Of a DNA stretch of 42,841 bases, positions 1 to 42,841 are shown piece by piece. Position 1 is the stretch's first letter, and each line of letters starts with the position of its first letter. Position numbers and translations under genes: made by a program. Under the pieces are notes generated by a model that worked only from the letters and a program-made list of their open reading frames with translations, ran no database searches and had not been told where the DNA came from. The DNA is from Holophagae bacterium (lineage in GTDB: Bacteria; Acidobacteriota; Thermoanaerobaculia; Thermoanaerobaculales; Sulfomarinibacteraceae), in the NCBI GenBank assembly GCA_003105185.1, contig PQAJ01000132.1, forward strand, positions 29,383-72,223, written 5' to 3'.

Positions 1-933
1 ATCTTCTTCGGGCGATTCGCGGGGCTCGCGGGCGCGATCGACACCCTGTGGGCTCTCGGCCAGCGGCTGCGCTGGGAGGGCGTGCATTCGCCGTTCGAGT
101 CGATCACCCCGGCCCACAGCTACCCCAGCCTCGACGAGGCCCGGCAAGCGCTGAGCGCGGTCGGCCGGTCCATCCAGTCGAACGGCCTCCCGGCCGGCAT
201 CTCCCCCTTCGTGATCGGGATCGCTGGTTACGGCCACGTTGCGAGCGGGGTTCGCGAGCTGCTGAACGAACTGCCGATCACCGAGGTCGAGCCCGACGAG
301 CTGGCCAGCTTGCGGCCGCACGATGTGGCGCGCTCGCTGGTCCAGGTGACCTTCAAGGAGCAGCACATTGTCGAGCCGGCCGACCCGCGCCGTCGCTTTG
401 AGCTCCGGGACTACTACGACCATCCTGAACGCTACCGCTCGGTCTTCGCTCGGCATCTGCCGCGGCTGACGGTGCTGCTGAACTGCAACTACTGGGATCA
501 GCGCTACCCCCGCCTGATCACCCGGGCCGAGCTGCGAGAGCACTTCTGCGGCGAGCAGCCGGCCCGGCTCAAGGTGATCGGCGACCTCGCCTGCGACATC
601 GACGGCTCGATCGAGTGCACCGTCAAGGCCACCGACCCCGGCGACCCGGTCTACACCTACGACCCCGTCTCGGGGACCATCACGGGGGGCGTCGAGGGTC
701 CTGGCCCGGTCATCCTCGCCGTTGACATCCTGCCGGCCGAGCTGCCCCGCGACGCCTCCAACGCGTTCAGCTACACGCTCGCCCCCTTCCTCAAGGCGGT
801 CGGCGAGGCCGACTTCGACCGCCCCTTCGAGGAGCTCGCGCTTCCCGCCGAAATGCGCCGCGCCGTGATCATGCATCGCGGACGGCTCACCCCCGAGTTC
901 GTCAGGCTGCAGGCGTTCCTCGACGGTCGATGA
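1..933 (+). CDS. Lysine-ketoglutarate reductase-like protein (LKR domain), 5' end cut by window
   Basis: The frame is open from base 1, so the true start lies upstream; 310 residues are visible. The sequence reads like the LKR half of alpha-aminoadipic semialdehyde synthase, which condenses lysine and 2-oxoglutarate to saccharopine. Family-like blocks are FVIGIAGYGHVASGVRELL (glycine-rich nucleotide loop), LLNCNYWDQRYPRLIT, IGDLACDIDGSIE and VDILPAELPRDAS. No saccharopine dehydrogenase half follows: the protein stops shortly after these blocks and the next gene starts in an ATGA overlap at 930. It may be a stand-alone LKR or a related opine-type dehydrogenase; the substrate cannot be fixed from sequence. 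Family call is firm, exact reaction is inferred. Confidence 0.82.
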   Translation: MFFGRFAGLAGAIDTLWALGQRLRWEGVHSPFESITPAHSYPSLDEARQALSAVGRSIQSNGLPAGISPFVIGIAGYGHVASGVRELLNELPITEVEPDELASLRPHDVARSLVQVTFKEQHIVEPADPRRRFELRDYYDHPERYRSVFARHLPRLTVLLNCNYWDQRYPRLITRAELREHFCGEQPARLKVIGDLACDIDGSIECTVKATDPGDPVYTYDPVSGTITGGVEGPGPVILAVDILPAELPRDASNAFSYTLAPFLKAVGEADFDRPFEELALPAEMRRAVIMHRGRLTPEFVRLQAFLDGR

Positions 934-1661
934 GCAGGCACCCAGTCGGCGCCCTGGGCATCCTGGCCGCCGCCGTTGCCGCACTGCTGATCGCGGCCGC
1001 TTGCGGGCGCGGCGGGTCGCCGCCGGCAGCCCCGGCGCCCCCCAGCCGTGCCCCCTCCCCCGGCACCGTCCTCCGCGGCCTGCCGTCGCCGATCGATCCC
1101 GGCGCGCACTACCTCATGTACCTCCACAACCAGTTCTGGGAGACTGCGGCTCCCGGTGAGGCGCACCCGCAGTACGGGCTCTACGACTACGAGGGGATCC
1201 TCGCGGCCTTTGCGGCGCGCGGGCTGACGGTAATCGCCGAGCGGCGCGAGCCCGGCGCCGATCCCCCGGTGTCAGCCGATCGGGTCGTCCGCCAGGTCCG
1301 CGATCTGATCGCCGCCGGCACTCCAGCCAGCGCCATCACCGTGGTGGGGTTCTCGAAGGGCGGCGCAATCGCCATCCTCGCCTCGTCCGGGCTCGCCGAC
1401 GACGGCGTCAACTTCGTCATCCTCGCTGGCTGCGGGCGCTGGCTCTCCTCCCGACCGGACCTGGTGCCCCGCGGCCGAATGCTGTCGGTGTTCGAGGCCA
1501 GCGACGATCTCGCCGGGAGCTGCCGGCCGCTGTTCGACCGCGCCCGGCCCGGCAGCCAGACCAACGAGATCGAGCTCCACCTCGGCGGCGGTCACGGTGC
1601 GTTCTTTGTCCCGCACCGGGAGTGGATCGAGCCGGCCGTGGAGTGGGCGCTCGGCGGATGA
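930..1661 (+). CDS. Alpha/beta-hydrolase-fold lipoprotein
   Basis: 243 residues. The N-terminus is a hydrophobic signal ending in a lipobox, LIAAAC with Cys25, followed by a Pro/Ala-rich linker to about residue 47, so it is probably an anchored exported lipoprotein. The fold is shown by the nucleophile elbow VVGFSKGG (Ser142), an acidic loop near Asp192/193 and a late His in GGGHGAFF (His222), which would complete the triad. The start overlaps the upstream stop as ATGA, suggesting translational coupling to the LKR-like gene. Substrate is unknown; serine esterase or peptidase are both possible. A functional link to lysine metabolism is not shown by the sequence. Confidence 0.75.
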   Translation: MSRHPVGALGILAAAVAALLIAAACGRGGSPPAAPAPPSRAPSPGTVLRGLPSPIDPGAHYLMYLHNQFWETAAPGEAHPQYGLYDYEGILAAFAARGLTVIAERREPGADPPVSADRVVRQVRDLIAAGTPASAITVVGFSKGGAIAILASSGLADDGVNFVILAGCGRWLSSRPDLVPRGRMLSVFEASDDLAGSCRPLFDRARPGSQTNEIELHLGGGHGAFFVPHREWIEPAVEWALGG

Positions 1662-1935
1662 GGGGCGAGTCCCTCCCTGCGTTTGCTTCCGCTTCCGCTC
1701 CCGCACCCACCGATCCGGTTTCCGATGCCATTCCCGAACCAACCTCGATCGCTCGGTCGCCCGCCTTCGCTCTACCGTCGGGTTGTCCGTGGCCGGTCAC
1801 GCCCTGTGGCGCGTGTCACGATTCGGGACACGCATCGCTACCATTCCGCTACTTGATCTCGGCATCGGACTTGCATTCTGACGCCGCGGGACACGGCGCA
1901 GCAGCGGCTGCACCGAGCCCCCGCGGGAGGGTCGA
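1662..1935. other. Intergenic spacer with a period-6 tract and a possible promoter region
   Basis: 274 bases without a supported gene. The first part (about 1681-1745) is a degenerate CT-rich hexamer tract of the kind found in other spacers of this window. The last 100 bases are less GC-rich and probably hold the promoter of the gene at 1936. I see no clear terminator and no RNA gene. Confidence 0.5.
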
Positions 1936-2409
1936 ATGCTCGGGCGCCTCAAGAGTCCAGCCAGGCCGGCCAACGGGGCCAACGGCCGCGACCACACCGG
2001 GTCGGGCACCAACGGCAGCGGCTCACCGGCGCCGCGCACCGAGATCGAGGTCGCTGGCGACTACCGGTGGACGCTCGAGGTCCGCCACGATTCCCAACTG
2101 CTCGGCGCGATGCACAGCTCGAACCCGTTCGTGCTGATCGAGTTCTTCCGCGAGTACACGGTGCTGTTCGGCGCTCCTCTCGACAACTTCGCGGTCTGGC
2201 TGCGGCACCGCCAGTCGGATCGCGGGGCGCCCCTGCTTCCGCTGTCCGGAGAGACGGCCTGGCTCGAGTTCCTGCGCCGGCTCGACCCGCAGCTCGACGA
2301 CCACCTCGCCGACATGCGGGCTTCGACGGACCGCACCGGCATGATCGACCACGACGGTCGCCAGACCTACCCGGACGCGATCCTCGAGGTGGCCTTCGGA
2401 CAGAACTGA
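1936..2409 (+). CDS. Hypothetical protein, 157 aa
   Basis: I do not recognise this family. The start ATG is preceded by GGGAGG with a 4-base spacer, which supports it. Residues 1-36 are a low-complexity Gly/Ser/Asn/Pro-rich leader without a signal peptide. Residues about 37-157 look like a compact soluble domain rich in aromatic and acidic residues (YRWTLEVRHDSQLLGAMHSS, VLIEFFREYTVLFG). There are no cysteines, no membrane segment and no obvious catalytic motif. It is a single-gene unit between two spacers, upstream of the helicase gene on the same strand. Coding is supported by the good ribosome binding site and protein-like composition; function is unknown. Confidence 0.6.
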   Translation: MLGRLKSPARPANGANGRDHTGSGTNGSGSPAPRTEIEVAGDYRWTLEVRHDSQLLGAMHSSNPFVLIEFFREYTVLFGAPLDNFAVWLRHRQSDRGAPLLPLSGETAWLEFLRRLDPQLDDHLADMRASTDRTGMIDHDGRQTYPDAILEVAFGQN

Positions 2410-2525
2410 CCGATACCGCCCTCAGCTCCCCGACCAGTCAGCTGCGGCTTGCTGCAGCCGCCTGGCCCACCCCCGCTCCCATCCCCGTTCCCGGCCCCCT
2501 TTTCCCGATCGTGCCCGAGACTGCG

Positions 2526-2531
2526 TACACT
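2526..2531 (+). promoter_or_regulatory. Candidate -10 box (TACACT) for the helicase gene
   Basis: TACACT lies 43 bases before the ATG at 2575. It matches the TACAAT/TACACT hexamers seen before several other genes in this window. No convincing -35 hexamer is visible. Confidence 0.4.
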
Positions 2532-2574
2532 GTTCCGGTCGCCGGTGCTCCACCGTGCGTCGGACGGGAGTCGG

Positions 2575-5169
2575 ATGGCTGCTCAGGGGAATCCAGCTGC
2601 GAGGCCAACCCTCGGGGACCTGGTGCCCCGCGGCGGGACGCACGACCCGGATCGCATCCTCGGTCTCTTCCTGGAGTGGGCGGCCGCGGCGGGCTTCGAG
2701 CTCTATCCGGCCCAGGAGGAGGCGCTGCTCGAGGCGATGTCCGGTCGCCACGTCGTCCTCAGCACCCCCACCGGCTCGGGCAAGTCGCTGGTGGCGCTCG
2801 GGCTCCACTTCAAGGGCCTGTGCGAGGGCCGGACCAGCTACTACACGTCGCCGATCAAGGCCCTGGCCAGCGAGAAGTTCTTCCGGCTGTGCGACCAGCT
2901 GGGGCCCGACCGGGTCGGCATGCTGACCGGCGACGCGAGCATCAACCCCGGTGCAACTGTCATCTGCTGCACCGCCGAGGTCCTCGCCAACCTGGCGCTG
3001 CGGCTCGGCGACACCCTCGACGCTCCGTACGTGGTGATGGACGAGTTCCACTACTACAGCGACCCCGACCGCGGCTGGGCCTGGCAGGTCCCGCTCATCA
3101 CGCTGCCGCGGACCCGCTTCCTGCTGATGTCGGCAACCCTCGGCGACACGTCCAGCATCGCCCGCCATCTCGAGGCCGCGACCGGCATCGGTGTCGCCGA
3201 GGTGACCTCTGCCCATCGCCCGGTGCCGCTCGAGTTCGACTACCTGGCGACTCCGGTTCACGAGACGGTCATGGCGCTGGTCGAGGACAACCGGGCTCCG
3301 ATCTACATCGTCAACTTCACCCAGCGCGACTGCGCCGAGCTCGCGCAAAGCCTGACCTCGCTGCCGCTGATCGGGAAGCAGGACAAGGCGACGCTCTCCC
3401 AGTCGCTCGGCGACGTCCGCTTCCAGACGCCGTACGGCCGTGAGTTCCGCCGCTTCCTGTCGTTCGGCATCGGCGTCCACCACGCCGGGCTGCTGCCGAA
3501 GTACCGCCTCACCGTCGAGCAGCTCGCCCAGCAGGGGTTGTTGAAGATCATCTCCGGCACCGACACCCTCGGGGTCGGTGTCAACATCCCGATTCGCACC
3601 GTGCTGTTCACCAAGCTCGCGAAGTTCGACGGCCGCAAGACCACCCACCTCAAGGTCCGCGACTTCCAGCAGATCGCCGGCCGCGCCGGTCGCAAGGGCT
3701 TCGACGACCGCGGGTGGGTGGTGGCGCAGGCACCGGAGCACGTCGTCGAACGGCTTCGCGAGGAGGCCAAGGCAGCGGCCGGCGGCGGCAACAAGAAGCG
3801 GCGCCGGTCGCTCCAGAAGGCGGCCGACGGCGAGGTGTCGTGGACCGACGAGACCTTCCGCCGCCTGCGGGAGTCGCCGCCGGAGAAGCTGCAGTCCCGG
3901 TTCCGCCTGACCCCGGGCATGATCGTCGACCTGCTCGAGCGGGACGCCGCCGCGAACGACCCCGAGCGCCGGAACTTCCACGCCATCCGCCAGCTGATCG
4001 CAGACTCCCACGAGGACGACACCTCGAAACGGCGGCACCAGGCGCGGGCCGCACAGCTCGTCCGCTCGCTCCATCGCGAGGGCATCGTGCGGATGGTGCG
4101 CGACACCGCCTCGTCGTACTACTGGGCCACGGTCGACGACGAGCTCCAGGTCGACTTCTCGCTGTTCCACAACCTGTCCCTGTTCCTGGTCGACGCCATC
4201 GGTCGCCTCGACCCGACCGCCGATACCCACGCGCTGGACCTGCTCAGCGTGGTCGAGTCGGTGCTCGAGGACCCTGCCGTCATCCTGCGCCGCCAGGTGG
4301 ACAGGGCAAAGGACCAGCTGGTCGCCCAGCTCAAGGCCGAGGGCGTTCCCTACGAGGAGCGGATGCAGCGCCTCGACGAGGTCACCCACCCGCAGCCGGC
4401 GGCCCATTTCATCCAGATCGCGTTCGACCACTTCCGGTCCCGGCACCCGTGGGTCGGCGGCGACCTCGTGCAGCCGAAGTCGGTGGCGCGTGAGATGGTC
4501 GAGGAGTACCTCGGCTTCGGCGAGTATGTTCGCCGCTATGGGATCCAGCGGTCCGAGGGCATCCTGCTGCGCTACCTGTCGCAGGCCTACAAGACCCTCG
4601 ACCAGAACGTCCCCGATTCGCTCAAGAGCGACGCGGTCTGGGACATCATCGGCTACCTCCGCGGCGTCATCGAGCGCACCGACACCTCGCTGATCGAGGA
4701 GTGGGAGTCGTTGATCCACCCCGAGCTCCGGTTCCAGGGCGAGACGAGCCGGGAAGGTCACCGCCGCCTGGTCGCCGAGGAGCTGCTCGCCGATCCCCGC
4801 CGGTTCTCGTCACGGATCCGCGGCGAGCTGCACGCGCTGCTCGCAGCCCTGTCGCGGAAGGAGTGGGAGGAGGCCGCGCAGACCGTCCACCAGGGCGACG
4901 AAGGGTCGGACTCTCACTGGCCGCCGGAGCGCTTCGAGGAGGCGCTGGCGCCGTTCCTCGAGCGCTTCGGCAGGGTGGTCTTCGACCACCGCGCCCGCCT
5001 CGCCGACAAGACCACCATCCGCCAGACCGGCGAGCTGCAGTGGGAGGCGGTCCAGGTGCTATGCGACCCCGAGGGCGAGGACCTGTGGTGCGTCGAGGCC
5101 GCGGTGGATCTCTCCGACCTCGAGCGGCTCGACGGTCCGGTCATCGCCGTGACCCGGATCGGGACGTGA
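2575..5169 (+). CDS. DEAD/DEAH-box helicase, Ski2-like, with C-terminal DUF3516 region
   Basis: 864 residues from ATG 2575. An in-frame extension to 2449 is low-complexity proline-rich sequence and would include the putative promoter, so the shorter start is preferred. Helicase motifs appear in order: Walker A TPTGSGKS (64-71), DEFH in place of DEVH (156-159), SATLG (186-190) and motif VI QIAGRAGRKG (366-375). Between Walker A and DEFH lies SYYTSPIKALASEK, the Ski2/Mtr4-type motif Ia. The remaining ~480 residues match the layout of bacterial DUF3516 helicases. Predicted ATP-dependent nucleic-acid unwinding, probably RNA. Transcribed alone; convergent with the aminotransferase gene. Confidence 0.88.
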   Translation: MAAQGNPAARPTLGDLVPRGGTHDPDRILGLFLEWAAAAGFELYPAQEEALLEAMSGRHVVLSTPTGSGKSLVALGLHFKGLCEGRTSYYTSPIKALASEKFFRLCDQLGPDRVGMLTGDASINPGATVICCTAEVLANLALRLGDTLDAPYVVMDEFHYYSDPDRGWAWQVPLITLPRTRFLLMSATLGDTSSIARHLEAATGIGVAEVTSAHRPVPLEFDYLATPVHETVMALVEDNRAPIYIVNFTQRDCAELAQSLTSLPLIGKQDKATLSQSLGDVRFQTPYGREFRRFLSFGIGVHHAGLLPKYRLTVEQLAQQGLLKIISGTDTLGVGVNIPIRTVLFTKLAKFDGRKTTHLKVRDFQQIAGRAGRKGFDDRGWVVAQAPEHVVERLREEAKAAAGGGNKKRRRSLQKAADGEVSWTDETFRRLRESPPEKLQSRFRLTPGMIVDLLERDAAANDPERRNFHAIRQLIADSHEDDTSKRRHQARAAQLVRSLHREGIVRMVRDTASSYYWATVDDELQVDFSLFHNLSLFLVDAIGRLDPTADTHALDLLSVVESVLEDPAVILRRQVDRAKDQLVAQLKAEGVPYEERMQRLDEVTHPQPAAHFIQIAFDHFRSRHPWVGGDLVQPKSVAREMVEEYLGFGEYVRRYGIQRSEGILLRYLSQAYKTLDQNVPDSLKSDAVWDIIGYLRGVIERTDTSLIEEWESLIHPELRFQGETSREGHRRLVAEELLADPRRFSSRIRGELHALLAALSRKEWEEAAQTVHQGDEGSDSHWPPERFEEALAPFLERFGRVVFDHRARLADKTTIRQTGELQWEAVQVLCDPEGEDLWCVEAAVDLSDLERLDGPVIAVTRIGT

Positions 5170-5223
5170 GGCGGTCGAGGATGGGTGATCGGCATGTGGG
5201 CCCCGCGCGTGCCCGAGCCCGTC

Positions 5224-5262
5224 CTTGTCACGGCGAAGCCCGCTGGACGAAGCCGGATCCGT
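5224..5262 (+). repeat. Dispersed 39-bp repeat B, copy 1
   Basis: Matches 23082-23120 in the same orientation at 34 of 39 positions, with the differences clustered in the middle nine bases. The ends, CTTGTCACGGCG and GGACGAAGCCGGATCCGT, are identical. Both copies run directly into a CCCGTN-type hexamer tract, so repeat and tract behave as one composite of about 70 bp. CGGC near the left end can pair with GCCG near the right, giving a weak hairpin. Confidence 0.8.
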
Positions 5263-5290
5263 GCCCGTCTCCGTGCCCGTGCCCGAACCA
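5259..5290 (+). repeat. Degenerate period-6 tract (NNCCGN)
   Basis: Consecutive hexamers read GTGCCC GTCTCC GTGCCC GTGCCC, with CC(C/T)GT recurring every six bases. The same style of tract occurs in at least seven other spacers and not as a run inside genes. Confidence 0.65.
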
Positions 5291-5469
5291 GACTCCAACC
5301 TCAGTCAGACCTTGACCCTGTCAGATAGGAATGCGCGCGACATCGCCGGCAAACAGCCAGAGTGCCGGCCCTGGCACCGGACGAGGGCCCACCGGACACC
5401 TGAACGAGCCGCGTTGCCGGCGTCCGCCATTCGCGAACCGCTTTTCACCGATGCGTGCGTGCTGCCTCG

Positions 5470-6687
5470 TCAGCGCGAAGCGGCCGCCAGCTCCCGGCGG
5501 GCGGGGTAGGCCGCCACCGCGTGCGCGAGAACCGTCATCGCCCGTTCCAGCGTCGCGGCGTCGTACATGAAGGCGATCCGCACCTCGTCCACGCCGAGGC
5601 CTCTGGTCACGTAGAAGCCCTCGCCCGGCGCCAGACAGACCGTCTCGCCCTGCCACTCGAAGTCCCTGAGCATCCACACCGCGAAGCGCTCGCAGCTGTC
5701 GATCGGCAGCCGGGTCATGGTGTAGAAGCTGCCCTCGCTGCGGTGCGGCGTCACGCCTTCGAGGCGGGACAGGCCATCGTAGACCGCGTCGCGCCGCCCT
5801 TGGTACTCGCCGCACAGGTGCTCTGAGTAGCTGCGTCCTTCCCTCAGCATCGGGATCACCATGCGCTGCTCGGCGGTTGCCACCGAGAGCCGCGCCTGGC
5901 AGAAGCGGAGGGCCACGTCGAGCACCTCGCGGTTGCTGGTGGCCATGCAGCCGATGCGAACGCCGCAGGCGTTGAAGCGCTTCGACACGCTGTCGACCAC
6001 GATGATGCGGTTTGCCAGGTCGCCGTAGCGCGTGAACGAGCGCACTGCGCCGCCGTCGAACACGAACTCCCGGTAGACCTCGTCGCAGATCACGAACAGA
6101 TCGGCCTCGACCGCCACCCGCGCCACGGCATCGAGCTCCTGCTCGGTGTAGACGGTGCCGGTCGGGTTGGAAGGGTTGCAGAGCAGGATGCCCTTGGTGC
6201 GGGGGCCGATCGCGGCCCGCAGCCGCTCCTCAGAGCCGAAGTGGTAGGCGTCCTCGACACGGAGCGTCACCGGCACCATCGTCACGTCGGCCTGCGCCGC
6301 GAAGCTCAGGTAGTTGGTGTAGCAGGGCTCGAACACCAGGACCTCGCCGCCGCCTCCGGCGACCACCGCGAGGACGAAGGTAATGGCCTCGCTGGCGCCG
6401 GTGGTGACCAGGATCTCGTCGGGCGCGAACCGGATGCCCCAGCTCGCAAAGAACGCGCTCCAAGCCTCACGGGCCTCGGGCAAGCCCTCGCTCGGCGCAT
6501 AGGCGATGCGGTTGAGGGGAAGCCCGCGCAGCTCGGCGAGCATCTGCGGCGGCGTCGGCATGTCGGGCTGGCCGATGTTGAGGTAATGGACCTTGATGCC
6601 TCGCGCCTCGGCGGCCCGGGCATGGGGGGCGAGCTTCCGGATCGGCGACGCCTGGAGCCGTGCCGACTTGGACGACAGTGACGGCAT
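5470..6687 (-). CDS. Pyridoxal-phosphate aminotransferase, class I/II (fold type I)
   Basis: 405 residues. The start ATG at 6687 has GGGAGG five bases upstream. PLP-site landmarks are all present: SEGLPEARE, TTGASEAI (phosphate-binding region, about 95-102), NPSNPTG (171-177), CDEVYREF with Asp202 and Tyr205, and the Schiff-base lysine in SVSKRFNACGVRIG (Lys236). The N-terminal LNIGQPDMPTP is typical of the aspartate/aromatic aminotransferase subfamily I. The family transfers amino groups between amino acids and 2-oxoacids; substrate is not determinable here. It is a single-gene unit with its own candidate -10 box, convergent with the helicase gene. Confidence 0.9.
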   Translation of the reverse strand: MPSLSSKSARLQASPIRKLAPHARAAEARGIKVHYLNIGQPDMPTPPQMLAELRGLPLNRIAYAPSEGLPEAREAWSAFFASWGIRFAPDEILVTTGASEAITFVLAVVAGGGGEVLVFEPCYTNYLSFAAQADVTMVPVTLRVEDAYHFGSEERLRAAIGPRTKGILLCNPSNPTGTVYTEQELDAVARVAVEADLFVICDEVYREFVFDGGAVRSFTRYGDLANRIIVVDSVSKRFNACGVRIGCMATSNREVLDVALRFCQARLSVATAEQRMVIPMLREGRSYSEHLCGEYQGRRDAVYDGLSRLEGVTPHRSEGSFYTMTRLPIDSCERFAVWMLRDFEWQGETVCLAPGEGFYVTRGLGVDEVRIAFMYDAATLERAMTVLAHAVAAYPARRELAAASR

Positions 6688-6708
6688 GTCGACCTCCCGT
6701 CGGCCCCG

Positions 6709-6714
6709 ATTGTA
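6709..6714 (-). promoter_or_regulatory. Candidate -10 box (TACAAT) for the aminotransferase gene
   Basis: On the minus strand TCTACAAT lies 21 bases before the ATG, leaving a leader of about 15 bases that contains the GGGAGG ribosome site. The -35 region is GC-rich without a recognisable hexamer. Confidence 0.45.
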
Positions 6715-6762
6715 GACGATCCACCCGTGCCCCCGCCCGCTTCCGCTTCCGCGCCCGACGAC

Positions 6763-6911
6763 GCTCGTTCGCTCCGTCCTCGAGGACGCTTCGCGCTGAT
6801 TCTCCGGAGGCGCTCCCCGAGGTTGCCACCTTTGGCGATTTCGGGTCGCAAGAATCTATCCAGGAAGGTCGTTGTCCCGAAATCGCCAAAGGTGGCACGC
6901 CCGCAGGACGC
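6763..6911 (+). repeat. Dispersed 149-bp inverted-repeat element A, copy 1
   Basis: A perfect 21-bp inverted repeat (6825-6845 against 6876-6896) encloses a 30-base loop. The arms start GCCACCTTTGGCGATT and end CCAAAGGTGGC. Flanks outside the stem are also conserved: CTCGTTCGCTCCGTCCTCGAG and GATTCTCCGGAGGCGCTC on the left, GCACGCCCGCAGGACGC on the right. The whole 149 bases align without gaps to 14843-14991 read on the minus strand. Loop bases differ between copies while stem bases are kept. Looks like a REP/MITE-type non-autonomous element or a structured RNA signal; no transposase is near. Confidence 0.85.
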
Positions 6912-6996
6912 CCTTTCTTCGCACCCCCCTCGCCTCTCGAGCACGGGCACGGAGAGGGGCACGGACACTGGAGGGGGCATTCGCTTCAAGAAGCTC

Positions 6997-7002
6997 TACA
7001 AT
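6997..7002 (+). promoter_or_regulatory. Candidate -10 box (TACAAT) for the membrane protein gene at 7027
   Basis: CTCTACAATACG, 24 bases before the ATG; the leader contains AGGAGG (7017-7022). No clear -35. Confidence 0.45.
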
Positions 7003-7026
7003 ACGACGCACCGCCCAGGAGGCGCC

Positions 7027-8421
7027 ATGAAGGTGTTGCAGGGGTACCACGACCTCACCAAGCGGTCCAAGCGCGCGCTCGCCTGGGACGTCTTCATGGT
7101 GTGGGTGGCGATCATCAATCTCTCGCTGATCGTCTTCGACCTCACCTACTTGTGGCTGCGGCCGACCTACTTCCACTACCTGCCGGTGGTGACCCGGATC
7201 TACGACCCGGTGAAAGGGATCACGCCGCACCCCCTGACACAGAGCGTCCTCAGCGAGATGGTGACCACAAAGGCGTTGCTGCAACGCGATTTGGCGTCGC
7301 CCGAGATTCCGAACCGCGTCGCGAGTCTGCGCGCGCTGACGCTGCGGGTGTTTCGCGAGAACCCCTTCGAGCGGTCAGGTCAGTCGGACCTGCTCGGCGT
7401 GCTCAAGCAGAAGCTCGCCGACTCAACCGGCGTGCCCCGCTCCGACCTCGAGAACCAGCAGATCCTCGAGCAGGCGGTGGCTGCCCTCTGGCCGACCGAC
7501 CCCGAGGAGCTCCGGTATCGGCTCGATCAGCAGGACCCACAGCTGGTCCGCGCGCTCGAGCTGAACTACCACCGCTCGTATGACCTCAACGGTCGTCTCA
7601 CCGATCACTTCTGGATGATCGACCTGCCCTTCCTGACCCTGTTCTGGATCGAGTTCCTCGTCCGTTGGTGCTTCGCGCTGCGCCGCCGCGTCTATGCCAA
7701 GTGGTTCTTCTTCCCGATCTTCAACTGGTACGACCTGCTGGGCCTGATTCCGCTCGGTTACTTCCGGATCTTCCGCCTGCTGCGGGTGGTCTCGATGTAC
7801 ATGCGGCTGCGCCGCAGCGAACTGACAAGCGTCGGCCAGGACGTGTTCAGCCGCACCGTCGCCTACGTCTCCAACATCATCACCGAGGAGGTCTCCGACC
7901 GGGTGGCGCTGCGCATCCTGTCGGAGCTGCACGAGGAGATCAGCGACGGGACTCACACCCGGATCGTCCGCTCGACCGTGGAGCCCCGGCTCGACGAGAT
8001 CCGGCAGGTCCTCGCCGCCCAGATCCGCACCATCCTCACCGATCCGACCACGCTCGCCAACCTCCGGTCGCTGCTGCAGCTCAACCTCGATGCCGCGGTC
8101 GAGGAGTCGGCGGCGCTGCGGGCGGTGCCGATGCCGGGTGTGGTCCTCCGACCTCTCGTCCGCGCCACCGGCGGCGTCATCCTCGACACCGCCTTGGAGG
8201 CGATCTCGGCGACGCTCGACTCCGACGAGGGGCAGCGAGCGCTCGACGAGGTGGCCGCGTCGATCATCGACGCCGTGGCCTATGGCCCCGGGCTCGCCCA
8301 GATCGAGGCGCTCACCAAGGACGTCACCCTCCAGGTCATCGGCCACATGAAGGAGGTCGTGACGGTCAAGAAGTGGGCGCAGCCGGACCATCCGGGCAGC
8401 TCCGGCGCGCCAGGTCCGTGA
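7027..8421 (+). CDS. Membrane protein with voltage-sensor-like (S1-S4) domain, no pore domain seen
   Basis: 464 residues; start ATG 7027 follows AGGAGG by four bases, and longer in-frame extensions run through repeat A1 and are rejected. Predicted helices: S1-like at about 20-44; a long loop 45-193, predicted extracytoplasmic; S2-like 196-218 with Glu210 and Arg213; S3-like FFPIFNWYDLLGLIP (227-242) with an Asn-x-x-Asp pattern; and an S4-like helix RIFRLLRVVSMYMRLRR with Arg at 247, 250 and 253 every third residue. No pore helix or selectivity filter follows. Residues 270-464 are a soluble, mostly helical tail. Resemblance to voltage-gated ion-channel sensors is read by eye, so it is an inference. 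Monocistronic. Confidence 0.6.
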   Translation: MKVLQGYHDLTKRSKRALAWDVFMVWVAIINLSLIVFDLTYLWLRPTYFHYLPVVTRIYDPVKGITPHPLTQSVLSEMVTTKALLQRDLASPEIPNRVASLRALTLRVFRENPFERSGQSDLLGVLKQKLADSTGVPRSDLENQQILEQAVAALWPTDPEELRYRLDQQDPQLVRALELNYHRSYDLNGRLTDHFWMIDLPFLTLFWIEFLVRWCFALRRRVYAKWFFFPIFNWYDLLGLIPLGYFRIFRLLRVVSMYMRLRRSELTSVGQDVFSRTVAYVSNIITEEVSDRVALRILSELHEEISDGTHTRIVRSTVEPRLDEIRQVLAAQIRTILTDPTTLANLRSLLQLNLDAAVEESAALRAVPMPGVVLRPLVRATGGVILDTALEAISATLDSDEGQRALDEVAASIIDAVAYGPGLAQIEALTKDVTLQVIGHMKEVVTVKKWAQPDHPGSSGAPGP

Positions 8422-8573
8422 GCCCAAGCGGGCACCCGTACCCACTCCCCCGGCCCATGCCCGTCTCCGTCTCCGATCATGGCGTGCCCCAACTTTGAGC
8501 CCCATTTGGGCCCGGGCACAGAGAGGGGCAGGGAGACGGCGCTTTGACCGTAAATGAGGTGTAAACTCGTGGC
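8422..8573. other. Short spacer with two period-6 tracts
   Basis: 152 bases. A CCCGTN tract at about 8431-8476 is followed by a purine-rich counterpart at about 8512-8540, which is the reverse complement style of the same hexamers, so the two could pair. The last 12 bases hold the dinB -10 box. Confidence 0.5.
8562..8567 (+). promoter_or_regulatory. Candidate -10 box (TAAACT) for dinB, probably leaderless
   Basis: TAAACT ends six bases before the GTG start at 8574, so transcription would begin at or next to the start codon. There is no ribosome binding site in between. A TTGACC at 8544-8549 is only 12 bases away, too close to be a standard -35 partner. No LexA-type operator was recognised. 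Confidence 0.4.
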
Positions 8574-9677
8574 GTGCCCGAGACCGCCTCACCGCGCCGC
8601 ATCCTGCACTGCGACATGGATGCGTTCTATGCCGCGGTCCACATGCGCGACGACCCGTCGCTGCACGGGAGGCCGGTGGTGGTCGGCGGCGACCCGGCCG
8701 GCCGCGGGGTCGTCGCCGCCGCCAGCTACGAGGCGCGCGCCTTCGGAATCCACTCGGCGATGCCCGCGGCCAGGGCGGTCCGGCTGTGCCCCGAGGCCGT
8801 CCTCCTTCGGCCCGACTTCCGGCGCTACGTCGCGGAGTCCGAGAAGATCCTGGCGATCTTCCGCGACTACAGCCCGGTCGTGCAGCCGATGTCGCTGGAC
8901 GAAGCTTACGTCGACGTCACCGGCCGCCTCGGGGACTTCGCGTCGGCCACCGCGATCGCGGTCGACATCCGGCGCAGAGTCCGCGAGGAGCTGCGCCTGA
9001 CCGTGAGCGTCGGCGTCGCGCCCAACAAGCTCGTCGCCAAGATCGCTTCAGACCATCACAAGCCGGACGGGCTGACCGTGGTGCCGCCGCACCGGGTGAT
9101 GTCCTTCCTCGCGCCGCTGCCGGTGCGCCGGCTGCACGGCATCGGGCCGGCATCCGAGCGCGCCCTGCAGGCGATGGGCATCACCACCGTCGCCGACCTG
9201 CGTGGACTCTCCGTCGACCAGCTGCTGGCCCGCTTCGGCAGCTGGGGTCGCACCCTCTTCCAATACGCCCGTGGCATCGACGACCGCCCGGTGCGGACCG
9301 ACCACGTGCGCAAGAGCCTCGGCACCGAGCGGACGTTCCCGCGCGACCTGGCCGACCTCCACGCGATCGACGACCTCCTCGGCGAGATGGCGGCGGAGGT
9401 GGCGGGCGGGCTCGAGCACCGGCGGCTCGCAGCCGGCACCATCACCGTCAAGGTCCGCTACCCCGACTTCGCGACCCACACCCGCTCGATGAGCCTGCCT
9501 GTCCCAACCGCTGCGGCGGCGGTCATCGCGAGCTGCGCGCACGAATTGGTCCGCCGTACCGACGCCGCCGTCCGCACGGTCCGCCTGCTCGGCGTCAGCG
9601 CGAGCGGGCTGATCCCGTGCGACCACGAGCAGCTGGCGCTGTTCGAGCCCGAAGCCGCCGTGCCCACCGACAATTGA
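8574..9677 (+). CDS. dinB: DNA polymerase IV (Y-family translesion polymerase)
   Basis: 367 residues from GTG 8574; the conserved N-terminus RRILHCDMDAFYAAV begins within ten residues of this start, and nothing conserved lies upstream. Catalytic residues are visible: Asp14 in the first motif and Asp109-Glu110 in SLDEAYVD. Other Y-family blocks are VAAASYEARAFGIHSAMP, VSVGVAPNKLVAKIASD and the helix-hairpin-helix region LHGIGPASERALQAMGI. The length is typical of DinB. The C-terminus ends soon after LALFEPE, with the sequence QLALFEP that resembles a beta-clamp binding motif. Error-prone bypass synthesis in the cytoplasm is the known family role. Confidence 0.95.
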   Translation: MPETASPRRILHCDMDAFYAAVHMRDDPSLHGRPVVVGGDPAGRGVVAAASYEARAFGIHSAMPAARAVRLCPEAVLLRPDFRRYVAESEKILAIFRDYSPVVQPMSLDEAYVDVTGRLGDFASATAIAVDIRRRVREELRLTVSVGVAPNKLVAKIASDHHKPDGLTVVPPHRVMSFLAPLPVRRLHGIGPASERALQAMGITTVADLRGLSVDQLLARFGSWGRTLFQYARGIDDRPVRTDHVRKSLGTERTFPRDLADLHAIDDLLGEMAAEVAGGLEHRRLAAGTITVKVRYPDFATHTRSMSLPVPTAAAAVIASCAHELVRRTDAAVRTVRLLGVSASGLIPCDHEQLALFEPEAAVPTDN

Positions 9678-9679
9678 CC

Positions 9680-9725
9680 GTCCGCTTCCGCTTCCGCGCC
9701 CGCTTCCGGGCCTGTGCCCGTCTTC
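9680..9725 (+). repeat. Degenerate period-6 tract (CTTCCG/CGCCCG)
   Basis: Hexamers CTTCCG CTTCCG CGCCCG CTTCCG repeat directly after the dinB stop codon and before the promoter of the next gene. Confidence 0.6.
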
Positions 9726-9763
9726 TTCTCCGACTTCTTCGCATGCCCTCCCAAATCCCCCCG

Positions 9764-9769
9764 TACAAT
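9764..9769 (+). promoter_or_regulatory. Candidate -10 box (TACAAT) for the DUF2085 gene, probably leaderless
   Basis: TACAAT is followed by seven bases and then ATG at 9777. The expected transcription start therefore falls at the start codon. The alternative ATG at 9768 overlaps the box itself. Confidence 0.42.
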
Positions 9770-9776
9770 GCACGCC

Positions 9777-10274
9777 ATGGCCCGCCTCGATTCCCGCTCC
9801 CGCCGCCTCGTGGCAGTGGTTGCGTTCGCGGCTGCTCTCTGGTGCGCCGGCTTCGTGCTCGCGCCCTGGCTCGAGAATCACGGTTCGCCGGCCGGCTCCT
9901 GGCTGCGGCTCGCCTTCCGGCCCACCTGCCACCAGCAGCCCGAGCGCTGCCTCAACCTGGGCGACGGTCCGCTCGCGGTCTGCGCGCGGTGCGCGGGGCT
10001 GTACGCGGGCGGGCTGCTCGGGCTGCTCGCCGCGGTGTCGTCCGGTGTCCGCTGCCGGCCGACACTGGCGATGCTCATCGTCGCGGCCGTCCCCACGCTC
10101 ATGGACCTCGCCGCTGGCCTCGCCGGCCTGCCGAGCCTCCCGAGCTGGCCGCGATTCGCCATCGCCGTCGCCCCGGGCGCGGTCCTCGGCCTGCTGCTCG
10201 CCGACGCCATAGCGGATATCGCGGCGCACGTCGGCTGTCCCGCGGAGCGGCCGCCCGGCGATCCCGTACAATAG
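9777..10274 (+). CDS. DUF2085 family membrane protein
   Basis: 165 residues from ATG 9777, chosen because ATG 9768 sits inside the -10 box and a GTG further up at 9714 lies in the hexamer tract. The DUF2085 signature is clear: CHQQPERCLNL followed by VCARCAGLYAGG, a Cys/His-rich pair of short motifs between membrane helices. Four hydrophobic segments are predicted (about 12-30, 74-90, 96-112, 122-143). Biochemical role of the family is not known; conserved cysteines suggest metal or redox chemistry at the membrane. The next gene's -10 box lies in its last codons. Confidence 0.78.
   Translation: MARLDSRSRRLVAVVAFAAALWCAGFVLAPWLENHGSPAGSWLRLAFRPTCHQQPERCLNLGDGPLAVCARCAGLYAGGLLGLLAAVSSGVRCRPTLAMLIVAAVPTLMDLAAGLAGLPSLPSWPRFAIAVAPGAVLGLLLADAIADIAAHVGCPAERPPGDPVQ
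10267..10272 (+). promoter_or_regulatory. Candidate -10 box (TACAAT) inside the end of the DUF2085 gene
   Basis: GTACAATAGGAG spans the stop codon of the upstream gene and lies 24 bases before the ATG at 10296, with AAGGAGGAG in the leader. Confidence 0.4.
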
Positions 10275-10295
10275 GAGCCACGCAAGGAGGAGACG

Positions 10296-10871
10296 ATGAA
10301 CGGCCAGGCCCCTTCCATGCTCAAGCCCGCGCTGATCGCCGGCGCCGCATTCGGCGTCGCCGGAGCGATCCCGGTGCTCAACTGGATCAACTGCGCCTGC
10401 TGTGCGCTGATCATCGGTTGCGGGTTCGTCGCAGCCTGGCTGTACTCGCGCCAGTGCACGACGGCCGGGTCCGGCTTCTCCGTCACCAACGGCGCTGTCG
10501 TCGGCCTCGCCTCGGGCCTGGTCTACGGCATCGTCACCGGCATCGTCAGCGCCGTCGTCACTACCGTTTTCGGCGTCGGCGACCTGGACGAGATCGTCGA
10601 GCAGTTCCAGAGCGTCGGGACGATGGACCCCCAGGTCGTGGACCAGGTCAATCGCTTCATGGAGTCGACCGGCCCGACCGTGCTCGCGCTCATCGGGCTC
10701 TTCTTCTCGATCGTGTTCGGCGTGATCTTCGCGACCATCGGCGGGCTGATCGGCGGCGCCGTCTTCAAGTCCAGCGCCCCGCAGCCGGTTCCAGTGGATG
10801 TCAGCCGGTGGCCGGCGTCCGACCAGCAGCCGCCCGATCAGCAGCCGCCGCCGGTGCAGCCCGCGCCGTAG
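10296..10871 (+). CDS. Hypothetical glycine/alanine-rich membrane protein
   Basis: 191 residues; ATG 10296 follows AAGGAGG closely. Three to four hydrophobic segments: about 8-24, 31-46 (with a CACC cysteine cluster at the boundary), 65-92 and 127-156. The middle has an acidic amphipathic stretch (DLDEIVEQFQSV). The C-terminal 30 residues are a soluble proline/glutamine tail (DQQPPDQQPP). Proteins of this layout are common unassigned integral membrane proteins. I do not recognise a family. Convergent with the NrfD gene, with only 43 bases between the two stops. Confidence 0.65.
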   Translation: MNGQAPSMLKPALIAGAAFGVAGAIPVLNWINCACCALIIGCGFVAAWLYSRQCTTAGSGFSVTNGAVVGLASGLVYGIVTGIVSAVVTTVFGVGDLDEIVEQFQSVGTMDPQVVDQVNRFMESTGPTVLALIGLFFSIVFGVIFATIGGLIGGAVFKSSAPQPVPVDVSRWPASDQQPPDQQPPPVQPAP

Positions 10872-10914
10872 CTCTGGCGACTCCGCTTTCCGGACGAGAT
10901 CCGACCCGACTTTG

Positions 10915-12108
10915 TCAGGCGGACTCGCGATGCGCTGCCGACTCCGGCCACGGCGGCAGCAGCCTGATCAGCACCGCCAGGATCACGAAGGGCAGGACCA
11001 TGAGCAGGATGGCCGGCAGCAGGCCTTCACGGGTGGCGAAGTCCATCTTGTAGACCGTGTACCCGAGGAAGGACTTTGAGAACAGCTGGCCGCCGATCAC
11101 CACGTTCCAGCGCATGGCGAAGATCCCGACCATCGTCAGCACGCCCGCGGTCGCATACAGGCCCTTGCGCGCCCGGTCGCTCAGACGGGCCAACTGGGTC
11201 AGCGCCAGCAGAGCGAGAGGCAGCAGGGTGCCAATGATGATCTGGAGCAGGATCTGCGAGCCGAACAGCCGGGTCTTGACCATGAAGTCGAGGCTCTTGA
11301 ACGACTCGTCGGCCACATAGATGCGGTGCACCAGGTCGAGCATCTCGAGGCTGAAGTCGATCACGAACGCGTAGAAGAGATAGCGGGCCACGGTGTCGAG
11401 GCAGCGCATGTCGATGGCCGTGCGCCGGACCCACGACACGAGCATGTACAGCAGCAGGACCAGGGCGATGCCGGACACCATCGCCGAGAACAGGAACACC
11501 ACCGGCATCAGCGGCGTCGACCACCACGGGTTGGCCTTGACCGAGCCGAAGATGAACCCGACGTAACCGTGGAGCAGGAAGGCCGACGGGATGCCGACGA
11601 TGGTGATGAAGCGTCCAACACGGTCGTCGATCGCCAAAGAGCGGGGGCTTATGTTGTCCGAGCCCAGCGCCATGGCGCGGTAGACCCATTGCAGGACCCC
11701 GGTCTGGGACCGCGCCTGGAGCACGATGTCGCGGCGATAGTCGAGCCAGATCTCGACAATCAGCACGACCATCAGGTACCACAGGTAGACGAAGCCGAAC
11801 ATGGCCATCGCCGACGTGGTGTGCGGCGTCAGGTACATCTCGAACGACCGCTCGGGATGGCCGAGGTGGAGCTGCAGCGGCAGTGGAGCCACGAGCAGGA
11901 AGGCGAGGGCGGTGAGCAGCGAGAGCCGGTAGGTCGGACGCACCTCCTCGACCTTGAAGACCCGCTCGAGGGAAGCCAGGATGAAAGCGCCTGCGACCAA
12001 ACCCGTGATGAACGGATAGAGGACGATCAGCACGCTCCACTGGAGCTCGACCTCGTTGGGATACATGAAGCCCTCGACCTGGCTGAGCAGCGCGGTGTCG
12101 ACCCCCAT
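10915..12108 (-). CDS. NrfD/PsrC-type integral membrane quinone-interacting subunit
   Basis: 397 residues, eight to ten hydrophobic helices. NrfD-family landmarks are VLYPFITGLVAGAFILAS near the N-terminus, LHLGHPERSFEMYLTPHTTS in the second loop and LLLYMLVSWVRRT later. In the family this subunit anchors a periplasmic ferredoxin and exchanges electrons and protons with menaquinol. It is the last gene of a three-gene unit, nine bases downstream of the ferredoxin gene. No molybdopterin catalytic subunit is encoded beside it, so the complex may simply link quinone to cytochrome c or serve a partner encoded elsewhere. Confidence 0.85.
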   Translation of the reverse strand: MGVDTALLSQVEGFMYPNEVELQWSVLIVLYPFITGLVAGAFILASLERVFKVEEVRPTYRLSLLTALAFLLVAPLPLQLHLGHPERSFEMYLTPHTTSAMAMFGFVYLWYLMVVLIVEIWLDYRRDIVLQARSQTGVLQWVYRAMALGSDNISPRSLAIDDRVGRFITIVGIPSAFLLHGYVGFIFGSVKANPWWSTPLMPVVFLFSAMVSGIALVLLLYMLVSWVRRTAIDMRCLDTVARYLFYAFVIDFSLEMLDLVHRIYVADESFKSLDFMVKTRLFGSQILLQIIIGTLLPLALLALTQLARLSDRARKGLYATAGVLTMVGIFAMRWNVVIGGQLFSKSFLGYTVYKMDFATREGLLPAILLMVLPFVILAVLIRLLPPWPESAAHRESA

Positions 12109-12117
12109 CGCCTCCCC

Positions 12118-12885
12118 CTAACGCACCGACCCGTCGAGGTCGGCATAGTAGACCTTCGCTCCGGTCGCCATCTGTGGCTTGAGGACATGGATGGTGTGCT
12201 CGCGCAGGAAAGCGTGGATCCGGTCGGAAGGATTCTTGAGATCGCCGAGGACCCTCGCGTCGGTAGGGCAGACCTCGCAGCAGGCGGTGGTCAGGCCCTT
12301 GGTGATGCGGTGGTAGCAGAACGTACACTTGTCCACCGTGCGGGTCCGAGGGTCGATGAACCGACAGCCGTACGGGCAGGCCTGCACGCAGTAGCGGCAG
12401 CCCAGACAGTAGGTCTTGTCGACCAGCACGACACCATCCGGGCTGTCGAACGTGGCACCGACCGGGCAGACCTGGACACACGGCGAGTGGGCGCAGTGAT
12501 TGCACAGCTTGGGGACATAGAAGTTCTTGGAGCCGTCACCCGGGCGGTAGAGCTCCTTGAAACCGTCGAAACCGCCGTCGGGTGAATCGACGACCGGTCG
12601 GTCGACGTCGCCCTCCGGCAGGTGGTACCGCTCGACCCAAGTCCGGAAAAAGAACGGCTCGCGCGGCACGTCGTTCTCCGCCTTGCACGCCCGCACACAG
12701 TTGCCGCAGCCGATGCAGCGATCGATGTCGATCGTCATCGCCCACCAGTGGTCGTCGAGGACGTAGCCGGGCGCCTGCTCAGCTGCACCGGCGAGCACAT
12801 ACTTGAGCGCGCCGGAAGCAGCAGCTGAAGCGATGAGGAGCACCCTGCCGCCGCCGATCAGGAACTCGCGCCGGTCGGTGACCAT
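12118..12885 (-). CDS. Tat-exported multi-[4Fe-4S] ferredoxin-like subunit (NrfC/HybA/DsrO type)
   Basis: 255 residues from ATG 12885, which has AGGAGGG six bases upstream and puts a twin-arginine signal right at the N-terminus (TDRREFLIGGG, Arg5-Arg6, then a hydrophobic stretch ending near residue 34). A longer in-frame start would overlap the upstream cytochrome gene. Cysteine clusters occur in order: CIGCGNCVRACK, CNHCAHSPCVQVCP, CLGCRYCVQACPYGC and CTFCYHRI...CCEVCP, enough for four [4Fe-4S] centres. Acts in the periplasm as electron wire between the tetrahaem cytochrome and NrfD. Its start lies two bases after the cytochrome stop. Confidence 0.9.
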   Translation of the reverse strand: MVTDRREFLIGGGRVLLIASAAASGALKYVLAGAAEQAPGYVLDDHWWAMTIDIDRCIGCGNCVRACKAENDVPREPFFFRTWVERYHLPEGDVDRPVVDSPDGGFDGFKELYRPGDGSKNFYVPKLCNHCAHSPCVQVCPVGATFDSPDGVVLVDKTYCLGCRYCVQACPYGCRFIDPRTRTVDKCTFCYHRITKGLTTACCEVCPTDARVLGDLKNPSDRIHAFLREHTIHVLKPQMATGAKVYYADLDGSVR

Positions 12886-12887
12886 GA

Positions 12888-13364
12888 TCAGCCCTCCTCG
12901 AGACGTGGTGAGTGCGGGAGGTGGCAGGTGTCGCAGGGCTCGTTGTCGGCGTGCTCGGTCGGATCCACTTGTGGGAACGTGGCAGGTTTCGCCATCGCCG
13001 GCAAATGGCATTTCAGGCAAACGGTGCCCGGGTTCGGCAGCTCCGGGGCCTGGGCGGAAGGGTCATCGGCGTGCGCGGCGAGCGGGCCGTGGCAGGCCTC
13101 GCAGCGGACCTTCTCGTGGCCGCCGCCCGCGCGTGAGTTCACGACGTCGTCGTGGCAGTCGCTGCACGCAGCTGCGCCGGCGTGAGCCAGCGGCCGCTGC
13201 CGATTGTCGTCGAGGGCTCCGGCTCGGAAGTGGCCGTACACGCCAAAGTCGTCCGGCACCAACATCGCCCGCACCACGATGAACAGCGCGAAGCCGACGA
13301 CGAAAATCGCAACCAGCCGCAACAGGTGCTCGAAGTCCCTGAAGTCGTGCGCCACGATCGTCAC
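12888..13364 (-). CDS. Membrane-anchored tetrahaem cytochrome c
   Basis: 158 residues with one N-terminal membrane helix (about 13-36) and no cleavage site, so an anchored periplasmic protein. Four haem c motifs are visible: CSDCH (67-71), CEACH (88-92), CLKCH (116-120) and CDTCH (144-148). Additional His residues (for example His61, His98, His138) could serve as second axial ligands. It is the first gene of the cytochrome-ferredoxin-NrfD unit. It recalls the small cytochromes of NrfD-containing respiratory complexes, and electron exchange with the ferredoxin subunit is likely. Direction of electron flow is unknown. Confidence 0.85.
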   Translation of the reverse strand: MTIVAHDFRDFEHLLRLVAIFVVGFALFIVVRAMLVPDDFGVYGHFRAGALDDNRQRPLAHAGAAACSDCHDDVVNSRAGGGHEKVRCEACHGPLAAHADDPSAQAPELPNPGTVCLKCHLPAMAKPATFPQVDPTEHADNEPCDTCHLPHSPRLEEG

Positions 13365-13388
13365 CTGTCCCAGGAATTGAGCTCTTCA

Positions 13389-13405
13389 GGCGCGGTCCGC
13401 GCGCC
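13389..13405 (-). other. Short GC hairpin in the leader of the cytochrome operon
   Basis: GGCGCG pairs with CGCGCC across a five-base loop, between the candidate -10 box and the cytochrome start codon. It could be a leader structure; no T-run follows, so it is not a standard terminator. Confidence 0.25.
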
Positions 13406-13445
13406 GGCGGCGTCACTGTCGAGCAGACCCGGCAACCACGCTGCC

Positions 13446-13451
13446 ATCATA
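13446..13451 (-). promoter_or_regulatory. Candidate -10 box (TATGAT) for the cytochrome-ferredoxin-NrfD operon
   Basis: GAGCTATGATGG on the minus strand, in the only AT-richer stretch of the spacer, about 80 bases before the cytochrome ATG and 20 bases after the glgC stop. No good -35 is visible. Confidence 0.4.
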
Positions 13452-13470
13452 GCTCAAGCGACAACTCAGA

Positions 13471-14742
13471 TCAGATGACCGTACCGTCGGGGATGACGCT
13501 GTTCTTGGGCACGACGATCACGCCCTCGCGGATCGCCCAGCCCTCGCCGTCCGTTTCCTGGACACCGGCCTCGTTGACGATTCTGACGTTGCGTCCGATG
13601 CGGGCGTTCTTGTCGATGATGGCGTCGCGGATTTCGCTCCCCTCGCCGACGCCGACCGGCGGCGCGCCTGGGAAGTCCGGATAGTGGCTGTCGACGCCCA
13701 TGATCAGGGTGCGGCTGATCTTGGCGCCACGGATGTCCGAGCGCAGCCCGATCACTGAGTCCTCGACCTCGCAGTCAACGATCCGGGAGCCCTCGCCGAG
13801 CACGACGTGATTGAACCGGCACCCCGAGAGACGAGCCCCGGGCAGGTAGCGCGGACGGGTGTAGATCGGCCACGAACGATCGTGGAAGCTGAACGGCGGC
13901 TCCGGCTTGACGAGGTCCATGTGGGCGTCGAAGAACGCCCGGATCGTCCCGATGTCCCGCCAGTAGCCCTTGAAGAAGTGCGCCTGCACGCGGCGTCGCC
14001 CGACCTCGGCGGGAATGATGTCGCGGCCGAAGTCCACCAGCTTGCTGTCGAGGACGGTGAGCAGCGCCTCCTTGTTGAACAGGTAGATGCCCATCGACGC
14101 CAGGAACGGAAGGTCGGAGCGCGCGCCCTTGGCCTCCAGCATTGCCGGTGAGACCTGCATTCCCTCCCGAGCTGCCGCCGACGCCGGCTTCTCGCGAAAC
14201 TCCACGATCCGGCCGCTGGGGTCCACGCGGGCCGCCCCGAAGCCCGCAATCTCCGACTCCGAGCACGGCTTGACGCTGACCGTGATGTCGGCGCCGTGCT
14301 CGACGTGGTCGCGCAGCAGCTGCCGGTAGTCCATGCGGTACATGTGGTCGCCTGCCAGCACCAGGACGTATTCGCACTCCAAGTCGCGGAACACGTTGAT
14401 GTTCTGGCGGACCGCATCAGCGGTGCCCTGGAACCAGCTCTGTCCGTGCGGGGTCTGCTGGGCGGCCAGGATCTGCACGTAGCCCTTCGAGAACGCGCCG
14501 AAACGATAGGCGCGGTTGATGTGCCGGTGGAGCGACACCGAGTTGAACTGGGTCAGGACGTGCATTTGCTCCATGCCCGAGTTGATCGCGTTCGAGATGG
14601 AGATGTCGATGAGCCGGTACTTGGCGCCGACCGGCACGGCCGGCTTGCTGCGGAGCTGGGTCAGGGGGTAGAGCCTGGCGCCGCGCCCGCCACCCAGGAT
14701 GAGGACCGAGACGGAGTGCGCGAGATCGTGGTCGAAGCTCAT
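13471..14742 (-). CDS. glgC: Glucose-1-phosphate adenylyltransferase (ADP-glucose synthase)
   Basis: 423 residues from ATG 14742, preceded by AAGGAGGAG. The in-frame extension to 15318 runs through repeat A2 and is not coding. Diagnostic segments: VLILGGGRGARLYPLT (nucleotide-binding loop), RSKPAVPVGAKYRLIDISIS, VLAGDHMYRMDYRQLL, FREKP, and a C-terminal left-handed beta-helix region with hexapeptide-like repeats after about residue 300. The enzyme makes ADP-glucose from ATP and glucose-1-phosphate, the committing step of bacterial glycogen synthesis. Length is standard. It is transcribed alone, upstream of the cytochrome operon, from its own candidate -10 box. No other glycogen gene lies in the window. 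Confidence 0.96.
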   Translation of the reverse strand: MSFDHDLAHSVSVLILGGGRGARLYPLTQLRSKPAVPVGAKYRLIDISISNAINSGMEQMHVLTQFNSVSLHRHINRAYRFGAFSKGYVQILAAQQTPHGQSWFQGTADAVRQNINVFRDLECEYVLVLAGDHMYRMDYRQLLRDHVEHGADITVSVKPCSESEIAGFGAARVDPSGRIVEFREKPASAAAREGMQVSPAMLEAKGARSDLPFLASMGIYLFNKEALLTVLDSKLVDFGRDIIPAEVGRRRVQAHFFKGYWRDIGTIRAFFDAHMDLVKPEPPFSFHDRSWPIYTRPRYLPGARLSGCRFNHVVLGEGSRIVDCEVEDSVIGLRSDIRGAKISRTLIMGVDSHYPDFPGAPPVGVGEGSEIRDAIIDKNARIGRNVRIVNEAGVQETDGEGWAIREGVIVVPKNSVIPDGTVI

Positions 14743-14766
14743 GTCCGCTCCTCCTTCGGGAATGCC

Positions 14767-14772
14767 AGTGTA
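14767..14772 (-). promoter_or_regulatory. Candidate -10 box (TACACT) for glgC
   Basis: GGTACACTGG on the minus strand, 24 bases before the ATG, with the AAGGAGGAG ribosome site in the short leader. Confidence 0.42.
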
Positions 14773-14842
14773 CCGCAGCCGGCGCCGTCCTTCACCCGGC
14801 CCCACTTCCGCGCCCGGGGGCCGATGCGAATACGCGGAAAGC

Positions 14843-14991
14843 GCGTCCTGCGGGCGTGCCATCTTTGGCGATTTCGGGACCACGTTCTGCCTGGAGACGT
14901 GCTCGCGACCCGAAATCGCCAAAGGTGGCAACCTCGGGGAGCGCCTCCGGAGAATCGGCGCGACATGCTCTCGAGGACGGAGCGAACGAGC
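14843..14991 (-). repeat. Dispersed 149-bp inverted-repeat element A, copy 2
   Basis: Opposite orientation to the copy at 6763-6911 and the same length without gaps. Its 21-bp arms (14858-14878 and 14909-14929) pair with one mismatch, and the loop is again exactly 30 bases. The outer flanks are conserved too. It sits upstream of glgC and downstream of the TPR gene. Confidence 0.85.
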
Positions 14992-15023
14992 GGGCACGGA
15001 GACGGGAACGGAAACGGCGAGAC
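14992..15023 (-). repeat. Degenerate period-6 tract (reverse orientation)
   Basis: GGGCACGGAGACGGGAACGG continues with further CGGNNA hexamers; on the minus strand it reads as the CCCGTN/TCCGTN pattern. It abuts the outer edge of repeat A2, as a similar tract abuts repeat A1. Confidence 0.6.
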
Positions 15024-15061
15024 GCGCGGGCCCGAAAGCGGTGAGAGAGAGAGGGCCCTTC

Positions 15062-15793
15062 TCAGGGCTGCGACTGAAGTCGCTCCAGGGCCGGACGGCA
15101 CTGCGGGTTGGCGCGCAGGGCGGCCTGCCAGTCGCGCTCGGCGGCCGCCTGATTCCCCGCCTTGTCGTGGGCGACAGCCCGCAGCAGGCGAGCCGACTCG
15201 AGCCCTGGATCGAGCTCCAGCGCGCGGTCGAGCCGGCGCAGTGCCTCCGCCACGTCGCCCCCCTGCTGAGGCTCGGCAAACAGGTACGGCTTGGCCGAGC
15301 TGACCCACGCCCTGGCATTGCTCTCGTCGAGCTCGAGCGCCCGTCCGACAGCGGTCAGGAACTCCTGCTCGTACTTCTTGGCCCTGAAGTCGGAGCGGAT
15401 CATGGTCGCGATGAGGTCGGCGCGGATGCGCTGCAGCTCGGATGTCTCCGGCAGGCCATCGAGCACGTGCAGGCCCTCCTCGGCGGCCGCGTCGATGCGC
15501 AGGCCCAGCAGCCGCCGCCGCTCGGCCTCGCCCTGAGGGAACCCCTCGAACTCGATGCGCAACAGCTCGGCGACCGCCAAAGCGGCCCGCGCGTGGAGCT
15601 CGCCGAGCTGCGGGAAGTCGGCGGATGCCCGCGCCACCCGCGCCTCGGACAGCACCACCGTGGCCGCGGACGTGTCGTAGCTGCGCACGGCATCGTCGAG
15701 CGCCCGGGTGAGCGACGGCAGATCCCGCGGCTGCCCGGCCACCGCGACCGTCGCGGATACGACCAGGACGACGACGGCGCGGAACAGGGTCAT
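15062..15793 (-). CDS. Exported TPR-repeat protein, last gene of the lipid operon
   Basis: 243 residues. A signal peptide is evident (residues 1-19, ending AVAG). The rest is helical, with TPR-like units in the second half: ARAWVSSAKPYLF, ALRRLDRALELDPGLESARL and AERDWQAALRANPQCRPALERL. The start overlaps the MMPL stop as ATGA, so it is translated with the exporter. A periplasmic scaffold or adaptor for the exporter is plausible but inferred. No enzymatic motif is present. Confidence 0.72.
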   Translation of the reverse strand: MTLFRAVVVLVVSATVAVAGQPRDLPSLTRALDDAVRSYDTSAATVVLSEARVARASADFPQLGELHARAALAVAELLRIEFEGFPQGEAERRRLLGLRIDAAAEEGLHVLDGLPETSELQRIRADLIATMIRSDFRAKKYEQEFLTAVGRALELDESNARAWVSSAKPYLFAEPQQGGDVAEALRRLDRALELDPGLESARLLRAVAHDKAGNQAAAERDWQAALRANPQCRPALERLQSQP

Positions 15794-17952
15794 GGCGTGT
15801 CCTCCGTCGCGGTCAGCAGCGCCGGCCCCATCCAGAGGTCGGCCGCCAGCCCGATCAACATCGCAGACCCGACCAGAAACCCGAACTCCCGGATCGGGAC
15901 GAACGCCGACAGGCAGAGCGAGAAGAAGCCGATGCAGGTGGTGGCCGTGGTCACCACCATCGCCGCTCCGACCTGGTCCACGGCGCGCCCTGCCGCCAGC
16001 CGGCGTGATCCGCCCAGCCAGCGCTCGCGCCGGAAGTCGGTCAGCAGGTGGATGTTGTTATCGACCGAGATCCCCAGGGTCACACTCGCCACCATCACGG
16101 TCGCTGCGTCGAGCGGAATGCCGGCCACCGCCATCAACGCGAAGATCACGATCACCGGCAGCACGTTCGGCGGCAATGACAGCAGCCCCAGGCGCCACGA
16201 CCGCAGTCCGAACGCGATCACGACGAAGATCACCACGCAGGCGAAGCCCAGCGAGCGCAGCTGCGAGGAAACCAGGTCCTGCTGGGCCTCGACCAGGCGC
16301 AGCACCATCCCGGTGACCCAGCCATTGACGCCGCCCGGCAGCTGCGCCAGGGCCTGCCGGGTCGCCGCCACCAGCTCGAGGAAGCTGCCCTCGTCCATCT
16401 CGTTGACGATCGCGGACAGGCGCAGCGTCCGCCCATCGCCGGTCACCAGCCGGTCCACCAGCTGCCGTCCGCGCCCGTCGAGCGCGGCGACCAGGTCCTC
16501 GGCTTCCTCCCGGGACGCGGGCAGCGCGTAATCGCTGGGGCCGAAGCCTCGCTGCCACTGCCGAAGCTTGCGCAGCAGGTCGAGCGGGCTCACCACCTTC
16601 GCGACCACCGGCGACGCCTCCAGGCGCGCCTGCAGACCGTCCACCACCGGCCACACCCGCGGATCGGTCCACGGCACGTCAGTCTGGATCACCACCTCGA
16701 GCGAGTAGAAGCCGGCGATCTTCGCTCCGGTCGATCGGTAGGCGCGCGTCACCTCGTGACCGGACGGCAGGAAGGCCAGCGGATTCGACGCCACCCGAAT
16801 GCGCGGGATCATTGCCGCGGCGACCACCGTCACCAGCGCCGCCACGGCCAGCACCAGGCGCGGCCGTCGCAGCACCGTGCGGGCGCTCCATTGCGCACCG
16901 GCCCGGGCCACCGACCGGCGCGCGGGCACGCGCAGCAGCCGGATCAGCTCCGGTCCCAGCACCAGGTTGACCGGCAGCGAGAGAGCCAGCCCGAGGGCAG
17001 CGAACAGGCCCACCTCGCGCACCGGCGCCATGTCCGCGGTCACCAGCGACAGGAAGCCGAGCGCTGTCGTCAAGGTGGCCAGGGTGCCTGGAAGGGTGGC
17101 ATCAGCCACCGCCTCGCTGACCGCGTCGTCCACGGAGTGCTGCTCGTGCAGCCGCTGGTAGCGCTGGAGGACGTGGACGCTGTTCCCCAGCGCGAGCACC
17201 CAGAGCAGCGACGGCAGCGCCGACGACATCATGTGGAGCTCGCGTCCGGTCACCTCCATCAGGCCGAGCGTGAGCAGCACGGTGGCCCCGGAGCACGCGG
17301 CGGCCACCGCCATCCCACGCCACGATCGCACGAGCAACGCCAGCACCAGCATCGAGGCCACCAGCGCCGCCGGGAAGGTGCGCAGCGCTTCCCGTCGTGA
17401 CAGCTCGTCGAGCGCATCGACTAAGACCGTGGAGCCCACCAGCTCGACCGAGAACCCCTGCGCTTCAAGCGGCGCGACCGCCCGCCGAAGATCGCTGACA
17501 ATGCGGTGTCGGGCCTGGGGCTCGGCGACCGGGTCCACCTCCACCAGCATCGCGGTGACCTTTGAATCGCCGGACAGCAGCAGCCCCCGGTAGAACGGGG
17601 TCGACGTCGCCTCAGCCTCGAGCGCCTCGGGATCCTCGCCGCCGTAGAGGTCGCGGTAGACGGCGGCCAGGCTGTCGACCCGGGTGACGCCCGGCACCGC
17701 CTCGAGCCGCTCCTGAGCCGCGACCATGGCGTCGAGGACCTCGGCGTCAAACAGCGGGACGCCGCTGAGCGCCACCACCACGAACTCGTCGCTGCCGAAC
17801 TGCTCGCGGAACTCGTGGTAGCGCTTCGCCTCCGCGGGATCGGTGTCGACCCACCGCTCGAGGCGGTTGTCCACTCGCATCCGGCTCGCGGCGACGGCCG
17901 CAGCAGCGGTCAGCGCGACCAGCGCGACCGCGACCGCGCGCCGCCAGCTCAT
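15790..17952 (-). CDS. RND/MMPL-family exporter
   Basis: 720 residues from ATG 17952, which overlaps the upstream stop as ATGA; a start eight codons earlier is possible but breaks this arrangement. Twelve membrane helices in two sets of six with two large periplasmic loops (about 35-195 and 425-580), the RND duplicated layout. Typical pieces are FREQFGSDEFVVVAL after the first helix, LPSLLWVLALGNSVHVLQRY in the first bundle and VTLGISVDNNIHLLTDFRRE in the second. MMPL and HpnN-type members export lipids across the cell envelope using the proton gradient. Its place in the acyl-ligase operon implies export of that lipid product. Confidence 0.86.
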   Translation of the reverse strand: MSWRRAVAVALVALTAAAAVAASRMRVDNRLERWVDTDPAEAKRYHEFREQFGSDEFVVVALSGVPLFDAEVLDAMVAAQERLEAVPGVTRVDSLAAVYRDLYGGEDPEALEAEATSTPFYRGLLLSGDSKVTAMLVEVDPVAEPQARHRIVSDLRRAVAPLEAQGFSVELVGSTVLVDALDELSRREALRTFPAALVASMLVLALLVRSWRGMAVAAACSGATVLLTLGLMEVTGRELHMMSSALPSLLWVLALGNSVHVLQRYQRLHEQHSVDDAVSEAVADATLPGTLATLTTALGFLSLVTADMAPVREVGLFAALGLALSLPVNLVLGPELIRLLRVPARRSVARAGAQWSARTVLRRPRLVLAVAALVTVVAAAMIPRIRVASNPLAFLPSGHEVTRAYRSTGAKIAGFYSLEVVIQTDVPWTDPRVWPVVDGLQARLEASPVVAKVVSPLDLLRKLRQWQRGFGPSDYALPASREEAEDLVAALDGRGRQLVDRLVTGDGRTLRLSAIVNEMDEGSFLELVAATRQALAQLPGGVNGWVTGMVLRLVEAQQDLVSSQLRSLGFACVVIFVVIAFGLRSWRLGLLSLPPNVLPVIVIFALMAVAGIPLDAATVMVASVTLGISVDNNIHLLTDFRRERWLGGSRRLAAGRAVDQVGAAMVVTTATTCIGFFSLCLSAFVPIREFGFLVGSAMLIGLAADLWMGPALLTATEDTP

Positions 17953-19052
17953 CGGCTGACTCCCAGCAGCTGCCATGAAAGCCGCAACACCGCACTGCCA
18001 GCCGCGACCGGCGTGCCGCGCCGGACAGCCAGGAATCTGTGAAACAGATCCGGCCGGGCGGCGAGGCCGGCGATCACCCGTCGCCGCAGCCCCGGCCGTC
18101 GCTCCAGCAGCTGAACCAGGCGATTCAACCGCGCCGGCGTCCGCACCAGACGGGCCTGCGCGCCCCGATAGCGACCGAGGTTGCCGGCGGCGACCGCCTC
18201 GATGAGCGCTTCGGCCGACTGGAGGGCGAGCGCGACCCCTTCACCAGTGATCGGGTCGAGGCAGCACGCAGCGTCGCCGACCAGCGCCACCCGTCCGGCG
18301 GCAACCCTCCTGGCGGCCGCCCCAAATGGTCCGGCCCCGGCGTCGCGCGATGCCAACGGCGCGCCGGCGACCTGCGCGGCGAGGCCCGGCAGCCTCGACA
18401 GCAGGCCGTCGAAGCCCCCAGCCTTGCCGCTCCACATCAGCACCACCCCGACCAGCTCCGGCGCGACCGGGGTGACATAGGCCTCGCAGCCGTCGCCCCA
18501 ATGCACCTCGACCCGATCGGTCCACGGTGCCATGCGGTAATGGCGTCGCACCCCGAAGCGGCCGGCGCGGGGCGGCCGGCACTCGATCCCGGCCCACCGC
18601 CGCACCCGCGAGGCGCGTCCATCCGCGCCGACGACGACGCTCCCCCTCAGCTCGCCGCCCGTGGTGGCTACGCCCTGGTCCGTCAGCCCGCTGACCTCGG
18701 TTCCCCAGAGCAGGTCGGTGCCCAGCGCCGCCGCCCGGTCAACGAGAGCACGGTGCAGCACCGGCCGGCGGATGCCGATGCCCGGTCGGCCGTCGAACAG
18801 CCCCTCGGCGACCGCGTCGCTGTCGAGATATCGAATCCCTCGGAAGGGCTGCTGCTGGTCCCCGGGCACCTGCACGCCCAGTGCCTCGAGTTGGGCCACT
18901 CCCTCGGGCATCACACCCTCGCCGCAGGGACGGTCGATCGGCGGCCGCGATCGGTCGAGCACCGCGACGCTCAGACCAGCCATGCGGCCGCGGATCGCGG
19001 TGGCGAGGCCTGCCGGACCTCCGCCGACGATGATGAGGTCACGATCGCTCAT
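17949..19052 (-). CDS. FAD-dependent oxidoreductase, geranylgeranyl-reductase/aromatic hydroxylase-like
   Basis: 367 residues from ATG 19052; upstream in-frame sequence belongs to the overlapping ligase. FAD motifs: IIVGGGPAGLATAI at the N-terminus (GGGPAG 10-15), VVVGADGRASRVRRWAG in the middle and VALVGDAACCLDPITGEGVA near residue 270. CGEGVMPEGV after residue 50 is typical of geranylgeranyl-reductase-like flavoproteins; the family also contains flavin hydroxylases. In known alkylresorcinol clusters a flavin monooxygenase (SrsC) oxidises the ring, so ring oxidation or chain reduction are both possible here. It overlaps the ligase by 14 bases and the exporter by 4. Confidence 0.82.
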   Translation of the reverse strand: MSDRDLIIVGGGPAGLATAIRGRMAGLSVAVLDRSRPPIDRPCGEGVMPEGVAQLEALGVQVPGDQQQPFRGIRYLDSDAVAEGLFDGRPGIGIRRPVLHRALVDRAAALGTDLLWGTEVSGLTDQGVATTGGELRGSVVVGADGRASRVRRWAGIECRPPRAGRFGVRRHYRMAPWTDRVEVHWGDGCEAYVTPVAPELVGVVLMWSGKAGGFDGLLSRLPGLAAQVAGAPLASRDAGAGPFGAAARRVAAGRVALVGDAACCLDPITGEGVALALQSAEALIEAVAAGNLGRYRGAQARLVRTPARLNRLVQLLERRPGLRRRVIAGLAARPDLFHRFLAVRRGTPVAAGSAVLRLSWQLLGVSR

Positions 19053-20802
19053 CGGGCTCCAGCTGCAGCCTCGCGAAAGCGAGGCGCGAGCGGGCGGCGG
19101 CGGCGAGCACGCGCAGCGGGGTGACGGCAGCCGGCGGATCGAGCTCGCGTGCGAGCCACCGGCGCAGCGTCTCGGCCCGCCGCAGCTTGCCGGACGAGGT
19201 TCGGGGGAGAGTCCCCGGCGCGAGCACCTCGACCCGGTCGGGGTGGAGGCCGGCCGCGGCCCGCACCGCGGCGGCGCACTCGCTCGCGATCTGCGGGTAG
19301 GCGTCCAACGCCACGTCGCGCCGCGCCTCCACGAGCAGCAGCAGGCGCTCGCCGGTGTCACCCTCGGGCAGCCAGGACACGGCAACCGCACACCCCGCAC
19401 GGACGCCCGCAACCGAGCCCGCCGCGTCCTCCACCTCGTGCGGCGAGTGGTTGCGGCCACGCAGGATCAGGACGTCCTTGGCGCGACCGGTGAGGAACAG
19501 CACCCCGTCGTGCAGGAATCCCAGATCTCCTGTCTCGAGCCACCCGTCGCGCAGCACCGCGGCGGTCGCTTCGGGTTGATCGAGGTAGCCCTCCATCAAC
19601 GACGGACCGTGCACGAGCAGGCGCCCGACCTGGCCCGTCCCCAGCTCGCGGCCGTCGTCGTCGACGATCCGCAGCGCGAAGTCGGGCAGCGGCCGCCCGA
19701 GCGCCACCAACTCGACGCCGTCTGCCGCCACCACCGCGCGCCCCTCCCGCGCCAGTCGCTCGCGGTCGAAGCGGCGGCTGGCAAAAGGGGCCTCGACGTC
19801 CGAGAAGGTCACCGCGAGTGCGGCCTCCGACAGCCCGTACACCGGGGTCATGGCCGACGGGCGGAAGCCCCAGGCGGCGAAGCGCTCGCAGAACCCCCGC
19901 AGCACGCGCGGCGCCACCGGCTCGGCACCGTTGAGCGCGACCCTCCAGCACGAGAGGTCGACCCCGTCCAGCTCGTTGTCGCGGATCTTGTCGAGGCACA
20001 GGCCGTACGCGAAGTTGGGCGCCGGCGAGATCGTCGCGCGGTAGTGCGAGATCGTCCGCAGCCAGACCGCGGGCCTGGCCACGAACAGCTCGGGCGGGAT
20101 CAGCGTCACGGTCCCCGGGTGCTCGAGCGCCGGCAGCACGCAACCGATCAGGCCCATGTCGTGGTAGAGCGGCAGCCAGCTCACGCCGCTGTCCACGGTC
20201 CGGCCCTCGGGCTGCGGCCAAAAGCTCTTGAGCCGCAGCGTCTGCGCCACCACCGCCCGATGGCTCAGCGCAACCGGCTTGGGGTCGACGGTCGTGCCGG
20301 AGGAGAACTGGACGAGTGCGAGATCGTCCGGAGTGACGTCCTCGGGCCGCGCCGTCGCCTCCGGGACCTCGTCGAGCGCGACGCACCCGAGTGGCGGCCT
20401 CGCGGCCGCCACCGCCGGTCCCAACAACCGACGCACCCGGCGGTCGGTGACGACGAGGCGCGCGCGCACCAGCTCGAGCATGCGCGCGGTCCGCTCCGCG
20501 TACTCGTCGAGACGGCCGAGGCGCACCGGCGGGTACAGCGGCACCGGCACCGCCCCCGCCAGCAAAACACCGAGGAAGGCGTCGAAGAACTCGATCGATG
20601 TCGGCAGCACCAGGGCGACGCGGTCGCCGGCAGCCACCCCCGACGCCTGCAGCCGGCCGCACGCGCCCAGCGCCCGCGATTGGACCAGCGGCCACGGGAA
20701 CCACTCCGCGCGCTCTGCGGCGTCGACGAAGCGCAGGCCGACGTCACCGTGCCGCGCGGCGCGTTCGAGCAGCTCAGCCAGCGTCGTCAGGTCGCCGTGC
20801 AA
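19039..20802 (-). CDS. Fatty-acyl-AMP ligase (FAAL-like, ANL superfamily)
   Basis: 587 residues from a TTG start at 20802, supported by GGGGAGG four bases upstream. The adenylation core is shown by FSSGTTVDPKPVALSH (166-181), WLPLYHDMGLIG (209-220, characteristic of FAALs), YGLSEAA and GWLETGDLGFL, and the late lysine in TSSGKLRR (Lys539). A segment around 340-365 sits where FAALs carry their insertion. FAALs activate a fatty acid as acyl-AMP and pass it to an ACP rather than CoA. The gene overlaps the ACP gene by 29 bases, which fits that pairing closely. Confidence 0.88.
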   Translation of the reverse strand: MHGDLTTLAELLERAARHGDVGLRFVDAAERAEWFPWPLVQSRALGACGRLQASGVAAGDRVALVLPTSIEFFDAFLGVLLAGAVPVPLYPPVRLGRLDEYAERTARMLELVRARLVVTDRRVRRLLGPAVAAARPPLGCVALDEVPEATARPEDVTPDDLALVQFSSGTTVDPKPVALSHRAVVAQTLRLKSFWPQPEGRTVDSGVSWLPLYHDMGLIGCVLPALEHPGTVTLIPPELFVARPAVWLRTISHYRATISPAPNFAYGLCLDKIRDNELDGVDLSCWRVALNGAEPVAPRVLRGFCERFAAWGFRPSAMTPVYGLSEAALAVTFSDVEAPFASRRFDRERLAREGRAVVAADGVELVALGRPLPDFALRIVDDDGRELGTGQVGRLLVHGPSLMEGYLDQPEATAAVLRDGWLETGDLGFLHDGVLFLTGRAKDVLILRGRNHSPHEVEDAAGSVAGVRAGCAVAVSWLPEGDTGERLLLLVEARRDVALDAYPQIASECAAAVRAAAGLHPDRVEVLAPGTLPRTSSGKLRRAETLRRWLARELDPPAAVTPLRVLAAAARSRLAFARLQLEPDERS

Positions 20803-21040
20803 GCTGCCTCCCCACCTCTGCCACCAGGTCGCCGACGGTCTCGACCCGCGCCTCGCTCGACGGGTCGAGGCAGACCCGGAAGCGGTTCTCCACCTCGACC
20901 GCCAGGGTCAGGATCTTGATCGAGTCCAGCTCGAGGTCCTCCGCGAGCAGCATTTCCGGACGCAGCTCTCCCTCGAAGCCGAGGTGCTGGCGCGCCACCT
21001 CGCGGATGCCGTCGAGGATCTCGCGGTCGTCCACAGTCAT
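20774..21040 (-). CDS. Acyl carrier protein
   Basis: 88 residues from ATG 21040. The phosphopantetheine site is DLELDSIKIL with Ser40, in the usual helix-2 position. The rest, including LAVEVENRFRVCL and VETVGDLVAEV, matches the four-helix ACP fold. It lies between the first ICMT gene (ATGA overlap) and the ligase gene (29-base overlap), so it is a dedicated carrier for the ligase and not the housekeeping AcpP. Probably holds the activated fatty acid that primes the polyketide synthase. Confidence 0.9.
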   Translation of the reverse strand: MTVDDREILDGIREVARQHLGFEGELRPEMLLAEDLELDSIKILTLAVEVENRFRVCLDPSSEARVETVGDLVAEVGRQLARRPDDAG

Positions 21041-21579
21041 TCGCTCACGCGTCCGGGCACGCCGCTCCACTTTGCAAGCGCGGCGTCCTCGACCCGGATC
21101 CGCTCCCGCAGCAGCATACCGTTGAGCACGCTGAAGGCAACAGCGGTGATCCACGCCGCGTGGATGAGCGGCAGGGCGGCCACCTCGACGGCGACCGCGA
21201 GGTAGTTGGGGTGGCGGAGCAGCCGGTAGGGACCGCTGGTCACGGGGAGCGAGCCCGGCACCACCAGCACCCGGGTGGTCCAGCGCGGCCCGAGGGCGGC
21301 CACCGTCCACGCGCGCAGGCCCATGGCGCAGGCCATCGCCAGCAGCATCGCCGCTCCCAGTGCTGGAATCCACGGCGTGCGCAGGCACCACACCTCGGCG
21401 ACACAGGCGATCAGAAACGCCGTGTGCAGCGCCACCATCCAGGGATACGCCGCCGATCCCTCCTCGACCCCGCCGGCAGCGCGCAGCGCGGTATCGTTGC
21501 GATGCGCCAAACCGAGCTCCGCCACGCGCTCTGCCGCGACGAGGCCGATCAGGATCGTGTAGGCCGTCCGGCTATCCAT
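21037..21579 (-). CDS. ICMT-family membrane methyltransferase (SrsB/BpsB-like), copy 1
   Basis: 180 residues with about five hydrophobic segments. The catalytic C-terminal block of the isoprenylcysteine carboxyl methyltransferase family is present: LPVTSGPYRLLRHPNYLAVA, with the conserved RHPNY. The family uses SAM at the membrane. Members beside type III polyketide synthases (SrsB, BpsB) O-methylate alkylresorcinols or alkylpyrones, which fits this locus. It is a paralogue of the gene at 22492 and both begin MDSR. It is the first gene of the tight operon down to 15062 and 49 bases downstream of the YceI gene. Confidence 0.85.
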   Translation of the reverse strand: MDSRTAYTILIGLVAAERVAELGLAHRNDTALRAAGGVEEGSAAYPWMVALHTAFLIACVAEVWCLRTPWIPALGAAMLLAMACAMGLRAWTVAALGPRWTTRVLVVPGSLPVTSGPYRLLRHPNYLAVAVEVAALPLIHAAWITAVAFSVLNGMLLRERIRVEDAALAKWSGVPGRVSE

Positions 21580-21628
21580 GAAGGCGTCGCCTACCGATGC
21601 AGGATGACCGCCGGCCGCCCGCCTGACG

Positions 21629-22198
21629 TCATGGCGAGAGCCTGCCTTCGATGTCGAGCGCCACCTTCACTTCCTTGGCCACCCGCAGCACCAGCACACT
21701 GGGGTCCTTCATGCCCCACTCCACGTACGGGATCGGCAGCTCGGCGATGGCGTGCACACGGTCACCCTCGCGGGTGACCCGAGCAGCCAAGGTGAGCGGA
21801 TGGCTGGCACCGTGCACAGTGACCGCGCCTTCGAGCTCGATCTGCCCCTCCCCCGTGCTGGGGACCTCGCCACTCATCCGCTCGGGAACGAAGACGATCT
21901 CCGGGAAGAGCTCGCTCTCGAGCACCTTGCGGTGCATCTTCTGGTCACGGTCGGCATTCCCGGTCTCGGTGCGCCGGGCATCCAGAACCACCTCGCCGGA
22001 AGCCCTCCCGGTGGCCGGGTCGAACTGGATCTCACCCCTGGTCAACGTCAGCCGGCCGTCGACCGTGTGCAGCGTGCTCTTGAGCGTGAACGAGGCCCGG
22101 CTTGTCGCCGGCTCGATCCGCAGCGTTCGTTTCTCCGCCGATGCCGAGCTCGCCAACGCCAACGCGGTCAACAGAATCGGAACCCACACTCTCCTCAT
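21629..22198 (-). CDS. YceI-family periplasmic lipid-binding protein
   Basis: 189 residues with a clear signal peptide (1-21, ending ASSASA). The mature part has the YceI lipocalin-like pattern: RIEPATSRASFTLKSTLHTV, GEIQFDPATGRASGEVVLDA, RDQKMHRKVLESELFPEI, and GAVTVHGASHPLTL. YceI proteins bind polyisoprenoids and similar lipids in a beta-barrel. ATG 22198 follows AGGAGA. Lying between two ICMT genes in a lipid locus, it could carry the product or an isoprenoid substrate across the periplasm; that link is inferred. Confidence 0.87.
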   Translation of the reverse strand: MRRVWVPILLTALALASSASAEKRTLRIEPATSRASFTLKSTLHTVDGRLTLTRGEIQFDPATGRASGEVVLDARRTETGNADRDQKMHRKVLESELFPEIVFVPERMSGEVPSTGEGQIELEGAVTVHGASHPLTLAARVTREGDRVHAIAELPIPYVEWGMKDPSVLVLRVAKEVKVALDIEGRLSP

Positions 22199-22491
22199 GA
22201 CGATCTCCTGCGTTCAGTCGAACATCCCCGCGCATCGGTCGACCGCGGTGTCACAACGAAGCACTCGCACTCCGACGATCGGTCCAGCCACGCGGAGCAA
22301 GAACCATGCCATACATACCTGCTAGGGAATATCGTCATATGGCGCTGGCCGGTAGTCGACCGGCCAGCTCGCGTCCGGGCCAGATTGGCGTTCAGCCGCG
22401 CCAGAAGGACCCCGGCGGCCGCCTGGCCCCACCATCATCGTGCAGCCATCGCGAGCTCAGGGAGACGCTCACCGGCGGGCTTTCGCACGAG
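22199..22491. other. Intergenic region with AT-richer island and a perfect hairpin
   Basis: 293 bases between the YceI start and the ICMT-2 stop. An AT-richer island at about 22303-22340 probably holds the YceI promoter, but I cannot name a convincing -10/-35 pair. A perfect inverted repeat follows at 22344-22368. No gene is supported. Confidence 0.5.
22344..22368. other. Perfect 10-bp inverted repeat with 5-base loop
   Basis: GCTGGCCGGT, loop AGTCG, then ACCGGCCAGC. The stem is very stable, but no T-run follows on either strand. It lies 124 bases past the ICMT-2 stop and 146 bases before the YceI start, so it could be a processing or termination hairpin or an operator. Confidence 0.5.
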
Positions 22492-23016
22492 TCAGCCCAG
22501 CGCGGCGGTTTCGACCGCGATCCGGCGCCGCAGCAACAGCCCGTTGGCGATCGAGACCAGCACCGCGGTGAGCCAGGCGGTGTGCACCATCGGCAGCGCG
22601 AGGAGCTCGAGCACCACGCCCAGGTAGTTCGGATGGCGCAGCAGGCGGAACGGACCGGTCGTCACCAGGGGTTCACCCGGTACCACGATGACGCGCGTGC
22701 TCCAGCGCGCCCCGAGAGTGCGGATCGTCCAGTAGCGCAGCCCCAGGCCGGTGGCGAACAGGCCCAGCATCGGCAGGCCGAGGCCCGCAAACCACGGACG
22801 GTCGAGCAGCCACACCTCGAGCGGGCAGCCGACGAAGAATGACACGTGCAGGAACACGATCCAGGGGTAGTGATTGGCGCCCACTTCGACCCCGCCCCGC
22901 GCCTTCAACTCCGCGACGTGTCGGCTCGAGATCCGCAGCTCGATGAGCCGCATGAGCGCGACCAGTGCCACCAACAGCGTGTACGGCACTCGGCTGTCCA
23001 TGTCCAAGGCTGGCAT
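22492..23016 (-). CDS. ICMT-family membrane methyltransferase, copy 2
   Basis: 174 residues from ATG 23016, preceded by GAGG at eight bases. A GTG at 23037 is rejected because it touches the -10 box; ATG 23001 (MDSR, aligned with the start of copy 1) is the alternative. Four to five membrane segments and the family block TTGPFRLLRHPNYLGVV with RHPNY. Clearly paralogous to the gene at 21037 (matching MDSR.-YT, GARWSTRVIVVPG and HPNYL regions). Expected to methylate a lipid hydroxyl or carboxyl at the membrane with SAM. It lies between the polyketide synthase and YceI genes. Confidence 0.83.
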   Translation of the reverse strand: MPALDMDSRVPYTLLVALVALMRLIELRISSRHVAELKARGGVEVGANHYPWIVFLHVSFFVGCPLEVWLLDRPWFAGLGLPMLGLFATGLGLRYWTIRTLGARWSTRVIVVPGEPLVTTGPFRLLRHPNYLGVVLELLALPMVHTAWLTAVLVSIANGLLLRRRIAVETAALG

Positions 23017-23037
23017 CGTCTCGACCTCGGGCTGCAC

Positions 23038-23043
23038 ATCATA
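23038..23043 (-). promoter_or_regulatory. Candidate -10 box (TATGAT) for ICMT-2
   Basis: CTCTATGATG on the minus strand, 22 bases before ATG 23016. It implies ICMT-2 can be transcribed apart from the polyketide synthase gene. Confidence 0.42.
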
Positions 23044-23081
23044 GAGGCTAGGGATGAGGGGTCAGGCCCCACCCGCCCGGA

Positions 23082-23120
23082 CTTGTCACGGCGTGGTCCG
23101 TAGGACGAAGCCGGATCCGT
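23082..23120 (+). repeat. Dispersed 39-bp repeat B, copy 2, with adjoining hexamer tract
   Basis: Same orientation as 5224-5262, 34 of 39 identical. It runs on into TCCCGTGCCCGTTCCCGT-type hexamers up to about 23145, as copy 1 does. It lies downstream of the polyketide synthase stop (minus strand). Confidence 0.8.
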
Positions 23121-23173
23121 TCCCGTGCCCGTTCCCGTCCCCGGACCGAGGAGTCCCTCCGTTTTCGAGCCCG

Positions 23174-24226
23174 CTACCACCGCAGCAGCACCAGCTCCGA
23201 GCAGAAGCCGGGCCCCATGGCGACCATCAGGCCCCAGGTGCCCGGCGCCAGGTCGCGGCGCTCCATCACGTCCTTCAGCACCAGCAGGACCGAGGTCGAC
23301 GAGAGGTTCCCGACCTCGCGCAAGGTGCGCCACGAAGCCTCCAGGGCATCGTCGGGAAGCTCGAGCGCCTCCTCCATCGCCTCCAGGACCTTGGGTCCCC
23401 CGGGGTGCGAGATCCAGACCCCGATGTCCGATCGCGTCAGCTCGTGCTCGGCGAGGAAACCGTCGACGTCCCGTGGCAGAAATCTCCGAGCCACCTCGGG
23501 CACCTCAGCGGACAGCACGATCTGGAACCCGGCCTCGGTGATGTCCCATCCCATGAGGCGCTCCGAGTCCGGATAGAAGATGGACCGTGAGGCCACGATC
23601 TCGGGCCCGCGCGACGCCCGTCCCGAGCCGACCAGGATCGCCGCCGCAGCGCCGTCACCGAACAGCCCGGAGCCGATCAGGTTCGGGATCGACAGGTCAC
23701 GCCGCTGCAAGGTCAGCGAGCACAGCTCCACCGACAGCACGACGGCCGCCTCGTCAGGCACGCCGTGGAGCAGGTCGGCCGCGCGCGCCACACCGGCCGC
23801 ACCGCCCACGCAGCCGAGGCCGAACACCGGCACCCGCCGTACCCGCGACGGCAGGCGCAGCCGGTTCATCAGGCGGGCATCGATCGACGGCGTCGCCACA
23901 CCGGTCACGGTGACGAAGACGAAGACCCCGACATCGTCGGTGGCAAGCCCCGCCGATTCGAGGCCGTCACGGACCGCCAGCTCGCCGACCTGCTGCGCAA
24001 CGGCGATCCAGGCATCGTTCGCTTGTCCCCACGTCTGAAGGCCCGGGTACGCCTCCATCGGCAGCGCCAAATAGCGGCCGCCGACGAGCACGTTGCGGTG
24101 AAGGGTGTCCAGCCGATCGAGGTTGTACAGGCGGTCCGCCCAATGCCGGCGAAATGCGGCCAGCAGGGTGTCCTGGTCGTAGTAGTTCGGTGGAAACGCC
24201 GATCCGACGGCCGCGATGCGCATCAT
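23174..24226 (-). CDS. Type III polyketide synthase (chalcone/alkylpyrone synthase-like)
   Basis: 350 residues from ATG 24226; GTG 24247 is possible but the GGAG and GGAGG just before the ATG pair favour the later start. The thiolase-fold triad is clear: Cys139 in FGLGCVGGAAG, His274 in WISHPGGPK and Asn307 in VGNLSSTS. A GFGPG-like end, MGPGF, lies near the C-terminus. Such enzymes extend acyl starters with malonyl-CoA into alkylpyrones, alkylresorcinols or tetrahydroxynaphthalene. The nearby acyl ligase, ACP and ICMT methyltransferases favour a long-chain lipid product. It is 59 bases downstream of a TPR gene on the same strand. Confidence 0.92.
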   Translation of the reverse strand: MMRIAAVGSAFPPNYYDQDTLLAAFRRHWADRLYNLDRLDTLHRNVLVGGRYLALPMEAYPGLQTWGQANDAWIAVAQQVGELAVRDGLESAGLATDDVGVFVFVTVTGVATPSIDARLMNRLRLPSRVRRVPVFGLGCVGGAAGVARAADLLHGVPDEAAVVLSVELCSLTLQRRDLSIPNLIGSGLFGDGAAAAILVGSGRASRGPEIVASRSIFYPDSERLMGWDITEAGFQIVLSAEVPEVARRFLPRDVDGFLAEHELTRSDIGVWISHPGGPKVLEAMEEALELPDDALEASWRTLREVGNLSSTSVLLVLKDVMERRDLAPGTWGLMVAMGPGFCSELVLLRW

Positions 24227-24285
24227 CCTCCAATCTCCGACTGCCACAGATGCGAAGTGGCCCGCAATCCCGGGTCGCCTCGCCG

Positions 24286-24900
24286 TCAGGAGCCCATGAC
24301 CTCCGCCTCGATCGACGAGAGGTCCGGCACCTCGGGGTTGGAGGCCTTGATCTCCTTGAGCCGCGCAAGCGCGCTCGCCGCCTCGTCGTGGCGGTGCAGG
24401 TCGAAGTGGAGCACGACCACCTTGTTGTAGACCGCCTGCCAGTGATCGGGATCAATCCCGATCGCCTGGTCGAGGAGAGCCAGGCTGCGCTCCGGCTGCT
24501 GGAGGTTGCGGTAGACGACGGCGAGGTCGGTGATCACATCCGGATCGCCGCCCTCGATCGCCATCGCCCGCTCGTACCACAGTCGAGCCTCGCTCCAGCG
24601 GCCGGCGTCGAAGTAGAGGTTGCCCAGCCCGATCATCAGCCGTGGATCGTTGGGCGTTCTCGCGAGCAAGCCCTCGATCTCGGCCGCCTGCGCAGCCAGG
24701 CGCTGCACCTCACCGCCGCCGGTGGCCGTCGCGCCGACCGGCGGATGCCCCTCGGGCAGGCCCTGCTGAGCGGGTCCCGCCGCTTGCGGCCGGGCCGCCG
24801 CCCTGGCGGGTGGCACCTGCTGCCGCTCGGCGAGAACATAGCCCAGCACGAGGCCGACCATCGCCCCCAGGACCAGCGTGAACCATGGATTCTTGTGCAC
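24286..24900 (-). CDS. Membrane-anchored TPR protein
   Basis: 204 residues from GTG 24900, with GGAGGG six bases upstream. One N-terminal membrane helix (about 7-23) is followed by a Pro/Ala/Gln linker to about residue 60 and three TPR-like units: DPRLMIGLGNLYFDAGRWSE, DPDVITDLAVVYRNLQQPER and DHWQAVYNKVVVLHFDLHR. The layout recalls CcmI/NrfG-type TPR proteins of cytochrome c assembly, though no such cluster is here. Its role in the polyketide locus is uncertain; it may be cotranscribed with the synthase. Confidence 0.75.
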   Translation of the reverse strand: MHKNPWFTLVLGAMVGLVLGYVLAERQQVPPARAAARPQAAGPAQQGLPEGHPPVGATATGGGEVQRLAAQAAEIEGLLARTPNDPRLMIGLGNLYFDAGRWSEARLWYERAMAIEGGDPDVITDLAVVYRNLQQPERSLALLDQAIGIDPDHWQAVYNKVVVLHFDLHRHDEAASALARLKEIKASNPEVPDLSSIEAEVMGS

Positions 24901-24953
24901 TCTCGACCCTCCATCGCGCCCTGCCCGGGCGGCTCCTGCGCGCCCGGAAGGGC

Positions 24954-24959
24954 ATGATA
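24954..24959 (-). promoter_or_regulatory. Candidate -10 box (TATCAT) for the TPR/polyketide synthase unit
   Basis: GGTATCATGC on the minus strand, 53 bases before GTG 24900, between the MFS stop and the TPR start. Confidence 0.38.
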
Positions 24960-24976
24960 CCCGGTCTTCGCCCCCG

Positions 24977-26164
24977 CTACACTTCAGGCTCGGTGGTCGC
25001 GACAGCGCGGCGGGCGGCGACGATGACGATCACGCTCACGACGTAGGCTGCCGCCGCGCTCAGGTAGGGAGCCGCCGGGCCGGACGCGCCGTACACCCAC
25101 TCCGCCCAGAACGGGCCGAAGATGCGGGCCAGGCTGGACACGCCCTGGGAGACGCCCATCACCCCGCCGACCTCGTGGTTCGGCACCAGCCGCGAGGTGA
25201 GAGACGACAGGGACGGCGCCAGCAAGCCGTGGCCCACCGCGAGCACCGCGAGCACCAGGAGCAGCCGCCAGGTCGAGCCCGCGAACGGGAGCGCGCCGGC
25301 CGCCGCGGCCGCGACCGCCCCACCGACCGCGATCAGCCGCGGCTCGCCGAAGCGCTGCGCCAGCCGGCCCACCAGGCCGCCCTGAACCAGGGCTCCGAGC
25401 ACGCCGGCATACACGAACATCCAGCCGACCGACGACAGGCTCATCGCGAACCGGAGCCGGAGCAGCTGGGCGAAGGTCGTCTCGAAGTTGGAAAAGGCGA
25501 AGATGATGAGGAACACCATTGCCAGGCAGGCGCCGACCAGGGGGTAGCCGGCAACGCGCCTCAAACTGCCGAACCGGCGCGCCGGAGGTCGCGGTCCGGC
25601 ATCGTCCTGCGTGCGACGGGTCTCCGGCAGGGCCACCGCCACCAGCACGAGGGCGGTCGCAGAGGTCATCGCGGCGGCGACGCCGGGCAGCCAGTGCGCG
25701 ATGCTGACCAGCACCGCGGCGAGGGCCGGGCCGCAAATGAAGCCGAGACCGAACGCGGCGCCGATGATGCCCATGCCTTTCGTGCGGTCGCGCTCGTCGG
25801 TGATGTCGGCAATCACCGCCTGGGCGGTCGAGATGTTGCCCCCGGAGATGCCATCGATGATCCGCGACGCGAAGAGCATGGCGAGCGAGCCGGCGAAGGC
25901 GAAGAGCAGGTAGCCCGCGACCGACCCCGCGAGCGAGAGCAGCAGGACCGGCCGGCGGCCGTGCCGGTCCGACAGCCGGCCGAGGATGGGGGCGAAGACG
26001 AACTGCATCGCTGAGTACGAGGCCATGAGCAGGCCGAACACCACCGGCGACGGCCCGAACTTCTCGGCGTAGAGCGGCAGGAACGGGATGACGATGCCAA
26101 AGCCCACCAGATCGATGAACACGATCAGGAAGACGATGCCGACCTTGGCTCGATGGTGGCGCAT
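24977..26164 (-). CDS. MFS transporter (TetA-like drug/metabolite efflux)
   Basis: 395 residues, twelve predicted helices. The first half has the MFS loop 2-3 motif GRLSDRHGRRPVLL and DLVGFGIVIPFLPLY in helix 1, which is typical of the TetA/DHA1 type. GLGFICGPALAA in helix 5 matches the antiporter motif C. Drug or metabolite/H+ antiport across the inner membrane is the family role; substrate unknown. It sits just upstream of the polyketide locus on the same strand, so a role in exporting a product or precursor is possible, but it has its own candidate promoter. Confidence 0.9.
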   Translation of the reverse strand: MRHHRAKVGIVFLIVFIDLVGFGIVIPFLPLYAEKFGPSPVVFGLLMASYSAMQFVFAPILGRLSDRHGRRPVLLLSLAGSVAGYLLFAFAGSLAMLFASRIIDGISGGNISTAQAVIADITDERDRTKGMGIIGAAFGLGFICGPALAAVLVSIAHWLPGVAAAMTSATALVLVAVALPETRRTQDDAGPRPPARRFGSLRRVAGYPLVGACLAMVFLIIFAFSNFETTFAQLLRLRFAMSLSSVGWMFVYAGVLGALVQGGLVGRLAQRFGEPRLIAVGGAVAAAAAGALPFAGSTWRLLLVLAVLAVGHGLLAPSLSSLTSRLVPNHEVGGVMGVSQGVSSLARIFGPFWAEWVYGASGPAAPYLSAAAAYVVSVIVIVAARRAVATTEPEV

Positions 26165-26203
26165 GCATCCCCTTCGCCGCCCGTGGCCGCCGGGCGCCGG
26201 TGG

Positions 26204-26209
26204 ATTCTA
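26204..26209 (-). promoter_or_regulatory. Candidate -10 box (TAGAAT) for the MFS gene
   Basis: CGGTAGAATCC on the minus strand, 39 bases before the ATG at 26164, with AAGGGG in the leader. Confidence 0.4.
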
Positions 26210-26298
26210 CCGGGTCAGTGCCGGAAAGGGGTAATGCGACCTGCCGCCAACGATCGCAGAGTGGCCGGCGCGGCCATCGCGCCCGGCGTGCCGCGTGC

Positions 26299-26706
26299 TC
26301 AGGGCTGCGCTCCGTCTTCGATCCAGCGTCGAAAGCGCTCGAGCTCGGCCGCTGGCAGGCGCTTCGCACCGACCAGGGTGCGCGGCATGCCTTCGCCGAC
26401 CCCTGCAGTGTGGTCGAGCTTGAGCCACAGGTATGAGCTCTCAGGGCTGCCGGGCTCGACCAGCCGCAGCGCCGGCACCTGGACCGACCTCGGGCCGACG
26501 AGAGCCTGCCGGCCGCGGCCAGGCTCGAGAACCAGCCCAGCCTTGGGGTCCTCCGCCGTGTGGCACGACAGGCAGCGCTTCTGGACGAGCGGCTCGAGGT
26601 GGGCGCGGTAGGACGCCGGCTCGCCCGCGGCGAGCTCGGGCAGACGCGAACCGCCACAGCCGGCTGCGGCCGCCACCAGCGCCGCGAGTACGAACGCACG
26701 CACCAT
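26299..26706 (-). CDS. Monohaem cytochrome c-like lipoprotein
   Basis: 135 residues. A lipoprotein signal ends in AAAAGC (Cys17). One haem motif, CLSCH (45-49), is followed by the pattern seen in planctomycete-type cytochrome C domains, with PGSPESSYLWLKL and a possible axial Met in GEGMPR. The final helix (LERFRRWIEDGAQP) is typical of these domains. Predicted to be anchored to the envelope and to carry electrons. Follows the hydrogenase operon on the same strand after a 57-base gap, but a functional link is not established. Confidence 0.82.
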   Translation of the reverse strand: MVRAFVLAALVAAAAGCGGSRLPELAAGEPASYRAHLEPLVQKRCLSCHTAEDPKAGLVLEPGRGRQALVGPRSVQVPALRLVEPGSPESSYLWLKLDHTAGVGEGMPRTLVGAKRLPAAELERFRRWIEDGAQP

Positions 26707-26763
26707 CGTCGACAGGTTCCGGCCTCGCCAACACCACGCCGCGACCGCCCTATTCCTGGTAGC

Positions 26764-27252
26764 TCAGTCCGGCGGCGCGAGCTGCGCGGCCAGCTCGCCG
26801 TGCAGCCGGCGCGCGACCTCGCGCACCGCCTTGGCCACTGCCGGCGACAGCTGCTCGCGGAACGAGAGGACGTCGGCGGCCTCGATGCCGACCACCCGCA
26901 CCTCATCCGGCATCGCGAGGCCGGCGCGCCGGCCGACCTCGAGCGCGGTCGTGAGGTCGACCTCGTGGCTGCCGACCAGCCGCGCGCTGCCGGCGATTCC
27001 TCGGGCGTCGAGCTCGTGGACGCGGCCTGGGACCGGGTCCTCGCGGACCACTGCATCGACGAGGACCGCACGGTCGAAACCGTCCACCAGGTTGAGCAGC
27101 TCGAGGCCCCCGCGATAGCTGCGCGTCACGGTCACGCCGGCGACCGGCTGCACGGCCAGCAGCCGCTCCAACTCGTCCGCCACCGCCAACCCGGCGGCGT
27201 CGTCGCCGAGCAAAGGGTTGCCGAGCCCGACAACCACGACCCGCGGCGCCAC
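26764..27252 (-). CDS. [NiFe] hydrogenase maturation endopeptidase (HyaD/HycI type)
   Basis: 162 residues if GTG 27252 is used. The GGAGG just before it leaves no spacer, so the start is uncertain. Family motifs are VVVVGLGNPLLGDDAAGLAVAD at the N-terminus, with the Ni-sensing acidic residue in GDD, and GSHEVDLTTAL in the middle. The enzyme removes the C-terminal peptide of the large subunit after nickel insertion. The substrate is almost certainly the MvhA of this operon, whose DPCYGCATH motif is followed by 33 residues. It is the last gene of the operon, eight bases after the HdrC-like gene. Confidence 0.87.
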   Translation of the reverse strand: MAPRVVVVGLGNPLLGDDAAGLAVADELERLLAVQPVAGVTVTRSYRGGLELLNLVDGFDRAVLVDAVVREDPVPGRVHELDARGIAGSARLVGSHEVDLTTALEVGRRAGLAMPDEVRVVGIEAADVLSFREQLSPAVAKAVREVARRLHGELAAQLAPPD

Positions 27253-27260
27253 CTCCGGTC

Positions 27261-28433
27261 TCAGGCCGCGACCGCCTGCGGTGCCGCCGCCTCCACCCGC
27301 GCCCGCGCTCCTGCCTCGCGCACCGCCACCAGGTAGGCCGCCACCGGCCGCAGCACCAGGTGCTGCCACTTGCCGAACGGCACCTCGACGACCAGCATCG
27401 GCACCGCGATCATCAGGTGTGCAACGTAGGCGACGTAGGTCGGCCACGGCAGGTCGAAGAGCCGGAACACGTGGAGCAGGATGCCCGACAGGGCGGTCAG
27501 GAAGAGCAGGATGAGGAACAGCCAGTCGGTGACGTGGGAGAAGGCGTGGTACGGATCCGCCTTCTTGAGCCGGCCGCGGATCGCGATCACGGTCAGCGCC
27601 ATCAGGGCCACGGTGCCGTAGTAGCCGAAAAGGGCGGTCCAGTGGAAGTCCGCGCCGTCGCGCTGGAACCAGGGCAGGAAGGCCACCACCAGCAGGAACA
27701 TGGTGGCGTAGCCGCTGACCAGCAGGAAGTGGCGCAGCCAGGGGCCGCGCGTGTCCCGGTCGCAGGCAAGCCAGCGCTTCTGGGTCACGCCGTGGATCAG
27801 CAGCTGCGGCAGCTGCTGCAACCACACCGCGAGCGGGGCTTGCGGCGCGTGCTCGCCGCGCATCACGAAGCGCATCATGCGGAATGCGGCCAGGCCGAGC
27901 ATCACGAGCAGCCCGAACGCGAGGATCAGGTCGCCAATGTGGATGACGTCCTTGGGAGCGAACAGGTCGAGCCGGACGTGCTCGAGCGCGTCGCCCTGCA
28001 CCGCCGAGAAGCCGAATGGCGCGCCGAGCAGCCCGGGCACCACGAACAGCGCGAGCACGATCAGCGCGACCCCCACCAGCATGCCGACCTCCCAGCGGGT
28101 CGAGGTATAGAGGCGGCGGGCCAGGCCGGTCACGTCGTAGCGGGTCATCAGCCAGCGGCGGAGCGACATCATCAGCTCGCCCGGGTGCGCCTCGCGCGGG
28201 CAGGTCTCGGAGCAGGTGCCGCAGTAGTAGCACATCCAGGGCTCGGGGCTCTCCTCGATCCGCCGGTCGAGCCCGAGCTGGAGGTAGCGGATGATCTTGC
28301 GCGGGAACACGGTGTCGCCCTCGGAGAGGGCGCACACCGCGGTGCAGTTGCCGCAGTTGAAGCACTTGTTCACCGTCGAGCCGCCGAACTCGGCGAGCTC
28401 CTCGGACAGGCCGGGGTTGAGTCGGTAGCTCAT
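27261..28433 (-). CDS. HdrC-cytochrome b fusion (QmoC/HdrC-NarI-like membrane subunit)
   Basis: 390 residues from ATG 28433, sharing one base with the upstream stop (TGATG). The N-terminal HdrC domain has two cluster motifs, CFNCGNCTAVC (24-34) and CYYCGTCSETC (68-78). From about residue 115 six membrane helices follow, with His in FSHVTDW, LLHVFRLF and VAHLMI as candidate haem b ligands, like NarI/HdrE. This architecture is that of QmoC, which passes electrons between a soluble Hdr-like complex and menaquinone. It replaces the usual HdrB/HdrC pair. Presence of haem is inferred. Confidence 0.85.
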   Translation of the reverse strand: MSYRLNPGLSEELAEFGGSTVNKCFNCGNCTAVCALSEGDTVFPRKIIRYLQLGLDRRIEESPEPWMCYYCGTCSETCPREAHPGELMMSLRRWLMTRYDVTGLARRLYTSTRWEVGMLVGVALIVLALFVVPGLLGAPFGFSAVQGDALEHVRLDLFAPKDVIHIGDLILAFGLLVMLGLAAFRMMRFVMRGEHAPQAPLAVWLQQLPQLLIHGVTQKRWLACDRDTRGPWLRHFLLVSGYATMFLLVVAFLPWFQRDGADFHWTALFGYYGTVALMALTVIAIRGRLKKADPYHAFSHVTDWLFLILLFLTALSGILLHVFRLFDLPWPTYVAYVAHLMIAVPMLVVEVPFGKWQHLVLRPVAAYLVAVREAGARARVEAAAPQAVAA

Positions 28434-28738
28434 CACTCGCTCCCCTTCAGCGCATAGCGCACGTAGTCGCCGGCCTCTCCGGCCTCGACCACCTCGCCGT
28501 AGCGCCGCATCGCCATCAAGTGCCAGAGCACGTCCGGAGTGGGCAGCTCACACTGCGCGCCCAACTCGGGCACCGTGCGCGGCCCTCCCGCGAGCGCGCT
28601 GCGCAGCGCCTTGCGGATCCTCCCCTGCTCCTTGACGGAGGCCTGCAGCTCCTTGCTGACGCCGCCCATCCGATCGCGCAGGATCTCGATCGGCCGCGGG
28701 GGCTTCTCGGCCTTGCCGGTGGTCTTCGTCTCGCCCAT
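28433..28738 (-). CDS. Small winged-helix-like protein inside the Hdr operon
   Basis: 101 residues from ATG 28738. Residues 1-40 are charged and Lys/Arg-rich. Residues about 41-95 read like a small winged helix: RIRKALRSALAGGPRTVPEL, ELPTPDVLWHLMAMRRYGEV, then a short beta-wing region. There are no cysteines or membrane segments. It lies between the short HdrA gene (17-base gap) and the HdrC fusion (one-base overlap), so it is cotranslated with the electron-transfer subunits. It may be a regulator or a structural adaptor of the complex. Function unknown. Confidence 0.65.
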   Translation of the reverse strand: MGETKTTGKAEKPPRPIEILRDRMGGVSKELQASVKEQGRIRKALRSALAGGPRTVPELGAQCELPTPDVLWHLMAMRRYGEVVEAGEAGDYVRYALKGSE

Positions 28739-28755
28739 GCTTTCCTCCCGGCGGC

Positions 28756-30078
28756 TCAGTGCGCAGCGGCGGCCGCGGCAGGCGCCCGATGCCAGCCGAT
28801 GCGCTGCAGGCGGCCGGCTGCCGCCATGGCTGCCTCGCCGGCCTCGACGATCGCGTCCGGAATGTCCTTGGGGCCCGCGGCCACGCCGGCCACGTAGACG
28901 CCCACAAGGGTCGTGTACGACGGGTTGATCTTGGCCTCGGGGGTGGCCATGAAGCCGTCGTCGGCCTCGGCGCATGCGACCACGCCGTGCGCGTGCCAGG
29001 CCGGCACCAGCCCCTGCGCGAGCACCACCAGGTCGTAGCGGTGCTCCTCGACTCGGCCGCCCTCGTCCAGCAACTCGACGCGCACCACAACGTCGTTGTT
29101 TTCGACCTCGTTGATGGTCGCGACCTTGCCCTTGATCACCCGTACGCCCTCGTTCATCGTCCGCCGGTAGAACTGCTCGTAGCCCTTCCCGAACGCCCGG
29201 ATGTCCATGTGGTAGAGCGTGACTTCGACGTCGTGGATGTAGTGGCGCAGCAGCAGCGCCTGCTTGAGGGCGTACATGCAGCACACCCGCGAGCAGTAGG
29301 GAATGCCGATCGAGCGGTCGCGGCTGCCCGCGCACTGCACGTAGGCGATCTTGCGTGGGATCTTGCCGTCCGATGGCCGCAGCACGCGGCCGTACGGGCC
29401 GTTCGACGACTGCACCCGCTCCATGGCCAGCGGGTTCATGACGTTGAGGAAGCGGCCGCCGCCGTACTCCGGCTTCTTCCCCATCGGCGTGATGTCGAGC
29501 CCGGTCGCGACGATCACGGCGCCGACCCGGGTTTCCACCATTTCGGGCTCCTGGTCGAAGACGATGCACTCGGTCGGGCAGACCTTTTCGCACTTGCCGC
29601 AGAAGATGCAGTGCTCGACGTCGAGCACCGCCTTCTGCGGGATCGCGTTGCCGTGCGGGATGTAGATCGCGCGGCGCGCGCCCAGGCACTGGTCGAACTC
29701 GTGGGGGACATCGACCGGACAGACCAGCTCACACTTGGAGCAGCCGATGCAGGTGTCCTCGTCGACGTAGCGCGCTTTCCTCTCGATGCGAGCGACGAAG
29801 CCATCGCCCTCCGGCTCCACCTGGCGCACCTCGGCCCAGGTCTGGACCTGGATGTGGGCGTGGTGTGAGGACTCCGCCATCCGCGGCGTGCAGATGCAGC
29901 TCGAGCAATCGAGGGTCGGGAAGACCTTGTTGAGGCCGACCATGATGCCGCCGATCGACGCGTACTTCTCGATCAGCAGCACGTCGTAGCCCTGCTCGCC
30001 GAGGTCGAGGGCGGCCTGCATGCCGGTGATCCCGCCGCCGATCACCAGCGCGTCGTAGCGCGTGCGAATGTCAGCCAT
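28756..30078 (-). CDS. Short HdrA-like FAD/iron-sulfur protein
   Basis: 440 residues from ATG 30078, which has GGGGGAG five bases upstream; it overlaps the MvhA stop by eight bases. Order of motifs: FAD-binding VIGGGITGMQAALDL (GGGITGM 14-20), the HdrA-specific FPTLDCSSCICTPRM (53-67), then two inserted ferredoxin clusters CIGCSKCELVC (110-120) and CIFCGKCEKVC (157-167), then CSRVCCMYALKQA. The N-terminal domain and C-terminal ferredoxins of full HdrA are absent. HdrA carries the flavin that joins hydrogenase and Hdr modules. This copy keeps exactly the inserted clusters that the long HdrA of the operon lacks. Confidence 0.88.
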   Translation of the reverse strand: MADIRTRYDALVIGGGITGMQAALDLGEQGYDVLLIEKYASIGGIMVGLNKVFPTLDCSSCICTPRMAESSHHAHIQVQTWAEVRQVEPEGDGFVARIERKARYVDEDTCIGCSKCELVCPVDVPHEFDQCLGARRAIYIPHGNAIPQKAVLDVEHCIFCGKCEKVCPTECIVFDQEPEMVETRVGAVIVATGLDITPMGKKPEYGGGRFLNVMNPLAMERVQSSNGPYGRVLRPSDGKIPRKIAYVQCAGSRDRSIGIPYCSRVCCMYALKQALLLRHYIHDVEVTLYHMDIRAFGKGYEQFYRRTMNEGVRVIKGKVATINEVENNDVVVRVELLDEGGRVEEHRYDLVVLAQGLVPAWHAHGVVACAEADDGFMATPEAKINPSYTTLVGVYVAGVAAGPKDIPDAIVEAGEAAMAAAGRLQRIGWHRAPAAAAAAH

Positions 30079-31597
30079 TGTCACTCCCCCTCGCCGCGCG
30101 GCGTCCCTCGGCCAGCACCGTGCCGTCGGCAGCGCGGACGCGCACCGTCATCGGCATCTGACCGGGCAAGCTGTGGGTGGCGCAGCCGTAGCACGGGTCG
30201 TAGGCGCGGAACGCCATCTCGATCTTGTTCAGCAGGCCCTCGCTGACCTCGACGCCCCTGTGGATCAGGCCCTGCGCAGCCTGCTTGATCGACATCGAGA
30301 TCGCGGCGTGGTTGTTGGTGGTGCCGACGATCAGGTTGGCCCTGCGGACGATGCCGTTCTCGTCGGTGATGTAGTGGTGGGTCAGCGTGCCGCGCGGCGC
30401 CTCGACGCAGCCGACGCCCTCACTCGGGGTCCGGGTCGGCAGCGCGCGGTACTTCTCCTGGTTGGTGATCTCCGGGTCGCGCACCAGCTCGAGCGCGCGC
30501 TCGGCGGCGTTGATCATCTCGACGACCCGCGCCCAGTGGATCGCCAGCGTGTGGTGAACCGGGCGCTTGCCGGAGCGGTCGCCGGTCAGCGTCTCGAAGT
30601 ACTGCTCGTAGGCGGCCTGCGCCTTGGGCGTGCTCATCGCGTCCGCCACGTTGAGGCGCGACTGTGGCGTGGCGCGGTAGACGCCTGACTCCTTGCCGTC
30701 GACGAGGCCCTTCCAGCCGACCGCCTTGAGGTAGGGGAACTTCAGGTAGGTCCACGGCTCGACCCGCTCGGCGACGTGCTGGAGGTAGTCGCGCGGCGGG
30801 TACTTGACCAGCTCGCGCCCGTCCGGGTCGACCACCCGGACCTCACCGTCGTAGTAGTTCGAGCGGTTCTTCGCGTCGACCAACCCCATCGAGTAGGTGG
30901 CGTGGCGGTATGGCCCGTTCAGGATCAGGTCGACGTACTGCTGGTTACCGAGCACCACGCTGCGGAACAGCTCGAGCGTGAACTCGGCGAACTCCACCAT
31001 GTAGCAAGCGATCTCGTCGAGCCGGTTCCGCTCCTCCGCCGACAGCGGCTTGGACATCCCACCGGGAATGGCGTTGACCGGGTTGACCGGCCTGCCGCCG
31101 AAGATCGCCGCCGCTTCGTGGCCCCACTGCCGGCAACGAATCACCTTGCCCGCAATCTCGAGCCCGACCTTACCGATGACGCCGATCAGGTTGCGGGTCG
31201 CCGGGTCGCTCTCGGGGCCCATCACGAAGTCCGGCCCACCGAGCGCGTAGAAGTGGGTGGCGTGGTCAGTGACGTAGAACAGGCAGTACTGGAGCTCGCG
31301 CAGCATGCGCGCGGTCGGGGGCAGCTCGATGCCGTAGACCTCGTCGCAGGCCTTCGCCGACGCCATCAGGTGGGCCTCCGGGCAGACCCCGCAGATGCGC
31401 GGCGTGATGCGCGGCAGCTCCTCCACCGGCCGCCCCTCGCAGAATCGCTCGAAGCCGCGCAGCTCGGGCACCTGGAAGAAGCAGTCGGCGACCTCGCCGT
31501 CGGCGTCGAGGAAGATGTCGATCTTGCCGTGCCCCTCGAGCCGGGTGACCGGATCGATCGAGATGCGCCTGGTTCCAGAGCTGGTCGTCGTGCTCAT
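30071..31597 (-). CDS. mvhA: [NiFe] hydrogenase large subunit, group 3 (MvhA-like)
   Basis: 508 residues from ATG 31597, four bases after GGAGG. Both nickel motifs are present: RICGVCPEAH (Cys69, Cys72) and DPCYGCATH (Cys469, Cys472). After His475 a further 33 residues remain, which may include the peptide cut off by the maturation protease. RISIDPVTRLEGHGKI at the N-terminus and TLTHHYITDENGIV are typical of the F420-non-reducing, group 3c class. It binds the Ni-Fe site and splits H2 in the cytoplasm. Its immediate partner is the small subunit upstream, ten bases away. Confidence 0.94.
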   Translation of the reverse strand: MSTTTSSGTRRISIDPVTRLEGHGKIDIFLDADGEVADCFFQVPELRGFERFCEGRPVEELPRITPRICGVCPEAHLMASAKACDEVYGIELPPTARMLRELQYCLFYVTDHATHFYALGGPDFVMGPESDPATRNLIGVIGKVGLEIAGKVIRCRQWGHEAAAIFGGRPVNPVNAIPGGMSKPLSAEERNRLDEIACYMVEFAEFTLELFRSVVLGNQQYVDLILNGPYRHATYSMGLVDAKNRSNYYDGEVRVVDPDGRELVKYPPRDYLQHVAERVEPWTYLKFPYLKAVGWKGLVDGKESGVYRATPQSRLNVADAMSTPKAQAAYEQYFETLTGDRSGKRPVHHTLAIHWARVVEMINAAERALELVRDPEITNQEKYRALPTRTPSEGVGCVEAPRGTLTHHYITDENGIVRRANLIVGTTNNHAAISMSIKQAAQGLIHRGVEVSEGLLNKIEMAFRAYDPCYGCATHSLPGQMPMTVRVRAADGTVLAEGRRAARGSDNG

Positions 31598-31607
31598 CAC
31601 GCCTCCC

Positions 31608-32576
31608 TCACCGGTGGCCCTTGAGGTCGCCGTCGGACATCGTGAAGCGGTAGAAGGTCCCGGCCGGGTCGACGATCTGATCGATCAGCTCGCCGGCGCG
31701 CGCCTCCAGCTCGGCGTTGAGCAGGGAGCCGAGCGCCCCGATGAACGCCGCCCCCTGGTCGCGCGCCTCTCCGGACGGGCCGTAGCAGCCGCGGCACGGC
31801 ATGTTGACCTTGGTGCACAGCGCGCCACAGCCGCTGCGCGTCGCCGCACCGAGGCACACGAAACCCTGCTCGAGCAGGCACCAGCCGGGCTCCGGGATCG
31901 CCTCGTGGTGCCGCCGGAAGCCGGAGATCTTGACCAACCGCTTTTCCAGCGTGCACTCGTCGCACACCGACTTGTCGGTGCAGCCGGCGAGCTGCTCGTG
32001 CGCGCGCGCCGGCAGCGCCCCGCCCAGGAACGCCTGGCACACCTCCCAGACCCGGGTCGCCTGCGGCGGGCAGCCCGGGATCAGATAGTCGACCTCGACG
32101 ATGTCGGACAGGCGCAGCACCTGCGGATAGAAGTGCGGGATCTCGAGCTCGCCGACCAGAGACTCGGTCTCGGTGCGTGGCAGCACGCCGCCCGGGTTGT
32201 CGACCGAGGGGCAGTCGGTGTAGCTGCGCGCGAACAGCTCCTCCGGGGTGGCGAGGTTGGCGAGCGCCGGGATGCCGCCCGAGATCGCGCACGCGCCGTA
32301 GGCCACCAAGGTCTTGCTCTTCTGCCGGAGCAGCCGCGCCATCCGCTCCTGCTCGGAGTTGCGGACGCTGCCGTTGAACAGACAGAGGTCGATGTAGCCG
32401 TCCGGGTAGCTTGCGACATGGTGGTACTTGAAGTCGGCGGCGCACGGCCAGAACACGACGTCGGCGGCGGCGACCAGCTCGAGCAGGTGGGGGCCGATCT
32501 CGAGCAGCGAGATGTCGCACCCGCCACAGCTGCCGGCCCAGTACATCGCGACCTTGGCCTTGCTGACCGCGTTCAT
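31608..32576 (-). CDS. mvhG: [NiFe] hydrogenase small subunit (MvhG-like)
   Basis: 322 residues from ATG 32576, which overlaps the MvhD stop as ATGA; ATG 32591 is possible. No Tat signal, as expected of cytoplasmic group 3 enzymes. Cluster ligands: AGSCGGCDISLLE (proximal, Cys17 and Cys20), YGACAISGGIPAL, LIPGCPPQ, and a C-terminal set CTDKSVCDECTLEKR, CLGAATRSGCGALC and CRGCYGPSG. This is enough for three iron-sulfur clusters carrying electrons from the Ni-Fe site to MvhD. Confidence 0.92.
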   Translation of the reverse strand: MNAVSKAKVAMYWAGSCGGCDISLLEIGPHLLELVAAADVVFWPCAADFKYHHVASYPDGYIDLCLFNGSVRNSEQERMARLLRQKSKTLVAYGACAISGGIPALANLATPEELFARSYTDCPSVDNPGGVLPRTETESLVGELEIPHFYPQVLRLSDIVEVDYLIPGCPPQATRVWEVCQAFLGGALPARAHEQLAGCTDKSVCDECTLEKRLVKISGFRRHHEAIPEPGWCLLEQGFVCLGAATRSGCGALCTKVNMPCRGCYGPSGEARDQGAAFIGALGSLLNAELEARAGELIDQIVDPAGTFYRFTMSDGDLKGHR

Positions 32577-33079
32577 GGCTGTGCCCCCCATGGCTGCAAA
32601 TCGCGGCCGTGACCGACCCCCCGCGCGCGCAGGCGCCCAGGCCAGTCGAGCGGCCCCAGGGCGCGCACGCCCGCCACGGTGTCGCGCACCAGCCGCGCGA
32701 ATTTTTCGCCCTCCGCCGCGCTCACCCACTCGAAGACGAAGCGGCCGGGCTCGATGCCGAACGCCTCGAGCGTCCGGCGGAGCAGCGGCATCCGCGCCAT
32801 CGTCTTGTGGTTGCCGGAGATGTAGTGGCAGTCGCCGATGTGGCAGCCGCACACCATCACCCCGTCAGCTCCGCGGGCAAAGGCGGTCGTGACCAGCTCG
32901 GGGTCGATCCTCCCCGAGCACATCAGGCGCACGATGTGGACGTTGTGCGGGTACTTCAGGCGCGCGGTGCCGGCATTGTCGGCGCCGGTGTACGAGCACC
33001 AGTAACAGAGAAAGGCGATGATGCGCGGCTCCCACCCGTCGGGGCTGGGGGCTGCCGTCTCTGCGATCGGATCGGCCAT
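32573..33079 (-). CDS. mvhD: Hydrogenase iron-sulfur subunit MvhD (HdrA-linking)
   Basis: 168 residues. The conserved MvhD cysteines are FLCYWCSYTGAD (Cys25, Cys28), RLMCSGRID (Cys54) and VCGCHIGDCHY (Cys77, Cys79, Cys84), which hold a [2Fe-2S] centre. MvhD transfers electrons from the hydrogenase small subunit to the flavin of HdrA. A C-terminal stretch of about 30 residues after LVRDTVAGVRALGPLDWP looks non-conserved. Located between HdrA (16-base gap) and MvhG (4-base overlap), the usual order. Confidence 0.92.
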   Translation of the reverse strand: MADPIAETAAPSPDGWEPRIIAFLCYWCSYTGADNAGTARLKYPHNVHIVRLMCSGRIDPELVTTAFARGADGVMVCGCHIGDCHYISGNHKTMARMPLLRRTLEAFGIEPGRFVFEWVSAAEGEKFARLVRDTVAGVRALGPLDWPGRLRARGVGHGRDLQPWGAQP

Positions 33080-33095
33080 GGTTCGCTCCTTCCCG

Positions 33096-35102
33096 TCACG
33101 CGGTGACCGCGCCCGAGCGATCGGCGAGCAGTGCGTAGACCTCGGACAGGACCTGGGCGTCGGTGAAGCCGGCCTGTTCGATGGCCTTGCTCGGGCAGGC
33201 CGCGGCGCAGGTGCCGCAGCCGGTGCACAGGGCCTGGTTGACGTTGGCGATTCGCTTGACCGGGTCGCGGGTGATCGCCGTGTACGGGCACACCCCGAGG
33301 CAGGTCTGGCACCCGGTGCAGAGCGCCTCGTTCACGCGGGCGGTGAACGGGTCCATCTCGACCTGGCCTTGCGCGATCAAGGCGGCCGCCTTGGAGGCGG
33401 CGGCCGAGGCCGCACCGGCGGCCTCGGTGATGTCCATCGGCCCCTGGCAGCAGCCGGCCAGGAAGACGCCGGAGACCGCCAGCTCGACCGGCCGCAGCTT
33501 GGGGTGGACCTCGAGCAGGAAGCTGTCGTAGCCGACAGCGCAGCGGTACATGCCGACCAGCTCGCTGATGTCGTGAGGCACGACGCCGGTAGCGAGCACC
33601 AGCAGGTCGAGCGGGAGCTCGACGTCGAGACGGTCGGTGAGCAGGTCCTGGACCTGCACCACCACCGGCGAGTCGCCGCGTGGGTTCTTCTCGACCCGCG
33701 GCGGATGGCGGGGGTCGAAGCGGAGGAACAGCGCTCCGGACTCGGAGGCCCGCTCGTAGTAGGCCTCGTGGCCCCGTCCGTAGGTGCGGACGTCCTGGTA
33801 GAGGTTGTAGATCGTTGCGTCCGGATGGTGGTCTTTGATGGTCAGGGCGGCGTGCAGGGCGCCAGTGCAGCAGGTGCGGGCGCAGTAGTCCTTGACCTTG
33901 CCGTCCGGCTGGCGCTGGTTGACGCCCTCGATCTGTCGGGCGCCGACGCAGTAGATGAAGCCGATGCGCGGCTTGCTGGCGCCGTCGAGCGGCAGCTGGC
34001 CCCCGGTCGGGCCCTCCGGGTCGAGGTAGCGGATCAGCTGCTGGAGCGTGATCACGCGCGGGAAGATCCCGTACCCGTACTCTCCGTACAGCGGCTCGTA
34101 AGGATCGTAGCCGGTGGCGAGCACGATCACGCCGGCCCGCACCTCGACCTCGCGCGGCTCGGCGTCAAGCTCGATGCCCTTGCCGCCGACCGCCCAGACG
34201 CACTTCCCGCACTTCGTGCAGGTGTGCCAGTCGATCGCCGGCATCGGCGGCCAGCAGCCCGGGTAGGCCATGTAGATCGCCTTGCGCTTCGACAGCCCGA
34301 AGTCGAACTCGTTGACCGTCTCCTCGGGGCACGCTGCGATCGCGTTGCCGCGGTAGGCAAGGCGTTCGTTGACGCCGCGCGGCGTGACCCGGATCCGGGT
34401 GCGGAAGTCGCCCACCACACCCTCGGAGTTCACCACCTGGGCGTTGGTCATCACGGTGATCAGCTTGTGGCTGACCACCTCCTCGATCAGCGGGGCGAGC
34501 AGGTCGCGCGCCTTTTCGCCGGTGGGGAACACGGTCTCGAGCTGGGCCATCCGGCCGCCAAGGAACGGCCGGTTCTCGACCAGGGTCACCTTCATGCCGC
34601 GCTGGGCCAGGTCACGTGCCGCCACCAGGCCGGCGACCCCGCCACCGATCACCAGGGCGGCAGGCTGGATCGCGATCCGCCGCTTGTCGAGCGCGACCAG
34701 GTGGCGGGCGCGGTGGACGGCGGCGCTGACCAGCCGGGTCGCCTTTGCGGTCGCGCCCACCGGATCCTCGGTGACCCAGGAGACCTGCTCGCGCACGTTC
34801 ACGTGCTCGAACAGGAACTGGTTGAGCCCGGCCCGCTCGATCGCCCGCCGGAAGGTCATCTGGTGCAGCGTCGGGGAGCAGGCCGCGACAATCACCCGGT
34901 CCAGAGCATGCTCCTTGATCACGCTCTCGACCAGAGCCTGCCCGGGATCCGAGCAGATGAACATGTGAGTCGTCGACAGCACCACCCCGGGCAGCTTGCC
35001 GACCTCCTCGGCGACCCGCTTGACGTCCACCACGTCAGAGATGTTGCCGCCGCAGTGACAGATGAAGACACCGATCCGAGCTCCGCTCGCAGCGTCGTTC
35101 AT
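33096..35102 (-). CDS. hdrA: Long HdrA-like flavin/iron-sulfur protein with reduced inserted ferredoxin domain
   Basis: 668 residues from ATG 35102, with AAGGAG upstream. N-terminal domain GVFICHCGGNISDVVDV and ACSPTLHQMTFRRAI; FAD motif VIGGGVAGLVAARDL (153-159); thioredoxin-reductase-like body; two C-terminal clusters CTGCQTCLGVC (595-605) and CTGCGTCAAAC (626-636). Where other HdrAs have FPTLDCS, this one has FPTGEKARD (192-200). Its inserted ferredoxin region keeps only CTKCGKC (295-301) without the usual fourth Cys and Pro. It is the first gene of the operon. HdrA can bifurcate electrons; whether this one does is unknown. Confidence 0.88.
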   Translation of the reverse strand: MNDAASGARIGVFICHCGGNISDVVDVKRVAEEVGKLPGVVLSTTHMFICSDPGQALVESVIKEHALDRVIVAACSPTLHQMTFRRAIERAGLNQFLFEHVNVREQVSWVTEDPVGATAKATRLVSAAVHRARHLVALDKRRIAIQPAALVIGGGVAGLVAARDLAQRGMKVTLVENRPFLGGRMAQLETVFPTGEKARDLLAPLIEEVVSHKLITVMTNAQVVNSEGVVGDFRTRIRVTPRGVNERLAYRGNAIAACPEETVNEFDFGLSKRKAIYMAYPGCWPPMPAIDWHTCTKCGKCVWAVGGKGIELDAEPREVEVRAGVIVLATGYDPYEPLYGEYGYGIFPRVITLQQLIRYLDPEGPTGGQLPLDGASKPRIGFIYCVGARQIEGVNQRQPDGKVKDYCARTCCTGALHAALTIKDHHPDATIYNLYQDVRTYGRGHEAYYERASESGALFLRFDPRHPPRVEKNPRGDSPVVVQVQDLLTDRLDVELPLDLLVLATGVVPHDISELVGMYRCAVGYDSFLLEVHPKLRPVELAVSGVFLAGCCQGPMDITEAAGAASAAASKAAALIAQGQVEMDPFTARVNEALCTGCQTCLGVCPYTAITRDPVKRIANVNQALCTGCGTCAAACPSKAIEQAGFTDAQVLSEVYALLADRSGAVTA

Positions 35103-35254
35103 ATCCTCGGCTCCTTGTGAAGGGAAGAAAGGCCCTCGACGCCTCCGCTGCGCGTCCGGCCGATGCCGGCGTCCGGCAGCCCCGCGATCAACCGCACACC
35201 CACTATCCCCCACCTCCGGCCGATCCCGCACGAGCGCCCACGAGGGTCTCGGCA

Positions 35255-35283
35255 AGTATGCCGCGGCGTGTCAGAGGTGTCAA
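35255..35283 (-). promoter_or_regulatory. Sigma-70-type promoter of the Hdr-Mvh operon
   Basis: On the minus strand TTGACA (35278-35283) and CATACT (35255-35260) are separated by exactly 17 bases. This is the best -35/-10 pair in the window. Expected transcription start near 35248, leaving a leader of roughly 146 bases before the HdrA ATG. Confidence 0.65.
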
Positions 35284-35419
35284 TCGAACAGTCGCCCGCC
35301 GCGTGACCGAGCGGCGGGAATGTGATAGAAAGCGAGCGTACCGGTGGTGATGTGGCTCGAGTCGAGGGGCTCCGACCGCCGCCGCGCCGCTCCGGGAAGC
35401 CGCGCAGCCGACGCGTGTC

Positions 35420-35435
35420 GCGCCCCGGGGGGCGC
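35420..35435 (+). promoter_or_regulatory. GC palindrome over the ribosome binding site of the response regulator
   Basis: GCGCCCC-GG-GGGGCGC ends two bases before the ATG. The G-rich right arm is the only ribosome-site-like sequence there, so pairing would hide it. Confidence 0.4.
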
Positions 35436-35437
35436 CC

Positions 35438-35869
35438 ATGACCGACAAGGAAACCATTCTGATCGTTGAGGATGACCTCGACCTGGTCGAGACCCTGCGG
35501 CTGACGCTGGAAGGCGGCGGCTATGCCGTGCGGGCGGCCAACGATCTGGAAACGGGGCTCGCGCGCGCCGACGCGGACCGCCCCGACCTGATCCTGCTCG
35601 ACGTCATGATGCCGGACTCGACCGAGGGCTTCCAGTTCATCTGGAGGCTGCGCCAGCGGCCCGAGGAGTACTTCCGCAAGGTGCCGGTGATCATGCTGAC
35701 GGCGGTCACCGAGCGCACCGGCCTGCGCTTCTACCCGGCGGGTGAGGGCGGCGGCTACCCGGCCGGCCAGCCGGTGCCGGTCCAGGACTTCATCGACAAG
35801 CCGGTGGACCCGGACCGTCTCCTCGAGCGGGTGAGCAAGGCCCTGGTCGCGGCCTGGCGGAAGGGCTGA
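35438..35869 (+). CDS. Single-domain response regulator (CheY-like receiver)
   Basis: 143 residues, only a receiver domain. Asp12 and Asp13 (VEDDLDL), phospho-acceptor Asp55 (ILLDVMMPD), Thr in VIMLTAV and Lys in DFIDKPVD are in the canonical positions. Between the Thr and Lys strands lies an unusually long loop of about 25 residues (TGLRFYPAGEGGGYPAGQ). No output domain, so it would act by protein contact. Divergent from the Hdr-Mvh operon, which makes a role in that system possible. No histidine kinase is in the window. Confidence 0.9.
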   Translation: MTDKETILIVEDDLDLVETLRLTLEGGGYAVRAANDLETGLARADADRPDLILLDVMMPDSTEGFQFIWRLRQRPEEYFRKVPVIMLTAVTERTGLRFYPAGEGGGYPAGQPVPVQDFIDKPVDPDRLLERVSKALVAAWRKG

Positions 35870-36036
35870 CCACGCAGTCGGCGCGCGGCTGCCAGCGGTG
35901 ACCGAACCGCCGCGAGGCGACGCGGCCGGTCCAGGGTGCGGTCAGCGGGGCTCCCCCGTTCTCGGGCGGTTTCCCCCGCTGCGCCCCCCCATCTCCTGGC
36001 GCAGCTCATCTGCGGTGTGGTTGCCCTGACGCTCGC

Positions 36037-36603
36037 CTACGGCAAGGCCTCCTCGTACTTCCGAGTCGGGCGAAGCGGCGGCGAGTACGCGTGAATCGTG
36101 ACCAGAATGTCGCGCACCGACGCCGGCGCGTCCACGGCGTTGCCGAACGAATGGATATCGTCGTCGAATGAGCTCGTCACGCGCCCGCCCGTGAGCAGCC
36201 GCTCGCCGGTTGCAACGACCAGACCGTCGGCGCGCTTCCGGTAGAGTCGCTCGAGCGCCGCACCCGACACGACAAGGACAGCGCACGCCGAACCGCCGTG
36301 ATCGTGGATCGGGCTCCGCTGACCGGGCAACCACGCCATCACGAAGACCTCCACGTGGGCTCGCTCGAAGACGAGGGTCCTCACGTAGGCGCCGCCGTCG
36401 ATCTGGATCGCGTCGCCCAGCTGCTCGGGGGTGACGGGCACGCGCGCGACCACCGCCGCGAGCTGGGTCAGCGGTATCGGGCCGCCGACCGCCTCGAGCT
36501 CGGCACAGAGCGTCGACAGCGCCGCCGGCGGTCGGGACGTCATGTCACGTCGGGGAAGGGGCATGGCCGGGTCGGATACCGGCGATGGCGATGGCTTGCT
36601 CAT
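36037..36603 (-). CDS. Cysteine dioxygenase-like cupin protein
   Basis: 188 residues from ATG 36603, overlapping the upstream stop as ATGA. Later ATGs (residues 14 or 21) are possible because the first 20 residues are a low-complexity PSPSP stretch. The iron-binding triad is visible: His100 and His102 in SPIHDHGGSACAVLV, and His151 in DDDIHSFGNA. Flanking blocks match type I cysteine dioxygenases, which add O2 to the thiol of cysteine; related thiol dioxygenases use other thiols. Coupled to an FAD oxidoreductase gene. Exact substrate unproven. Confidence 0.85.
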   Translation of the reverse strand: MSKPSPSPVSDPAMPLPRRDMTSRPPAALSTLCAELEAVGGPIPLTQLAAVVARVPVTPEQLGDAIQIDGGAYVRTLVFERAHVEVFVMAWLPGQRSPIHDHGGSACAVLVVSGAALERLYRKRADGLVVATGERLLTGGRVTSSFDDDIHSFGNAVDAPASVRDILVTIHAYSPPLRPTRKYEEALP

Positions 36604-38081
36604 GTGCGACTCCTTCGAGCGACGCGCTGTGTGCCAGCGGTCGGACGATGCGATGGAGGTGACCCTGCGGGCAAAACGTTCATCAGGACCCGCGCCGCCG
36701 CTCTCGCCTGCTCGCGGAGCTCGGGCACCGCCGTTGACTCCCAGAGGTCGCCGCGGCGCAGCGCTCCGACGAGAACGAGGCGAGGATCCGGGCGGCCTCT
36801 GGCGTCGATCAGGCGGCCGCTGCCGTCAGCGCAGAGGCCGAGGCCTTCCCGGTCGCCGGTCGCGATTCCGCTCGACAGGACATCCCCCAACAAGGGATCC
36901 GATGACTCTCGCACGCTCCGCGCCGGGCCGGTGCAGTTGTAGATGCGCGCGACGTCAAGCAGAGCGGGCGAGGCTCCGAACACGTCGAGCGTCGCTCGAG
37001 CCCGCACCGCGTCGGCCACGCCGACACGAACCAGCTGACCTCGGAGCAGCGACAGCCGGCCGTTCGCCTTCAGGGTCTCGATTTCGTCGAGCACCGGCCT
37101 GGGCACTCGGTGACGGTGGATCTCCCACAGCGGGCGGAGCCGGGCGAGAAACCGGCGGCGGTCGCGCGAGGACCACGCCTGCCACAGGGCCGTCGCGTGT
37201 GGACGCAGCGCATCAATCACTGCCGCCCAGCCCTGGTTCATGGGCTCGCGAGCGGCAATCGCCGAGCGCACCATCCTGAGCACCTTCCGCGGAGGGCCCT
37301 CGAGCTCCGCCCGGGTGAAGCTATGCGGCGCCTCGCCGGCTGGCGGATGCGGCAGTGGGAGTCGCCCGTTCCTCGACACGAGCGTGATCTGACCCCCGTG
37401 CCCCCGCCGCACCAGCGCGATGCCGACGTCGATCGCCGTCAGCCCGCTGCCGATGATCAGCACGTCGGCGTCGGCATCGACGTCGAAGGCGCCCGCGGAC
37501 CAGGGGTCCTCGACGAGAGCGCTCGGAGGAGCACCCTCGTCCACCCCGGCCCAGGGAGCGCGGCCGGCGGGCGGTCCCAGCGCGAGCACGGCGGCACGCG
37601 CCGTCACGACGGCACCGGACCGGGACACCGCCTCCACAGCGTCAGCGACCCGACGAATCCGCGTCACCTCTCCGCGCACAAACCCGACCTTCGCCCCGCG
37701 AGCTCGAGTCCGCTCGCGCACGAGCACATTGAGGTACGTTCCATAGAGGGCGCGAGGTACGAAATCGCCCTCGCCGTACGCACCGGGCGCCTCGCGCGAC
37801 AGCCACGACAGAAACCCGGCCGGATCGTCGGGAAAGGCGCCCATGCGTTCGGCCGGGACGTTCAGGAGATGCGGGGGTTCGCACGCACCGAACGCGATGC
37901 CCGGCGCCGCGAGCGGCGAGCGCTCGACGATCGCGATCCGAGTCCCCGGCCGCTCGGCGGTCACCATCATCGCCGTCGCGAGACCGGAGAATCCGCCTCC
38001 GACGACGAGCAGATCGACGTCGAGCGGCAGCTCGTCGTCCCACTTCAAAGGCGCCGTCGTCTGGTTCCAGCGAGACCGCAT
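36600..38081 (-). CDS. FAD/NAD(P)-binding oxidoreductase (NAD_binding_9-like)
   Basis: 493 residues. Two dinucleotide folds: LLVVGGGFSGLATAM (about 24-38) and ADVLIIGSGLTAIDVGIAL (near 205). The blocks PPHLLNVPAERMGAFPDDPAGFLSWL and IYNCTGPARSV are typical of this flavoprotein group, which resembles N-hydroxylases and flavin monooxygenases. No signal peptide or membrane segment. The gene ends in an ATGA overlap with the cysteine-dioxygenase gene, so the two are made together and probably act on the same sulfur compound. Reaction not known. Confidence 0.82.
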   Translation of the reverse strand: MRSRWNQTTAPLKWDDELPLDVDLLVVGGGFSGLATAMMVTAERPGTRIAIVERSPLAAPGIAFGACEPPHLLNVPAERMGAFPDDPAGFLSWLSREAPGAYGEGDFVPRALYGTYLNVLVRERTRARGAKVGFVRGEVTRIRRVADAVEAVSRSGAVVTARAAVLALGPPAGRAPWAGVDEGAPPSALVEDPWSAGAFDVDADADVLIIGSGLTAIDVGIALVRRGHGGQITLVSRNGRLPLPHPPAGEAPHSFTRAELEGPPRKVLRMVRSAIAAREPMNQGWAAVIDALRPHATALWQAWSSRDRRRFLARLRPLWEIHRHRVPRPVLDEIETLKANGRLSLLRGQLVRVGVADAVRARATLDVFGASPALLDVARIYNCTGPARSVRESSDPLLGDVLSSGIATGDREGLGLCADGSGRLIDARGRPDPRLVLVGALRRGDLWESTAVPELREQARAAARVLMNVLPAGSPPSHRPTAGTQRVARRSRT

Positions 38082-38089
38082 GGGCAGGC

Positions 38090-38095
38090 TCTACA
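38090..38095 (-). promoter_or_regulatory. Candidate -10 box (TGTAGA), possibly giving a leaderless transcript
   Basis: GGTTGTAGAGCC on the minus strand is eight bases before ATG 38081, so the transcript of the FAD oxidoreductase gene would start at or next to its start codon. No ribosome binding site is present between. Confidence 0.3.
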
Positions 38096-38200
38096 ACCCG
38101 ACGCCGCCCGCTTTCTCTTCCACTCACGACGACCGGGCTCGAGCGGCCAGCCGGGCCGCTGCCTCAGGCCATCGCGGATGACAGCGCCGCCCCGGCCACG

Positions 38201-38206
38201 TATGGT
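38201..38206 (+). promoter_or_regulatory. Candidate -10 box (TATGGT) for the decarboxylase gene
   Basis: CACGTATGGTGG, 16 bases before ATG 38223, with GGAGG in the short leader. Weak match, no clear -35. Confidence 0.3.
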
Positions 38207-38222
38207 GGGGGCGGAGGATCCC

Positions 38223-39698
38223 ATGAGCGCCAACTCGGGTCACTGGGACGCGGAGCTCTTCCGGCGCGAGGGGCACCGGATGGTGGACTGGATCGCGGGC
38301 TACCTGGACGGCGGCAACCGCCAGTACCCGGTGCTGTCGCGGCTGGCCGCCGGCGACGTCGGCAGGCGCTTGCCGAAGACCGCGCCGGCCACGGCCGAAG
38401 ACCCGGCTGTGGTGTGGCAGGACTTCCTCGACGTGGTGCTTCCCGGAGTCACCCACTGGAACCACCCCGGATTCATGGCCTACTTCAGCATCACCGGCTC
38501 CGGACCCGGCATCCTCGGCGAGCTGCTGTCGGCCGCGCTCAACGTCAACGGCATGCTGTGGCGCACGTCGCCGGCCGCCACCGAGCTCGAGCTCGAGGTG
38601 CTGCAGTGGCTGCGCCGGGCGCTCGAGCTCCCGGACGACTTCTTCGGCTTCCTCACTGACACCGCGTCGGTGTCGTCGATGCTCGGCCTGGCCACGGCCC
38701 GCGAGGCCGCCGACCTCGACATCCGCCAGCGCGGCATGAGCGGCCGCAGCGACCTGCCGGCGCTCCGCGTCTATGCCTCTGACCAGGCGCACTCATCGAT
38801 CGCCAAGGGCTGCATCGCCCTCGGCCTCGGCCTCGACGGCTATCGGCCGGTTCCCCACAACGCCGACTACCGGATGGACACCCGCGCTCTCACCTCGGCG
38901 ATCGCAGCCGACCGCCGTGCGGGCCGGATTCCGATCGCCGTGGTCGCCACGGTCGGCACCACCTCCACGACCTCGGTCGACCCGGTAAGAGAGATCGCGC
39001 GGATCTGCGCCGACGAGGGACTCTGGCTGCACGTCGACGCCGCCTACGCCGGCACCGCCGCTCTCTGCCCCGAGCACCGGTGGGCGCTCGACGGCTGCGA
39101 GCTCGCCGACAGCTTCGTCTTCAACCCGCACAAGTGGATGTTCACCCCGATCGACTGCTCGGCCCTCTACACCCGCCACCGCGAGCTGTTCCGGCGCGCC
39201 TTCTCGCTGGTCCCAGAGTACCTGACGACGCCCCTCGGCGGGAGCGAGCACGCGGTCGACCTCATGGACTATGGGGTCCAGCTCGGGCGCCGCTTCCGCG
39301 CCCTCAAGCTGTGGTGGGTGCTGCGCAGCTTCGGCCTCGACGGCATCCGCGAGCGGCTCCGCGAGCACATCCGGCTCGCCCAGTGCTTCGCCGCGTTCAT
39401 CGACCGCGCGCCGGCATTCGAGCGGGTGGCGCCGGCGCCGTTCTCGGTGGTCTGCTTCCGCGCCCGGCCGGAAGGCCTCGCGGGCGCCGAGCTGGACAGC
39501 TTCAACCTGCACCTGCTCGAGCGGGTCAACGCCTCGGGCGAGGTCTTCCTCTCCCACACCCGGCTCGACGGCGGCATCGCGCTGCGGGTCGCCATCGGCA
39601 ACCTCGGCACCACCGAGGCCGACGTCCGCCGCTGCCAGGAGCTCCTGCTCGCAGCAGTCTGCGAGCAGGAGACGCGCCGCTCGCCGGCGGGTCGCTGA
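38223..39698 (+). CDS. PLP-dependent group II decarboxylase (aromatic-L-amino-acid decarboxylase-like)
   Basis: 491 residues from ATG 38223, preceded by GGAGG at five bases; longer in-frame starts run antisense to the neighbouring gene. PLP site: HPGFMAYFS early, His190 in ASDQAHSSIAKG stacking on the cofactor, Asp272 in LWLHVDAAYAGTAA and the Schiff-base Lys304 in NPHKWMFTPIDCS. All match the DDC/tyrosine decarboxylase family, which removes CO2 from aromatic amino acids; some relatives act as aldehyde synthases. Substrate cannot be chosen from sequence. Transcribed alone, divergent from the FAD oxidoreductase. Confidence 0.92.
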   Translation: MSANSGHWDAELFRREGHRMVDWIAGYLDGGNRQYPVLSRLAAGDVGRRLPKTAPATAEDPAVVWQDFLDVVLPGVTHWNHPGFMAYFSITGSGPGILGELLSAALNVNGMLWRTSPAATELELEVLQWLRRALELPDDFFGFLTDTASVSSMLGLATAREAADLDIRQRGMSGRSDLPALRVYASDQAHSSIAKGCIALGLGLDGYRPVPHNADYRMDTRALTSAIAADRRAGRIPIAVVATVGTTSTTSVDPVREIARICADEGLWLHVDAAYAGTAALCPEHRWALDGCELADSFVFNPHKWMFTPIDCSALYTRHRELFRRAFSLVPEYLTTPLGGSEHAVDLMDYGVQLGRRFRALKLWWVLRSFGLDGIRERLREHIRLAQCFAAFIDRAPAFERVAPAPFSVVCFRARPEGLAGAELDSFNLHLLERVNASGEVFLSHTRLDGGIALRVAIGNLGTTEADVRRCQELLLAAVCEQETRRSPAGR

Positions 39699-39735
39699 CG
39701 GACGGAGTCGGCAGCCCTCCTCCGCCCCGACCCCA

Positions 39736-41031
39736 TCACGCCGGCTGGTAGAGGCGGCGCGTCCAGGCGGCGAGCAGCACCGCGAGCGCGAGCAGGGCGG
39801 CGCCGGTCGCCTGGTGGGCGGTGGCGATCGTCACCTCGATCGTGGTCGGATGGCCGACAATGGCCCGCCCCTGCGTGACGGCAAGGGCGGCAATGCCGAG
39901 CGCGACCTGGATGCCGACCACGCTCATCAGCAGCTGACCGAGCCGCTGCATCGGCCAGACGCCGTGAAAGAGGCCCCACGCCCGGGCGCCGGCGGCGATG
40001 GCCAGGATCGCGACCACCGCCGCGAGCGAGATGTGAACGACCAGCCCCTGCGCGACGTGGCGCTGGATCGCACCGAGCAGCAGCTGCACCACCAGCGCGC
40101 CGACCAACACGGCCTGCAAGGTCCGGTCGGTGGCCGCCCGAACCCCCGGCTGGCGTTCCGGGGCAGTGCGCCAGCGACGGCTGGTCGCCGCGGCCACGAC
40201 CACCATCAGCGCCAAGAAGACCTGCCCGACCACTCCGTGCAGGACCGCCAGGCCGATGCTCGGCGCCATGTCCTCGGTGGCGGTCGAGAGCGTGAGGTGT
40301 CCAGTGACGCGGAGGCCGCCGAGCAGCCCCTGGATCACGACCACAGCCACCGCCGCCGCGGCGAGAGCGCGCACCCACGACCGCGGCTCCACCCGCCACA
40401 GCCGGACGGCGACGGCAACCGTCGTCAGCCCCAACAGCGCCCCGAACAGCCGGTGGGCGTGCTCGTAGTAGATGCTGCCGGTCATGCGCGAGATCGGGTA
40501 GAGAAACATGTTCGAGCCGAAGGTGTTCGGCCAGTCAACGACGGCCAGCCCGGCCTCCTTGCTGGTCACCAGGCCACCGGCGACGACCATCAGGAACGAG
40601 GCGACCACCGCGACCTTGGTCAACATCGCGGTCCAGTCGGTTTCCCGAGGCGGCGCTGGGCTCGCGGCGGCCACGGCCGCGGCCGCGCCCGCGAGCGCGC
40701 CCACCGCGACCACGGAGACCGGAAGCCACCACAGCATCGCCCACTGCAACGCGCCATCCGGACCGGCGATCAGGCTGCCGAGGATCAGCAGGTTGGTGAC
40801 CCCGGCGACGGCGCCGCCGGCCGCCCCGGCGCTCCAGCGCGCCGTGCGGCGTCCTGCGAACCACCCCCAGCCGACCACCGCCGCCAGCATCAGCACCCCG
40901 ATCAGGGCGCTCGACGCGGTCACGGCCGGCAGCCGTCCGACGTACGCGATCGCCCACATCGTGACGGCGGTGGCGAAGCCGAGGGTCAGTGCGGAACCTC
41001 GAGCGGAGCGCGGGTCGCGGGCAGCTGCCAT
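39736..41031 (-). CDS. ctaA: Haem A synthase (COX15/CtaA) with N-terminal membrane extension
   Basis: 431 residues; ATG 41031 has GGGAGG five bases upstream. The CtaA core starts near residue 132 (TDWTAMLTKVAVVASFLMVVAG) and contains GGLVTSKEAGLAVVDWPNTFG, EHAHRLFGALLG (haem-ligating His pair) and the later VLHGVVGQ and VHISLA. The family oxidises haem O to haem A for aa3-type oxidases. The first 130 residues add about four membrane helices not found in standard CtaA, which is normally 300-350 residues. The start is well supported, so the extension looks real. Divergent from ctaB. Confidence 0.9.
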   Translation of the reverse strand: MAAARDPRSARGSALTLGFATAVTMWAIAYVGRLPAVTASSALIGVLMLAAVVGWGWFAGRRTARWSAGAAGGAVAGVTNLLILGSLIAGPDGALQWAMLWWLPVSVVAVGALAGAAAAVAAASPAPPRETDWTAMLTKVAVVASFLMVVAGGLVTSKEAGLAVVDWPNTFGSNMFLYPISRMTGSIYYEHAHRLFGALLGLTTVAVAVRLWRVEPRSWVRALAAAAVAVVVIQGLLGGLRVTGHLTLSTATEDMAPSIGLAVLHGVVGQVFLALMVVVAAATSRRWRTAPERQPGVRAATDRTLQAVLVGALVVQLLLGAIQRHVAQGLVVHISLAAVVAILAIAAGARAWGLFHGVWPMQRLGQLLMSVVGIQVALGIAALAVTQGRAIVGHPTTIEVTIATAHQATGAALLALAVLLAAWTRRLYQPA

Positions 41032-41064
41032 GGTCGCCTCCCGGAAATCGGCGTGCGGGCGTCG

Positions 41065-41070
41065 TCTATA
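41065..41070 (-). promoter_or_regulatory. Candidate -10 box (TATAGA) for ctaA
   Basis: On the minus strand AGTATAGACG, 34 bases before the ctaA ATG. It overlaps the forward TATACT box by four bases, so the two divergent promoters would compete for polymerase. Confidence 0.45.
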
Positions 41071-41072
41071 CT
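41067..41072 (+). promoter_or_regulatory. Candidate -10 box (TATACT) for ctaB
   Basis: TCTATACTGCGG, 39 bases before ATG 41112. Directly followed by the palindrome at 41073-41084. Confidence 0.45.
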
Positions 41073-41084
41073 GCGGACGTCCGC
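41073..41084. promoter_or_regulatory. Perfect 12-bp palindrome at the ctaB transcription start, possible operator
   Basis: GCGGACGTCCGC begins at the base after the TATACT box, so it covers the likely +1 site of ctaB and lies just upstream of the ctaA -10. A dimeric regulator bound here could control both genes. Confidence 0.4.
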
Positions 41085-41111
41085 GCCCATGATCGCAGAA
41101 CCGGACGTGGA

Positions 41112-42128
41112 ATGGACACCGTGACCGCCCCGACCTCGACTTTCGCCCCCGCGAACCCCGGCGCCCGCAAGCGCCCGCGGCTGGGCGTGGTGTCGACCTA
41201 CCTCGAGCTGGCCAAGGCCCGACTCGCCGCGATGGTGGTCCTGACCACCGTCGTCGGCTTCCTGCTCGGCGCCCGCGGCTGGTGGAACCCCGCCGGCCTG
41301 CTGTGGGTGGCGCTCGGCACCGCGCTGTCCGCCTTCGGGGCCAACATCCTGAACCAGCTCGTCGAGCAGGATCGCGACCGGCGCATGCAGCGCACGCGCA
41401 GCCGGCCGCTGCCGTCGGGCCGCGCCACCAGCGGCCAGGCCGCCCGCTGGGGCGCCGGATCGTCGCTCGCCGGGCTGGCGATCCTCGCGGCTGGCGCCAA
41501 CCTGCTCACGGCCGGCCTGTCGCTGCTCACGATCGCACTCTATGTCGCGGTCTACACCCCCCTCAAGCCGCGCACGCCGCTCAGCACCGTGGTCGGCGCG
41601 GTGGTCGGCGCGGTGCCGCCGATGATGGGGTGGGCGGCCGCCACCGGCCGCCTTGACCTCGGGGCGTGGATTCTCGGCGGCATCCTGTTCGTGTGGCAAA
41701 TCCCGCACTTCCTGGCGCTGGCCTGGATGTACCGGGACGACTACGCCCGCGCCGGCTACCGGATGCTGCCCGCTGTCGATCGCCCAGGGGACCTGACGGC
41801 CCGGCTGGCCCTGCTCTACATCCTGTCGCTGTTGCCGGTCACCGCGGCGCTGGCCCTGGTCGGCGTCTCCGGCCTCAGCTTCCTGGCAGCTTCCCAGGTG
41901 CTGGGCCTCGGCTTCGCGGCGATCGGCTGGCGCTTCGTACGGCGGCGCACCGAACCGGCGGCGCGCCGGCTGTTCGTGGCCAGCATCCTCTACCTGCCGC
42001 TGCTGCTGGTGGCGATGGTGGCCGACATGCACGGTCGCGACTCGAGCCTGGACCGAGCGGCGACGCCGTCGGTCACGGTCGCGCTGGTGGTCGCTGACCC
42101 GCCGGCAGGTGCCGGCGGCGGCCTCTGA
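41112..42128 (+). CDS. ctaB: Protohaem IX farnesyltransferase (haem O synthase)
   Basis: 338 residues from ATG 41112; a longer in-frame start at 40989 would run through the promoter. UbiA-fold prenyltransferase motifs: NILNQLVEQDRDRRMQRTRSRPLPSG (first Asp-rich site) and WQIPHFLALAWMYRDDYARAGYRMLP, which is diagnostic of CtaB/CyoE. Seven to nine membrane helices. It adds a farnesyl group to haem B to make haem O, the substrate of the divergently encoded CtaA. The two genes together supply haem A for a cytochrome oxidase not encoded in this window. Confidence 0.95.
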   Translation: MDTVTAPTSTFAPANPGARKRPRLGVVSTYLELAKARLAAMVVLTTVVGFLLGARGWWNPAGLLWVALGTALSAFGANILNQLVEQDRDRRMQRTRSRPLPSGRATSGQAARWGAGSSLAGLAILAAGANLLTAGLSLLTIALYVAVYTPLKPRTPLSTVVGAVVGAVPPMMGWAAATGRLDLGAWILGGILFVWQIPHFLALAWMYRDDYARAGYRMLPAVDRPGDLTARLALLYILSLLPVTAALALVGVSGLSFLAASQVLGLGFAAIGWRFVRRRTEPAARRLFVASILYLPLLLVAMVADMHGRDSSLDRAATPSVTVALVVADPPAGAGGGL

Positions 42129-42135
42129 GGGCAGC

Positions 42136-42841
42136 GTGGCGCGCCTGAGCTCGCTCGTGCGCAGCGGCTGGTGGGTGGCAGTCGCGTGCGGCGCGGTCGT
42201 CGCTGCCCTGCTCCTGCTCGCGCTGCGCTCGCCGCGGCCCTCAGAACGGCACCCGCTTGGCGACGGCAGGACCGCCGCGAGCTACGGCTTCGATCTGACA
42301 ACCAGCCTGGTCCCGCCGGATCGGATCGTCCCGGCGGGCATGCACCGCGACGGCCTACTCGCCCTCGACGAGCCGGCGCTGCTGACCGTCGCCGAGGTCG
42401 AGGCGAGGAACCACGAGGGGCGAGGCAAGTTCCTGCTGCCGCACGACCGCGTGCTCGGCGTCGAGGTCGAAGGCGACGCCCGAGCCTACCCGCTGCGGCT
42501 GCTGCGCTGGCACGAGGTCGTCAACGACCGCGTCGGCGGCCGCAACCTGCTCATCAGCTACAACCCGCTCTGCGACTCGGCAGTGGTGAGCGAGCGCACG
42601 ACGGGAGGCGAGACGCTCGCCTTCGGCGTATCGGGCCTGGTCTTCAACTCCAACCTGCTGCTCTACGACCGCCGGGCGGAGGTTGAGGCATCGAGCCTGT
42701 GGTCGCAGCTCGAGGCGCGGGCGATCGCCGGCCCGGCGGCGGCAGCTGGAGCCAGGCTGGCCCTGGTCCCGGCAGCGATCGCAACCTGGGAGCAGTGGCT
42801 CGAGCGCCATCCCCAGACCCGCGTGCTGGCGCCGGTCGACC
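42136..42841 (+). CDS. DUF3179 domain protein, 3' end cut by window
   Basis: Open from GTG 42136 to the window end, 235 residues visible. One N-terminal membrane helix (about 12-30), then a soluble, predicted extracytoplasmic domain. DUF3179 blocks are clear: VLGVEVEGDARAYPLRLLRW, HEVVNDRVGG, ISYNPLCDSAVV with the conserved Cys, and FGVSGLVFNSNLLLYDRR followed by SLWSQLEARAIAGP. The biochemical role of DUF3179 is unknown to me. It starts seven bases after the ctaB stop on the same strand, so cotranscription with ctaB is likely. Confidence 0.82.
   Translation, partial: MARLSSLVRSGWWVAVACGAVVAALLLLALRSPRPSERHPLGDGRTAASYGFDLTTSLVPPDRIVPAGMHRDGLLALDEPALLTVAEVEARNHEGRGKFLLPHDRVLGVEVEGDARAYPLRLLRWHEVVNDRVGGRNLLISYNPLCDSAVVSERTTGGETLAFGVSGLVFNSNLLLYDRRAEVEASSLWSQLEARAIAGPAAAAGARLALVPAAIATWEQWLERHPQTRVLAPVD

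Follow-up and report, generated by a model that had tools for sequence, protein, structure and literature searches.

Gene Content and Conservation of a Candidate ftp-Type Phenolic-Lipid Operon with a Type III Polyketide Synthase and a Fatty Acyl-AMP Ligase in a Thermoanaerobaculia Bacterium

What does a type III polyketide synthase (PKS) make when its gene lies beside those for a fatty acyl-AMP ligase (FAAL), an acyl carrier protein (ACP), methyltransferases, a flavoprotein and a lipid transporter, and is its acyl chain supplied by these neighbors? Here, we report an analysis of such a locus within a window of 42,841 nucleotides (the whole stretch of DNA that was analyzed; contig PQAJ01000132.1). 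The locus is probably an ftp-type phenolic-lipid operon, in which an alkylresorcylate/alkylquinone pathway is primed with free fatty acids.

Locus organization

The genes are all encoded on the minus strand, in the order type III PKS, ICMT, YceI, ICMT, ACP, FAAL, FAD oxidoreductase, MMPL and periplasmic TPR protein:

23174-24226, minus strand: type III PKS, Pks11/CylI-like, of the FtpA-type clade (Pfam Chal_sti_synt_N/C, PDB matches, tree)
22492-23037, minus strand: ICMT-family methyltransferase 1, ICMT1 (Pfam ICMT, E=1.1e-22; alignment; tree)
22199-22491, minus strand: intergenic gap of 293 bases between ICMT1 and YceI (inverted repeat, possible operon boundary)
21629-22198, minus strand: YceI-family lipid/isoprenoid-binding protein (Pfam YceI, E=1.4e-22)
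21037-21579, minus strand: ICMT-family methyltransferase 2, ICMT2 (Pfam ICMT, E=8.5e-25)
20774-21040, minus strand: ACP with an LDS phosphopantetheine site at Ser40 (Pfam PP-binding, above cut-off)
19039-20802, minus strand: FAAL with a TTG start (NCBIfam, PDB matches, pocket positions)
17949-19052, minus strand: FAD-dependent oxidoreductase of PHBH fold, GGR/UbiH-like (Pfam FAD_binding_3, AF2, Foldseek)
15790-17976, minus strand: MMPL/HAE3-type RND lipid transporter, accessory (Pfam MMPL, E=4.5e-31; NCBIfam HAE3, 245 bits)
15062-15793, minus strand: TPR protein with a signal peptide, accessory, conserved MMPL partner (Pfam TPR)

A preliminary description of this DNA had named the PKS, FAAL, ACP, ICMT, flavoprotein, MMPL and YceI families, and each was recovered where it had been placed. 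The ACP/FAAL overlap that it had reported was likewise confirmed at exactly 29 bases (20774-20802), and is plausibly real because the sequence GGGGAGG lies just a few bases upstream of the FAAL TTG start. Overlaps of the ATGA type join ICMT2 to ACP and MMPL to TPR; longer ones join FAAL to the FAD gene (14 bases) and the FAD gene to MMPL (28 bases). This tight packing is broken once, by the 293-base gap, which carries a perfect 10-bp inverted repeat (22344-22353/22359-22368). The repeat has no T-run that would mark a terminator after ICMT1. Two transcripts are possible, since the gap and its repeat separate ICMT1 from YceI, and the gap may split the operon before YceI.

Conservation of the core and its neighbors

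Orthologues of the PKS and the FAAL were common to the same 20 of 60 related genomes, with the FAAL weakly matched in one more. The FAAL was thus present in 20/20 PKS-bearing relatives and in 1 of the 40 genomes that lack the PKS (Fisher p = 5e-15, a value that is indicative only, because the genomes compared share kinship). According to the preliminary description, unlinked FAAL and PKS genes in relatives would speak against its reading; throughout the 20 genomes they were linked in the same order and on the same strand, or interrupted only by a contig end. The order PKS-ICMT-ACP-FAAL-FAD was kept in the 20 relatives and in most of 80 further loci (including Myxococcus, Corallococcus, Pyxidicoccus, Archangium and Citreicoccus), and the core was also found in Rokuibacteriota and Gemmatimonadota. 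Along the PKS tree, FAAL presence switches only three times. Chance clustering was ruled out by the conserved gene order and the PKS-FAAL co-occurrence. The conserved core is PKS-ICMT-ACP-FAAL-FAD; MMPL and TPR, the second ICMT and the exact position of YceI fall outside it. The same genome encodes a second type III PKS (C78, 31% identical); no FAAL cassette accompanies it.

Only about six genomes have the MMPL-TPR pair next to the cassette, and an MMPL orthologue was missing from about 14/20 cassette-bearing relatives (scored as absent when no match was obtained at E<=1e-60), so the exporter is not conserved with the pathway. Export, as proposed in the preliminary description, depends on this gene and is weakened by its distribution. 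MMPL paralogues also occur away from the cassette (G012:C254 and G016:C32), and most relatives have neither YceI nor the ICMT duplication. These observations favor a reading, which we consider doubtful, in which a real lipid pathway merely has MMPL, TPR, YceI and the second ICMT as neighbors that play no role in it. Against it, MMPL-TPR comes immediately after the cassette, overlapping it by 28 bases at this locus, and adjoins the cassette in five other genomes. YceI is repeatedly found next to the PKS, at three different positions across loci and in a FAAL-less Terriglobia variant (PKS-FAD-YceI). A Saltatorellus ferox type III PKS operon also includes an isoprenoid-binding protein (PMC10896814). 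The TPR gene follows MMPL in loci L037, L039, L041, L042, L148, L149 and L150. An MMPL association in Terriglobia was rejected: the upstream matches there are AcrB-type RND pumps rather than MMPL orthologues, with a lactonase-like gene between, and were therefore left out of the MMPL count. YceI carries a Sec-type signal peptide (MRRVWVPILLTALALASSASA, read by eye) and is presumably periplasmic; its nearest solved relative is TT1927b (1wub).

PKS class and ring chemistry

Among PDB matches, the PKS scored best with Mycobacterium tuberculosis Pks11 (339 bits), followed by CylI (231 bits). The columns of catalytic Cys140-His275-Asn308 and of Trp228 (alignment A1 numbering) are invariant in 20 orthologues. 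In the tree, which was built without M. xanthus DK1622 itself, the PKS formed a clade with those of Myxococcus loci (about 57-61% identical to that of the window), apart from tetrahydroxynaphthalene synthase (THNS), CHS and Pks18; the Myxococcus rows lie within the same FAAL-bearing clade (SH-aLRT 86 for the large clade, quick tree). Matches, residues and tree all place the PKS in the long-chain alkylresorcinol/pyrone class.

Within that class, a Trp at the position of Trp228 is reported in the resorcinol formers FtpA, SrsA, PKS10, PKS11 and ArsB (PMC5916927), and mutant data exist for ArsB W281 (PMC6274091). Trp228 nevertheless does not settle the ring type, because it is shared by Pks11, whose solved structure was deposited as an alpha-pyrone synthase, and because a related, conserved myxobacterial type III PKS cluster has been assigned to alkylpyrones (PMC12766979). 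The same two points favor an alternative with unchanged priming and another ring, in which the PKS would give triketide or tetraketide alkylpyrones, the ICMT would O-methylate them as in BpsAB, and the flavoprotein would act on the pyrone chain or ring. We regard this as unlikely, given the link of the invariant Trp with resorcinol cyclization and the FtpA precedent, which reportedly yields alkylresorcylic acid.

It is very improbable that the PKS is a THNS or DpgA-type synthase acting on malonyl-CoA alone, with FAAL-ACP serving another pathway: its top NCBIfam match is indeed DpgA (3,5-dihydroxyphenylacetyl-CoA synthase), but at 167.7 bits this is far under the cut-off of 425, THNS (RppA) scored 157 bits versus 339 for Pks11, the tree keeps the PKS apart from THNS (a grouping with THNS having been the other outcome named as contrary to the preliminary description), and the PKS strictly co-occurs with the FAAL.

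Priming and tailoring enzymes

Against the NCBIfam fatty acyl-AMP ligase model, the FAAL scored 437 bits, under the model's own cut-off of 600. Its best PDB matches are nonetheless FAALs (EcFAAL 3pbk, 305 bits, with CoA ligases at about 110 bits or below), the FAAL-specific insertion is conserved, and so are pocket positions T68, P92 and P237 of a proline-lined alternative pocket, which together identify it as a fatty acyl-AMP ligase. The ACP phosphopantetheine Ser is invariant across 12 homologues. FAAL and ACP adjoin the PKS and are conserved with it, as in an ftp-type cluster.

ICMT1, whose C terminus is a few residues shorter than that of ICMT2, probably acts on the phenolic/resorcylic product. 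The two ICMTs could not be shown to stem from a lineage-specific tandem duplication, since the nearest relative differs for each copy (alignment, tree).

The AF2 model of the FAD protein (pLDDT 92.7) matched FAD monooxygenases, halogenases and 3nix best in Foldseek, and its PHBH fold is common to hydroxylases, halogenases and reductases. Flavin halogenases carry WxWxIP at a site that appears to read EAYVTPV here, and the halogenase reading (Foldseek PltA, ChlB4) was therefore dropped. Geranylgeranyl-reductase-like models outscored hydroxylase models, both below cut-off. Ring oxidation, another step of the preliminary description, depends on this protein and is weakened by these scores.

Proposed pathway

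The analysis shows which genes are present, that they are conserved and linked, to which clade the PKS belongs, which catalytic residues it has, and that the ligase is a FAAL; the reactions, product and transport steps that follow are our inference. The FAAL would turn a free long-chain fatty acid into acyl-AMP and load the dedicated ACP, from which the PKS would receive the acyl chain, extend it with three malonyl (possibly methylmalonyl) units and cyclize it by aldol condensation, which would give an alkylresorcylic acid or an alkylresorcinol. Methylation of this product would fall to a methyltransferase of the ICMT type, and the FAD protein would most likely hydroxylate or oxidize the ring to an alkyl-hydroquinone or quinone. 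In the periplasm, the lipid is probably bound by YceI, and its passage through the envelope is probably the task of MMPL-TPR. Acyl-ACP priming followed by tailoring, as first suggested in the preliminary description, appears the most likely reading of a FAAL-ACP pair conserved with a Pks11/CylI-type PKS, a methyltransferase and a flavoprotein.

Comparison with known systems

The combination had been put forward as unfamiliar. However, M. xanthus FtpA with its FAAL was published in 2011, and, by the title of that report, gives alkylresorcylic acid (Hayashi et al., pmid 21815236); in M. xanthus this acid is further oxidized to alkylquinones (PMC10896814), and the MxFAAL-MxACP pair has been assayed (PMC8460268). 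The core machinery was thus already described in Myxococcus, and our locus adds some extra transport genes. Like the locus, the ftp cluster combines a type III PKS with FAAL and ACP. The Myxococcus loci examined, which we infer to be the ftp locus from gene content rather than locus tags, share the PKS clade and the PKS-ICMT-ACP-FAAL-FAD order but lack YceI, the second ICMT, MMPL and TPR.

The SrsABC genes of Streptomyces griseus we take to be a PKS, a methyltransferase and a flavoprotein, a combination present at our locus; the Bacillus subtilis BpsAB pair is not known to include a flavoprotein, an ACP or a FAAL. SrsABC and the M. smegmatis PKS10 operon give methylated resorcinols and quinones (PMC5916927) from acyl-CoA starters with three genes, whereas the window has a built-in FAAL-ACP pair. 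SrsB, by the title of its description, O-methylates alkylresorcylic acid in a decarboxylative reaction. Examples of type III PKSs known to accept acyl-ACP are Gcs, SCO7671 and ArsB/ArsC (PMC6274091). In the cylindrocyclophane pathway (CylA/CylB/CylI), a fatty acid on a free-standing ACP also leads to a type III PKS, CylI, which receives an ACP-bound chain (PMC8086630), but type I PKSs lie between the two, and none is present at our locus. The planctomycetal and hid operons (methyltransferase-oxidoreductase-type III PKS) and S. ferox (PKS with two methyltransferases, a lipoprotein and a lipid/isoprenoid-binding protein) are similar, but FAAL-ACP is not described in the available part of their source (PMC10896814). 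As its title indicates, the Bacillus subtilis BpsAB system also pairs a type III PKS with a methyltransferase.

Implications

The priming of type III PKSs by a FAAL, as in M. xanthus, is probably widespread in Acidobacteriota and extends beyond them to Rokuibacteriota and Gemmatimonadota. More speculatively, the operon might make a FAAL/ACP-primed polyketide quinone that Thermoanaerobaculia use as a lipoquinone in respiration or redox reactions, with YceI as a dedicated periplasmic carrier (a pairing recurring in FAAL-less Terriglobia) and MMPL-TPR as a clade-specific envelope transporter. The recurrent YceI neighbor offers a testable role for a large lipid-binding family with mostly guessed ligands. 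Given the spread of FAAL-primed PKSs, abundant bacteria of soils and sediments may commonly have phenolic or quinone lipids in their envelopes.

The window (G+C content, 70%) lies on contig C132 of the source assembly (4.24 Mb); within the named collection, its close kin are MAGs of Thermoanaerobaculales (Acidobacteriota). All genes named in the preliminary description were found on the minus strand (type III PKS, ICMT, YceI, second ICMT, ACP, FAAL, FAD oxidoreductase, and MMPL), and a TPR protein gene closes the operon at its 15062 end; the outline was correct, and the operon is real and conserved. The described 29-base ACP/FAAL overlap is exact (20774-20802), and the FAAL start codon is TTG, preceded by a Shine-Dalgarno-like GGGGAGG. 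Most adjacent operon genes overlap by a few bases, with a single gap of 293 bases before YceI containing the following feature:

Window 22344-22368, between ICMT copy 1 and YceI: perfect 10-bp inverted repeat, GCTGGCCGGT-N5-ACCGGCCAGC

A T-run was looked for at this site, and none was found; the repeat is a candidate operator or hairpin, and two transcripts could be split at the gap. Quinone-linked redox genes flank the operon, but such synteny is not generally conserved. Those at 10915-13020 encode NrfD and 4Fe-4S subunits; those beyond the opposite end of the operon, at 26764-35255, encode Fe-S/Hdr-like proteins, a HycI-type maturation protease, and a NiFe hydrogenase-type protein accompanied by its small subunit.

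Among 60 relatives searched, clear PKS orthologues (57-74% identity) occurred in 20 genomes, and a separate FAAL search returned the same 20 plus one weak match (41%); the p value for co-occurrence (Fisher p = 5e-15) serves as an indication because the genomes are kin. Gene order, PKS-ICMT-ACP-FAAL-(FAD), and strand were conserved in these genomes or broken by a contig end alone, and the named collection has this order also in Myxococcus, Corallococcus, Pyxidicoccus, Citreicoccus, Archangium, Rokuibacteriota, and Gemmatimonadota. FAAL presence (54 of 76 scorable rows) changes just 3 times on a 93-row PKS tree. Given this order, co-occurrence, and rarity of change, relatives with an unlinked FAAL, which would have told against the original reading, did not appear within the FAAL-positive clade. 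A sister clade, chiefly Terriglobia, lacks FAAL, ACP, and ICMT nearby:

Loci L092-L139 (e.g., L093:9992-12811): FAAL-less Terriglobia variant, PKS-FAD-YceI

Those Terriglobia loci looked at have a lactonase-like gene and an AcrB-type RND pump upstream.

Against solved structures, the PKS scored 339 bits with Mycobacterium tuberculosis Pks11, 231 with cyanobacterial CylI, 157 with actinobacterial tetrahydroxynaphthalene synthase (THNS), and about 120 or less with plant chalcone synthases. It grouped with FAAL-positive loci, including Myxococcus, apart from THNS, chalcone synthase, and Pks18; fine placement is not claimed because the tree was quick and its references long-branched. The grouping with THNS that would likewise have told against the original reading was not seen. 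His275 and Asn308 are invariant in the orthologue alignment, and Cys140 aligns with a residue that differs (Cys/Ser) between two deposited Pks11 chains. The main rival product to a resorcinol is an alkylpyrone, and ArsB without a particular Trp is reported to switch to pyrones (PMC6274091). Trp at this position is reported for resorcinol-forming FtpA, SrsA, PKS10, and PKS11 (PMC5916927); Trp228 of the window PKS, invariant in 20 orthologues, was matched to it through Pks11 and the MGWD context rather than an ArsB alignment. The source genome holds a second, distant type III PKS (G000:C78:8310-9344; 31% identity), scoring nearest to Pks11, THNS, and Pks18; it lacks a FAAL cassette, and relatives of it occur in genomes G001 and G016.

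The ligase is nearest to FAALs (EcFAAL, 305 bits, versus about 110 or less for CoA ligases, among solved structures), its FAAL insertion region aligned without a large gap, and T68, P92, and P237 match the three pocket positions of EcFAAL that were tested (one-residue numbering offset). The ACP bears an LDS site that does not vary among 12 homologues. The family core is retained in the two ICMTs; the C terminus is slightly shorter in copy 1, and each copy has its own nearest relative. The FAD protein has a confidently predicted PHBH fold (pLDDT, 92.7), with FAD monooxygenases, halogenases, and one uncharacterised dehydrogenase as top structural matches, and by analogy with the Srs and Ftp systems ring hydroxylation is its likeliest role; it may instead act as a reductase. 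Its top curated family is geranylgeranyl-reductase-like (score under cut-off).

Signal peptides are readable in the YceI (similar to TT1927b) and TPR proteins. YceI lies between the ICMTs in the window, upstream of the PKS at five loci (L037, L039, L041, L043, and L070), and after FAD in Terriglobia; its presence beside the PKS changes 10 times on the tree. In one genus (loci L035, L038, and L040), a YceI gene stands outside the operon, on the strand opposite to the PKS and about 3-4 kb upstream of it. MMPL adjoins the cassette in six cases only (the window and genomes G012, G015, G016, G034, and G036), each with TPR after it, and an MMPL gene with TPR after it also lies at a contig end in both G006 and G019; the remaining cassette genomes gave no MMPL orthologue at E<=1e-60. 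MMPL paralogues (about 50% identical) at G012:C254 and G016:C32 each precede a distant FAD oxidoreductase (about 23%) and form a second MMPL-FAD pairing away from the PKS locus.

Most likely, the FAAL would form acyl-ACP (from family identity and precedent), the PKS would make an alkylresorcylic acid/resorcinol, ICMT would O-methylate it (decarboxylatively in the Srs precedent), the flavoprotein would oxidise it towards a quinone, YceI would bind the lipid, and MMPL-TPR would transport it, the steps beyond acyl-ACP being ever more inferential towards the end. FAAL-dependent alkylresorcylic acid synthesis is reported for Myxococcus xanthus FtpA (Hayashi et al. 2011, pmid 21815236), as is oxidation of its products to alkylquinones by M. 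xanthus (Milke et al. 2024, PMC10896814). A FAAL and an ACP of M. xanthus, whose accessions are consecutive (Q1CXX0, Q1CXW9), have been assayed as a pair (eLife 2021, PMC8460268). In a reported operon of Saltatorellus ferox, two methyltransferases and a lipid/isoprenoid-binding protein are already found together with a type III PKS (PMC10896814). Among the titles and abstracts of the 12 best matches in a partial library, none described MMPL and YceI alongside a type III PKS cassette. The core is therefore already known; the new elements are the breadth across Acidobacteriota, the recurrent YceI, and the added MMPL-TPR, and the part worth testing is the idea that YceI may act as a quinone carrier.
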